Origin: Hericium rajendrae
Lineage: Eukaryota; Basidiomycota; Agaricomycetes; Russulales; Hericiaceae
Assembly: GCA_033439255.1 (NCBI GenBank)
Contig: JAVRDV010000016.1
Span: 930,001-994,000 of the forward strand
Direction: 5' to 3'
DNA: 64,000 nucleotides
The first letter of the stretch is position 1; each line of letters opens with the position of its first letter. Positions 1-64,000 of the stretch are shown here, piece by piece. Under the pieces are notes generated by a model. The model saw only the letters and a program-made list of their open reading frames with translations. It was not told the origin of the DNA and did no database searches. The position numbers and the translations under genes are program-made.

Positions 1-415
1 TGAGGTAAGCACCCCCGCATCACTCGCCATGTCAATCGATGAGATCGACACTGACTTCCTCATGCACATATGCAAAGAGGCAGAGTATGGGGTCTGGGAG
101 GAAGGACTAGAAGCAGGGATAACGATGGGGAGGAAAGAAGGCAGAAATGACACATACCGGGAGGGATACAAAGCCGCGAAACGCGAGGCGAGTACTGCAA
201 CCAGCGCCCCAGATGAAGCTCCTGCAATCGACACATTCCCGCATCTCATGATGTCTTCGACACCCCGCACCAACTCGACACCCCCTATTCCATGCCTCGC
301 ACCACAGAGCTATTGCTTGCTCCTGGACTGTAACACCCTCGGCCTGCACCCATTGTCCCGATACCGTGCAGAGTCTCTGACCGTGCACGGGACAGCACAC
401 CGGTTGACCACGCAT
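1..415 (+). mobile_element. Decayed relative of the small-LTR-element cargo protein
   Basis: From the first base, the sequence aligns with the middle of the long open frame inside the LTR element at 10134-13031 (its part near 11640-11800). Both encode a block beginning MSIDEID and continuing to a Gly/Glu-rich stretch (VWEEGLEAG, then MGRKEG). The two copies differ at many silent and some replacement positions, so this is an older, diverged relative. Similarity fades after about position 180 and the rest reads as decayed sequence. No LTR is visible here because the element runs off the left edge. It is treated as a fossil. A diverged host gene of the same family cannot be excluded. Confidence 0.45.
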
Positions 416-740
416 TGGTCCGAGATGGCCTTCGTCCTCATGCTACCCTGCGGAGGCCAGCCCCGCCACCGGTGTTTGGTATACCAAAGCGAAAGGCTCG
501 CAAAGCTGCCCATCGCTCCAGGATTGATTACTTACTTTCATGTATTGAACTGGTCACCCCGCTGGCACTATGCGGGGGTCACCGGCAAGGCAACAGGGGT
601 GAGCTCTTACTTGGAGGAATGCTCAATGTTTACATCATAAGTGAGAAGGAGTTCCTTTCGGCGATGCGTGAATTAAAAATACATGTGGTAACCAAATTTC
701 GTAATTCGAGCCAGGCTCCCCCACAGGTTCCGCGCACCCT

Positions 741-2725
741 TCAATCCTCTCCTGTCAACGGAGACTGCAGATAGTCCCATTCTACATCTGCAAGGCTTCG
801 CAGCTCCTCCACCTGGTTGATCGTGATTGTGCAATGCTTGATGACGAGAGTGAGCCGTGTCCCAAATGCCGCATAGCGATGGGACAGGGATTGCTTGAGA
901 ATGTAGCCAATGGCATAGGAAGGACGAGAAACCTCATATATGGACCACGGACTATCCCGAGGCCTGGGGTAACTTGTATTAAAATCGACTTCCATGAACT
1001 CGATACGTAATAGATTTCTGAAGAGGTGCGGGAACGAGTCTGGCATTGGGACCTCGTCGACTTCATCTGAGTCCAGGATTGTGATCGGCTCGACTTCATC
1101 TTCCTCCGGAGGAGGGGGCATAAAGGAGCGGGGTGCGGCTAAAGCCATACAGAGCGTACGGCCACTGCCGCCCTTCACCGCGATGGTTTCAATGCCGGTG
1201 TAGGCATGGAAACCAGAGAGCCAGTCGCGAAAAGTGATCTTCTCGATGATGTAATTGTCCCAGTGTTCCAAACCGTGGTCCTCTCCAAAGTCCAGAACAA
1301 GATGCCGTATCTGACGTTTGGTCTCTGTGCTTGGGACATGATTGAGGTCCTCTATCATGGGGCGCCTCTCTGGAGGTCTCTCATCGTCATACCCATCGGT
1401 ATTGGCGTACACGACAACCGAGATGTTCGGGAGATCTGGGTCAAAGGTGGGATGGCCGGTGTGATTGGAGAAGGGAGGATATCCTGATAAGTAGATGTCC
1501 CAGGCTAGGTTATAAGAGATAAAACCGATGCGCATGCTCAGGGGATGGGGTGAGATGTGGCTATCAATGAATGTTGTGAGTGGGGCAAATTCGCCGGCCT
1601 GAGGGTGATCGCCGAGGATGAGGATATTGCAAGAGGGAGGTACAGTGATGTGCTTGATGACATGCGCCATGTGCAGGAATGATTTGTCCTGACATGTGAA
1701 TTTTTGTAGTGAACCGAATGTGACCACAGGCACGACGGGAGGAGGGGAGGGGAGAGGAGGGAAGCAGTGGGAGAGAAACAGCATTTGAAGGTTGGACATC
1801 TGACCGAGAGCTTCGAGCATCTCTCTAAAAGCGTTGACGCTGGGTGGAGCAACAGGAGGTGCCTCTTCAGATGCTACATAGTCCGATGGATGGTCGAAAA
1901 TAATCTTGTGGTCAGGATCAATATTTAGCAGATCTGATCGGGTGGATTTATTATTAATGTGGAGATTGGTGAGACCACGTAGAATACTCCCGGACCACAC
2001 CGGGACGACGCAACGAAGCGTCATCTTACGTAGCAATGGAGCATGATTGTCGAAGAGGTCAGCGGGGAGCATATCGATACCTTGATAGGAGGACCATCTA
2101 GGGAGCGCATAAATCACCGATTCAATCATCGGGGCTGGATGGGCCATGGATGGCCAGAGGTTTTGCATGCTGCTGACAAAAAAGTTTTGGAGGGAAAGGT
2201 CGCGGATGCGATGGATTGTTCTGGAGAGCAGCTCGACAGTATCCAAGGTAGGGGGGTTCCATCTGGTGTAGGTGATAGAATAAGAGAGGGGCAGAGACCG
2301 GGACCGGATGACCATTGCGTTTCGCAATGGCGTACGGAGTCCGTCGCTGATGGTAGTCCAGAGGCTTGGATCCTCGAGTGCCCTGGATCTCAAAGTGCGG
2401 CAGACATGGGTGACATTGACCCACCCTAGGTCTTTGGGACCTGGCCGCTGGTTGGCAGCGAGAAAATGGACTATGCGCGTGCACACTTCGGTGGGGATGC
2501 GGATCAGGGGTGATAATCTGTTTCGCCGGGCACAAGCATCGAGGGTGAGGAGGAGTAGCTGGTTTAGCTCCTCGTCAATGGCAGCTCGCTGCTGTTCTAT
2601 ATCAACTGGGTCAGGGTGTACAGGAATCCTGGAAGGGGATGCGAGTAGTCAGTAATCCAAACATTGATGGATGAAAGATCCCGCCGGACTTGCCTCAAGA
2701 TCTGGAAACTTGATCCGGTTGACAT
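741..2725 (-). CDS. F-box domain protein (Agaricomycete expanded family)
   Basis: Two exons, 2725-2694 and 2628-741, give 639 aa. The start codon at 2725 was chosen because exon 1 encodes MSTGSSFQILR and joins in phase to the long exon. The intron (2693-2629, 65 bp) is of GC-AG type, with donor GCAAGT. Residues about 22-50 form the helix that precedes the F-box (IDEELNQLLLLTLD) and about 50-101 the F-box itself (LSPLIRIPTEVCTRIVHFL, then LGWVNVTHVC and DPSLW). This is the usual layout of Agaricomycete F-box proteins. The F-box is expected to bind Skp1 in an SCF ubiquitin ligase. The remaining ~530 residues contain weak leucine-rich patterns (NLQMLFLS) and acidic linkers, probably substrate-binding. 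No breaks are seen. The substrate is unknown. Confidence 0.85.
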
Positions 2726-3665
2726 GATGTATTTTCGGGTGACGGATACAGCAACAATAAGTAAGGGTAGTCGTCGAGGCAGAGAAAAACTAACAAACGT
2801 GGACTATGGATGAGCAGTTTATAAACAGCTGGCCAGGGTGACAGGTGTGTGGCGTTATGACTACATTTGACCGGATTGACAGTTGCATGATGCGGCGGTG
2901 CATGAGAAGACCCCGTATAATTGGTATGGACTGGTATACAACCAGGGTCAATTTTTTTAAAGCCCGTGTCCGGACAGCCCAGTCGGAAGGCCCCGAATCT
3001 GTGCCGATGAAGCTTTGGTTCCAGCCTGATGTTGTACAATTTCGTCGGGATTGTGTACCTGATCCGCTGAAATTCAGATTTTCTCCCAATTTTTTCTCCT
3101 TGGCGGGAACCCTGCAGGCCCCCATGTCCGGACAGTAACCCAGCTTCCGGCAAGCTTGGGCCAATTTGTCTTCACTCTAACCTAGCTGATGTGGAGCACG
3201 CACGGCTATAGCTTAACCTTACAAGACATCGACAGTGTTGGGGGTCTCTGGCAAATCCGCTGCATCGTCGTGGGCTCGGTTAGAAAGGATGTCGCACTGG
3301 ATATCTAGACAGAGCCAATGCGAAGGTCCCATGGTGGGCATCATCATGTACCCGCTGAGAGATATCGAGATGGTGGTTCTTTCCGCACGCCTTTTCAGTT
3401 TCATTCTCTCTAAATTGCAAGGTTAGGGTCGTGTATGGACCAGGTGCGCTCTGTGGAAGTGGACATGATACGCTCGCATATACATGGGAATACCTGGGTA
3501 TCATAATCTGAGAAGACAGCACTATATCGAGGGAATGAGGCCGGAGTATGAACACGGTTTTACTCAGTACCCCCGCCAACCCATTGTGTCCCATTGACCT
3601 ACCGCGAACCTAACTTTGTCTCACCTTCGTGTCCCCATTGGAAATTTCTTACAATTTCCTAGTTC
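2726..3665. other. Intergenic stretch without a supported gene
   Basis: This is the upstream region of the F-box gene and the downstream side of the gene ending at 3666. Several short open frames occur on both strands, but none has coherent splice partners or a recognisable domain. I see no repeats or RNA genes here. Confidence 0.5.
2818..2826 (-). promoter_or_regulatory. TATA-like box upstream of the F-box gene
   Basis: GTTTATAAA lies about 95 bp upstream of the F-box start codon on the minus strand. This is a plausible distance for a fungal TATA element. It is a single short motif and could be chance. Confidence 0.3.
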
Positions 3666-4648
3666 CTATTCTAAGATCCATACTTCCATACTGATATTCA
3701 ATCGTTGGCGCTTAGCTGAACTCAGCACCAAAGCTATCATACATTTGACGAGCCTTCGCTTGCGTTTCTCTCACCCTGGGCATCCGGAGGGATGGTATAT
3801 GAGGCACTCAATAACTCTAATTGAGCTGCCCGAGATTCCAAGTCCCGCAACTCCCGGAGCAGGGACTCTCTCCGATCCGTTATCCACCTGATATGAGCTA
3901 GATAGCAAATGAATATGGTTCCGAAAAAAAGTGAGAAAGAACCATACCACGAAGTGCACCTTTGATCCAGATAATCCGGGATTTCTCATCGACCGGTGCT
4001 CTTGGAGGCGGGGGTAGGAATTCGCTATCGGGAAGATCCTACGAAGAACATCAGCGAGATGTCTCTCAAATCTTCACCTGGCTCAACTCACCTGGCCGAG
4101 GGCCGCCAACACCGATGCAGAATGTGGAACCGGGGTGCGTAAGCCATCCTCCATTTCAACATCCTGAGACGTCGGAACCTGCTCTTGAGAGGGCGGCACA
4201 TCTCCGACATTGGACTCCGCATTGGCCAGGTCGGCAAGGGGGCGTCCGTCAGTATGCCCTGGCATTCCCCTGTCAGTTAACTCGGTGCGGACTGGAGGTA
4301 ATGAATCGATGGTGCCATCTGTTTTACTACAATATGGTCAAACGTCAAATGTCACACCGAAAACCTGATCTACATACGGTAAATTGTCCTGGCTCCCCTC
4401 CACTTCGGAGAACTGATCACCCAACTCCATCATCAGGTTCTGAAGATTGTCAGTTGCCTCTCGCTGATGTCCAATGTGATCCCACGTACCATGCCTTCCT
4501 TCAACTGCCAGTCCGACTCCTGACTAAGCGGTGGCACACTGCTCGGCGCTGCATCCTGGCCACTCATGTCTCCGGCCACATTCTTCTCACCAACAAGCTC
4601 TGTGTCATGCGCCAAAGCTTGAAATCCTCGATGTGTGTTGATAGGCAT
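3666..4648 (-). CDS. Unknown acidic protein with C-terminal coiled coil
   Basis: I do not recognise this gene. Six exons join in phase: 4648-4490, 4439-4378, 4326-4092, 4038-3948, 3897-3775 and 3715-3666, giving 239 aa. Introns are 49-53 bp except about 60 bp for the last, all GT-AG. The first ~150 residues are polar and acidic (stretches such as SQDVEMEDG), probably disordered. Residues about 170-220 form a likely amphipathic helix or coiled coil (WITDRRESLLRELRDLES, then AAQLELLSA). The start is uncertain: the frame is open only a few codons upstream of 4648, and a further 5' exon is possible. It is divergent from the unknown gene at 5137, with about 490 bp between the starts. Six phase-compatible exons argue that this is a real, intact gene. 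Confidence 0.55.
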
Positions 4649-5136
4649 CACCGCAAGGATTGTACGATTTATTCAACAATCGTCAGAAAGACACAAAGAC
4701 CTATGTAATATGCGGCATACCCATATTACTTCCGGAGCTCACGACCAGAGTTGAGCAAAGGACGGTAGGCTGCAGGACGTGAGGACGAGGGGCGGAAGGG
4801 GAGATGGAAGCTGTGATAATGCGGAACCTCTCTTAACACCGCGTGTAACGGGCATGCACAAGGTAGGTCCGATCGGATTAGGGGCGTGGGGTTCCGGTCC
4901 GAAAATGACAACACAAACACGAATGATCCAGACCCACCGGACTACGCAACATCAGTCATCTGATCAATGGTGGCTTGAAACAAAATTTCAAACCTCTTGC
5001 GGTCCACGCCTGCGATGATGTAACACATGACAATCACTGCATGGGTGACACGTTGGCAGTCCAATTGTGCATCTTGATCCCCTTCTGCGTCACTCTCTCT
5101 CTCTCAGACTTTCATTCTTTCTTACCTCTGGCTGCT
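4649..5136. other. Shared 5' region of two divergent unknown genes
   Basis: This ~490 bp lies between the starts of a minus-strand gene and a plus-strand gene, so it should hold both promoters. A CT-rich tract (5090-5106, CTCTCTCTC) lies about 30-45 bp before the plus-strand start, as is common in basidiomycete promoters. No other feature is supported. Confidence 0.4.
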
Positions 5137-6691
5137 ATGGACAGTGTCAACGTTCTGAATGCCAGCTACTTGATCTTGTTGGTGCGTGTTGGGCTCGCAC
5201 TTCATGCTGCTAGCAGAGCACCTGTTCGGTTGTCAGAGCATGCACGGCGTGCCTGGCAGACAGAATTCACAAAAGAAATGGTATGCTCTTTTCAATTCAC
5301 TGGTCTCCACGTTGCTAAACTATGTTCAGGTCTCAGCAAAGAGGATCAGGGAGTCGGCCATGGAGGCAGGTGTCAGGGAAATGATGATGCTGACCCCCGG
5401 GTATATGCGCCACACAGCCCGCTACCTCAACTTCTTGCAGAGCCAGACGGACCCGGAGGGCTTATTCGATCTACGCCAGCTCGCAAGCTTTCTTGATCCT
5501 CAGGATCGCAATTTGAACGTCAAGGTGCAAAATATGGATTTGGGCCTGCGCTGGTGGGAGAACCGTAAGCTCGCTATTGTAATCTGCAAGGATGTAGCCT
5601 GACATTGTCCCTGATAGCAGAATTACTTGTCCCTGCACAGGATGCCGTCCGCTATTCGACTCCGGACTCCCTCGTCGATTGGTTTGTCAATTCGTGGTGC
5701 AGCAATGGGGATGAGACAAATCAGGGAATGACTCCCCCCACCAGACCAGCCTGTGACGCTCCAGCAATGCAGTCATTGTCTGACCTGGGTATGCTCCCTG
5801 CCCGCATGTATCCCTTACAGTTTCCCCATATAATCAGTCTACTGACGATGTGCTTGTTCAGGCGAAGAGAGCGAGGAAACCGAGGAAAGCCAGTCAGGCC
5901 TCCCCCCCGGTGCCAAGATTGGCCCTCCTCGGTCACGCATGGTTCACAAGCTGCCCTATCATTCATTGGCCAGTTCCACGGAAAGTCAGGTTCTGCATCC
6001 CGATGTTGTTCCCGCATCACAATCTGCATCGACATTCGCATCTAGGGCGGTCGCGGTGGGTCGTTCAATGCAGCGGTCTGGTCTTCGGCCACGCGAAGTA
6101 CTCCGAAAACTGTCTCCGCCGCCCAAATTTGGCCTGTATAATCGGCGGCGCCAGCCCAGTAAGAAATCTTGGTACAACCCGTACCTAACCGAGATTCCTT
6201 TTGTGGGTGGATCTCCTTGTCCGATGATCCCCCCTCCTGACAGTTGAGTTCTGGATAGCCATTTCGATGCAATGGCTGCGTGAAACACGGTGACCGCTGT
6301 GCCACCCAAGAGGGCCATCCAAATATCTGTATCGGTTGTGACATCCGTCGGGAGCGTTGCAGCCACAACACACCTCAGAATCGTAGGGCCCGGAATGCAG
6401 CACAACACTGGGGGAGGCATTCAGGATCCATATCCAAATCACAGCATCTGGCTGCCTCCCGCTCCTCGAGCGTTGCCGGCCCATCCCGTCCCAGGAAGCC
6501 TGCGGCTAACAAGGTCATTGTCGGTATGTGTGTACATATCATTCCCCTTCCTTCTAACATTGCTTGTAGAGATCCTGAAAGAACCCACACAAGGGTGCAT
6601 TCAGGCCGCCAAACCCCCGTCAGAGGTTGATCTGCAAGCACTACTTGCGGAGATGTCTCGGGCGAGTTCAGCAGACCTGGAATTTGTGTGA
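5137..6691 (+). CDS. Unknown protein with C-terminal Cys cluster (zinc-knuckle-like)
   Basis: I do not recognise a named family. Six exons join in phase: 5137-5280, 5330-5564, 5618-5788, 5862-6202, 6259-6523 and 6570-6691, giving 425 aa. All introns are short GT-AG. The N-terminal half is helical and includes a well-formed block (SAKRIRESAMEAGVREMMM; later TARYLNFLQSQ). The middle is basic and Ser/Pro-rich. Near residues 300-325 is a Cys cluster, C-x2-C-x6-C followed by C-x2-C-x6-C (CNGCVKHGDRC, then CIGCDIRRERC). Such double clusters end many Agaricomycete lineage-specific proteins and probably bind zinc; DNA or RNA binding is only inference. A shorter model stopping at 6247 would lack the cluster. 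The in-phase intron at 6203-6258 favours the longer one. Confidence 0.6.
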
Positions 6692-6987
6692 CGGTTTGTA
6701 GAGGGGGAGGCGCACCAGCAACTGCAGTGAGATGTACCCAAGGACAGCAAGAAAGGGAAGTCATGCTGCAACTAAACGTACACACAGTAGGACCGGGACT
6801 GGCTTGAGATACTGTGTTGTTCCTGATTCAATCCGACCTTCCGTGAGGCGTGCTCCATTTTTGGTCCAGCCATCTGCCTGAGAATAATATTACTTGTACA
6901 GTCATTCTTTTGTGATGTTTTTAATGCACATTCTTTGTCTCCGGGTTTGATACCACAAATCAAAAAGGCATGAACATTGTTGAAGTA

Positions 6988-9900
6988 CTATTGTGCCAAT
7001 GCCTCTGCAAATGCACTCTCTGCCTGATTGGCCATGCTAATCCAGAGTGCCATCTGTCTGGAGGCATAGCTTTGGTGCCCTGGATCTGTGTTGTTGGCCT
7101 TCCATTTTCCCCACCATTCTGCCCTCTTGGTGAAGTAATTGATCGTTCGTGCCATCTCCCTTGGAAGGGCTTCCCGCTCCGCACGCCATTGCTTCATCTG
7201 GGCCCGAGACCGTAGCCAGTGAACACGATAAACTACAATTCTCCATCAGTGACAGGGATCATGTTGAATGCAGCAGACCGGACCCACATTCCATTGTCCA
7301 TTTACTGTCATTCTCGCCTTTCCGTCCCAGTCTCCAGAACCATGAAAGAGGTTCATTACGAGATCCCCGCATGCTTGAGTCAATGACAAATGTCTGCGCC
7401 CGTAAGTCCGACCGGTGCAAGACCTTATAAGTCTTCAATGTGTCAGAATCTGCAAGCCCAAGGCTGTTTAGAGCACATCGTGCTCGGTTGTAGACACGGC
7501 ACTGCTGTTGGACAACCTTGTCCGTAGTCTCAATATCTGCCCAAGCCCTTGTCCGCTTTCGTTGTGATCCGCGGGCCGCCCGCACCTTCATCCGGAACTG
7601 GAATGCCTTCTCGCTGAGAGCTATATGGAGCTGACTAAGCGCATCGTTCATTTGCCCGATCCGAAGGTCAATTTCCTGTTCCAACACGCTGTGAAGTCCA
7701 TGAGTAGTGGCCAGTGCCTTTCCCACAGTGGAGGGCAATGGAAGGGCAATGCGCTCTGGCGGAATTGCTGCATCGTCATCGATGAGAGGTCTCGAATATT
7801 CAGTGCGGACGTCCTTCCATAGTTCATCGTATTCGGCGCCGTCATTGATCATCCGTCCGATAGTGAATCCGGGGATCCAATCCTCGCCTTCGGACATGTA
7901 AGGCAGACTCCGCCGTTCAAACTGATCAATTTGGGTCTGCAGCCGTCGTCGTCGTTCTGCGATGGTGTTCTGCTGGTTTAATGTAGCAGTTTTACCAATG
8001 CTTCGGACGTATGCTGCCAGCTGTAGCCTAGCATGACCATTGGCTCCGTCAGAATAAAGGAATGGTAAATCGGACAACGCACTGAGCCTCTTCTATCTTG
8101 AGTCCCGAGTGAATCCATGCAGCGCCACCACGAAGCCTGTCAGACTCCACTGCAGCCACAAGTCGGTTTTCCATTTCCGCTTTTCCTGGTACTGTCTATG
8201 ACATTAGCAATTGTTCTCCAGGCTGAGGATGGCTGGGAGCATACGTCCGTCGATCTGCAGATCATATACGTCCATTGCTTTTATATCCCGTAAGCGGTTC
8301 TTCTGTGCAGTCTCTTCTATCTTCTTCCATCCATCATGGACGTCGTCAGGCACTGTGTGATCAAAATCTGCGAATGCTGTCTCAGCAATCTCGAGACCTG
8401 TTGCTGACTTCTTCCACTTCTTGCACAATGACTTCACTGCTCCCGACTTTCAGTACTGGTCAGGGAGCTCATACAATGATCGAAACATGCATACCGCTGT
8501 GTACAAGCTTCTTCCAATTTGAGTCATTCATGTGATCATCCAAAATCTCCCTCCTGTGAGAGATAGACATCCCTCTCGTACTTCGTGAGATCTCGTTCAA
8601 AGGAGCCCACAATGTCTCCAATATCTCCCCATCTACCTGGCGTGCGCCCGGAATGAACGTTGGTGAAAACCGAGCGAGGCATTCTTGCCGGTGACCGTGG
8701 ATGTGGAAAAGACCAATACCGGATATAATTTCCATGTCCGGAGGTAGTTCCAAAAATTCGCTCCGGTCCACACGTGAGTAGAAATTGACAAACCACTGGC
8801 AAGCGATGTCATACAAGAGTCTCGCTGTAGTCAGACCTTGCGACTTGTACCCCAACCCTTGGCAGACGGAGTAATCCATATTGACTTGACTGCAGACTAT
8901 CTGTCAGCACAACATTATCTTTGTGGACTGACAGAGAGATACACCTACCGTTCACCCTTTTGAAAGTCCACTGTCGTGTGTGGTATAAATGCCCCATGCA
9001 TGCAGGCAGCGGACCCCAAACCGGATGAGTATAAATTACTCTTCCGGGCATTGGCTTGATTCACCGCGCAGTGGTCATTGCATGTGGATCGCTGTTGCAG
9101 GCAAAACGGTTACCGACCACATAATGCAATATGCTACTTAGTTGCACCTCTTGCCTGACCTCCCGATTGCTGCGGAGATGTTGATGGTATCTTTTGCTCT
9201 CGACCATGAACCCGGTGCCATCGCTCAAAGCGAAATCGTTGTCCGGTCTTCTCATCTTCTCCAGCTGGGCAGTAAAGTTGCCATCCTGCATTTGTATACG
9301 TGCATCGAGGTCACTGAAAACCAGCAGTCAACGAAGAGAACTGGATGGGAAATAATGGACTCACAGTCAGTCTTCAGGCAGCATGTTTTCTCCTGGTTGA
9401 GGACATGTGGGACAGAATAATGCCAAGTCTCCATTTCCTGGCATGTCAGTGCGATGACCGAAACCATGCCATCGCATATACTGCAGGTGCCTCCATACCC
9501 GCAGAGACCGCATAAGTTCCCGATAACGGTCCTATGAGAATGTGTTAGTGCCAATGAGAGAACTGTTAAGGCATGCAACGCAACAGGAACCGAATCCGGA
9601 AAGGCAGGGTTGGTTAGTCGACGGAGCTTTCCGAAGAACTGGAAAAATGAGGTTTTGCATTCAAGATTGTCCAAACGACAGTCTTCTAACACCTGGAATG
9701 TGAACGCAGTCTGGGGCCGACGGAATGATGCTGGAAATAGATTGCTCCGAAGGAGTTGACGGTGCAGTGGTTCATCAGTAGAGCAATAGCAGTTCACCAC
9801 TCCTAATTCGTGCACTCCGGACCGATCAACAATGGTCAGGATATGATCCGGTGTATCTTCGCTAGCATGGAGCCTCTGACTCCGGGCCTGACGTTCAGCC

Positions 9901-12900
9901 TCCGCCAAGGTATCTTCCTCGTTGACATGCTCCCAATCGGTGTCTCCATCATCCTCATGGACATAATCATCGTCATCAAGGAGGCTCGCAGCTAGCGTAC
10001 ATGGCCGGTCCTTCTGGAAGACACCACATTCTATGGCTTCCTGTTCAGTCTTCGCCATGTAGGCAGAAGCACGTTGGAACTCGTCAAAGTGGATGGTAGG
10101 CACCGGACTTGGTGTCCTACAATTGGGCCCCGGTGGAGTGGGGAGACTAGGTCTCCCACCCTCCAGAGGTTGGGTCAGCAGCGGTGTGTAGCCGAGGGCT
10201 TAGTCAGCATAGCCCATGTCCATAGCATGTTCCTGTAGCGAGCCTCATCACAGCATTCATCTGCATTCCTTCGGGGCATAGCTAGAGTCCCCTGGGCCCA
10301 CTCCACCTGGTGATGAGAGTGTGAGTTCGACATACGCTGCTCTGCACTCGTTGTTCTGTCCTTTTTCGTCTTTTTTCGAGCTCTCGTCGTCTTTTGTCGC
10401 TCTCGCACGCTCGTGTCGCGTCATACACTCGTCGTTCTCAGCTCCCAGATCCTCCGTGCTCTCACAGTGTTTTTTGTTGCTCTCAGGCTCCCAAGTGCTC
10501 TCTGGTGTCCTCTCCCGCCCTTGTTTCGCGCCCTATCAACGAGAACTCCAACTCGTTCGAACTTCGAGTCGATCCCCTGCGAATTACCCGATATGGGCAA
10601 GAAGAAGCGCGCTACCACAGCTGCTTGGAGAGCAGCAGCAGCATCACTCCCCCTGCCCACCACCACGAGCTCCGCGACCCCGCTCATCGCCACCGTCGCA
10701 TCCGCCGACACGCTAGGCACAACCGCCACGAACGAGCCATCGCCGGCGCTTACACGGCAGCCAGCCGACTCGCACGCACGTATCGCGTGTCCCGCACACC
10801 CAGCCCCGTCTACCGCGTTGCATACGACCCTCGGGAGCCCAAACACCATATCCGCGCCGCGCAACGCCATCCCGGCACCACTTGCGACTGAACACGAGTC
10901 CGACGGAAGCCGAACGCCCGCCACAGCGAAACCGCGAGAACCGTGCAGCGTGCAAACGCACCCCGCTCCCGTTACCACCCCTCGCACGTCAAACGCGGAT
11001 ACCACGACCCCGCACACCTCACGCGCGACGCCCAACCGCACCGCACGCCCTCACACCACGGAGAACGACCCGCAGGACGAATTTGGGCCGAGCAGGGATA
11101 AGGTGCGGAGCGCGGGCGATGCAAACGAGGGAGGCCCACAGTTGGTACGCACCCCCGCCTCTCCTGTACCACACACGCGTGCCGCGACGCCGCCCCATGT
11201 GTCCATCCCGCCCCGTCTCGACGCACGTCCTTGCGCGCCCGCAAACGAGCCCAAGGAGCACCTGGGAGTCCGTGCAGACAACACAACAAGCGCGCGTGCG
11301 TACCTCGGCCCCAGTCCCGTCTCTCCGGCATCCCACACATCCTCCACCGTCCCCACCGACGTCCCTGCACTTGCGCACAACGATGTAGAACCGCCGACGC
11401 CCGGAATCGAACCGGGTGAGCCCCGTATGGCCGCCGCGTACGAACCACTAGCGCCCGAACCCACCTTCATCGATCGCGCGCAACACGATGACATTGTGGC
11501 ACTCGCGATCCGGCAGGGCTATGCGGCAGGTCGAAAGGAGGGCCAAAATTCCGGTTTTCGCGAGGGGTTGGCGGCGAACACAAAGGCAGGACGCGTGCAT
11601 CGCGAGGAGGGTCCGAGCGAAGGCACCAAGCCGGGTAGCCTCGAGGCGAGCCCCCCCGCATCCCTTGCCATGTCGATCGACGAGATCGACGCCGATCTAC
11701 TCGTGCGCGTACGCAAGGAGGCGGAACACGGGGTCTGGGAGGAGGGTCTGGAAGCCGGGATGATGATGGGAAGGAAAGAGGGTCGCGAGGAGGGCTATGG
11801 CGAGGGATTACAGGCAGGGAGGAAAATGGGAATGATGGAGGGCCAGGAGCGCGGATTCACCGAAGGGAAGTCCGCAGGGGTAGAGGCAGGGCGCGTACTC
11901 GAACGAGTCAAGGTACGTCGCATACCCCGTACGTCCCGTCTCATCCAGACAGACCCGCGCACCATGCACGTCGAGACCGCCATTGGTACGGACGCGACTC
12001 CCAAGACCGAACGCACCAACACCGCCATCCAGACGGATGTCGTCTCCCCACCCCGTACCGTATCCTTCGCGTCCCAGACTGACGTCGTCTATGGCAGAAT
12101 CCGCGCGGCAGTAATGCCCCCGTCCCCTATGACCTCCGTCCCACGTCCCGCCCCCATCTTACTACCACCGATGCCTGGATTTGAACCGGGAGGGCAGCAC
12201 GCAGCCGCCATGCCATTCATTGAGAATCCCGACCCCGCTCTGCTCGACCCCATACATCTCAAGGAAATTGTCGTGACGGCACTGTATGATGGCCATGCTG
12301 CGGGCCTGAAAGAAGGGCGGCACATGGGTTTGCAGGAAGGAGTAAAGGTCGGGCGTGAGCAAGCTCGTACCGAGGCACGTCACATTGTGCGCATCTCGTG
12401 TCAAGTCCAGACAGATGAACTGCCCACTTCGGTTCCTGTGCACACTGCAATCCTGCCCGCACCATTTTCGTGGGCTGACGATGCCGATTCACTCCCAATC
12501 TTGCCTCCCCCGCCTCTATGTTCAGCACCACCACGTGATTTTTCTGCTTTGCGGTCCGACTTAGTGACTCAACCCTTTGGATCCATACAGCGACGGGTAC
12601 AACGTTCCCGAGGACATGGCATTCGAACATCTCCATTTCGTTGACACCTGTCTTCATCACCGTCTTGGCGCTCGTCGATACCACCTTCACGTCCTGTTCA
12701 TTCAGTGAAGCATGATGCTTCTGACCTTGAGTGGGCGACAGATCCTCGTCTTTCGGAGCTGTCTCGTGTCTTGCGGGGCCTTGGGTGGGTTCACTCTTCA
12801 TTTTCATCAGGTCAGGTTTCAGAGGCAACACGGACGTTGCCATGTTGGAGGGGGGCACATGGAGTGGGGAGACTAGGTCTCCCACCCTCCAGAGGTTGGG

Positions 12901-13722
12901 TCAGCAGCGGTGTGTAGCCGAGGGCTTAGTCAGCATAGCCCATGTCCATAGCATGTTCCTGTAGCGAGCCTCATCACAGCATTCATCTGCATTCCTTCGG
13001 GGCATAGCTAGAGTCCCCTGGGCCCACTCCACCGGTCCTCGGTGGTCGTCGTTGGACTGAGCTCCATTATGTGAGCATGTAGTCATCCTTCGGGTTGATA
13101 ATAAGGGTGTGGGTGGTGATGGGGATGGTTGTCGGCTGTGATGAGGTCGTGTGATGAGGCGGCCGCGCATGGATTTGGAGGCAGCTGGTAGTGACTCAGC
13201 CTCAGATTCTGAAAGTACATCGGACACCAGCCCGGCTGATCGTCCAATATCCCCTGTGTCTCCATGAGTACTAGTGATGCGACGATTGGGGAGTAAATGC
13301 ATGGATGTGGCTGGAGTATCAGTGTCAGAGTCATCAATGTGGGGTTCCTGGGAAGTCACAGTAGAAATGGTCCCGTCTTTCTCCTTCCGGTGGCCTCTAC
13401 CAACATGGACGGTCTCTAAGACTGACCGGATATGTGACCTGCTGGTGTTGCTGGTGGTAGTCGATTCACTTGGAGACGGCGGACAAGTCGTAGCAGCCCA
13501 TGACACAACTTCTGAATTACCGATCTCTGAGTACCCATCCTCTGAACCTGATAGGATGTCATTCGTGGCAGGGGGTGAAGGGCCTCGGGAGGAAGAACTT
13601 GATGGTGAACGGAATGCTGTGAATGAATGGTTCGGGTCTTGAATAGAATGGCTGGATGGTCGAGGAGTCATCCCGGAAGAAACAGTCGTCCTGGATTCTG
13701 CGCTATCTGAATCATGGCCCAA
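6988..13722 (-). CDS. KDZ (Kyakuja-Dileera-Zisupton) transposase, split by an LTR element
   Basis: This is the transposase of a large DNA transposon. From N to C terminus: a Ser-rich acidic region (13722-13032); a CxC2-type region (about 10090-9550, VDRSGVHELGVVNCYC and HRQLLRSNLFPASFRRP); the KDZ core (MQDGNFTAQLEKMRRPDNDF near 9290; YDIACQWFVNFYSRV near 8810; HGHRQECLARFSPTFIPGAR and VDGEILETLWAPLNE near 8700); and a helical C-terminal third ending at 6988. The introns I traced in the core and C-terminal parts join in phase. The LTR element at 10134-13031 sits inside the N-terminal part. Removing it with one CCGG copy leaves the KDZ frame continuous, so the gene looked functional until that insertion. 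The Cys-rich front of the CxC2 domain is not seen. The transposon's terminal repeats were not found. The true first exon is probably missing or upstream: the reading starts at a splice acceptor next to the element at 13739. Confidence 0.85.
10134..10305 (+). repeat. Left LTR (172 bp)
   Basis: It is identical to 12860-13031. It begins TG and ends CA, with 8-9 bp inverted termini TGGAGTGGG / CCCACTCCA. Confidence 0.85.
10593..12644 (+). CDS. Cargo protein of the TRIM-like element, Gly/Glu-repeat type
   Basis: This uninterrupted frame gives 683 aa from the ATG at 10593; an in-frame start at 10413 would add 60 residues. The N-terminal ~260 residues are Ala/Pro/Thr-rich and low in complexity. Three blocks then carry the repeated pattern G-x3-G-x3-EG (QGYAAGRKEGQ near 11520; EEGLEAGMMMGRKEG near 11740; DGHAAGLKEGRHMG near 12290), each preceded by an acidic helix. 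Between them are IQTD/SQTD motifs (AIQTD, ASQTD, QVQTDE). The pattern resembles the Gly-repeat helix of Yae1-type proteins, but I cannot assign it with confidence. It may be a Gag-like packaging protein or a captured host gene. The window start contains a diverged copy, so the family is multi-copy. Confidence 0.55.
   Translation: MGKKKRATTAAWRAAAASLPLPTTTSSATPLIATVASADTLGTTATNEPSPALTRQPADSHARIACPAHPAPSTALHTTLGSPNTISAPRNAIPAPLATEHESDGSRTPATAKPREPCSVQTHPAPVTTPRTSNADTTTPHTSRATPNRTARPHTTENDPQDEFGPSRDKVRSAGDANEGGPQLVRTPASPVPHTRAATPPHVSIPPRLDARPCAPANEPKEHLGVRADNTTSARAYLGPSPVSPASHTSSTVPTDVPALAHNDVEPPTPGIEPGEPRMAAAYEPLAPEPTFIDRAQHDDIVALAIRQGYAAGRKEGQNSGFREGLAANTKAGRVHREEGPSEGTKPGSLEASPPASLAMSIDEIDADLLVRVRKEAEHGVWEEGLEAGMMMGRKEGREEGYGEGLQAGRKMGMMEGQERGFTEGKSAGVEAGRVLERVKVRRIPRTSRLIQTDPRTMHVETAIGTDATPKTERTNTAIQTDVVSPPRTVSFASQTDVVYGRIRAAVMPPSPMTSVPRPAPILLPPMPGFEPGGQHAAAMPFIENPDPALLDPIHLKEIVVTALYDGHAAGLKEGRHMGLQEGVKVGREQARTEARHIVRISCQVQTDELPTSVPVHTAILPAPFSWADDADSLPILPPPPLCSAPPRDFSALRSDLVTQPFGSIQRRVQRSRGHGIRTSPFR
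12860..13031 (+). repeat. Right LTR (172 bp)
   Basis: It is identical to 10134-10305. It is preceded by a purine tract and followed by the CCGG target duplication. Confidence 0.85.
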
Positions 13723-13922
13723 CTGTAGAGGTTACTTAAGTTACTATACCACCACTAATAGTGGTAAAGCATAGTGTCTTTATCCAGTGGGTAGTATCTT
13801 GCCTATTAAAAGTGTACAATAGTAACTTTATCAATAGTAGTATCAAAGTAACTATAGTAACTTTGTTCTATTATAAAGTAACTAAAGTAACTTTATCAAT
13901 AAATAAATAAAAATAATACTGA

Positions 13923-13997
13923 CCATAGCAGGAATTGAACCTATGACCTAATGAAAATATTTTCGAATTTCATGTCATCAACCACTACACCACAAAG
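13923..13997 (-). other. tRNA-like sequence with A-box and B-box
   Basis: On the minus strand, TGGTGTAGTGG matches the RNA polymerase III A-box pattern and GGTTCAATTCC the B-box, about 50 bp apart. The presumed acceptor-stem halves do not pair and the anticodon loop is too long, so this is not called as a working tRNA gene. It is more likely a tRNA-derived (SINE-like) piece carried by the element. Confidence 0.4.
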
Positions 13998-14029
13998 GAA
14001 TTAACATTGTTTCAACAAAGCCTTATTTG

Positions 14030-14135
14030 AGGTCACCTGGTTGAGGTTGGGATGGGTTGAGTTGGAATTGAGGTTGGGCTGGGTTGGGTTGGTTGAGGTT
14101 GGTGGTTGGGTTGGGGTTGGTAGGTTGGTAGGGAA
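14030..14135 (+). repeat. G-rich GGTTG/GGGTT minisatellite
   Basis: Irregular tandem GGTTG, GGGTT and GAGGTT units fill about 100 bp between the two tRNA-like sequences. G-runs of three to four recur, so G-quadruplex formation is possible. Confidence 0.6.
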
Positions 14136-14212
14136 CGTGTTTTTCTGTCTTGAAACTAATAAAAAGTTATATTAGATTAGATATAAAAGTAACTAAATTT
14201 ATAAAAATAACA

Positions 14213-14280
14213 TGGCCATTTAGTGTAATGGTTAAAGTTACCTTAACATAAGGTTCAAGGTTCAATCCTTGTTACACCCA
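14213..14280 (+). other. tRNA-like sequence, degenerate
   Basis: TAGTGTAATGG fits the A-box pattern. GGTTCAATCC, about 35 bp later, resembles a B-box but is one base short. It points away from the other tRNA-like copy. Acceptor-stem pairing is absent, so it is probably not a functional tRNA. Confidence 0.35.
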
Positions 14281-14429
14281 ATTTCCGAAATTTTTAATTT
14301 TAGGCTTACTAAAAAAGTTACTTTCAGCCTACTTTTCTAATAAAGTTACTATGTACTGATAAAGTTACTACCCACTAGATAAAGACACTATCTCTCTACC
14401 ATTATAGTGGCAAGATAGTAACTTATGGG

Positions 14430-15042
14430 ACCACTGCGGCTCCATCGAGCTCGACGACTTTCCCGCCGGGTGCCTTCATGCGTGCATGGTGTGGGTTCGG
14501 CAATGCATCTTACGTTTTGGTAAGTGACTCTCAAGTCGAATTAGCCGAGGCGAATATGTACTCACTAGGCCTCTGAAACCAGGTATCTTCGCCATAAATT
14601 CCAACCTTTCGAGGCCTATGCCAAATGGCAGAGTTCTCGAAGGCCAATGCTATGAAGAACATGTTAGCGTGCTTCCGTCAACGTTGTCCGTAAGTGCAGG
14701 GTGCAGGGCCATGCGAGCGCTGTACCAGAGACGGCGTCAACGGGTCTCCGTCGAGGCCCACATTCCACGCGCAGGAGCCGGGCGAAGCCCAGCGATGTCC
14801 TCGCATTTCTATGTGTCATTGCTGGTTCCCGGAGGCATTCTGGAAGCTGTGTGATGCATTCTGGTGAGTGCCTGAGCGAGACTTAGCCGAGCGAAATGGA
14901 TACTCACTGGGCCATTCGCAGGACCGATCTTCGTCACCACATTTTGCCGATTTCGAGGCCCCGCAGCGAGCGGCGAGCGTGCCCTTAGACGAACTGTTCG
15001 GAGCTGGCAGCGACGGATCTCCATCAGGAAAATGTAGAGGTG
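14430..15042 (+). repeat. Repeated exon/intron-like units, left block
   Basis: Two intron-like segments are seen, 14520-14582 (GTAAGT...CCAG) and 14864-14921 (GTGAGT...GCAG). Each has a central TTAGCCGAG and is followed by an exon-like segment containing TTCGAGGCC. The same arrangement recurs at 17751 and 17979, and the exon-like stretch GCGCAGGAGCCGGGCGAAG (near 14769) recurs near 17670. No continuous reading frame links the units, so this is probably a decayed tandem-duplicated gene or a repeat family that spread with its introns. Confidence 0.5.
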
Positions 15043-17624
15043 CTACATAGTCCTATCAGAGTTATATAGAGTTCCTAGGGCCATAGCATTGCCCTTTACT
15101 CCATAGCCTATATAGCCAAGGAGAGATGCTATATGGTGCTATAAAGCTCATGGAGGATGCTATGAAGTGCTATCATAGCTCTCATAGCTGACTATGTAAC
15201 TATCATAGAACACATAGCTATAAGAGCTATAGAAGCTATATCATTGATATGAGCTATATTCACAAGATAGAGTTGACACATCTATACAAGCAATAAACTC
15301 TAGTTACACTATCCAATTTACAATTAGACAACAAGTAGAATTTTACATATTTAATAAAAGATCACATCAACAGATTAAAGTCAATCAAATTATTGATCAA
15401 AATATATTTTTGTTACTATACTCTGCTTAACTACAACATAATAAATCTAATAAACATTCTATGAAAGCTATAAAAATTTAAATGCAAGCACTACAAAAAG
15501 ATAAGCATTAGCTAAAAGTCATTACAAAAGACTACAAAAGAAACTTACCTCAAAGTGACAAAAAAGCGAAAATCTAATAAGGATACAAACACTAGTCAGT
15601 AATATAACAACTCAAGACTACAAGGTAGACTTACCAAAGCATTAAAAAAGCGAAAATCTATTACAACAATACTCTACATTAATGTTAGTAGAGGAATATA
15701 AGAAAGAAAGCAATGGCAACTTTACCTTAAGGATGACAAGCAGAGAGGACAACGAGCAGATATCGACGAGCAAACAGCGACGAGCAAAGATGATGATGTG
15801 GCAGAAGAGATTGTTGTGGTTGAGAGGAAAGAGACGACGCGCGAAGCGCGTCGTTATAAGGGTGAGCCCGGACGTGCCCGGTCGGAGCCATAAATGTGGC
15901 TGCCGGGTGCTGCCGAGAACCGCGAGCAAGGCTAGGAATTAGACTTGGTTAAGTTGACTTCCCTGCTCGCGAGCCTACTGTCCGTGAGGTATCTAGTTGG
16001 CTCATTTAATTTGGTCTTACGAATGATATGTACCAGGTTCTTTTTTTCTGTATTTATCCCGATTTTATTTTATTTTCTGACGTCGAAGAAACCTGGGCTC
16101 GCGTCAAGTGCTCTGTGGCTGAGGGACTTCGGCACGACTTCTCACTTTCCTCTCTCCACTCTGGCCTTCCTTCGCTCAACCTCGCTCAACACACGACGCT
16201 AAGCGTCGTTCGATGCTCCGGTGGGCTAGCAGATGCGGAGAGGGCCATGTAAGGTAAGTATTTACAGTTTTGTCTTTATCTCTTCGTACTAACAAAGCGA
16301 GTATCGCTCGTTTATTCGAGCGATACTCGCATGCTTGTGTCTTCTCGCCCCACACCAACCCATCCCCCCTCGACTACAACCCGTCACGCCCACGCTCGCT
16401 CACGGACTCCCCCTACCACATCCCTCAACAACGGCGTACATGCCGCCCACCTCATCGAGCCTCGTTGCCGTGGCAACGAGGCTCGAGCGAATTTCGTCCA
16501 GTACGACACGTGTGACGGCCCCAGCAGTCCGCGCGCCCACGCTCGGCCCCACATCGCGGGCATGGCCCCAGCCGCCAACAGTGCGCCAGGAACAACGTCG
16601 ACAGCCCATGCAAGCCCGCGACAGCGTGCTCGGACCCGGACACGGCGGCGCCTCCGTCTGTCTGCTCACGCGTCCATCTCCGCCCACCCGCGCTCAGTCC
16701 CCGACAGCACCCCCGCACCCCCGGCTCGCTCAAGCACCCGTGGCTGCCCCCGACTAGCGTGCCCGCGCCCACGCACGTCCCCAAATGCCCAAGGCACCCA
16801 CATACGCACCCACGGTCGCGCGTGTGACCCCGTCGCCGCACCAATGGCTCCACCGTCGCGCGCATGACCTCATCGTCGTGCGCGTGGCATTTCAGTCGCA
16901 TGCATGGTCCCGCTGTCGCGCGCACGGCCACGCGCGACTCGTGCATGGCCCAGCTGACTGCGCACGCCCTTGTGCTGCTCGCACGCCCTCCATGCTTCGC
17001 GCACGCCCCGCCGTCACATTTTCGGCCCCCGCGATGCGCAGGAGGCTTTGTTGCGTGGCGACGGCCTTCATGTTTCGCGCGTGACGCCGCCGTGCTTCGT
17101 GCATGGCTCTCGCACCTCGCATGTACCCCCGCCGACTCGCGTGTGGCCCCATTGCCCTCGCGACGCACGCGGAGCTTTGCTGCGGCCCTCGCATTTCGCG
17201 CGTGTGCACAGCCGCCGCTCCTCGCGCATGGCTGTGCCGTGTCGTGCACAGTCCGTGTGCCTCGTGATATAGTGTTCACTACTGTAATTACTTCTATGTT
17301 GTAGCTACAATGTCCCTTAGTAGGAGTCAATAAATATATAATTTTTGCCATGCTTTCGAGTGTGCAATATGAAAATTTTGACTGGATGCTTATGGAGTCT
17401 AACTCACTAACTATAGGGGTTATAGGAGCTATAGGGACCATAGCAATCTAACAAGTTTATATAGCAATCATATCTGTCCCTCAGAAGTATATAGCACTAT
17501 ATAGCTCCCATCTACTGCTATGGAAGCTATGATAAATCTTATAGCTCTACATAGCTGAGAAGAATAGATACATAGATCTCATAGCACTCTGATAGGCCAC
17601 ATAACCCAACACTGAGCTATGTAG
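15043..17624. mobile_element. Candidate ATAG-rich terminal-repeat element
   Basis: The block begins CTACATAG and ends with its inverse CTATGTAG. Both ~250-400 bp ends are packed with short CTATAG/AGCTATAG copies, and both contain CCTATCAGAG in inverted orientation. The copies look like subterminal transposase-binding repeats. No target duplication and no transposase frame were found. The inside is a composite: an AT-rich tract (15270-15700), a region with strong hairpins (15830-16480) and a GC-rich minisatellite. The element separates two blocks of otherwise similar exon/intron-like units, which supports an insertion. Confidence 0.45.
16760..17250 (+). repeat. Degenerate GC-rich minisatellite, ~30-35 bp unit
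   Basis: About fifteen imperfect units follow the pattern CGCGCATGGCCCCGCCGTCG with changing spacing. The periodicity leaves a long minus-strand open frame (16452-17441) whose predicted protein is Arg/Ala/Cys-rich and low in complexity. I regard that frame as a by-product of the repeat. Confidence 0.5.
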
Positions 17625-18084
17625 AATTCCAATTTCCCTGATGTCCGTCCACATCCATGTCCCGAGCGCAGGAGCCGGGCGAAGCCCGGCGACATCCTCG
17701 CGATCTTGCTGTTTCACGTGCGCATTGTAAGAACTGTGCAGCACATTCTGGTGAGTTATTTTCAATGCAGTTAACCGAGTACGATGACGACTGACCAGGT
17801 TCTTCGCAGCGTGAATTCTCGTCGCTGTTGTTCGAGATTTCGAGGCCCCATGGCGAGCGGCGAGCATGGCAATGGGACAGGCAATCGGAGTCAACGTCAG
17901 CGGGATCCCGCTGACGTCGAGGAGACGCGAGTGCTGGGTGCAGGCCAGCGCGATTCACGATACTTTCCTCGCGTCTTCGTGAGTCTTTCGTATCCAATTT
18001 AGCCGAGCCAATCAGGTGCTCACGAGAGCCGCAGGCATTGAATACTTTATGCTCAAAATTTCGACCTCAAGGCCCCCGCGGCGA
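17625..18084 (+). repeat. Repeated exon/intron-like units, right block
   Basis: Intron-like segments 17751-17809 (GTGAGT...CGCAG) and 17979-18033 (GTGAGT...CGCAG) match those at 14520 and 14864, including the central TTA(G/A)CCGAG. The following segments contain TTTCGAGGCCCC (near 17839) and a similar stretch near 18060. The block also holds perfect short hairpins, such as GCCGGGCGAAGCCCGGC near 17685. Confidence 0.5.
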
Positions 18085-18415
18085 CATCAGTAATTAGGCA
18101 GACGCCCTGACCGCACTGACGGTTACCATATATGGTAACTTTCAATGCAGTCAGGACGCGTCAGTGCGATTCAGTCTCCAGGCTTCATCTATGCCCAAAG
18201 CACGGTCAGGGTGAGAATTTCATGCTCAAATTCTCATCTCCAGGGCTGTCAGGCTGGCAACTCTGAGTGCATGAGTTTAGCCATAATCATAGACATCAAC
18301 TATATTTGATGCTACCGACTGTACGAGTGTTTTAACAATATATTGAGCTTAATTATTATAGCTACTAAAGCCGTCAGGGCTGTCAGGGTGTCAGGGTTCG
18401 ACCGAATTGCTGATG
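18085..18415 (+). repeat. Left 331 bp inverted repeat
   Basis: It is the inverted copy of 19532-19862 and begins CATCAGTAATTAGG. Confidence 0.8.
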
Positions 18416-19531
18416 GAGCGGCAGGGCGAACTCAACGTCAGCGGGTTTCCGTTCACGTTGAGGCGGGAGCACTGGGCGCAGCCCAGCGCAACTGCTGCTC
18501 GCTTCCTCGCTATCTACGCCTTGTCGCACGCGAACTTGGCATCGGCTTCCCGTGTAACGTCGAGCGGGCGCAACCCAGCGCGACTTCCTTCTGCACGCCA
18601 CTACATGTGTTGCGGCCAGCCACCGCCTTGTGGCGCTCGCCTATGATGCACGCAGGGCGTCATCGTCAAGTACGTCGTGCTGGGCATGAGGCAGATCTAG
18701 ACACGGGTGAGTGCATCATGTCAGATATCTTATCAGCATACTCACCTGGCGGTTTTTGTGTTCCAGACATTGCAAGGGCGTCATCGTCAAGTTCGATGAT
18801 GCACGCGCCCGATGTCATGGTGGAGTCGCCTGCGCCCTGTGATATCGCCTACGCTTCTCGACTGACGCGGCGCTGGCCAATGACACGCGAAGGGCATCAT
18901 TGTCAAGTACGTCGAGTATGCATGAGAAACTAATGATATCAGCTGTCTACGTCTACAGTACTACATTGTATAATTGCATGAGATGCTGAGGTATCTGACT
19001 TGTGTGGTATAGTATTATATCCTACGAGTGCTTTGCATGTAAAGATAAGGAAAAGTCATCCTAAGTCTGTCCGACAACAGGGTTGGCTGATAACTGTGTA
19101 GCTATAGGTGCACGGTGGCAGAGGTGTTAGATGTTGACATCGACATACTGTGCGCAGCATGAGTAGTGGCCGAGATGCTTGAGCTAGGAATGGGAAACCG
19201 TGCTTTGACTGATCCTGGAGACATTTGCAACAGCTGTGCCATGGTCCATTGCCTTGGTCGGAATGGAGACTTTGGTGTCGACACCAAGTCCTGGTCGAGC
19301 TCGAGATGCTCGCTAGAGCTCAGTTGCATCCCGACAGCTTGATCAGCTAGATCGTCGCACGGCAGTCCAGATGCAAAGCCAGTGGATGCCCCATCATCAT
19401 AGGGCAGTCCGAGTTCGAGGCCAGCGGATACCGGCAGAGCAGACAAATGCTCGTCTTCATACAAAACAACGTCCGGTGCGCGTCTCACAGGTACGCTGCA
19501 GGTGTCGTGCTTGCCGCAGAGCATATCTCGG

Positions 19532-19862
19532 CATCAGCAATTCGGTCGAACCCTGACACCCTGACAGCCCTGACGGCTTTAGTAGCTATAATAATTAAGC
19601 TCAATATATTGTTAAAACACTCGTACAGTCGGTAGCATCAAATATAGTTGATGTCTATGATTATGGCTAAACTCATGCACTCAGAGTTGCCAGCCTGACA
19701 GCCCTGGAGATGAGAATTTGAGCATGAAATTCTCACCCTGACTGTGCTTTGGGCATAGATGAAGCCTGGAGACTGAATCGCACTGACGCGTCCTGACTGC
19801 ATTGAAAGTTACCATATATGGTAACCGTCAGTGCGGTCAGGGCGTCTGCCTAATTACTGATG
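19532..19862 (-). repeat. Right 331 bp inverted repeat
   Basis: It is the inverted copy of 18085-18415, with one mismatch found by eye near 19747. Confidence 0.8.
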
Positions 19863-19902
19863 GGGGCGACGATAGCTCCACTTTGAAGCGCCGAGGTCAG
19901 AA

Positions 19903-22110
19903 TCACTTCAGCTCGGCGGTTGAGCGACTGACAGCACGAAGGAGGACGTCGCCCGGAGCTCCCGTCGACCTCAGCGGGCCTCCGCTAACGTCAACTGCGT
20001 ATACCGGCTTGATGGACACGCTCGCCTCCTGATCCCAAGAATGGGGCAAAAATCGCCTCTTCGAACAGCTTGGTGAGTTCCAAGCTCGCTCGACTAATAT
20101 CGCTTGAAAGTGCTCACACGAAGGCGTCATACAGCCTCGAACGCAGCTCGTCAGGACGTGAGGAGTCGCCGGGCTGCGCCCGGCGGGCGGGGCAGAGAGG
20201 GTAGTCTTCGAGACTTCCCGAGCTGTGAGATGGGCGTGTCGAGGACTGCGACTCGCTATGTATGGAAGTTCGGCGTCTTCACGAGCGGGACTGCTCGGCT
20301 GCGGCTGCGACACGGGCGTGGGCAGCGCGGGGTCGACCCATTCTTCGTCGTCGTCGAGCTCCTCGTTGCCCCTCGCCCTCTGCGAAGTCCTCCGTGCCCT
20401 TAGGGACAGCGCGCTCGCTCTCGAATGTCGAGCGCATGCCCGGCGTGATGGGCCCCACGAGGCCCTCCGAGTCTTCCGTGTCCACGCTCTTCGCGCCGTC
20501 CCGGGCACTGCTCGCGTCGATGTCCGGAGAAGGCGATGCAGAAGGCGAGCGGTCGCGGCCCTCGCTTGCGTCGAAGAAGTCGCCCCGCATCCTCGTCATC
20601 CTCCGGCATATCCATGTCCATGTCGGGCTCTGACATCGACTCGAGCCCCATGTTGTCATCGGAATCTGATGGCCACGATGGAGGCTCATCTCGTATCGAG
20701 AATATCATGTTTTGGTTCTTCGATTGCTGTGGTCATGGGGCATCATCAGCGATCACAAGAGGCCAGGACGTGCACGAATACATACATCGGCCACCCTCCA
20801 GCACAAGTCCTTCCAGTCCGCCTCGTCCTTGCATAGAAATCCTATCAACATACTCGGGTCCAAACCGCTGAGAGGCATGCTGCGCACAGGGTCGCAATGG
20901 AATGTTTGTGGCTCGTCACTGCGGTAGGCATTGACATGATGTTCTGGCGGTGGATCAAGCCCATGGCCGCTACACATCTCTGAAGACGAGAAGTCGGTCA
21001 CAGAGTGATTGCCTACCGAAACGGAGCCTGCTGCCGACGGGACATTAGACGATTACCAGCACGTATGAGCATTCGAGTTTGGGTGCGAATTGGTCGAGGA
21101 AGGTGACGATGACGAAAGCTGCTGCGCAAGGGGAGATGGGGACAACAGGGCATGGTATGAGAAGGTCGACGAAGCCATGCGCATGGAAGATGGGGAGGTA
21201 GGAGAGCGGTGGTGGTTAGATGGCGGCGTGTGCATTTGGCGCAGTCGTGGGTGTTCTCTGTCAGACTCGGGTGTTGTCTGACGTTCATGCCCATCGTGAG
21301 AGCCCTCCAGGACGGTATCTGTACCGAAAAATTCCTTACCCAGGTCCTTTCCCGTAAGCGCCATGCCATGCACGCTAAACGGCGAGTAAGGCGAAAGAGA
21401 ATCAAAGAATCACATCAGTATTTGTACATATGTTGCATAGTCAGATGTGTACAGCGGCTGCAGTGGCCGACGCCAATCTGTGTAGTACATCGGATCAGAG
21501 ATAAGCCAGCAGACCAGACGATATGGGTTCTGAAAGCATACCGCGGCCAAGATGGAGATGCAATAACGCATTCGCGAGAAGAGACTGCCCTTCCGTAGCA
21601 TGCAGCCCCAACCCGCATCACTCGTCCAACCCTTCTCTCCGGTACCGGGCCAGTTCCATCCGCAGCTTTGCAGGCTGCTGCTGACCGCGTTCATCCATCC
21701 TTGTGTTGCTCTTGTCCGCCATGCTGTAGTCTTCCGAGATATCTGCATCTTGCATCAGGGGCTGCAGTGAGGAGGACTGGCGACGCTCTTCCCTCACGCC
21801 TGAAAGCTTGCTGCCTCGCCGCGCCCAGGGGGCGATTGATATGATTGTGGTTCTTCTGCGTCAGTGTCCTCTGCGAAGATGAGGATGATCCCAACACTGA
21901 CTCTGGGAGTGGATAAGAGATGGAGGAAGACGAGAAAATGGAGACGCTGCTGCTGCTGGTGGGATCAATCATGGATTTCGAGCTGTCGCGGGTCTGCTTA
22001 GAATTCAGGAATTGGGTAGCTTGGAGGCATGCGACGGTGATGAGGCCGAAGGAGAGTGGCGGGCCTTGCTGGACATGAGAAAAGGTGAGGAGCGGGGAGA
22101 GATAGAGCAA
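19903..22110 (-). pseudogene. atg4: Broken atg4-like (peptidase C54) gene copy
   Basis: Pieces of the autophagy cysteine protease Atg4, which processes Atg8, lie in order on the minus strand. The catalytic-Cys motif GWTSDAGWGCMLR is near 21620-21580; DWRRPLQPLYTSDYATYVQI near 21475-21415; PFSVHGMALTGKDLGKEF near 21380-21325; MPLSGLDPSMLIGFLCKDEA near 20880-20820; and EEWVDPALPTP near 20340-20310. The reading changes frame just after the catalytic-Cys motif (one base short) and again in the acidic C-terminal region, and a stop replaces the usual Trp after YVQI. The segment that should carry the catalytic Asp and His is largely missing. It is therefore a pseudogene. Since atg4 is normally conserved, an intact copy presumably exists elsewhere. 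Mobile elements next to it suggest how it was moved or damaged. Confidence 0.75.
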
Positions 22111-22629
22111 GCAGCATCGTCGTCATTGTCATTGTCATCGTTGAGGAGGAACTGATGAGAACGAGAGCCGCTCGCGGCGGCAGGCTGCAGCATTTCACGC
22201 AGGCATGTGATGAGCTTGTCTATCCAACCTGATGCGCCCGTTTCTGCTGGGCATTGTGCTCGTACTAGTCTCAGATTTTGCACCAGTGAGGTCCTTGTTG
22301 CAGGCACCGCACCTAGGTTTTTGACGCAGCGCAGTGTCACATATACTTTGTAAGTGATAAAACAATCCAGCGAGCCATATCTTACCCCAGATTTGTTGCT
22401 TCATCACTGCCAATACGTACGTCTTCACTACTCATTCAACTCGCCCCTTCCTTCAAGACAGGATCGGGGTGTCAGCATCCTTGTCAGAGGTAAGTAGGGG
22501 TTCAGCTACATTCTTCGCTCAGGGCCTAACGTTCTCAGCAGATAACAATGCTAAATGGATCAATTTGGATACAGCTTGGGTAGGTTTAGGTACATTTTCC
22601 TATGAATTATAGTAGATCAATAATGGACG

Positions 22630-23400
22630 AATATTACAGAATAGGGTAGAGATGCGACTGCATTCTTCTTTCACCAGGACACAATACTATGTGATGTTGT
22701 TGTTGCTCCTGCAATGCTGGCGCACCTCAAGTGTGAGCTGCAGCGACGGGCAGGGACGATCTCCAAATGCACTGTTCTAGCAGCAGATGTCACTGCCTCA
22801 GTCAATGCGGATGATGTGCTTGCTGTACCAGGACGGTGGTCATCATGCTCACCACACTGCGTATACATGCTGTTTGCAGGTGCGGCAGCGCATGCGGTGA
22901 TATGGGTGGTGCTGCCAGCGCTATGCATCCTGAAGGCGAAGCTTGACGGTGGGATTTTTGCAGTGCTGGGATCAGTGTAGGAGCTGCCGGCACTGTGGAA
23001 CATGGTGAATGCAGCTCTCAGCTACACACGAGCAGAATTCTTCGGCTTCTTCATGGCACATGGGGGGCGATACCAGCTTGAGCTCGGAGACTTCTGGTCG
23101 ATGACTGAGGAGCACAGCGTCATGAGCACACACCCGCAGCAGGTGGTTAGTAGACTCGCGGTCGCTGACATAGGGTGCGGCGGGGTATCCGAACCTGGGG
23201 GACTTGGATCTGATCTGCGGCACAGACGGCGAGTGGTATTGGGAGCAGACAAACTGGATTCCGCCAGATGTGCTGCTGCTGTGCCACCCCATGCCGGAGA
23301 TGAAGACAGAGCGAGCCATGGACATGCAGATTACAGGCGCACTCGAGAGAGAATTGGCAGGGCACAATCGACTGTGGATTCCACCTTTTCTCTGTTTGTT
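22630..23400 (+). pseudogene. Decayed coding remnant of unknown family
   Basis: Coding-like plus-strand sequence is visible in pieces (near 23005, AEFFGFFMAHGGRYQLELG; near 23225, GEWYWEQTNWIPP then HPMPEMKTERAMDMQ). An extra G near 23180 shifts the frame between the two pieces, and a stop precedes the first. No domain is recognised. It could be a decayed neighbour or former 5' part of the gene starting at 23487. Confidence 0.4.
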
Positions 23401-23486
23401 CAGTGGCTCACATTATTTGGTCACACCAAATTGCGACTCTCATTCTTGCTGAGTCCCGATTTACAGAAATTTTGCTTCGTCCATTG

Positions 23487-25633
23487 ATGTCTCACAGCCG
23501 TGCATTCCGTAGCCGTGTAACATACAGTCCGCGGCATCAGTCTAATCGATTAGCGGCTCAGAATGCTGGCCAGGGCGTTGTCAGTGCAGGAACAGCAGTG
23601 ACAGGTGCACCAAGTGACAACCAAGGTACGTTAGGTATAGACTTCGTCTCTCCGTCATCCCTCATGCATTTCAATGACTATAACAGAAGCATTGTCTGGT
23701 CGTTCTGATGGACCAAATACCCTAGAAGTCGAACAGCCACTGTCGAGTGGCGATAACTTGACAACATCCCAAGCTCCCCTGTCGTCTCTAGCTCGACATG
23801 TAAGCGACGATACCGTGGCGCCCGTCGGTATGCAGACATCAGTTGTTCAAGACAATGACACGAGCACAAGTGACGATTATGAAGAATCCATCAAGGCACT
23901 CCTCGGTGGTACGACCATGACGTTTCAACGACCAGAGGAAGATCTGCCATTGGCTACTATGGAGGTATGTCTGATGTTGGACTGTAGCGAAGTAATACTG
24001 ATGATATGGACTGTTCGTTTACAGAATACCACAGGAATGGCAGCTCCTGGATCTCAGAATGTGCCCAGCTCTGTTCCCAACCCAATCACAGCGACGTCTG
24101 AAATAGCGACGCCTGAGGAAGCCACAATCGCCATGGAGGCAACGGCAAGTGCAGCTGTATCTACAACCACTGCACTTGGAACAACGGCAGATGACACTTC
24201 CAGTTCTGAGCAAAGCACAAGGCAGGCCCAGCTGGCCACCGAATTGTCACAACGGCAGGAGGACGCTCCGCAACATGTCTCGGGACAGGTGGTTAGGACC
24301 GAGCTAGCATCGTCTGGTAGGTAACTTATTTTGATGCCGGTTCCGACTGTGGCTAACATGACAAATAGATGGATTCTTGGTGCCCGATCCTGTAGAACGT
24401 CATGATGGTGGTAGTTCCACTACCGAATTAGCAGAGTTTAATCAGCTATGGTCATTCAACTCAACTGTTCCTCGGGCTACTTTGGTTTTTCTTGGACTGA
24501 GATCTAGGACGTCTCGGAAAAATCTTGTGGAGGTCATCGCATTGCCCGAAACACCGTCGTTGTTCGACATCCTCATCACTCTGACAGATACCCAGTCCGA
24601 TACATGTACTTCAAATATCCTACATCATCTCTCGCTTCTCATTGATCCATCTTATCGGGTGGCTACATTGCAGATACCTATTCACGTCGAAGATGAGGGA
24701 TGGGACTCGTATACCAATGGCTTTGAGGATCATGGCAGCGCTATGGCCATGCTGAACGGTCGTCGAATGCCTCCTATGCTCGTTCTAGCTCGATCATCCA
24801 TGCAGCATGACACCGTTCTGGCTGCGCTGGATAGTCGAGTGACAGCAGATCTTCCAATGTATGTCTTGTATATCTATCAGGATGCCATTGCAGAGGTGTG
24901 TCACAATCATATCTGGTTTAATATGTTAATTATATTAACATATGTTCTCTCGGTAAACAGACATCTTCCAGTACAGACGCTTTCTCACACATGTCTATGT
25001 CCGCAACCGCAGTAGTACCACCTTTGTTAGGTGGTGCATATATCGGGCCTTCGATCGGTAACCAAGTTCACAATCATCTTACACCCGAAGGATACCTGGA
25101 CTCTCGCTTCGCTAATATCAAGAGCGACACACTGGAGGTGATCTCTCATGGTACATATGGCACGGCATATAAGCATATGTTTGCCGTACGTGGTGTCATG
25201 GCCATCTATGACCAACTTGGAATAGGCCTCAATGTCGCTCCTCGTCCTGTAACTGTTCAGGTGCCTAACCACAGTTCAATCGTCATTTCTCCAGAGTGCA
25301 TTATCAACTGGATGACATATCAGGCTCGCACATTTTCCAATCATGCTGGTGCCTGGACAAAGGCATGTCATATACACAGCACATTGGCCTGGCGTCAGAG
25401 TCTAGACGAAGGGGACCAGCAATTCTTCAACGTGTTGGATGTCATGTTGTATCAGCCTCGCATTGATATTGCTCGATCACACACATCTTGGTCTATTGCT
25501 GAGACTGTGGCCTTACAATACAAGATGGACCCCTTTCACAGAAAGCTTCAAAGCATAACTGGTATGTTCCTTATATTAGCCATACAACATACTCTAATCA
25601 GACAATGTCAGCTTAACAGTACTTTATGATTGA
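23487..25633 (+). CDS. Unknown 622-aa protein upstream of the 170-bp array
   Basis: I do not recognise this gene. Six exons join in phase: 23487-23625, 23687-23964, 24025-24316, 24369-24895, 24961-25561 and 25602-25633, giving 622 aa. Introns are 40-65 bp GT-AG. Residues 1-235 are Ser/Thr/Gln-rich and probably disordered. Residues about 240-610 look globular, with two segments: one contains FLVPDPVE, FLGLRSR and LDSRVTADLPMYVLYIYQD; the other contains LTPEGYLDSRF and GTYGTAYKHMFAVRGVMAIY. No membrane segment or known catalytic motif is seen. The start at 23487 is the first ATG of the frame consistent with the first intron. It converges with the 945-aa gene across the AT-rich array. Phase-coherent splicing argues that it is intact. 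Confidence 0.6.
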
Positions 25634-25859
25634 ACTTCAACAGTTTTCAATGGTTTTATACTTTACAAATGTCTATATGTGACTGATCATGCACAGTCAC
25701 TTGAATTTAACTTCAACAGTTTACAATACTCTTTTTATACTTGACAACTGTTTTTATCATATCTATTATGCACAGTCATAGTATGGTGTTTTTAAATATC
25801 CTCTTAGCAAACTATAAATGGTTGGGCTAATGAGAGTAGTAACATATGTGATCCATTTA

Positions 25860-27900
25860 CTCAAAGACCAGATTTCACATATATACAGCCTTGGTTTTTT
25901 TAAAAAGCCAATGGATGACATCCTGTAGCCATCTGGAAAGATTTGCAGAATATATTTTGGCTGCAATAGGTCCACCAAGTGATGGCCAAAAGCCAAGTTG
26001 CCAACCCAATCTTTGGGTCCTATCGGAAGATTTTACTGAAAGAAAATCAACTGTGTGAGCTTGAATACTAAATCTTAGCATATTCTGTTAATATTTCAGA
26101 ACTCTATAATTGTATCTTTATTTGCTATCCCATATGATGAGATATGAGAGTACAACAGCGAGAATTGATCATCACACATGACATTTCACATATGTAGAGA
26201 TTTTTGTGCAAACCAATGTGCTTTGTGAGCTCAGCTACTGAATTCTAGCAAATATTGTTTCAAATACCAAAACTCTAAAACTGTATCTTTGCATATAGCT
26301 TTTTCCTGGCAGAGTAAAAGTAGCGCATATATTTGATCATGACATTTCTCTGATCTGAAGATTTTATATAGAGTGAATGCACTATTTGAGCTTATGTACT
26401 GAATCTCAGTTCAATTGGTTGAGATTTCAGAACTCTGTAATTGAATCTTTGAATGGATGACTTCTCATGGCCGTTTTTGAGTGATGGCTAAAGGTTAATG
26501 AAGTTCTTTGTTTTCTGCTCTTATTTTGTTTTGGACATCTGGACTTCTGTTTAGACACAGTGATTGTGTATAGGCTGTAACAGCCCTAGCACTAAATTCC
26601 ACTTTTCCTATTAAAGGGTAGCTACAAGTATCTGCATATCAATGAGATTTTGCAAGAAGTCATTCAATGTGACAGTTATTCACATAAAAGCAGAGGAGAT
26701 AACTCACACCCTGGGACAAAACATTTGGCACACATGGAGATTTTAATGAAAAGAAACATATTATGTAAGCTGAGATGCTTGATTTGAAAGAATTTTACTT
26801 GGAATTCAAAACTCTCAAACTGTATCTTGGATTATAGATATTGGCAACTAAGTATATATAACTCTATCTGTAGACTTTTTTGTGCTGATTGTGTGAAAGC
26901 TCATACCCATCTGCACTGTGCCTTGTCCAGAAACCCCTTTGCATGAAAAAACTACAGAGAAGATATGTATTTACAGAAACTCCCTTGCATGAAAGGACTA
27001 CAGAAAAGATATGTATTTAACTCTGTAATCATCTCTTTTTTATGAGATATTTATGGAAAGTCATAAGAGTATATGGGTGATAAGTATATTTAGACATAAG
27101 ATTTCACATATGTACAGATTTTACTCAAAAGGAATATACTGTCCCAGCTTACAGTCACAATTTTAGCAGATTTTGCTTAGAATTCAGAACTCTATAATTG
27201 TATCTTTGCATATAGGAGCTAGGAATTTGCAAGTGTGCATGGGAGGAGTGGAGACAATTTATGTGCTCAAATATGATGTTTCTTACATTTGAATATTTTA
27301 TCACAAGGAGATACATTGTCTGAAGTCAGAATCTCAAGTTTGGCTCATGATACCTCTGTAATTGACTCAGACAATTTGCATGTAGCTGTTTGCAAAGGGA
27401 TATAAGTGTAAGATAGATGACTTACATATTGAGATGGAACATATTGAGAATATAAAGATTTTTTTACAATCCAATGTATATTGCAAGGCTATATAGTCAA
27501 TATGTACAGATGCCATTGAAATTCCAGAAGTTTGTAATTATATTGTTTGTAGCTATTTGTCAGAAGTTGTAAGAGCTCTTATATACAGAGGGTGATTCAT
27601 ATATCCAAACATGGCATTTCACACATCTACAAATTTTAATCAAAAGAGATATAGTATTCAAACTAAGATTCATCATTTCAGCAAATTCTACTTAAATTTC
27701 AGAACTCTGGAATTGTATCTTTATTTGCAGCACTTCGAAAACAAGTATGAGAAGATGGTACATGATTCACATCTTCAAACATGATATTACACACCTTTCA
27801 AGATTTTTCTGCAAGCCAATAGATTATCTGAACTTATATCTTGAATGGTAGCAAAATCTGTTGAGATTGCAGAACTCTGTAATTGTATTACCATCTTGTA
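25860..27900. repeat. Degenerate AT-rich tandem array, period about 170 bp
   Basis: One word, AGAACTCTGTAATTGTATC in its best form, recurs near 26098, 26269, 26428, 26807, 27018, 27185, 27351, 27523, 27699 and 27869. Gaps are about 160-175 bp, with one double and one wider step. A second word, CATTTCACATATGTAGAG, recurs at a matching spacing (near 26177, 26336, 26719, 27096, 27270, 27438, 27602, 27781). A third, around TGAGCT...TGAAT...TAGCA, lies between them. Units differ by perhaps 25-40%. The whole 25634-28303 stretch is AT-rich and has no supported gene. The period is close to a nucleosome repeat. Confidence 0.7.
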
Positions 27901-28303
27901 GAAGAGCACAAGAGTATATAGAGGTGTAGCCATAAGGAGTATGATATGAATCACAAGAACAAAATGTATTTTAAGATTGATTGTAGCCAGATAAGGCACC
28001 AAGGAGCTGCATATGGATCCAACAATCAAATAGTGTTGCTGAGTGATGTACATGTGGAAGTGGCTCAAGCAAGGCATTGCGAAGCCATGAATTGATGAAC
28101 ACATCACAAGTGTAGTCACATGTGTGAAAATATATGGCTGGAGGCATGTCATCCTGAACAAGAGAATCATGAGTACAAATGCTTGTTAATAAGTCAAATA
28201 TTTATACCTTTCTGCCAACCTTGTTTAGCACTGAGTTGGGAACATGTGGGCCGGGATGATGAAGGCGCATCTGTCAGATGGGGTTTTATCACTTTATGTG
28301 AAT

Positions 28304-31300
28304 TTATAATCCAAAGATAGTACTGACACTGAGCCTCCAATCAGGAATGCTAGGGCGGAGATCTGAATGAGTCATAGCAACAAGCAGCATCTGCGCTCGA
28401 AGCATAGAATTATTCTTTGCCACATCAATCTCCTTTGCAGTGAGATAGGAACCAATCAGATTTGGATGATTGGGGTGACCTTTACCTGTCACATAACGAA
28501 AGAGACGAGTCTTAAATAAGTCACGAAGTGTAGAAAGATCTGCATCGGCAGACTGATCAGATGTACGGAACTTGAGAGCAGCAATGACTTGGTCGAAGTG
28601 AGAGAGGTCACGGGTATAGAGGACTTGCATGAAAGTGCGAAGATCGTCAGGACTTTCGGAAGGAAATGTCTGGCAACAATGAATAGTCAATATATATATA
28701 AAAATAATAGCTTCCAGTACACACACCTGACACAAAGTAATGTCAGGGCCCAGCTTGATATTGAAACCATCCTTGAAGGCCACAAAATCTGACTGACTCC
28801 AGACGTCGGCATGCCCGAGAAGCACACATTCTACGATCGCTCGAGTATAGGTCTCATGATCGTCAGGTGTTCGAGGATAAGGAAGTTCAGTTGGCTAGAG
28901 ATAACAGATTAGCATAATGACATGTGCCAATAGACAGACCAATGTACCACCACACCAAGTGCCTCAACAATCAGCTGATAGACCTTGTCCGTCGAGGATT
29001 TTGGAAGTGGAGAGTCGTAACTCAGACGGAACCATGGCTTCAGCTTCTGGGCAGCGTCGAAGTCTAAGATGTTGATAAAGCTTTCCGTCCACGAAACATC
29101 ATGCTGTTGGCCAAGGGTGGCGACAATAGCAGCAAAGACGCAGAAAGGAGAGATAGGACAAGGGCCGACACCAGTGACCACGAGAGATAGCGCACAGACA
29201 GCACCCACGGCACGGAAATATACCTCTCTCTCGGAGATGCGTCTTGACATAGGGAGAATGATGGGCGTTTTGTACTGCGGTGTACGTGGTTGCCAGTACT
29301 TGATATCATCTGTCATCAAAAGCACGAGGCGGCGGTAGACAGCACGCTCGGGCCCTGCACCAACGCCCTCACCTCTATTTTATTGGAAACAAGATGAGCA
29401 CCACAATTCATGTAACGCAGAGAAAGCACATACACAAAGATGGTACGCTCCGGGTAAAGAAATGCTGCAACATCTTCTGGTACTCTGGTCGCAACACCGG
29501 CAGGAGCCTCAAAAGACTGCATGGGACCCGACGAGCTCAGATACTTGAGGAGATCAAAGAGCGTCTGTGCAACGTCTGTTTCGGACTCGGCATCACCACC
29601 AATGATAGAAGCGGCACGTCGACCAGGGGCCGGAGAAAGACAGTGCATGACCCTTTCTTGCCAGTCCTGGACCATCTTGAGCATGTCAGGCGTCGGAAGA
29701 AATATGGTAGGGAGGATGGGCAAATCCTATATTTAATTTAACATCAGAAAATATCGTAGACATCACGATATTGGCGGATGACGAACCAAGGACATCGAGT
29801 CATGGTTGACTGATGCTGAAGCGATGAGATTGTCACTGTCACCACTCTAAGTGCGCAGATGAGTGGGTAAACAGAATCATATTGCGACAACAACTTACCC
29901 CTATCGGCGGAGGCGACACATCTTGAATGTTAGGATGTATCTGCAAACGCGGTCGAGAAGAAGGTGGTATATCTGTCACAGGCTATTATGACTGTAAGGT
30001 CATCTTCGATGATGCAAAAACTGTATTAGACTCACAGTCTCGTCGAAGTCATCTCTGCGGCGAACTATGCCATGATGGCGGGATGCAGCCGGAGCTTCAG
30101 TAGGAGCGGAAGGAGGATTGGCAGGAGCAACCGTAGTCCCAGTAGGCAGAATAGTCGACGGTGGTAGCGCTTGTTGCTCGGTGTGTGCAACAATAGGAGA
30201 GGGTGGGGCAGATGGGGGGAAAGGACATCCGAATGGACCTTGAATGCAGCGAGGTTTATCTTCAGGTTCACTGTTCGCTGCGAAAGCATAGAACACATGC
30301 AATGCGTAGCATGGATGGGGCAACTCGAGCGTCGGAGACCACTCGTCCTGCGAAAAGAACGATGATATGGCAGATTGGATATTTTGCCAACGTGGAGCTG
30401 CACGAAACAAGAAGTCTTAAACGTGCGAGGAATAACAAGAAGCATAGGAGAAGATATACCTATCATAAATAGAGCGACATTTCCATCCAGTGGATTGATA
30501 AGCTTCTTTGGTCCGCATTCCTTCAAGAGCTGACCAAGTGTGAACGTCGACTCTGCACTGAACTTGGACGCAGCAGAGACTGCAGAGATGGAGGGCCTTG
30601 ACCGATTGACTTTTGGGAGAAGAAGCTCCCAGTTGAGCATGTGAAAGGGGGCAAGCTGGGACGACGTATTTTGATTCGGAGGAGGGGCGCCGAGTTTGAG
30701 ACGATGGTCAGAACAGTGAGCGATAACAGCGGCGTCAAGGGTGTTCCAGACCTGGCCTTCCTTTGGCAAGTCACAGGTAAATACAAGATGCTGATGTCGC
30801 AGATGAGTGAGAATCCCAGCAAACTCAGTACCAGGCGCCCAGATGTACGATGGCGATGGATGCCCAGGGTGTTCATGCGTGCTACCTTTTAGCTAGTAAA
30901 GAGAGAATTAGAGGTAATTAGACAAATACACATATGGGGACGACACATAGTAGCTTAATAACTCACAACGTAAGGCAGGATCATGACCATGACAGAGCTA
31001 AACTCGGAGGGAGGTGAGAACGGCACCTGGCATATAAGTAGACTTGATGAGCCGAATTCAGCATGGGCAAGAAGAAACATAGAGCGTACCTGAGAAGTCG
31101 AACGTGATGCGGGATTGGAACCAGCACCTCGATGACCGGGACGGTGCTGAGGCAGATTGCGAAGTATGCTAGTCGCTCGAGAAGCCTGATGATTGCTACG
31201 TGTCGGCGCATTCAAGCCTTGGAAGCTGGCAATGGGACGGGCAGTGTCGGTCTCAAACCGCGGAATAGTCAGTGGAGCAGAACGGATGGCAGCAGCCGGT

Positions 31301-31844
31301 GCTATTGAGATCGAGCGTGCATCGATGCTGTGAGTTCGTGAGCTTCAGGGACAAGATTGAGTATTTAAATGCTTACTCAGTACCGAAATGAACGTGCTGT
31401 CCCCAAGGTGCAGAACAGACACAAATCATCTCCGGAGTCCAGGGCTGAGGAAGAAACTGCAAGGCTTCAGTCGGAGGGAGCGTGCACATATAGCGGCATG
31501 AGCGTACCGAGAAGAAGCCGCCGCACAACTTGATGGCACATCCGCCTTTAACAGATGCTACATCTTCGATGTTGGAAGGACGACGACTTGTGTGACTGAT
31601 CCAAGGGTGCTGGCATGAGCGATAAGCCTGGTGCGCATCGGATGGATGCTAGAGCGCAGCATAGCGGCACCATGATGAGCACATAGCGGGGTAGATAAAT
31701 GTTATAGTCATTGCTCACCAGTGCGGTATGAGACGTTACAGGACTGATGGTAACCCATGCCGCACAACCACATCCAAGGACACACTTGTCACGCTGTGGA
31801 AGGACAACGGGGAGGTCGGAAAGGCCTGATGATCGGGAGTCCAT
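28304..31844 (-). CDS. Unknown 945-aa, 13-exon protein; Cys-rich N-terminus, weakly HECT-like C-terminus
   Basis: Thirteen exons join in phase: 31844-31719, 31648-31508, 31456-31377, 31327-31090, 31026-30967, 30892-30460, 30397-30036, 29982-29899, 29846-29787, 29726-29434, 29374-28948, 28894-28727 and 28669-28304. Residues 20-115 are rich in Cys and His (DKCVLGCGCAAW, GGCAIKLCGGFFS, CVCSAPWGQHVHFG), perhaps a metal-binding fold. A Ser/Arg linker follows, then a globular segment (VMVMILPYV, STHEHPGHPSPSYIW, LTHLRHQHLVFTCDLP). A Pro-rich stretch lies near residues 510-560. The last ~250 residues (GPCPISPFCVFAAI, FVAFKDGFNIKLG, ENA-free end LRPSIPDW) resemble degenerate HECT-like C-termini of some Agaricomycete families, but I see no catalytic Cys, so this is tentative. 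The gene appears unbroken. Confidence 0.6.
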
Positions 31845-32638
31845 CTTTCGACTTGTCAATAAGAAAGGGTCATACGGTGGCTCTCGAGAGGTAGAAATTA
31901 GACGAACTCAGGATGCTTTGGAAGGCGCAGTGTGAACGCAACTGACGGTCGCTCGAGATCACAAATTGGAAAGGCCTGTCGAGAGAATGGTTATCGAGAG
32001 GACGAGGGAACGCACGGCAAGACATGGAGCAGAATGAAAAATTGTCAAATTACGGACCACCCATGGCCAGCGATGTCCATTGATGCTGGCAAACGGACCC
32101 TGGATACGCAAGATGCAAACATTAGTAGCATAGCGGTCAAAATAGACATGTACTTCGGACAGTAGGAAATGCGCAGTAATCCCGCATCGCTTACCATGAG
32201 CCTGCATTGATTTGCATGGAGGAGAATTAGTTCGATGGGCAGGGCTTATAACTGATGAGAATGAAGGCTCACTACATTCCAGGAAGCGAATGAAGGAGAC
32301 TTCGGGACATCGATGACAATTGATACACATGAGACCAAATAAAATATATTAATATCCATGATAATTGATGCACATCCCTGGGACGCCGTGCAGGTCAAGG
32401 ATCACGGAATATCAAGAGTGCACATCAGAGGAAACCGTTGCGATGCGATGTCTATGAGTGGGCATGGAGAATTACAAATGGAAAGCGATGTGATGGAGAA
32501 CGCGCAGGCTTTTTGTCCGATAACGGCCGTCATACGTAACCGCTGCTGCACAACGCCCGACCAGTTCCTCCAAAAGGCTCTCCGCCCGAGCGCCGCTCTC
32601 ACTGCCTCGCCTCCCCCTTCCCTCGTTTATTTCCCATC
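31845..32638. other. Divergent intergenic region
   Basis: This ~790 bp separates the starts of the 945-aa gene (minus) and the MFS transporter (plus). A CT-rich tract (32600-32633) lies just before the transporter start. No gene or repeat is supported. Confidence 0.45.
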
Positions 32639-35397
32639 ATGCCTCCGTCGTCTTCCATACCAAATCCTAGACGCTCTTATAACGAAGTCTATACCCCGCA
32701 GTCTCCCGACAAACTAGACATATCCATCCTTCCCGACCCGTTTCTCGCTGGCCCCTTCTCTGCCTCTCCTTCCCGTTCGAGGCCTCCGCAACCCAAGACC
32801 AAGCCAAGGGCTAGACGATACGACACGAAAGCTGCTCAGCGCGGTCGAGCTATGGAGCAGGATTTCGATGACACGAACGTCTCGCAGGTTCGTTCGAGCC
32901 AACCGCCTGGCGAAACGGAGCCGTTGTTACCCCGCACTGGTGAGATGTCCGAGAGAGCAAGGAAACCATTCTATCGTCCGCGGCCTATGTGGTGAGTCTT
33001 CTCTACATTGTCTCTTCATGATGCCAGCTCTGCTAGCTGCCCGATCGTACGATTTAGTGGGCACGAGACCTCAAATAGTCCACTGATCTCATACAGCGCT
33101 CATACCTTAGTATATTTCTGCGCGAGTCTCGCATAGAGGTCATCCATACCGATTCAACCTTGCTATAGCCTTGGAAGATTTCATCGTGTGCGGAAATATA
33201 CACCACGCACTCGGATGTTCTTCCATTTTCCTTATCATCTATCTCCAGCCGCGTCGAATGCAACGTGCTGACTTACGCCTGATACAATAGGATCGTTCCC
33301 TTTGCTATCATAGCAGCCGTTTCTGTAAGTCCTTTCAAGGATTGAGCATATTTATCGGAGCTTATACTTCTTTCAGCGGGGCATGACCTTAGCACCTCGC
33401 GTCGAAGTCTTTACCCAACTTGCCTGCAATGCTCTGCACCACCCGTACAACCATACCTCCGGCTCAGATCAGAATATCTTGGGCCTTTCCTTGTCCTCTG
33501 TTTCTGCCTTCTTCCTTCCTTCCGTGCCTCAACATACAGAAATCACTTCTTTGCCGATACACTTTCCGCGAGACTCATTAGAGACTGTCGATCTAGACGA
33601 CAAGACTCCCAGCGAGAGTGGCAGTGACGACGATGACACTGACGATCCGCGTCGGCTTCCCTCGCAATCCTGCTTATCTGACCCCGCAGTCCAGGCTGGT
33701 GCTGCCCGATTGCAGACAATCATGACCACGCTCATGGGTATCCTTAGCGCTCTCACAACGGGCTGGTGGGGGCACCTTGGCGAACGTCACGGTCGAGTGA
33801 AAATCCTTGCGGCATCCACCCTTGGACTGCTCCTCACGTATGTCCGATTATCCTCGTGTCCGGTCATCCCTCTGAATCACCATCGATTTCTTTCAGCGAC
33901 CTCGCATTCATCCTCGTCTCCACGCCCTCTTCGCCCTTTTCTCACCACGGCCACATCCTCATCCTCCTCTCGCCCCTCACAGAAGGCCTTCTGGGTGGTT
34001 GGGCTACCCTGCAGGCGACCACCTCCGCCTATGTCTCCGACTGCACCTCCGATGGCTCGCGCTCTCACATCTTCGCGCGCTTCACCGGCGTTTTCTACCT
34101 CGGCTTCTCGCTCGGCCCCACGCTCGGCGCCTTCCTCATCAGACACCCCGCGCCGTGGTTCGAGAGCGACGCACCCCGCGCACTGGCGGGCGTGACGCAT
34201 CCGCCCACGGTGACCACGGTGTTCTGGGCGGCGATCCTGTGCAGCGCGATCAACTTGTTCTTGACGGTGTTTGTGCTCCCGGAGTCGCTCGATAAGGCAC
34301 GTCGCAAGGCTGCGTTGAAGGCAGAGGCGGATGCTGCGGCGGGTGTGCAGCCGGTTGTGAAGGCGGCGAAGCTCCCGCAGGGCGGTGTCGTGGGCCTGGT
34401 GAAGCGTGCTGTGGGCCCGCTGGCAATCTTCGCGCCGAAGCGGCGGATTGTGGGTGCTGTGGATGGATTCGGCGGGAGGAAGCAGAGGGACTGGAGTTTG
34501 ACTTGGTTGGCGTTGGCACTCTTTGGGTATCTGCTGTCCATGGTGCGTGGTTTTGGTGATTCATTCTATCTTTCAAAAGTGGCTGATAGAGGGATGGGCA
34601 CTTCAAGGGCATATTCCAGATCAAGTATCTGTATGCTGAGCACGTTTACGGTTGGGGTGCCGAACAGTTGAGCTATTACATCTCGTTCGTCGGTGGTGCT
34701 CGTGCTGTTCATTTGCTGTTTATCATGCCCTGTAAGCCTTCCTGACTCTCCTTATTACGAGCTGTCCTAATCTCTCGAACCAGTCATCATCTCCATGTTC
34801 AAACCCACCACTCCCGTCCCCGCCACTTCCACGCCCACCCCAGGAGCCCTGCACGACTCCATCTCCTTCGACCTCGCCCTCTCACGCATCTCGCTCCTCC
34901 TCGACATCACCTCGCACTCCCTCGTCGCGCTCCTCGGCGGCCAGAGCTCCTCCCTCGCTTTCTCGGGCCTGACCGTGCTCAGCTCCTTCGCGAGCGGCGT
35001 GCACCCCGCGGTGCAGAGCCTCGCCATCTGCATCATGCAGCGCAACGGGCACACCGCGGGGCTCGGCCCGCTCTTCGGCGCGCTGAGCTTCCTGCAGGCC
35101 GTCGGGCAGATGATCCTCGGCCCGCTCGTGTTTGGCCTCGTGTACTCGAGCACCGTCGCGCGCTTCCCCGGCGCGATCTTCGTGCTCGCAGCGGGCCTTG
35201 CGGCCGCATCGCTCGCGTTCCTGCTTCTTGTCCGTGCGGAGCCCGCGCCGAAGGAGGCTTCTTCGGGTGGCGCGGCGCGGAAGGGCAAGAGCAAGCTGCG
35301 GCGCAGCGAGGAGCATGAGCCGGCGCGTGGACGCTCGCGGACGAAGAAGCCCGTCGGCGAGGCGAGCAGCTCGCGGCTCGTCGCGCCCGACGTCTGA
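32639..35397 (+). CDS. MFS transporter (HIAT1/tetracycline-efflux-like)
   Basis: Six exons join in phase: 32639-32991, 33291-33324, 33377-33837, 33897-34542, 34608-34731 and 34784-35397, giving 743 aa. A ~115-residue polar cytosolic N-terminus precedes the first membrane helix (IVPFAIIAAVS). Motif A of the major facilitator superfamily is present (GWWGHLGERHGRVKIL, about residue 255), followed by helices including LLSPLTEGLLGGWATLQA and FTGVFYLGFSLGPTLGAFLI. A long charged loop separates the two six-helix halves. The C-terminal half (LSYYISFVGGARAVHLLFI, VLSSFASGVHPAVQSLAI) ends in a basic Arg/Lys-rich tail. Family members move small molecules by proton coupling; the substrate here is unknown. 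The layout of a long hydrophilic N-terminus and mid-loop is typical of basidiomycete members. Confidence 0.85.
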
Positions 35398-35837
35398 TTT
35401 CACCCATCTCAATCCGGGATCTCATGCAGATATGTGTACGATAGATGTATAAAAGCGCGGCGCGGCGCGATCAGTATGGTATCTATTTCTCTTACTATGC
35501 TCATTCTATTCGCGACATCTGGAGTTCGCAGCACACCAACGCTACATGGAGACGGAATCTGACGCACTTGTTCATCATTTTGTACCATAGATATTTACAC
35601 ACCATCTTTTACTTAGTACTCATTTAGCTATTAGCATGTAGAACTAAGTTAATTCCATTCGTTACTTGCAGTGGGGTGAAGTTGTTGAGTTCCTGCTGTA
35701 TGCGCGCTTGCGGGCCAACACGGCAATGCCCGGACAATGTGACCGACGCGACCTTACGCGTGACAGGACGCGTTTAGCCTCGCCGCCTCACCGTCGACGG
35801 AGTCGTCGCGTACCCCCGTACCCCCTCATCTTGCTGG
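35398..35837 (+). other. Intergenic region, no gene seen
   Basis: This is the 3' side of the MFS gene and the promoter side of the BTB gene. A few short open frames occur without support. Confidence 0.4.
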
Positions 35838-38583
35838 ATGTCCAGTCTGGAACCCCAGCGTTCTCTTAAAGCCCTTCGGAAGAACTTGAAAACAGCTCGC
35901 GCTAAGAAGCATAGGTTGCCCGACAATAAGAATAATAAGGAAAAGAAGGGTAAGACATGTGATGGGGCTGCAATACCGATGGCGGCGAGACTCACGCGGG
36001 TTCAACAGGGAAGCTAGACACAGCGATGTCAAGCTCTACGACTGCGACGCGAGATACTGCCGATGCAGGAGCCCAGTCGCCCCACAAGCAAGGCGACAGT
36101 GCTGACAAGCGTAGGTCTTGCGGCGTTCTGGATTTCGATGGTAGCGATGCTGACGCGTCTCCTATAGCGGGACTGGGGAATGAAGGGGCTGACGATGCGA
36201 GCTCGGGTGTGAATGGAGGAGACGGGGGAGAGGGGAGTGATGGAGCTGATGGAGAGGTGGAGGATGAGTTGGCTGGGAAGGGTGAGGACGAGGGTACCGA
36301 TGACGACGACGAAGACAGCGAGAAGAGCGGCGAAAAGAGTGATAAAGGCAGTGATGAAGAATATGGAAGATCAGGCGACGATGATAGCGATGATAAAAAG
36401 GAGGATGGCTCTTCAGAGGATAGTGACGAAGACGATTCATCAGATGAGGGTGAGGATGGAGGGACAGGTGATCAAGGACAGACAGGTAGAGTCACGTCTC
36501 ATTTTTCTTAACCACCACTGAGCTGATACTTGCTTTCATTCCTTGAAATCTACCTATATGAGGTGGAGAACAGAGCGTTGTCGACAATAAGAAGGATGAA
36601 GCGGCAGAGACATCTATACCTCCTGGTGCTGCGTCCTCGTCTACAGTGGGGTTTCAGCAACGCTCTGTCGTGTTCAGCCTGTTTCTGACCTATCTCTGTT
36701 CATAGCTTGAGGGATCTGAACCCGTTCCCAACAATGAGAATAATCCCATCACCAGTCCCGCTCCCGTAACTGCAGTGCATGACGTTCAGGTGGAAAAGGA
36801 CATAAAACCCTCCTTTCCTCGTCTCAGTCCGCCTGCGACGCAGTTGATCGAACCGTCTCGTATCTCGCTCTCTCCTGTTTTGCCTCCGTTGTCACCTGAG
36901 CTCGACCTCCCTGATCTTCAAACACTCATTAGTGGGACTCAAGTACCGCGCATAGAGGTGTGTGTCCGGCTAGCCTTTGTTGCGTAATTATTGGGCTCAG
37001 ACCGCGTTGCTAATCGCGCATACATAGACCTTTATGGCACCGCCTGTCTCGCAGGGCAAGAAACCGAAACCTTCACCGCGTCCCATTGTCAAATCGCCAC
37101 AGAAACAGCAACAGTCAACGTTCAAGGATCTATCCCAGACGCCACGCCCATCACAGCAGAAAAACAAGCGAAAACTCGAATTTGAATTGGTGGGCACGCC
37201 AAATCAGCCTGTTCCTGGCGACAAAGACAGCAGTCAAGGCAAAGGCAAGGCTAAAGCCAAAGAGGAGTCTCTCGAACCAATGCCTGCTCCAAAGCGTGCC
37301 CGACTTACCCCGCCCACGTCCACGCCAAACCTGAGTCAGAGCTCCAGCCAAAACCAGGGCAGGCGCAAGCAGCGAGCACGCCGCCATGAGACCTTCTGGC
37401 ACCTCGACGGCTCGGTGATCATTCAGATTCAGGATACATTGTTTAAGCTGCACCGCTCGCGGCTCGTGAAGCAGTCCAAGTATTTTTCGGAGTTGTTGAG
37501 CTCAGCCCCGCGAGCTGATGCGAAGGACGATGATGTCGAAATGGGCGATGAAGACGATGCGCGAGTGACGGGGGAGGCGGCCGGGCCTTCCGGAAGACGG
37601 ACGATGGATGGGTGTGTTGTGTACGAGATTGCGGTGACTACCGCCTCGGACTTCGACTGCCTGTTGGTTGCGCTCGATGAGGGGATGTAAGTGTATATTC
37701 GGCGGTTAACATGCATGCAGCTAATGTAAGTTTGTCTTCCAGGTCATATGTTATTGATCCGCCCCCGTTCCACACGCTTGCGGCCATTCTGCGCGCAGCT
37801 TCTGCTCTTCAGTTCAAGACCCTGCAGACATGGGCAACGCGCACACTCGAACAGATGTGGTCCAGTGACATCTCGGACTTGACGGAGAAGCCCGTCCCGA
37901 ATGCTGCTGCAACCGTTATCCTCGCCAAGCAGTGCGGTGTGCCGAAGGTGCTAAAGAGAGCATATTACGAGCTATTGCGGACCAGCGCGTTCGGCCAAGG
38001 GAGTCTCGACGACGGAGCAGACGCCATGGACGAGGACGACGAGGATGAAATCCAGATCATCAGTGTTAATGGCCGCCTGGAGAGCGCCATGCCCAGGAAC
38101 GCCACAAATCAGAACAAGGCCGGGAGAACACGCCTTCCCCACGCAGAAATTGTGCGCCTCATTGAGACTCGCCAGCGTCTTCTGGCAGACTGGGTTGCCG
38201 CCGCCGCGGCGCCAGAGCCCTTCAACTGTTCGGGCGCTCCGTCATCGAAAACAGACGAGCCTCCTGCTGCTTCGTCTTCCGCGCCTAGTGGTTCGCAGAA
38301 GCCGCCATCGGTTGCAGGAAACGGCAAGACAGTGGCCTGCGTTGCTGCGGATCGGGCGGCGAACGATGCAAAATGGTCCCGGCTCGTTCTGCGAGGGCAG
38401 ATTTTCGAAAACTACCTCTATGATCCGATCATTGGGCTCGATCAACTGTGCGAGATCAAGTGGAGGCAGGAGGGGTATTGCAAGAAATGCCACGATGCGA
38501 GGATCGATGCATGGCGCAGGCGGCAGGAGAAGCTGTGGGATAATCTGGATGCGTGGTTGGGTTTGCCGACCGGTAGGCGGTGA
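35838..38583 (+). CDS. BTB/POZ domain protein with acidic N-terminal half
   Basis: Seven exons join in phase: 35838-35949, 36009-36110, 36168-36485, 36563-36645, 36706-36957, 37028-37686 and 37743-38583, giving 788 aa. The start encodes a basic helix (SLKALRKNLKTARAKKHR). Residues about 70-180 are Glu/Asp/Gly/Ser-rich and highly acidic. A Pro-rich segment (LSPVLPPLSPELDLPDLQ) and a basic stretch follow. The BTB fold spans about 410-590 (HLDGSVIIQIQDTLFKLHRS and LVKQSKYFSELL), with an acidic insertion, continuing past the intron as FHTLAAILRAASALQFKTLQ. BTB domains mediate dimerisation, often with Cullin-3 or chromatin partners; the acidic arm suggests a nuclear role. The second intron is a multiple of three, so its retention would also be read through. 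A shorter gene starting at 37034 is possible, but the in-phase exons favour one gene. Confidence 0.75.
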
Positions 38584-38890
38584 TGTTCTTGACGAGGCGG
38601 TAGGCGGTATGAGTCCCCCCCCCCCCCTCGCGGACTGAATTTGTAGTCCCGCTCCCTTTTGATCAGTGCACGATGTGATACTTCTTGCAATGGACACCAA
38701 CAGTTTCGCGAATCTTGCAAAAATGTGGCATGAATTATTCGAACTATACCTACAAAGTCATGAAAAACAACCGGCGTAAATTAGAACAACCCATTGGTCC
38801 TACTCCACGTATGCAACGTTCTACACCTGTGTACGTAGGTATGACGACACTCGTTGGTCGTCTAGCGACACCACAAATGTCGTCATAAGA
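38584..38890. other. Convergent 3' region
   Basis: The BTB gene (plus) and the hexose transporter (minus) end here. A run of C (38617-38626) is the only notable feature. Confidence 0.4.
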
Positions 38891-41568
38891 TTACACCTTC
38901 TCATTTTTGGCGCTACCGTCGTCGGCGGAGAATCTCTCGTCGTTCATGTAGGCATCCAGACCAATCCGCTTGGCGATTGCCAGATGGCGCTCGATATCTT
39001 GCGTTGCGGTGCCAGCGTCGTCGCCGAAGGCTTCATCCATTTCCTCAAGTGTTAGACCCTTGGTCTCAGGTACCTGGGAACGCATCAAGACACATAATTA
39101 TGGAGAAATAGTCGATGATACAATGATTACTCACGAAGAACAAGATGAAGAGACCACCGAGGAAAGAGAAGACCTGTAGGCCAATTGAGCGGTCTGCATC
39201 GTGGTTGCGTACCAATTAAGTGTCACTTACACCGAAGAAGATGAAAGTGCCGAAGCGAAGGTTCTTCATCATGGTCGGGGTGACCTGTCCGACTGTAGAA
39301 CAGCTGAGTCAGTGAGTCATGAAGCAATTCAACGAGACTATTGACCGATGAAGTTGTTCATCTGGAAGTAAATGTGTCAGACTTTCCACGCGATGAGGCA
39401 CTGTAGGGAAGAAAGCTTACCCAGTTCGACGATCCACCAATGGAGATACCCTTTCCACGGACACTCAGAGGCCAGATCTCAGCGAGAACAATCCAGGAGC
39501 ATGGGCCCCAACTGTAGCCGAAGGCTAGAAGAACAAGAAAAGTTGAGCCTCATTTTCTAGACGTCAACAACGCAGCATAAACTTACCGCCTGCGAAGATC
39601 CAGACCAAGGCGACCGCACCCCATCCGGCAGCTACAAAGCGGAGGAGTCAGTGTAACACGTACAATCGTGCTCCGAACAAACTTACCGCGATGCTGGGGC
39701 CACGAATCCTCGTAGAGTCCGGTCAAGACAGCGATGATGAGATGGCATCTGCAACAAATGTTTAGATCATTACAGCCCGACTGAGGTCAACCGACAAGTG
39801 ACTCACGCAGCCATAATAAAAGCACCAGATACCAGCACAGGCTTTCGGCCCACTTTGTCGACCCAGATAACAGCGGGGATGGTCATGAGGAACATGCTGA
39901 ATAGCCGTCAGCTTTGCGCAACATATTGTAGTAAGTGCGATGACATACACAATACCAACGACGCCGGTAGCAAGCAACGAGAGCGTGTTACCAGTCAAGC
40001 CGAGGTTCTCGAAGATGGTAGGAGCGTAGTACAAGATAGCGTTGACACCGGTCCACTGCTGGAAGAACATAGTCCTGGGATCTCTGTTAGCTTAAGGGAC
40101 GACAGGATTGACATGGTTATTACAAGGTAGCGGTAGCCACACGGAAGAAAAGAGCTAATGACATGTAAGCATCCAGACGACTGCGGCCAGCTGGAAAGAC
40201 CTACTTCTTGACGTGAGCAGGGACGCGTAGCCCCAGAAACCGAGCTTAAGATTTTGCGTGAATGTCCCTCCTTGCAAGTGAGGGAACTTCATAACAGAGG
40301 TCTCGAGTTCAAACAGGTGCTGCGCCTTGATCTCCCTAGAAAAGAGTGAGAGGGGACTAAAACCCACCAGACCAACACCACTTACAAGAACTCGATCTGT
40401 ACCAACTCGTGGTCACGGGGAAGGCGGCGCGCGTTACTCAGGACAGTAAGCGCTTCGTCGTCTCGGCCCTGGTTGACAAGCCATCTAAACCATCATGAAG
40501 TTGAGGAGATGTTCGATTCAGTGAGGCGGAATGAATTTCACCTTGGGGAGAATGGCATGAACAGAACACCAGACGCAAGGATAAGGGCAGGAACGAGCTG
40601 CAGAGCAATGGGCAGACGCCAGGCCACTTCGCTTTGAGTCGCACCGGTACCGCCAATGTAGTTCGTTCCGTAGTCAATCCAGAACGAGATCATGATACCG
40701 AAGGTAATGGCAAGCTGTTGCAGAGCAACTAAAGACCCGCGGACTTCTGGAGGTGCCAGCTCGGCGCTATAAACGTGATAAGGATTGGGAACACTGATGG
40801 TTGTGGGAAGATTCTCACTTATAAATTGGTACCGCCATACTCAGGGAACCCACACCCATGCCGGTAATAAATCGCCCTGACATAGCGGAAAAGAGTAAAC
40901 CACATGGGACATGTCAAAAGAAAAGGCGACAAACCTCCGTAAATTGACGAAGCGTGGAAAGCCGCCGTCTGGACGATGACACCAATGCAAAAGACAGCCG
41001 TAGCTGAGATGTTATTCGGTCAGCGTTCTCCCCAGACCTCTGTGACGAGCAGAACTGACAAGCTAGGATTGTGTATTTCCTGGAAATTTTGTCACAGAGA
41101 GGTCCCGCTAGAAGCACGCCAAACCAGGCGCCCAATTCGAGGATTGACACAAGCCATCCTTTCTTATTAGTATCGGTGACAGCATCACCCATGCGCTGGG
41201 TGAAGGAGTACATGTTCAAGACTCCGGAGAATACACCCTGGTTGTAACCTGAAGCACCAAGGATCGTATCAGTGTGAAGACGACAGAGCTGAACGGAATG
41301 TACCATAGAGCCTAACAGACAAAAATGTCAGTTCTGGTAACAAGAAGCAAGCGCAGAAATATACTCACAAGCCACCAAGAGAAGCAAAGACTGCAATCAT
41401 GAAGACCCTGCGGTTGCGGACAAGACCTTTCTGAGGGACACATATCAACATTATCCAATGAGACGTGGCTCGTAAAAAGAAAATACTCACCCAGCCAGAG
41501 TCTCCAGCAAGAGCTTTTCTGCGACTCGCAGCGATGGCTCCAACACCAGCGTCTCCACCTCCAGCCAT
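38891..41568 (-). CDS. MFS monosaccharide (hexose) transporter
   Basis: Many short exons, separated by roughly a dozen introns, encode about 550 aa of the sugar-porter family. The N-terminus ([19 protein letters not shown]) leads into helix 1 ([13 protein letters not shown], then [11 protein letters not shown]). Signatures in order: [13 protein letters not shown] (motif A region), [37 protein letters not shown] (PESPR-like), [32 protein letters not shown] and [18 protein letters not shown]. The last exon ends in a charged cytosolic tail. It should carry glucose or a related hexose across the plasma membrane with protons. Its promoter side carries a cluster of Cre1/Mig1-type sites. It lies in the same direction as the endoglucanase at 43273, about 1.7 kb away. 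Confidence 0.9.
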
Positions 41569-43272
41569 TGCAAAAAAAAACTATGGAAATGAAGAGGCGC
41601 AGGAAGTTCGGGGACAGGAAGTCGAGAGAAGCAGGATTCCGCGCTCCGTGCTTATATGGAGGCTCTCCATGTTTCCAGGAGGATGGCGAGTTTCGCTATA
41701 TCTCACTGCTCGTACCTTTGTCACGAGGACGACGGTCTGTGGGCGGGCCGGGGTAAAAGCCCCGTGGGGCCAATTGTCAGCGTAGCGGGGAAAAGCAAGG
41801 AGCGCTCGAAGCGTTCACAAGACTTGATGTCCTGGTGGTTCTGATGCATCTCGATCTCAGAACGTGATATCAAGACAACTACTTATGACATCGCTCACTG
41901 TTAGGGATAGTTGCCTGCGTGACTGGGGCCATGCATCCTTCAATACTCTGCGCCATCGAAATAGTTATGAACCAAAGGTAGACGATAGTTCATTGGCGTT
42001 GCAAGTTGGCTGCAAGCCATAGTCGCTTGGCTGGTTGCCACCGTGAAAATAATTGAGCCAAGCTGATGCACTGGTAAAAGGACTCAGGACCAACCGGCCT
42101 TGTACGATCAGAATAGTTAAGTAGCCAGGGTTACGATACCCAGTACATATCATCAGCCTGAGCAACGCGTTGATGACATGCAAAACCTGCTGAAAAGGGG
42201 AAGCTTCACTGGCGGCTCTCATCGATGGTGTGCAGATGACTGTGCTCGTTGATGACGTATTTTACATATTGTTCAAACGTTCAGGATCGTGACTTGCGCA
42301 GCTGACCTGAAAAAATCTGTGGTCGAGTATTGAACAGACTCTGACACATGGATGCAGTAAATTAGTACTGCATGTAAATCAGCCTCACGTATACGTACCC
42401 ACCAAGTACCAATACATGCAACACATGAGCTTTTCACCGGAGAGCTTCCCGGCTACAGATCGGAGCTCTTGAATAGAGCCTAGAGGACATGATGAGTGGA
42501 GGATGTTGATGAAACTCGAATCCGGAGGCAAAAGAGCGCCACAGTGCCGGCGTCCCGGAGCCGTCCAAGGCACGACTTGCAAACTTGCACGATCTGAAGG
42601 AGATATTCTGTTGTTGAGACTCGTCACGCATGCGACTCAAGGCTCTGCCTTACTCAGTGGCTAGGTCGTGTCGGATACCATGTGGACGATGGAAAAAAGA
42701 CTCACGCTAGTAGCCCAACTGCCACCAACTGCTGGAACGTGTGAAACCGTCGATTTTTACCTGCATCAGGTCTGCTCAGTTTGTTTCATCATGTAGACTT
42801 TTGTGTGGCTCCTCTGATCGAGATCAAACGCCGTTAATTCGGGTGTATGATACAACCATGAATTCGCGGACTTGAAGAGCTGAAAACGTTACATATAGGC
42901 TGTTGAGGAGCTAGATGCTCCGGCGGCAGCCTGTGATTGTGCATGATAGCCACGATCAGCCTCTGTTGTCTTGTCCTCGAAATATTGCCCTTCTTACTAT
43001 CCACGAAGCAGGAAAGTGAACGGTTTGCTAAGATCGGCCAAGCGTCGTGGTTTTCAGCGTCCTATAGATACGTAGACCGTAAGGGATGGGAATTGCCAAT
43101 CGCACAATCATGCTGGAACCTTGAGCACATTCGAAGGCGTCCCACATAAATAGAATCATTTGCTGAGTGTAATGGTCCGAACTTCATTTCGGATGTATTT
43201 ATTGAATCCAGACGATCGACCCTGAATGCCAGCGCCGAACTGATCAACCCATAGAAAAAGACACGGTCTCTT
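41569..43272. other. 1.7 kb intergenic stretch
   Basis: Apart from the Cre1-type cluster near the transporter, I see no gene, repeat or RNA. Short open frames on both strands lack splice partners or domains. Confidence 0.45.
41748..41790 (+). promoter_or_regulatory. Cluster of Cre1/Mig1-type sites upstream of the hexose transporter
   Basis: Three copies of the SYGGRG pattern bound by Cre1/Mig1 zinc-finger repressors lie within 43 bp: CCGGGG (41748), GTGGGG (41764) and GCGGGG (41785). A CCAAT box is at 41770-41774. They sit about 180-220 bp upstream of the start codon at 41568. Closely spaced pairs are the form usually needed for repression. This suggests glucose repression; it is inferred from motif matches only. 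Confidence 0.4.
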
Positions 43273-45253
43273 CTACACAAATGGCACAAGGGCCTGGGGC
43301 AAGATTTGGGCGATGGCGGGGCCACTGGGGGGCTCGATGGATTGGTAGTACTGATATACGCGATCAGAACAACCTGGAGCGGAAGATGCGGCGCACGACT
43401 CACGTCACCCCACCACGGCCCGGCGGCCCACCACAAAGCACCGAGCCATACGCCGCTCTGCTGCATAGAGCACAGCGCGCCTTGGATGGCCTGGATGCAT
43501 TGCGCTGTGGAAAGTTTCGCGCGATTAGCCCCATACGACGACATCTTTGCGGCGCGCGGCGCTTACCATTAGAACCCGCACCGATTTCACCGAGGAAGCC
43601 CTTGAGGTTGTTGTTCTGGAGCCAGGTCGTCGCGTCTGCAAGGCGCTCGGCACCGATTGTGCTTGACACGCAGGTTGGGCTCGTGCCAGAGCCATCGGAG
43701 TCGAGGTACTGGTGCATTTCTATCACATGAGTCGTTAACACGAGTCGTTACGACACGGCGGCAAAGGACGGCAGCTAGAGAAGCACGTACCAATGGCGAC
43801 ATTGTTGTTGGGATCCTTGATAGCGCCAAACACCGCACTGTTGCCGGATGACGTTGTCCATGCTGGTACGACTCGGAATCTGAACGATCTCTAAGCGCAG
43901 ATGTGTTTACGCACTCCATGCACCGGTGTAGCTAGTTCCTTCCACAAGAATCAACTGAGTGGTAGCACCACTGGACCGGATACCATTAACAGCTGCTTGC
44001 ACCTGAAAGACAAATGATGTGGGATACACGCAGTGCGCGGAAGAAGTTTGCCACTCACAATGTCGAAGACGGTCGCAGCAGGGACGTCATGGGGTTCGTT
44101 CTGCGTGTCTGCGAGGTGACTTCAGCACCGACCTTAAAGTGATCATTTAAACGCGATCTACCAAAGATGACGTTGCTGTCGCTTTTCTGAAGGAGGAATC
44201 TGTCAGCGTGTGACCGGATTGCCATCGAAAGATTGACGCACGAATTCGTTAGCGAGGTTCGTCCACCCTGTTAGCCAGGATGTTAGGTCAGAGCAAGTAC
44301 AGTACTGCGTTAATCATAACGAACAGGTCTGGAAACTGTGGCATGGTCAGTTCGTTACAAGGAAACGAAAAGGAAAAGCCGTACTCAGAGGCACTGGTGA
44401 TCTCAGCGCCGTTGTAGATCAAGTAATTGTGGGCTAAGGTGTCGTCAGTGGCAGATTTCAGTGCGACGGGTAAAGACAACTCACGATCGATGATGGCATA
44501 GCCACCCTTGCCCGTAATGTAGCTCACGATCTGTTGAAACACGGGATGAATCTCGTTCAGTCGAGAAGTCATGTCTAAATCAACACACCGTCTTCAAGCC
44601 ACCCAGGTATGTCTGATCGAAAGGACCCGTCAAGCCAGTCGCAGGCGGGCTGATACGCTCCATAAGGAAGGGAATGCGGAACGTGTTCATGCCTTGGCCG
44701 AGGAAGAACTATTTTTGTTTCCGAAGTAGGTCAAATTTCGTACTGAACTGAGATCTGAAGGACATACGTCAATGCTCGAGGGCGAGGGCCAGGTGTAATC
44801 CGTTCCCAGAACTCCCGGGATGACATTGTTGCCAAACTCAGCGCCCGACTCGTTGACACCGAAAAACTGGAACTTGGTGCGGCTGCCTGAGCAAAGGCTG
44901 TTAGAAGGCGAGGTGGACGAGCTGGTGGACGTTGGCGTCTGGCTGGTCGACTGCGTAGGTCCTGTAGGAGCCGCCGCACCGGGCTGACACTGAGAGTAGT
45001 CTGTATGGGTAAGAGTCAACCAGACCATCCACCGCTTCGTATCTCAAGGGACCTACAGGCGTTCTGGTAAACACAGCTTGTTCCGGAGTCACATGCCGTC
45101 GAGCCCGAGTAGCCGATCCCCTGCATCGGCAGGTTAACTCGCACAAAGTTCAACAATTAATACACAACGACGTACTCCGCATTGGCCCCAGACGGCCACG
45201 GAAAAGACAGGCGTGCTGAGAGCGAGAGCGACTGCAACTGCCAAGGTCTTCAT
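43273..45253 (-). CDS. cel5: Secreted endoglucanase, CBM1 + GH5
   Basis: The start at 45253 gives a signal peptide ([20 protein letters not shown]) followed at once by a CBM1 cellulose-binding module ([19 protein letters not shown], then YSQCQPG) and a Ser/Thr/Pro linker ([15 protein letters not shown]). The GH5 catalytic domain starts at [14 protein letters not shown]. The acid/base Glu is in TQNEPHDVP (near 44100) and the nucleophile Glu in GFLGEIGAG (near 43580). Later Trp-rich [13 protein letters not shown] lines the cleft. The C-terminus is at 43273. About ten short introns interrupt the gene. It should cut internal beta-1,4 bonds of cellulose outside the cell, as GH5 subfamily 5 enzymes do. 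An N-terminal CBM1 is usual for basidiomycete members. No breaks are seen. Confidence 0.9.
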
Positions 45254-45298
45254 TTTGCAGAGATGCAGTTAGTCCACACACGTCACTCGCAGAACTCA

Positions 45299-45306
45299 CT
45301 TTATAG
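45299..45306 (-). promoter_or_regulatory. TATA-like box of the endoglucanase gene
   Basis: CTATAAAG on the minus strand lies about 46 bp upstream of the start codon. That is plausible with a short leader. Confidence 0.35.
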
Positions 45307-45415
45307 CTCATACAAGAGTAGTGGTAATTCACCGAAATCCGACGCATGGCCCTGCGCAATTGTCACATGCTGTCGTTTTGGCGAGGAGCCCAAGCCGAAG
45401 GGACACGGTTCGATG

Positions 45416-45425
45416 TGTCCCCGCC
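45416..45425 (-). promoter_or_regulatory. Single Cre1-type site upstream of the endoglucanase
   Basis: GGCGGGGAC on the minus strand contains GCGGGG (SYGGRG), about 165 bp upstream of the start. A single site is weak evidence for repression. Confidence 0.25.
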
Positions 45426-45950
45426 TTCACCGCTAAAACTCGGTCGATCCGAGACTGTCGACTTGAGCGGCACTCTCGTGGTTTCTCCGTCTCAGCATGG
45501 ACAGCTACTGGGCATGCAACTGGAGAAGGTGCTTGGCAGCATCACATGCGTCAAACCCATGCTAAAAATGTCGTGGCTGCAATACGTGCAGCACTGTGAT
45601 GGGCTGAGCTCTCGGACATAGAGAACAGTGTTCCGGCTTGTGGGTGCTTCTTTCGTGGCTGATTGTTGGTATTAGAGAAAATGTCACCGAGAAAGATCCA
45701 TGGTGAGTATAATTTCATCATAATCAAAGCTGTTTTCCCGAACTGATTGAGATTCATCCGGCACTAGATCCACAGCTCAGTGAACAGTCAACTCACATAA
45801 GCAAATATGAATATTAGTTAGGGACGCGAAGCTCTTTACAAACCTAAGATACAGGTCGCCAATATCAGAATAGGACGAAGCAAGATCGTCGCAATATCAT
45901 CGGACTCACATACTCTATCATACAACAGCAAAGGCATCTCATAGCCAGCT

Positions 45951-47012
45951 TTATCTGACGTTCGAACCTCCATAGCCCGTACTCCTTCGCGCCGACCCAA
46001 GATTTGACGACCCTTCACCTCTGTCATCGTAGCTTGAACTATACATCCTCGAAGGTCGTGAAAAGAGGCCAGCTGATGGGCGAGACTGGAAACTCGAGAA
46101 ACTACGCTGTCGGTCCCAATCGTAAGGACGTTGAGGTGGTTCGTAATCTCGTCTTCGATTGAATAGGTAGGTGCCCAGACCTCCGAGCAAGGCACCAGAC
46201 CAGAACCCCATTCCTCCGGGACCATTGCCAGCTTGATTTGTATCTTGTGAATACTTCGTGTACGGAGGCGGTGGGGCATTATGATCGTGTGCGCCGCTAT
46301 GACCATCGGGGTTGTCCCACGGAAACCAGCCCCGCCTTGAAGGACCTGAGCCTGGTCCACCAGTCCCTGGAGGTGACTGTCCCGTGGCAGATGATTGACG
46401 CCAGGATTTGAAGATGGAATACAAAATCAATGCGAGAATGCCAAGCCACAGCACGTAGAAAAGGATTTCTGCTATATTCTGGGCTACAATAATTCTTGAG
46501 CCTCCTGCACATAAAGTACGGTTAGGGAAAAACTCACTGGTGAACCAGGTCTTGACAGGGGCAAGGTACGAGTCCTCACTTCGTAGGAACTTCGGTACAT
46601 GCACCAAGCGATATTGTAACGAACAAGATCCTGTTCAAGGCTCAGCACGTAAAAGTCTGAGGAAGTGGTGAAGACGTGCCTTTTAGAACGTCGCTGTCCC
46701 CTGGTCCGTTCCATCCTTCACAAGACACTTCAACTCGGCCGAAGCGCAGAGCGTCTGGCAGGTCAGCTTCACACTACAACCTCCGTCAGCGAGGGCTCGC
46801 GGCTCGTCAAGGGCTGTGGATAGTACCTTCCAATCTACCTCTGTTCCATATCCTCCAACATTCTGGCACCGAACAACGTCAGGCTGGTACAATTTGCACG
46901 CGTCCCCCAGGCATATCAGTTGTGGGATCGGTTTGCCTCGCCTGGACCGTGTAAGCGCGTCTTTGTAGAACGTCAAGGAAGGGATCTTGGCGAGCGGAAT
47001 ACGGGAGATCAT
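45951..47012 (-). CDS. SARAF-like (TMEM66 family) ER membrane protein
   Basis: Four exons join in phase: 47012-46827, 46773-46680, 46630-46538 and 46483-45951, giving 301 aa. The second intron (46679-46631) is a GC-AG intron with donor GCACGT; without it the conserved GSCSLQYRLV would not be read. Luminal part: IPLAKIPSLTFYKDALTRSR, VRCQNVGGYGTEVDWKCEAD and VEVSCEGWNGPGDSDVLKGS match the SARAF domain. One membrane helix follows (ILFYVLWLGILALILYSIF), then a cytosolic Gly/Pro/Ser/Arg-rich tail. Animal SARAF dampens store-operated calcium entry; the fungal role is not established. A signal peptide is not visible at this start, so a further 5' exon may have been missed. Confidence 0.85.
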
Positions 47013-47333
47013 GCGTATTAGCTTTCAGCAGAGACAATATGCTGGGTGGTGTGCCCTATAGAGGGTCGTCGTATTTGGCGCATTGTGTCGCGCAAGCACG
47101 GGCTGGTAATGAAGAGTCTGTGTGGCGCTGTGCGACACGTCATTGTACGACTGACACGTGGAAGGATCTCGAAGAGTTGCCATGTCTACATGTTCGGACC
47201 CCACAGTCAAAGTGAAGTTGGGGCCGCTGCTCCTCGCAAGGAAAGATCTATGATATACACGTGGTATTAATGGATACAACTACAGGAACGATGCAAATAG
47301 CTAGCAATTATTCAAGTGTAAGCTACACCAGCT
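47013..47333. other. Short intergenic region
   Basis: It lies between the SARAF-like gene start and the OPT gene end, both on the minus strand. Nothing else is supported. Confidence 0.35.
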
Positions 47334-50104
47334 TCAGCATCCTCCGCACATGCCATGACCGCATCCATAGCAGCTAGCTACACCAACGCCAAACGTCCGC
47401 AGAACAAGACTCACGACACTCACGACGCCCTCACCCAGGACGAAACCACTCGCAATAACAATGAGGCGTATATTCGCGCCTCCAGCACCTCCCTTCGCTA
47501 ATCTGGTGTGGCACACGTATTCGACAATGCCACCGACAAGACGAGCAAGCGAGAAAGACGGCGTGTTGAGGAATCCTATAGCGAAAGCGACACCGGAAGG
47601 TATCCATTTGGCATACCACAGTCCGCGGCGGAATGCGGCCGTCTTGTATGCAGAGTTAAGACCAAATATGATCGCGGAAGCCAGCATAAATACGCCGCTC
47701 TTCTCGGGCAAGTCGCCGTCGCCTGTGATCAACAGTTAAGACAACGAGCCAGAATACTGACGAAGGCACTTACGAAGGAGGCGGGCCAAGCTCAGCCATA
47801 CATATGCCGTGGGCGCAGGGAAGGACGGGCCCGGGATAGGGTATGCTTTCTGATACAGACTGTATGCTGTTACAGTCACGAAGATAGACAGAGTCGAGCC
47901 AATCAGCTGTCCATAGAACTGAGCTTTGGGAGAGGCTCCGATGAGATGGCCTGTTTTCAGGTCTTGCATCAGGTCTCCGGCCCTATTGCAATCGAATTCA
48001 ATCATAGAATGCGACATGGAAAATCAATGGGCTTACTGCTGTGCGCCTGCTTCAGCGACACCGCCTGCGATTATGTTAGCGACAACATTGCCAGGTTGAA
48101 TAACCGCGAACAGCAGCTGGCTGATCTTGCCCAGACCACTGACAGGATTGAGGTCTGTTTCGCCGAGGGCACGAACACTGGTCTCGTGATATCAATGCGA
48201 TGTAGCAGACAATGTAGAATTGACATACCCCAGTATACTCAACAGACCGCCTAATAAGAAGCCCACTAGTGTAGCCCACGGCTTGATACCTTCGTGCCCG
48301 AAGACAAGCCAGACGAGGATTGTTCCCAGGGTTATGCTGCCTGCGAGGCCCCAAATGACTGTGCGAGTCGACACCAATCGATCTTCGCTCTCTATTTCTT
48401 CATCGTCTTTGCTCATGACTTCCGCAACGGAATCGTCTCTACCATAGTGTTGATGTATACTCTGTGAGACCCTGCCCACAATCTCCCCGACGACGGGAGC
48501 CAGAGATATAAGGCTGTCCGAACACATGATTGCGAGAGCAGTCCATAGGATCCAGCCGCGAGCTCCTGTTGTCATGTCACCTACGGGACCAGGGGCCCAG
48601 CCGGCATGCTTCGATATCGGCGACAGTATGCCCCAGCCTACCAGCATTCCCTGAATCAAGATCAGAAGATAGTCAGAAATACGTCACTTAGATGAACCTC
48701 ACCAGATTCATGCTGAGAGTCGTAGGGAAACCCATGATGATACCTGATACCTAGTTTGAATAGAAGGTTGAGAAAATAGGAGCAAGAACTGACCCTGTCC
48801 GACGTATGACAAGCTAGGAGTGAAAGTCCACGCCCATTCTCGGGCAAGATACTCGCCGAAGACGGGAATCGCAAAAACAATGGGGAAGAAGTAGGACAGA
48901 AGCTGTACGATAATGAGCAAGCGCTGCATCCTAATTTATTTTCACCAACCGTCAGAGCTCCAGAAGCAAGGAAACTCCACGCGAGATCCAACCATCCCTC
49001 AGTCTGGACTACCTCACGCACGTCATCGGTCTCGTTGTCGCCCTCTGGGACGATGTCAGTTGGTTCTCGGGCCAATTGACCTTCAGTGCCGTCCTCCATA
49101 GTGAGTGGGCTGTAGTAGCCACTGCGCCGCCGTCGGAGAGAAGTGTCAGGTGGAGGTATCTTATGAAGTACGGATATCAATTGTGCAGTAGCTGTCCCGG
49201 ATGGGAATGCAAGCTGCTCTTCTATGACCTAGTCGGATTTAGCACCTGGCACGGCGAGCTGACGATTTTCTGAACTCACGACTTGTTTGCGGATAGGCGG
49301 AGACATGAAAACACTGGAAGCGCAAAGGTAAGCCACTGCGTCATGCTGAAAGGTCAGATGCTGACCCGAAATATGCAACGGCAAAGGACCAGCCAATAGC
49401 ACCGACCCAAGATAGTATAACTGGCGGTGAACCATCCTTCTCTGGGTCAAGTAGACTCAATGCAGGGATTATACCAACAAAGCCCGCAGCTAAGGGCATC
49501 TAGAGAGATTTATATGTATTGGCTTAGAGACAGACTCTTAGAAAGCAGCCGATGCTGGGCTCACTGTTCCAGTTGCGACCGCGGTCGTCTGTACGACGAC
49601 GTTCTCTTGAGGTGTCATTGGACTTGGTAACACTCGAGACAGTAGGAAGCCAATCAGAGCTGACTGCAGCGACATCCTGCATATGCTCTCGTCGCTGATC
49701 TCGGGGTGCAGAGTCGAAGTAATGGCTTACATGCTAATCCATCCTGTCTGCAACCCGAAGTAGAGATTTGTGAAGCATAGCAAACAGCCGATAAGGAGCC
49801 CGAGTGCAACGGCCCGAAACTGATACAAAATTCATCTTCAGTGAGATTTTCGTCATATGGAGAATGATATCAATGTCATACTGTAAGTTCGGGGCTCGTA
49901 TTCATGGGAGCGCGGCACCTCGACCGACTTGTGCTACTTGCCCGACCCCTACCTGATAGTGAATAAACCGATCTCGTCGAAGCTGTGTCTCTGACGCACC
50001 TGATCCATGACCTGAGACTCATCCTCCACGACAAGCCAAGGGTCTAGCTGTCGTTTGGCGACCTGCAAGGCAAAGGTCGATGACGAAGCCCTGAGAAGCG
50101 GCAT
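47334..50104 (-). CDS. OPT-family oligopeptide transporter
   Basis: Many short exons encode a large membrane protein of the OPT family. The start at 50104 opens MPLLRASSSTFALQVAKRQL and leads in frame to the acidic EDESQVMDQ before the first helix. Signature parts in order: LGLLIGCLLCFTNLYFGLQT (near 49780), LAFPSGTATAQLISVLHKI-like region (near 49200), GMLVGWGILSPISKHAGWAP (near 48630), GWILWTALAIMCSDSLIS, and SGVFMLASAIIFGLNSAYK near the C-terminus. Members import small peptides or metal chelates with protons, at the plasma membrane or an internal membrane. The start lies only 218 bp from the divergent methionyl-tRNA synthetase start. Confidence 0.85.
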
Positions 50105-50322
50105 TCACGGCGCGCCGGGTCAGCAGCGCGTTGTTTGTGCCATGTTTGGTTCAGACACGCCTCGGGGATTGGCGAGCAGTCATCGACTTCGAGTCACGAA
50201 AGTGCATCGAAGGCATCGATTTTCTCTAATTTATACCTCATTCTGTATCGCTTCCATCGCCTTGCTATCCCGTGTGCCATAAATCCCGTTGGAGATCAGC
50301 AAGCTTCAGATTTTTCGCATCC
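50105..50322. promoter_or_regulatory. Short bidirectional promoter region
   Basis: 218 bp separates two divergent start codons (OPT transporter, minus; methionyl-tRNA synthetase, plus). Both promoters must share or overlap here. No strong TATA box is seen. Confidence 0.4.
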
Positions 50323-53119
50323 ATGGCGCAGAAGATCCGCTCTGTAGACGGACTGCTCAGAGCCGTCCCGGATCCTGGAGAAGTAGCGTATGGCATATCT
50401 CTGCACGTTTAATTTACAGCATCTGATCGTCCTTGTGCTACATTCCAGATTGCCGAAGGAGGGGGAGACTAACATCCTCGTTACCTCTGCCCTGCCGTAC
50501 TGCAATAACGTACCCCATCTTGGTGAGTAGCTCGCTGCGCCATGGCAATATACTGCATCGCCTATTTACACCATGCAGGCAATATCATTGGGAGCACCCT
50601 TTCCGCAGATGTATACAGCCGGTGAGTTTCTACCGTCCATAATTCTTTTCACAAGGCTAACTGTCCGTGAAAGATATTCCCGTGGGTATACAGTACATTG
50701 GATCCATCGATCGATGAGCTAACATGCATTTGAAGGTACCCGGAATCGCAGAACACTATATGTGTGTGGGACAGACGAATACGGCACGGCAACGGAGACA
50801 CAGGCATTGAAGGAAGGTATCACGCCAAAACAATTATGCGACAAATACTACGAACTCCATCGCGAAACGTACAGGTGGTTCGAGATCGGGTGAGTTTATA
50901 GACTCATCTATGTATTCAGCGATACTGAACGGTGACTAGGTTCGATTTTTTCGGACGGACAAGCACGCAATACCACACGGAGTATGTATACTTGCGTTCT
51001 CAGCCCATTTCCGCGTTCATATTTTTTTCCAGGATCTGTCAATCGATATACCTGAATCTCGCGAAGAATGGTCTCTTAGAGAAGCAGACAAAGGCTCAGA
51101 CGTACTGCGAAGATTGTCAGAAGTGAGCACTCGTGAAATTCCTCAATCGCTGGTTCCTTCAACGTTTTTACTAGATTCCTCGCTGACCGCTTCGTGGAAG
51201 GGATATGTCCCCACTGCGGATCAGACGTGAGTATCTCTCGACGCGATCATTGTGCCTATTCATGATCATCCTCGACAGGATGCCCGCGGAGACCAATGCG
51301 ACGCGTGCAGCCGCACCTTAGATGCGATAGAGCTCATCAACCCGCGCTGTCTCATAAATAAAAAGCATAAAGTGGTCCAGCGTTCCTCCGCCAACATGTA
51401 CGTAAAATTGGATGCTGTCCAGTCCCGAACGGAAGAATGGATCAAACAGTCCTGGAAGGAGGGAAAATGGTCGCCCAATTCCGTGATCAACAGTGAAGGC
51501 GAACTGATCGACGCACGGTTAAAGGGCGGCCTTAGGCCCAGCCCTGTGACCAGAGATCTCCAGTGGGGCGTTCCTGTCCCGGTGAAGGAGGATGATGAAG
51601 ATCAAAGTATGAAGGGGAAAGTCCTTTGTGAGTTCTCTTCGTAAACCTGACCGAAGCCGGCGACTGACTTATCAACTTGTGCGTGCGTAGACGTCTGGGT
51701 ACGTCTATGCAACTTTTTCGCAGAGAATGTGTCTCATGATCTTTCAGTTTGATGCTCCCATCGGATACCCTAGTATCACTGCCAACCTGACTCCAGAATG
51801 GGGGCAGTGGTGGTTCAACCCGAAGAACGTCCGTCTTTACCAGTTCATGGGCAAGGACAACGTCTACTTCCATACCATTTTCTTCCCATCAATCCAAATT
51901 GGCGATGGAAGAAATTGGACAAAGCTTCATCATCTTTCAACGACAGGTTCGTACTTGTTCTTTGCGCTCGTTGGGTGAGTCTTGCTGACGAGCATTTGAC
52001 TAGAGTACTTGAATTACGAGGGCGGAAAATTCTCCAAGAGCCATAGTCGCGGTGTGTTTGGACCTGCGGCGAGAGAGACGGGCATTCCGTCATCGGTTTG
52101 GCGATACTACCTCATCTCGACAAGACCTGAAACGCAGGACGCCATGTTCTCCTGGGCAGATTGTGTAAGTTTGATTGTTATTTACCAATGCCAGCATACT
52201 CATCACGATCCAGATTGCCGCAAACAACCATATTCTTTTGAACAAGTCAGTGCATGCTTGTTCTATTACCTTCTGCTATTGACTAACATAGCTTAGCTTC
52301 GGGAACTTTGTGAACCGAGCTCTCAAATTCATCGCATCACAATATGACAGTGTCATCCCAGAAGGCGAAGTTGCCGGTCCTCTATCTCCTAACGATGAAG
52401 TAGATGCAGAGTTCGTCAATGATGTCAATGGCCTCCTCAAGGACTACATTGAAGCCATGGACTCTGTCAAGCTGCGACTCGGCCTCCAGACTGTCATGCA
52501 TCTCTCCGCCCGAGGCAATGCGTACCTTCAAGCATCCGGCCTCAACAAGGCGTTGGTGGCCGAACACCCCATCCGATGCGCGCAAGTGGTTACCCGCGCC
52601 GCAAACTTGATCTATATCCTCTCTGCGCTCATATACCCTTTCATGCCCGCGACCTCCGAGGCGATCCTAACCCAGCTGAACGCCCCCGCTCGTGCCGTTC
52701 CGGACGTCTTCTCCATCGACATTCTCCCTGGACACCATATCGGCAAACCGGAACACTTGTTCAACCGCATCGACGAGAAAATGGCCGACGTATGGAGAGA
52801 CAGGTTTGCGGGAAGCAAGCCAGCGACAGGTGCTGCCATCCCCGAGCCGAGCGCGGATGCGAAACCCCCGGCCATGTCGAAGCGCAAGGCCACAGCCGCG
52901 AAGAAGGCTGCGCACAAGGCTGCCGTGGAGACTGTAGAGGATGGAGGTCCAAAGTCGGCTGAGGTCCTTGCGTGGGAGGCGAAGATTGCGGAGCAGGGCA
53001 ATAAGGTTCGCGAGTTGAAGTCGCAGACGCCGAAGACGAAGGAACTGGAGGAGCAGATTGCGGCTGCTGTGGAAGAGCTGAAGCAGTTGAAGAGTGAGCT
53101 GGCAGCATTGCCAAAATAA
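50323..53119 (+). CDS. MES1: Cytosolic methionyl-tRNA synthetase
   Basis: It charges tRNA-Met with methionine for initiation and elongation. The start at 50323 opens [15 protein letters not shown]. Class I signatures: HIGH-type [15 protein letters not shown] near 50500, [18 protein letters not shown] near 50770, zinc-type pairs C-x2-C (YCEDCQK; CPHCGS; CDACSR) between 51100 and 51320, GYPSITANL near 51765, and KMSKS-type [11 protein letters not shown] near 52025. The anticodon-binding helical domain follows ([36 protein letters not shown]). The C-terminal ~90 residues ([18 protein letters not shown] and an Ala/Lys/Glu helix) form a WHEP-like or coiled-coil extension, as in many eukaryotic synthetases. 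About nine introns; no breaks seen. Confidence 0.95.
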
Positions 53120-53390
53120 TACCGAGTTCGTAGTGAATCTAGAAGTTGTACTACAGGTGTATAACATAGACGAGTTCAACAATTGTCGTTTTCACGTCGA
53201 GAGACCTGCACGTTATTCCTAGTTGACCGTCCAGTGAAGCCAGTTCGTTTCCTTGCAGGAGTTCAGTACAGTATTTGCGTCCGTGAGGTTGGCGCCAGCA
53301 TTCGTACTTCACGTAGCCGATTTCATCTCTCTTCTGTTTCCTACCACCACCTTCCACGTACACCACCATCTGTTGATATTCAGATTCGCG

Positions 53391-54910
53391 ATGACTGGCT
53401 ATTTATTACACGATACCGTAGACGACGACAGCATTATCGTGAGCTCGATATCCTAGCTTTCAGAATTTGTCCTCACAGGTCCACACGTCGCATAGATCAG
53501 GCGAAAGCGCAGGCGCGCACGAAGAGCCGTCGATCCTTGTCTTGGCTACTACTTATCGTCGTCCCCGATTCAGATATCCAGTTCTCCTGCTCCGATCCAT
53601 TACCATGGTGTGAAGGCCGTGACTCTGGAGTGCATCGATAATGCAACGCATATAGCCTTGCCAGAAGGCCCGATTCGCCAGGACGTTCGTCCTGCTCCCC
53701 TCCCTGAGCCCCCAAGAGCGCACACACCAGCGTTGGACGTGCCAAGGGGCGACGATACCAGCATGCTTTCTGTGCACGAGTTCTTACAGAAAACCACTGG
53801 GAAGACCGTGAAGAGGTACAGCCGCCGCCGACGCGCACGTAAGATGGTGATCCTTGGAAGCAGCGACGATGTTGAAGATGCACGTCCCAATCTCCGTACA
53901 CCTCTGATCCATAACATTCCTGCCGCTATTCTCTGTCCATCGTCCCCTTTAGGCCCTGCATCCTCGGATTCGTATAGAGAGGAGTCAATATGTCTTGAAT
54001 CAGATGGAACCCTCGAGCAGCCGCAACGGACAGCAAAGAAACAACCTCGGCGGAAGCGGCTCAAGAAGTCTCTTGCGCAACGCATGCACGAAGCGGCTGT
54101 GTACTCCCACGTTGACCTGCCAGACTCAGGACCTCTTGATTCTGGTTCTGCGCATATAGCCACTCGTCGACCTCTGACTTTCCGACCTGTCAGGTGCGCG
54201 ACTCCGCCAGTGTCACGACGGCCTCGACGCTGGACCACTATGGATCCTAGGACTCAGGCTGTGGCTCTGGCACAGGCGACGTTTGACTCTGAAGAATCGC
54301 GAGGGCCTTCTCTGGTAGACCCAGGTCTTGAACAGCGACCTGTGACAGGCTGGAAACCATACGCCTATTCGAGTCCTCCAGAGATCGCACCCCAGGCTCG
54401 GAGACCGATATCTATGCGTCGAAGCCGACGCGCTGACTGTCAGATAAGCGACTACAGCCCATTACAGTTCGTTTCGTTGCAAGACCATGAACATGCTTTT
54501 CGCCAGAAATACATCTCGCGAACGTCAGTGGTATAATGCTTCTTCCTTTTTCGAAGCTCTTGACCAGTTTCAGCAGGCTCTCGACTGCTCCTGCTTCTAC
54601 GAATGCATTGGAACACGAACAAGCCAGCCCTGCACCACATCCCATCGATAATAACTACCGCCCGTTTCATTGTCGAGTTCCTCTCCCAATGGTCAATCGG
54701 GTTTCTCCGCTCGGATCTGGTGTTGCTCTTCTTCCTGACCAGCCATCTGAGCAGCGCAACTCACTAGCGATGGTGGAGTCACAAGACCATGCTCTTCTCG
54801 CACAAGATGTCACTGACGCAAGCACGAAGCAGCTCAAAACCTTGGCATCTCTCTTAGGTGGATTCTTGGAGACTGCTCGAAATGCTACTCTTATTCAGGA
54901 AGCCTCTTGA
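53391..54910 (+). CDS. Unknown disordered, basic protein
   Basis: I do not recognise this gene. The model has exons 53391-53438, 53479-53538, 53574-54523 and 54574-54910, all in phase, giving 464 aa. The second intron is only 35 bp, so that junction is the least sure. The predicted protein is Pro/Ser/Arg-rich with basic runs (KRYSRRRRARK, KKQPRRKRLKKSLAQRMHE) that could act as nuclear localisation signals, plus acidic patches. It ends in a short helix (TKQLKTLASLLGGFLETA). No folded domain is evident. The final intron could be read differently, with a stop at 54536. Confidence 0.5.
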
Positions 54911-55259
54911 GCCCATACCATTTTTCTTCGTCTTCCAATCTCATTTTCGAACTGAATGTCCCTCCGTCACTTATGCACCATCCCTGTCGTTTGAAGAGTA
55001 GATTGTACAAACAGCCAGTCTCCATGTAATTTTACAAATGTTACAGTAGTACAAACACCGGCTTCATGATAGCGTCGGATAAATACGACCCCTTAGGATT
55101 GTGGTGACATAGAACACTTAATAGTACACAACAGTGACGAGAAAGAGGAGTATATAAAAAGGATTAAGTGAGTAGGAAAAGAAGTGTAGGATAGAGGATG
55201 TCAGCGTGATGTCTAGGGAGTATAAAACCAGAACCGGTGAAAGGTGCAGTCCGAGTCAA
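54911..55259. other. Convergent 3' region
   Basis: The unknown gene (plus) and the small heat-shock gene (minus) end here. No feature beyond AT-rich UTR-like sequence is seen. Confidence 0.4.
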
Positions 55260-56139
55260 TTACGAGTCGTCGACTGGCCTCGGTTTTGCTCGAATAGCTC
55301 GCATATTCGGGTAGGTCAGGATGAGGCATCTGTGGTCTCTCGAGGCGCGCACTTCCTCAAACTGCATAATGTCAATCAACAGAGCGGTGGAGCAGGAGAT
55401 GTGGTAACGAACCTTGGTGCCCGACGGAAGCGGGATCGTACGGCTGTACTTTTTCTCCTCCCTGTCTCTGAAGACCGTTCCGTTCTCGATCCTATCAGTG
55501 ACTTTGACCGTGCGCCAGGTCACGACAAGACGATCAGCTTGGAAACTGACGTGCATATCTTCCTTCTTGACCCCGGCAAGGTCAAATGTCGCAGTCACCT
55601 GGCGAAGATCAACCAACTGCCAGAATTCGACACAGGACTATCCTCACCAGACGCCCATCGCGTGATTCTTTGAAGAACACGCTGGCGGATGCGCGTTAAT
55701 GAGCGATTCTTCAGGGCATACGGCGCAGCACGTACTTGGACTTCTGTCTCTTGAGGTGCGGCTTGGCAGCTGCGGCACGCGGAGGCGGCACGACGGTAGG
55801 TGCAGGAGGCGTCTGCTCGCTCGCGGACCACGCCTCCAGGGACTTCACCTTTGACGGCTGTGTGGCCATCTGGCGTTCTTTCTTCCTGCGCACCTCGCCC
55901 CACACGCGATCCAGTGAATCGCTATCGGCAGGCGTCTCTGGTTCCGTAGAGCTGGTCGATGCGAAGGAATTCAAAGGTGTGGAGAATGGCTCCGGCGCCA
56001 TCGGCCTGTCTGCGATGTATTCGTCCTCGGGGTCGTCGCCGCGCACGGTAGCCGACGAAGGCTGAGTAGTGAAGATCCTGTCAAAAGCCTCCCAGGAGCG
56101 ATAGTAATCGTCCTTTGTGTTGCGGGGCGCAGCAGGCAT
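55260..56139 (-). CDS. Small heat-shock protein, Hsp20/alpha-crystallin
   Basis: Three exons join in phase: 56139-55732, 55616-55413 and 55361-55260, giving 237 aa. The first ~135 residues are a long polar arm (SWEAFDRIFTTQ; DRVWGEVRRKKERQ). The alpha-crystallin domain follows (VTATFDLAGVKKEDMHVSF, LVVTWRTVKV, REEKKYSRTIPLPSGTK) and runs through the last intron to LILTYPNMRA. Such proteins form oligomers that hold unfolding proteins. The N-terminal arm is longer than in bacterial members but usual for Agaricomycetes. I found no convincing heat-shock element (inverted GAA/TTC triplets at 2 bp spacing) just upstream. Confidence 0.85.
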
Positions 56140-57686
56140 GGCGGGGTGGAGGTTAATACGAGAGTGTAGAATGGCTGGCGCTCACGCGAAGAAAGGACGC
56201 CTGGCAGACAGGTGGTGGATTCAAGGTCCGAACAAAAGCCTATCTTCGCTCGAGATAATCTCCGGCCTTATATACTGCGGTTTCTCCACCCGTGAGTGAT
56301 CAAGCTCACCGATTTGTTCTGATGAAGATTGGCTCTTCGACGAGGTCCATGCGTGTTCATGGAGATCGCTGGAGCCCCGCAACTCCTCGCGTAACAGCAT
56401 CGCTTGTAAGATCGACATGAATGGAACCAATTGATAATGGCCAATGACGGTACGGACCTGATAAAGAGCACATGATTCTCAAAACGGGCACGTCAAAGGG
56501 CAGGCGATGATATTGATGAGCGTTTGCTCAACCTCGCAAGCCTCACCAAGAACACGAGGCAAGATGCCGAGAGACTCATTTGGTTCTGTTAGATTCCGCA
56601 GGCCGGTCCACGCGGTAGGGCAAAAAGGAAGGCCGTATGAGGCCCGCACGTTATCGACTTGTTCCCGTGTATACCCTTGTCGTTAGAAGGGTCAGCGAGT
56701 GCTATTACTAACGAAAGCTGAACTTGAAGAAGCCTGGGCCGACGTGAACTTGAAGACCTACTCAAAAAGGAAATGACGCGTAGCGAGATAAAATTCAAAA
56801 TCCGATAAATTTTCTTCTTTTCATCTCTCACTCAATGTTGCTCTGCCCTGTCTCTTCTAGTTCTCGTACAAATCTTGATTCGATTTTCAAGATGAATTCG
56901 TCAAGAGATTCAGAATGCCCTCTTCAAGTAAGGTGATGTAGGCAATGGCATTGGTCCGACAAGTACGCCCATCGCCGATGTGCTCAGAGCGAAACTCTGC
57001 TGTACGGTCCGCATTGTGAGTGTCCTGTTCGAGTCGAAGGATGAAAGGATGTGCTTTCTATCCATATGTGCATGTTAGACTGCCGAAACCTTCCCAAAGG
57101 TTGTGGACAACTTGGATTCTGATTTTTCTCGTCGTCATTCGGTCATAAGTACTATGTGCTCATTCGTATGGCAGGAATCAGGACAAGATGAAGAATTTTT
57201 CTATACAGCTTGAGAGAGCGCGCAGCGCGCCGCTCGCTCTTGGGCGTGCAGGTGTTTATCACTCCCCTCGCTGGCACTCTCGTCCGGAGTGGATCCTTTC
57301 ACCGGCTTTTGCACTTCGTCTCTTGTAGTTCGTCTGCGGTATGATTTGGCCGTGGACAAGTGTGGAACTCGGTTTCCCTGGTGACATGTATATAGAACTC
57401 TTCCAATAGAATTTCGTATGGAATGTCTTGGTCTACCCACTCAAATGCAAGCATGTCTTGCACTTGACTCGATGTTTTTGACGTGTGCGTGAGGGTCGTC
57501 CGTGGACTGCGGGACCCCTTGTCCATGGGTCCAGCAGCCACAGCATCATCGCCATGACGGGCGCTACTCCATTACCTCGAGAGCAACATAAGAGCAGGTG
57601 CCTGCGCAGTCACTTGGCCCAACAACTCCCCACACGCGACCTCTCACATACCACGACCCAACCTTATCTTCTGAAATTAGATAGGC
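56140..57686. other. 1.5 kb divergent intergenic region
   Basis: It separates the Hsp20 gene (minus) from the metacaspase (plus). A perfect short hairpin-type palindrome, GCGCGCAGCGCGC, lies near 57219. No gene or long repeat is supported. Confidence 0.45.
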
Positions 57687-60145
57687 ATGTGGAACAACGA
57701 CTATCCTGGTAGGGCAGGCGGGTATCGCCCGCCTCCCGGGCCTCCTCCGGCCAGCTCTTACGGCCAGCCGCCACCCAGGTACGATCGTCTCTATGTATGT
57801 CCTTCTAGTGAGATCAGTCGTTGAGATCGCTATGTAGCTCTGGATTTGGCTTTCCATCACCGTAAGTACACGGGCACATCTAAGCTTCTCCGGTTCTGAC
57901 GGACAACGACGGCAGTGATGGTCAGTTCAACATGCCGGGTTATGCACCCTCGTATGGCCCTCCTGGCGTTCCTCCCGGGGCACCTCCTGCTGGGTGCGCG
58001 CGTCTATAATTATATTCAAATGTATGTCTTTACGACCTTGACTTTACCACAGATACGGCCTTCCTGGCGGGCCGCCGTATGCCCCACCGCCTCCCCCAGG
58101 TCCGCCACCTATCCACCATGAACATCGTCCAGGACATGGTCGCCCACCTTCTTCTGGCGGTTATGGATACGGCGGTCCACCTCCTGGCCCGCCTCCTGGT
58201 GCTTCTTCCAGGCCACCTCCGTAAGTAGCTAGTCTTCACCGTCGTGCTGGGTTTTCTTAAGCTTTGATTCATAGGATCCCTGGACGGCCATCTCGAGGCG
58301 ACTTTGCACCGCCACGTATGTATAAGTACAGTGACCAGCCGTGTACTCGCTTACAATCAAGTCATAGCTGGACCGCCTCCTCCATGCCTCCGCCAGATCA
58401 ACAGCGCTACGGTCCTCAGTTTGAGGGTGCCAATCATCAGACTCAGCAGCCCTTCTTCCAGTACTCGCAGTGCAACGGCAAGAAGAAAGCGTTATGCGTG
58501 CGTCTTGTATTGTATGATGGTTCGAAGTCAATTACTGATCTCTTGACGTGAATAGATCGGTATCAATTACATTGGCACCAGCGCCGAGTTGAAGGGCTGT
58601 ATCAACGATGCCCGCAACATTGAACGGTTCCTCTGCAGTAAGATTGCCCATAGCTGATCATTTCGTAGCTGTCTGGATTCATTTCATCTGTTAGGTAACT
58701 ACGGATACAAACGCGACGACATCGTGGTCTTGACAGATGACCAGCAGCATCCTCGCTCCCGCCCAACGAAGGAGAATATGGTACGTTGACAGCTCCACAT
58801 ATCCCTCCGTCATGTATGTGTACTCACAAGCGCCATCAGTTGCGCGCCATGCAATGGCTCGTTCAAGACGCGCGTCCCAACGACTCACTATTCTTCCATT
58901 GTCAGTCATCTTTATACCTCGTCATTCTATGCTGACAGGCATCCCAGACTCTGGTCACGGTGGTCAAACCAAGGACCTGGACGGTGACGAGGCCGATGGC
59001 TATGATGAAGTCGTTTATCCTGTGGACTTCAAAGAGAACGGGCACATCACCGATGATGTAGGTCGTTCGCACGTCCGGCGCTCAGTTTGACATAACCTAG
59101 TCGTGTCCTAGGAAATGCATGCGATCATGGTCAGGCCCCTGCCTCCGGGTTGTCGACTGACCGCCATCTATGACGTGCGTTTCGGATATCCCGTAATTCT
59201 AGTGGGCTCCTCTAACCTAAGTACTCCCTGTCCAGTCATGCCATTCCGGCTCGGCGCTTGGTACGCTCTATCATTGCTTTCCGGACTTCCCTGACACCAA
59301 TGTGATGTACAATAGATCTCCCTTATATCGTGCGTACTCCGCCAATACATTTGACATCAGCAGTCTGGCTAATTGACGCTGTAGTACTCGACGGAAGGCA
59401 AGATCAAGGAGCCTAATCTCGCCGCTGAAGCCGGACAAGGCCTCCTGTCCGCAGCGACGTCGTACGCCCGTGGTGATATGGGCGGCGTGTTCCAATCGGT
59501 CACGGGCTTGCTCAAGTCGGCCACTGGAAACGCTTCTAAAGCCAATGAAAAAGCCAAAGCGACGAGGACGAGTCCTGCTGATGTTGTACGTTGTCACCGG
59601 GCGCTCTGCGGTTTTGAGTAGCTCACTGTTTGGTTTCATTTCGTAGATTTCATTCAGTGGTTGCAAAGATTCTCAGACTAGCGCGGATGCAGTCGAGGCC
59701 GGCGCTGCTACTGGCGCTATGAGCTACGTGAGCGTCCCTTGCTTGCCAAGTCTTCTGTGACGATCTCAACTATTATTCCTTAGGCTCTGATAACTGCACT
59801 TAGTACGTGCTATCGTTCTTCACAGCCTGAGAAAGCTCTTGACGACAGCTCCTTTTAGGCACGACCTCTCGACAGAGCTACCAACAGCTGCTTCAGTCAC
59901 TTCGGTTCGTCTCTTTTTGCTCCCTTACTCCCCGCATTTTTTTTACTGGGATATTGCAGGGGCATCCTGAAAGCGAAGTACAGCCAGAAGCCTCAGGTAC
60001 GTTCCAACCTTCTATTATGCCCACCACACTCTAATCTCCGCCACGCAGCTGTCGAGCTCACATCCGATGGTTTGTCGCGTCCATATGCTCGACGATCTCC
60101 CACTAATTTGTTTCTCAGGATACAAACCTGTTGTTTATTTGCTGA
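57687..60145 (+). CDS. MCA1: Type I metacaspase
   Basis: This is a Cys protease of clan CD cutting after Arg/Lys, linked in fungi to protein quality control and cell death. The start at 57687 opens [19 protein letters not shown] ~150-residue Pro/Gly/Tyr-rich prodomain ([26 protein letters not shown]) is typical of type I. The catalytic domain begins [19 protein letters not shown] (near 58560). The catalytic His is in [10 protein letters not shown] (near 58950) and the catalytic Cys in [10 protein letters not shown] (near 59235). The p10-like part contains [15 protein letters not shown] (near 59660). The last exon ends at 60145. About a dozen introns of 45-65 bp. No missing key residue seen. 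Confidence 0.93.
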
Positions 60146-60471
60146 TCGCTATCTAGCATGAACTTTTGTCACATGCTGGACTGTATCGCTCTGCATAGCT
60201 TTGTACTGTCTCAAATGCACACCACCACGGACGCTCGCCAAAGAAGTACAATTATTAATAGGCGATCCGATATGTACGATTACATGGCGCTATTCTTGAC
60301 TTACTCGGGATGCCGAGGGCTATGACTAGATAAATATGTACAGTTTCCAGACTGAGCTCTCGTTCGCAATCATCTGAATCCAAAAATAACCAAATGTGAT
60401 GTCCTCAAAACTGCAGGTCCATCATATTATGTCTCGGAAAGCCACGAACAGCGGTGGGGGTGGAGAGCTCC
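60146..60471. other. Convergent 3' region
   Basis: The metacaspase (plus) and phosphoesterase (minus) end here. Nothing else is supported. Confidence 0.35.
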
Positions 60472-62201
60472 CTATCGCCGGTCGTCCTTCTCGTCTTCTA
60501 ATCTATGCTTCGAATCTTTATGCTCGTGGCATTCGACGCTGACAATGCGGGCCTGGCCGCTGTCGCCGAATTTAACTGTAATGTGCTTGACGTCGTCCTC
60601 GTCGTCCGCTCGCCGTGCATTTGTAGCACTGCTGTCCGCGTCGAGGACGAGTGCACTCATGCTCCTTCCATAGACCTAACCACACCGGCATTAGTAACCT
60701 GGCAAGGCAGATCTGCCGATGGGGCTGGACTTACGCATCCGGAGTCGAGTCCGAGCGTCCAGCGCTGGAGATCGAGACCGCGGGAGGCAGTATGTCCATA
60801 AATAACGGACGCGGCATGGCATGGCAAGCGCTTCTCCTTATCCCGCCCGCTGGTGTTGTAGCCTTTGCAGAGCGGCATCATCCCGTTCCACAAGTCTGCC
60901 CAGAACGTGCCCTTCTTCGTTTTCCTGCAGACAGCATTAGCCGCGCGGTCAAGGCAGGAATGCAGGACGTACCGCGTGACGGTGTTGTCCATGGCGATGT
61001 TGCGCATGTTGAGCAGGTTCCATGGGACACTGTTCTGCGGAATCTCGTTCAAGATGGCGAGCTCCTGCGCCCTGCGCAGGTCAGGCAGCGACGGCTTCAG
61101 GCTCCCATCCTCGCCGTAGCTATCGCCGGCCAGGGCGACGGGCGGATCAGCCAGGTGAGAAAGGTCAGGCAGATGCGCGAGCGGCTGGTGGTCAGAGCCG
61201 ATGTTCTTCGTGGGGTCGGAGGGCAGGATCCCGGCGTGCACCACGAACGCGTGCTGTGACGGAATGTGGAGCACGAGCGGCAGCGCGCGGAGGTACTCGT
61301 ACTCCGCGCTCGACATTGCGCTGCAGCTAGCCATCAGCACAACGCGCGCGTGGAGACGGGCGGGGCAATGCGTACCGCGCGATCTGGTAGTGCTCCGAGA
61401 ACATCTTCCAGCCCTTCGGCACGCGCGCCCACCACTTGCGCTCGCTGCGCTGCGCCTTGCGCTGCTTCGCGACCCACTCCTCCTCGTCGAGGTCGTCCTC
61501 GTGCGCACTCGCCTTCTCCCAGCGCGCGTCGGCCCGCGCGAGCCACTTGGCGCCTTTGCCGCGCTCTGCGCGCCGGACCCAGTCGATCCAGCCGCGCCAT
61601 TCGAGGATCGTCTGGTCATGGTTGCCGCGCACGCCGGTGATGTTGTGGGTCGCCATGTAGGAGAGCACGGACAGGGAGTCTGAGACGGTGCCTTTGGCGG
61701 CTAGGTCGCCAACATGGATCAGGGTGTCGTGATCGGGGTCGTAGGATACCTTGTCGAGGAGGACGCTGTGTGGCAGCGTGTCATGGACAGATTCGGGCAG
61801 CATTGGAGTGTTACGCACTGGAAAGGTTGGCTCATGCCATGGATGTCTCCAATAAAGATTGCGCGTCTTCTGGGAGCATCTGCAGCCAAAGTGAGCGTGT
61901 GCTCACAGCCGTGGACAAGGGTGCACACCTATAGACAGCTCTTTGGCTGAGACCGTCCGCAGATGTACATACTGTCCGAAATCAGGACTTGCTAGAACAG
62001 AAAGATCAGCACTCGTCGATTCTAGATGCGCTCCGACCAGGCCGCACAAGCTGTTTCGGCCCCTAACAAACCATTGAGGTGATCGGAGAACTCGTTTCCA
62101 ATGCCCAGGGCCAACATCATGAGGAGAAAAAAGACGACAATAAGGAAGGATATCGTTTGGCGCAGGGTGGCCTGCTGCGACATGCTGGAATGCAGGGGCA
62201 T
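60472..62201 (-). CDS. PPN2: Calcineurin-like phosphoesterase (Ppn2-type endopolyphosphatase family)
   Basis: The first exon encodes a short N-terminus and one membrane helix (SFLIVVFFLLMMLALGIG), chosen because it joins in phase to SPDFGQYVHLRTVSAKELS and then to the metal-binding core. Metal ligands are in order: IFIGDIHGMSQPF (near 61870), DTLIHVGDLAAKG (near 61710), ITGVRGNHDQ (near 61630), HAFVVHAGILPSD (near 61240) and IYGHTASRGLDLQRW (near 60790). A charged insertion between the third and fourth motif (DDLDEEEWVAKQRKAQRS) is common in fungi. The final exon follows the intron at 60713-60670 and ends at 60472. Yeast Ppn2 is a vacuolar, membrane-anchored enzyme cutting polyphosphate chains; the same is inferred here. 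The start could instead be 62183. Confidence 0.88.
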
Positions 62202-62453
62202 GCCTGCAGTCCGAGGAAAAGGATGGTGGGTCGGGCTGAGCGGCTTAGCTGCGGTCTTTAGTACGATTTACAGGCTTGCAGATGGCAGGCGGAAATCGGC
62301 AGTCAACGACCAAATCTAATCTAATCTATTTAGGTTCCAAACACATCTAACCGTAAAGAGTACTCGACAAACCAACAATGGAGTCCTTGAGGCTGCTGAC
62401 GCCGTCAGGCTGCATATCGACATGTAACTCCATATTTCGCGCAACCTCGCCGT

Positions 62454-62516
62454 CCATTTCTTAAGGTCCATTTCTTAAGGTCCATTCCACACGTCTTCTA
62501 CACGTCTTCTGGAATG
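62454..62516 (+). repeat. Two adjacent short tandem duplications
   Basis: CCATTTCTTAAGGT occurs twice in tandem (14 bp unit) and is followed by ACACGTCTTCT twice in tandem (11 bp unit). The second pair covers the last codons and stop of the AIG2-like gene. Confidence 0.7.
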
Positions 62517-63278
62517 CCCCGGACAATTTTACCCCCCATGTCTCTTCGCCTGTCGACCTCGGCGTAGTCCTTGTTGTCCGCCGCTTCTGCACCGATCCAT
62601 TTCGACACGTTTTCCTTGACGAACGTCTCGTAGGACCATAGCTCTTTCCTGAGTTGGGTGATTGGCTTGCACCAGATGTACGTCTGAGCTTGTACGGTTT
62701 CGGAGAGCTCGGACGGTGGTGGGAGGGGAGGCGCTGACGTGGGTACGATTGATGACTCCACCTTGGGCGTCGTAGCGGCGTTGAGAGGCGTCAATGGGCC
62801 TAGAGGATGGACCGGGACAGAGTTGCGGACGTATTCCTAGCGAGGCGTTGTCAGTAAGCACAAATCTTTCGAAGCCCATCTTCAGCGCGTACATCGCCTT
62901 CGAAGACATCTAGGAGATACAGATCATACTGCGTTAGGCCAGCGACTAGCGTCCCTCGAACGGATCTCTCGTCCTCATTCAAGTCGTGGTCGAAAAGAAC
63001 CTTGCTCGACGTATACGGAACGACGCCTGGATAGTCTGCGTGCTGGGATCGTGACTTGGTTGCACTCTAAACTTCACACGCAGAGATGACCTACTGCAAC
63101 ATGATGTCGGGTATGATCCTGCCGTAACAATTGCAGATCAACTATCTGCTAGTCAGAATGAGCGCTCACTGACCAGAAGGATGGCAGGTGCTATCGTCAG
63201 ATGGTCACCATCATTCTGTAGCACCCTCTTCAGAATCTTGGGGTGCATCAAGGTACCGTAGAAGAACGCAGCGGACAT
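62498..63278 (-). CDS. AIG2-like gamma-glutamylcyclotransferase
   Basis: The start at 63278 gives SAAFFYGTLMHPKILKRVL, the YGTL signature of the gamma-glutamylcyclotransferase/AIG2 fold that forms the substrate loop. The next exons read HTRHHVAV, DYPGVVPY and DERSVRGTLVAGL, then QYDLYLLDVFEGD with the conserved acidic residue of the active site. After an intron the C-terminal exon adds a Pro/Ser-rich insertion and WCKPITQLRKELWSYETF. Family members release pyroglutamate from gamma-glutamyl dipeptides or amines. Three to four introns. The last bases overlap a tandem duplication, so the extreme C-terminus may vary. Confidence 0.85.
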
Positions 63279-63662
63279 TGTGGTCGTATGGACGTCGGGA
63301 GGTAGTCTTCGTAGCTGACCCCACACAAAAAGACAGTACTCGCTCTGTCTAAGATAAGGATTGACTATGAGGAAGTACAGTACGGCATTCCGGTGGATCT
63401 AATCATATCATATTGAATTCGTTCCATCGATCGGCCTTGCTGACTTCCTCCGATATCTACATAGGCCCGATACAGTACCGTTTACCCTCATAGGCTCATT
63501 GCCATTGCGACGTTTCCACGAGTCATTGCGAACCAGGACTTCGAGAAGAAAGCGACTCGAAATAGAGATCCGAGTCATTGAGGCCAGGACTTAAGATCTG
63601 AGGCGGGAATAACATCCTTGGCTACACAGCAGCCAAGTTCTACGCAGCATCTAGCCATCAGC
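63279..63662. other. Divergent intergenic region
   Basis: This ~380 bp lies between the AIG2-like gene (minus) and the PLP-dependent enzyme (plus). No feature is evident. Confidence 0.35.
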
Positions 63663-64000
63663 ATGTCTACGACCGGTACCAAGGTGGACGAGCAGAGTTC
63701 CACATACGAAGGGACTCCACCGCCCTTCGGACATGCGATACACAAGTACTTTGGCTTTGATCCAGAGTATGTCAACCTGAACCATGGTACGCAGCCGTTT
63801 CATATCAATACAGTGCATCCATGGACTGACATCGATGCTAAGGCTCGTACGGATCCTTGCCGCTCCCCGTCTACAACTATGTCAGCGCGCTCTCCCGGAG
63901 GATCGAATCCAACCCGGATAAATTCATGCGCCTTGAGCTGGAGGGGAAGTTAGACGCTGTCCGAACGCGTCTCGCCAAGTTTGTCGGCGTAGAGCCCGAC
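63663..64000 (+). CDS. Class V aminotransferase-like PLP enzyme, 5' part only
   Basis: The gene runs off the right edge. The start at 63663 (MSTTGTKVDEQSS) leads to HKYFGFDPEYVNLNHG. After a ~60 bp intron it continues as SYGSLPLPVYNYVSALSR and LDAVRTRLAKFVGV. The NHGSYG block is typical of the N-terminus of fungal class V PLP-dependent enzymes related to isopenicillin-N epimerase and cysteine desulfurases. The PLP lysine lies beyond the window. The substrate is unknown. Confidence 0.8.

Follow-up and report, generated by a model that had tools for sequence, protein, structure and literature searches.

The two convergent genes and the AT-rich repeat array between them, which lie in the 64,000-nucleotide stretch of the mushroom Hericium rajendrae analysed here (the window, on contig C16), are very probably internal cargo of a large DNA transposon of the IS3EU/GingerRoot kind, hereafter E. 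A full copy of E occupies C11:1701127-1736540 (35414 bp, or 35.4 kb; 26.7 kb without an inserted retroelement of 8.7 kb) and is flanked by a 6-bp target duplication, the junctions reading GATCGG/TATGACGG...CCATCATA/GATCGG. On C16 the element lies in two halves, and the six bases GTTACG stand both beside its left end (window 32534) and beside its right end (C16:873974), 88.6 kb apart. On C11, E begins with TATGA and finishes with TCATA, and the two C16 halves show the same at their outer ends. With the ends taken as given, the chance of two matched 6-bp duplications is about (1/4096) squared; the end base was set by eye jointly with the duplication, with a freedom of about one base. The termini start with TATGAYGG and form 24-bp imperfect terminal inverted repeats (TIRs) that match at 18/24 positions, a match equalled by one of 200000 random position pairs within E. 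That the TIR is short and imperfect counts against the transposon reading. E is known here from two insertions, and we found no report of it within the open-access literature.

The first-pass annotation, which dealt with window 23487-31844, had described two genes converging on an array of ~170-bp units, and this description holds, as two open multi-exon genes and about nine diverged units were found. It had also raised the prospect of a large uncharacterised transposon. An element bounded by inverted repeats and target duplications does exist, but that stretch contains neither a terminus nor a transposase. The nearest terminus lies at 32511-32534, and the other terminus and the transposase are 88 kb away; a split element read by its half is misleading.

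A counterpart of the C16 insertion site is found on C5, where both flanks of E stand almost side by side: the 95.5% match to the left flank runs to C5:3280697, and the match to the right flank starts at 3280701. From 3280698 to 3282197, C5 matches C16:873975-875465 at 94% over 1.5 kb (87.4% over the first 333 aligned bases). Two distinct C16 pieces thus meet one and the same C5 site with their outer ends, and on C11 these pieces are found together. The right-hand piece, C16:861577-873974, is 97.5-98.1% identical to E, apart from the C11 retroelement insert, and C16:872001-873975 is 99.5% identical to C11:1734567-1736541, beyond the second array locus. At C5:3280687-3280720 the sequence is GGTACCGTTCCGG where GGTTACGG is predicted; it is thus a few bases off the predicted empty site (GCGGTACCGTTCCGGTCC versus GCG-GTTACG-GTCC), and either a footprint left by excision or plain polymorphism might account for the mismatch. 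Since both outer ends carry GTTACG and the C5 site is without E, the element inserted whole on C16 and was split later, apparently by inversion.

The two broken ends of the C16 element are adjoined by copies of a ~725-bp dispersed repeat. These inverted copies are a plausible substrate for an inversion that would have split E; were the segment between them flipped back, the halves of E would be close neighbours and the C5 flanks would lie to either side. The left half stops at about 12.73 kb of E and the right half starts at E 14824, and the ~2.1 kb in between (12.73-14.82 kb) was not found beside the right half. The inversion on C16 might also be an artefact of assembling a dikaryotic genome, and the transposon claim is independent of its reconstruction. 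A reciprocal inversion at the C1-like sequence beyond the break was considered and rejected, as C16:857001-863000 has no match to C1:5044301-5045500. No match to the window was obtained with four pieces taken from C5 at 3331-3347 kb.

The features of the window and the order of parts along E are collected in Table 1, in which X and Y denote stretches of open frames rather than modelled genes; neither gave a Pfam match at an E-value of 0.01 or better. The insert in the C11 copy (8.67 kb, E 22069-30736) carries a 1000-aa reverse-transcriptase/integrase-like ORF, Ty3-like by eye; the C16 copy lacks this insert and has ~450 other bases in its place. The degenerate ATG4 copy matches PF03416 at an E-value of 3.9e-5 with 23.7 bits, just below the curated 25, and its counterpart at C1:5231641-5234759 has a 491-aa frame with the same motif, intact by eye. 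The piece in E would be a host gene fragment duplicated into the element.

Table 1. Features of the window (window positions) and layout of E (kb of E in C11 orientation, E 1 = C11:1701126).
Feature	Location	Strand	Description
Dispersed repeat	13720..14445	+	~725 bp; 94.8% inverted copy at C16:860368-861086 beside the E right half
Break inside E	19467..19475	.	C11 homology ends; truncated copy of C1:5042540-5044628 starts
MITE-like insert	19532..19862	.	331 bp, in C16 E, absent from C11; 99.7% inverted copy at 18085-18415, others in the genome
E left half	19863..32534	-	inverse to C11 copy; 98.7% identity; further 65 bp at 19467-19531
ATG4 (peptidase C54) degenerate copy	20293..22151	-	84-86% identical in pieces to C1:5231641-5234759
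Gene 1	23487..25629	+	five exons, up to 634 aa; own model
MITE-like repeat pieces	25898..26668	+	25898-25996 and 26532-26668; match a dispersed repeat of ~417 bp, by eye MITE-like, whose ends are inverted
Array 1	26019..27901	+	about nine diverged ~170-bp units, 33% GC
Gene 2	27971..31844	-	14 exons, 1036 aa; N-terminus rich in Cys, C-terminal half resembling HECT by eye only
TIR of E, left end	32511..32534	-	24 bp, TATGACGG...; 18/24 against the other E end
Target site duplication GTTACG	32535..32540	-	6 bp; same six bases after the other E end, C16:873975
Insertion-site flank	32539..34192	+	95.5% to C5:3279037-3280697 (minus); beginning of a gene that by eye resembles MFS transporters
E: left TIR			first in the layout
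E: gene 2	~0.7-4.5 kb	+	
E: array 1	~4.6-6.5 kb		
E: gene 1	~7.0-9.0 kb	-	
E: ATG4 relic	~10.4-12.2 kb	+	followed by an uncharacterised stretch
E: gene X	about 17.3-18.8 kb	+	open frames
E: gene X, subsequent ORF	19.2-19.5 kb		
E: array 2	19.7-20.6 kb		
E: gene Y	21.5-32.1 kb	-	open frames, both sides of the C11 retroelement
E: array 3	32.5-33.0 kb		
E: transposase	33.0-34.6 kb	-	followed by the right TIR

The transposase of E is of the rve type. Its two exons match PF24764 (rva_4) at E-values of 6.9e-31 and 3.1e-19, over the cut-off, and cover positions 1-100 and 95-187 of 194; PF00665 (rve) gave an E-value of 1.2e-4 with 22.7 bits, below the cut-off of 32.6. Both pieces are open in both copies of E, at 96-100% identity. 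Relatives of this transposase occur at at least nine further loci of the genome (28 of the 32 rows among the matches listed), or ten if two C6 stretches 7 kb apart are counted separately. The only relative that was read, over 7.5 kb on C3, has no TATGAYGG ends and no other gene of E, and none of the inverted pairs there (25 of 28 among the matches listed) has E-like terminal repeats. Other members of the transposase family are therefore, on this one locus, not shown to be E-like elements, and, because the C3 locus is without any other E gene, genes 1 and 2 cannot be taken as regular components of the family.

By published description, TA..TA termini are found in all IS3EU elements and 6-bp duplications in most of them; GingerRoot elements likewise duplicate 6 bp and mostly have TA..TA ends (PMC10045372). 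E shares with them the TA..TA termini, the 6-bp duplications and an rve-related DDD/E transposase, and, like the fungal IS3EU/GingerRoot members described, it has extra genes (PMC10045372, PMC12730594). E thus fits IS3EU/GingerRoot by its ends, duplications and rve transposase, an assignment made on these features. In rusts, TET+ IS3EU families are reported to have TIRs of more than 30 bp ending TAYGG..CCRTA, and genes for the transposase and an alpha-kinase (PMC12730594), whereas E has a 24-bp imperfect TIR, a TATGAYGG start, ~170-bp arrays and a length of 26.7 kb even with the retroelement left out. No alpha-kinase or TET/JBP match was found by Pfam in the 19 proteins or frames of E that were scanned. 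We do not place E in the rust TET+ subset, as it has the general features of IS3EU/GingerRoot and not the rust-specific ones. IS3EU sequences have already been reported from the mushroom genus Ganoderma (PMC8955403); IS3EU in a mushroom is not new, and E differs by its size, cargo and arrays.

The models of genes 1 and 2 were made by eye and by script from the genomic sequence. The exons of gene 1 are 23487-23625, 23687-23964, 24025-24316, 24369-24895 and 24961-25560, the last possibly running to a stop at 25629, in which case the protein has 634 aa (622 aa in the earlier annotation). The 3' end is uncertain owing to a 4-bp deletion at 25599 in the C11 copy, and each of the four introns has GT-AG borders on C16 and C11 alike. 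A Pfam search with the whole protein gave no match and no known domain. Its C-terminal 376 aa had no NCBIfam or PDB match and, beyond the two copies of E, no match at an E-value of 0.001. Genes 1 and 2 were found in E, and there is, besides, a relative of gene 2 on C2. In viral contigs, a pattern search with one exon per gene gave five and three matches, none of which was confirmed.

For gene 2, we obtained 14 exons and 1036 aa, against the 13 exons and 945 aa given earlier, with all 13 introns GT-AG in both copies. Its homologue at C2:4143-4150 kb (4143056-4150274) aligns piecewise, starting at the N-terminal Cys motif and reaching the final residues, and is ~25-35% identical, depending on the piece and the program. 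The N-terminal motif LP+RD+C..CGC matches at an E-value of 0.001, the middle at 0.01 and the C-terminal half at 6e-23; the last exon has a collinear counterpart with the same end position, at an E-value of 0.15 taken alone, and a Cys near the C-terminus is common to both proteins. Since the homologue aligns end to end in pieces, the 14-exon model is supported. The C2 homologue is stretched over ~7 kb, with a gap of ~3.5 kb after the first matching piece, and an insertion may interrupt it. In the 30 kb read around it, there is no match to gene 1, the array, the transposase, X or Y.

By eye, gene 2 resembles the HECT ubiquitin ligases (PF00632) in the order of the motifs GEGVGAG...R, F..GF and a C-terminal HTC/ATC, an order which we take to be HECT-like. 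Gene 2 had no Pfam match at an E-value of 10 and no PDB match, and hhalign gave an E-value of 0.11 and a probability of 0.5%, with a single 41-column stretch in register and no scores from shuffled controls. The five HECT genes of the same genome have best exons of 78-321 bits, whereas gene 2 is without a PF00632 match, and neither the copies of E nor the C2 homologue are among the 13 rows of a genome-wide PF00632 search. An AlphaFold2 model of exon 10 alone was useless (pLDDT 38.7). Pfam, PDB and hhalign did not prove gene 2 to be a HECT ubiquitin ligase, and the likeness of its C-terminal half to HECT is one seen by eye.

Array 1 stands in a stretch of 31-36% GC (25.5-28.0 kb), compared with 52% window-wide. 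Its units align over 129-150 bp, eight of them at 67-77% identity to the reference unit. Seven of the nine, the reference included, score at least 106; the two weakest score 84 and 78, at the level of the best score from 100 shuffled sequences (79.5). Lags of 164-173 score 24-38, against a shuffled maximum of 22 at any lag (100 shuffles), and Tandem Repeats Finder reported only one 2-copy 46-bp repeat in the region. E holds three such arrays, in three intergenic spaces. Arrays 2 and 3 run opposite to array 1, and units of this kind are found at C11:1720.8-1734.1 kb and C16:866.6-871.5 kb as well. The copy of the ~417-bp MITE-like repeat in array 1 is old and heavily AT-shifted, with array units between its halves. 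The ~417-bp repeat itself, with ends GGRTGACTTCCCGYAG, is present at many places in the genome. Most likely, the ~170-bp arrays are old, AT-decayed spacer repeats.

Between window 19863-32535 and the inverse C11 copy, identity is 98.7% over 12673 bp, with 161 substitutions and one 4-bp indel. Transitions make up 144 of the 161, and 83 of these lie before G (CpG/TpG context), a pattern reported for basidiomycete transposons (PMC4352252) and for transposons of Ganoderma sinense (PMC4457147). It had been proposed that selection keeps both genes intact. Nonsynonymous to synonymous differences (N:S) between the copies are 16:11 in gene 1 and 10:10 in gene 2, against a context-aware neutral N share of 0.64-0.65 (P 0.37 and 0.13), and 0.57-0.74 new stops are expected in gene 1 and 0.88-1.14 in gene 2. 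With the copies 1.3% apart, at most about 1.1 stops expected per gene and N:S near neutral, the proposal is not borne out; because so few stops are expected, a young copy might in any case retain both genes intact. Gene 2 has 20 substitutions versus ~41-49 expected from unit-wide rates, and its introns are low too (6/763). Since the introns share it, we read this deficit as regional, although constraint could explain it.

Other readings of the locus have to be set against a transposon. A host segment of 12.7 kb copied between C11 and C16 by recombination, without transposition, would account for the 98.7% identity at two places, for a host gene relic (ATG4) within the segment and for an inner edge at window 19470 without repeat or duplication. 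It is nevertheless very improbable in view of the inverted termini and the matching 6-bp duplications at the outer edges of both loci, the C5 site without an insert and the remainder of E on C16, whose end shows that duplication again. Barring assembly errors, segmental duplication by itself does not account for the C5 flank, for a second GTTACG or for the right half of E. The 12.7-kb unit as an element in itself was likewise rejected, as there is no terminal repeat or duplication of its own at the inner edge, which is a later break. With its large size (35 kb), rve integrase and 6-bp duplication, E also recalls the virus-like, self-synthesising Polintons/Mavericks (PMC6431247, PMC10045372). 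We consider this reading very improbable, since among the 19 proteins or frames scanned there was no Pfam match to PolB, a protease of that kind, a packaging ATPase or a capsid protein, the TIR has only 24 bp, and TA..TA ends are given for IS3EU/GingerRoot (PMC10045372).

The first-pass annotation had further raised a self-maintaining element or a recombination or boundary locus as possibilities. Genes 1 and 2 and the array would then form a functional unit in which one of the proteins binds the array, and this could hold inside a transposon too. Convergent open genes surround the array in both copies, and the other half of E has a similar arrangement of gene X (+), array and gene Y (-). A further array, the third, is next to the transposase gene, and the ORF just before array 2 encodes an AT-hook-like GKPGRPRKK (by eye). 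Against these stand the C2 homologue of gene 2, only distantly similar and alone in the 30 kb read, the 67-77% likeness of units that share their space with a decayed dispersed repeat, and the near-neutral N:S between copies. We therefore regard a self-maintaining gene pair as unlikely, and treat genes and array as parts of E. The transposase would cut at the TATGA ends and join E to staggered cuts 6 bp apart, and gene 2, gene 1, X and Y would be carried along, probably as accessory genes.

The transposon explains the presence of otherwise unknown intact genes amid wrecked surroundings. Giant cargo-carrying fungal transposons are best known from ascomycetes (Starships), and E is a mushroom case of 27-35 kb. 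As a giant cargo-carrying fungal transposon, it resembles the Starships of Pezizomycotina, but these are classed by a tyrosine recombinase (PMC12134995, PMC12289983), whereas E has an rve-type transposase, TIRs and a basidiomycete host; no tyrosine recombinase was matched by Pfam in the 19 proteins or frames scanned. E offers a defined case that can be tested: its transposase is of the rve type, the target duplications match at each of its two loci, and a counterpart of one site lacks the element. More speculatively, and with considerable doubt on our part, mushrooms might carry giant IS3EU-type cargo-collecting transposons that are Starship-like with an unrelated enzyme and polymorphic between the nuclei of a dikaryon, with the arrays between their gene pairs serving as binding or chromatin sites. 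Their cargo would then comprise convergent gene pairs of no known kind, a possible ubiquitin-ligase-like protein and pieces of host genes.

The genome analysed has 46767965 bases in 19 contigs, and H. rajendrae NPCB A08 is described as a dikaryon with 3.61% heterozygosity and an assembly of 46.77 Mbp in fifteen pseudochromosomes and four contigs (PMC10608310). C16 is probably an unplaced contig of the second nucleus. Its end was rejected as a subtelomere, with no TTAGGG/CCCTAA in the last 3072 bases. Window 44000-49500 is 100% identical (rounded) to C5:3263706-3269206 over 5.5 kb, 10 kb from the 95.5% stretch; such juxtaposition is a sign of haplotype switching or of duplicated assembly in a dikaryotic genome. 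Elsewhere in the window, 9000-13720 holds a repeat in two adjoining pieces (1135 and 688 bp) that is found at 18 other places at 92-100%. It is interrupted by a ~2.9-kb element with identical 174-bp ends (10134-10307 and 12860-13033) and a 99% copy at C12:1040694-1043598. At 15022-17644, a 2.6-kb repeat is inserted in the C1-like sequence; C5 has one full-length copy of it at 99% and C9 one at 98-99% that is split into two pieces, and further copies are 77-82% identical.
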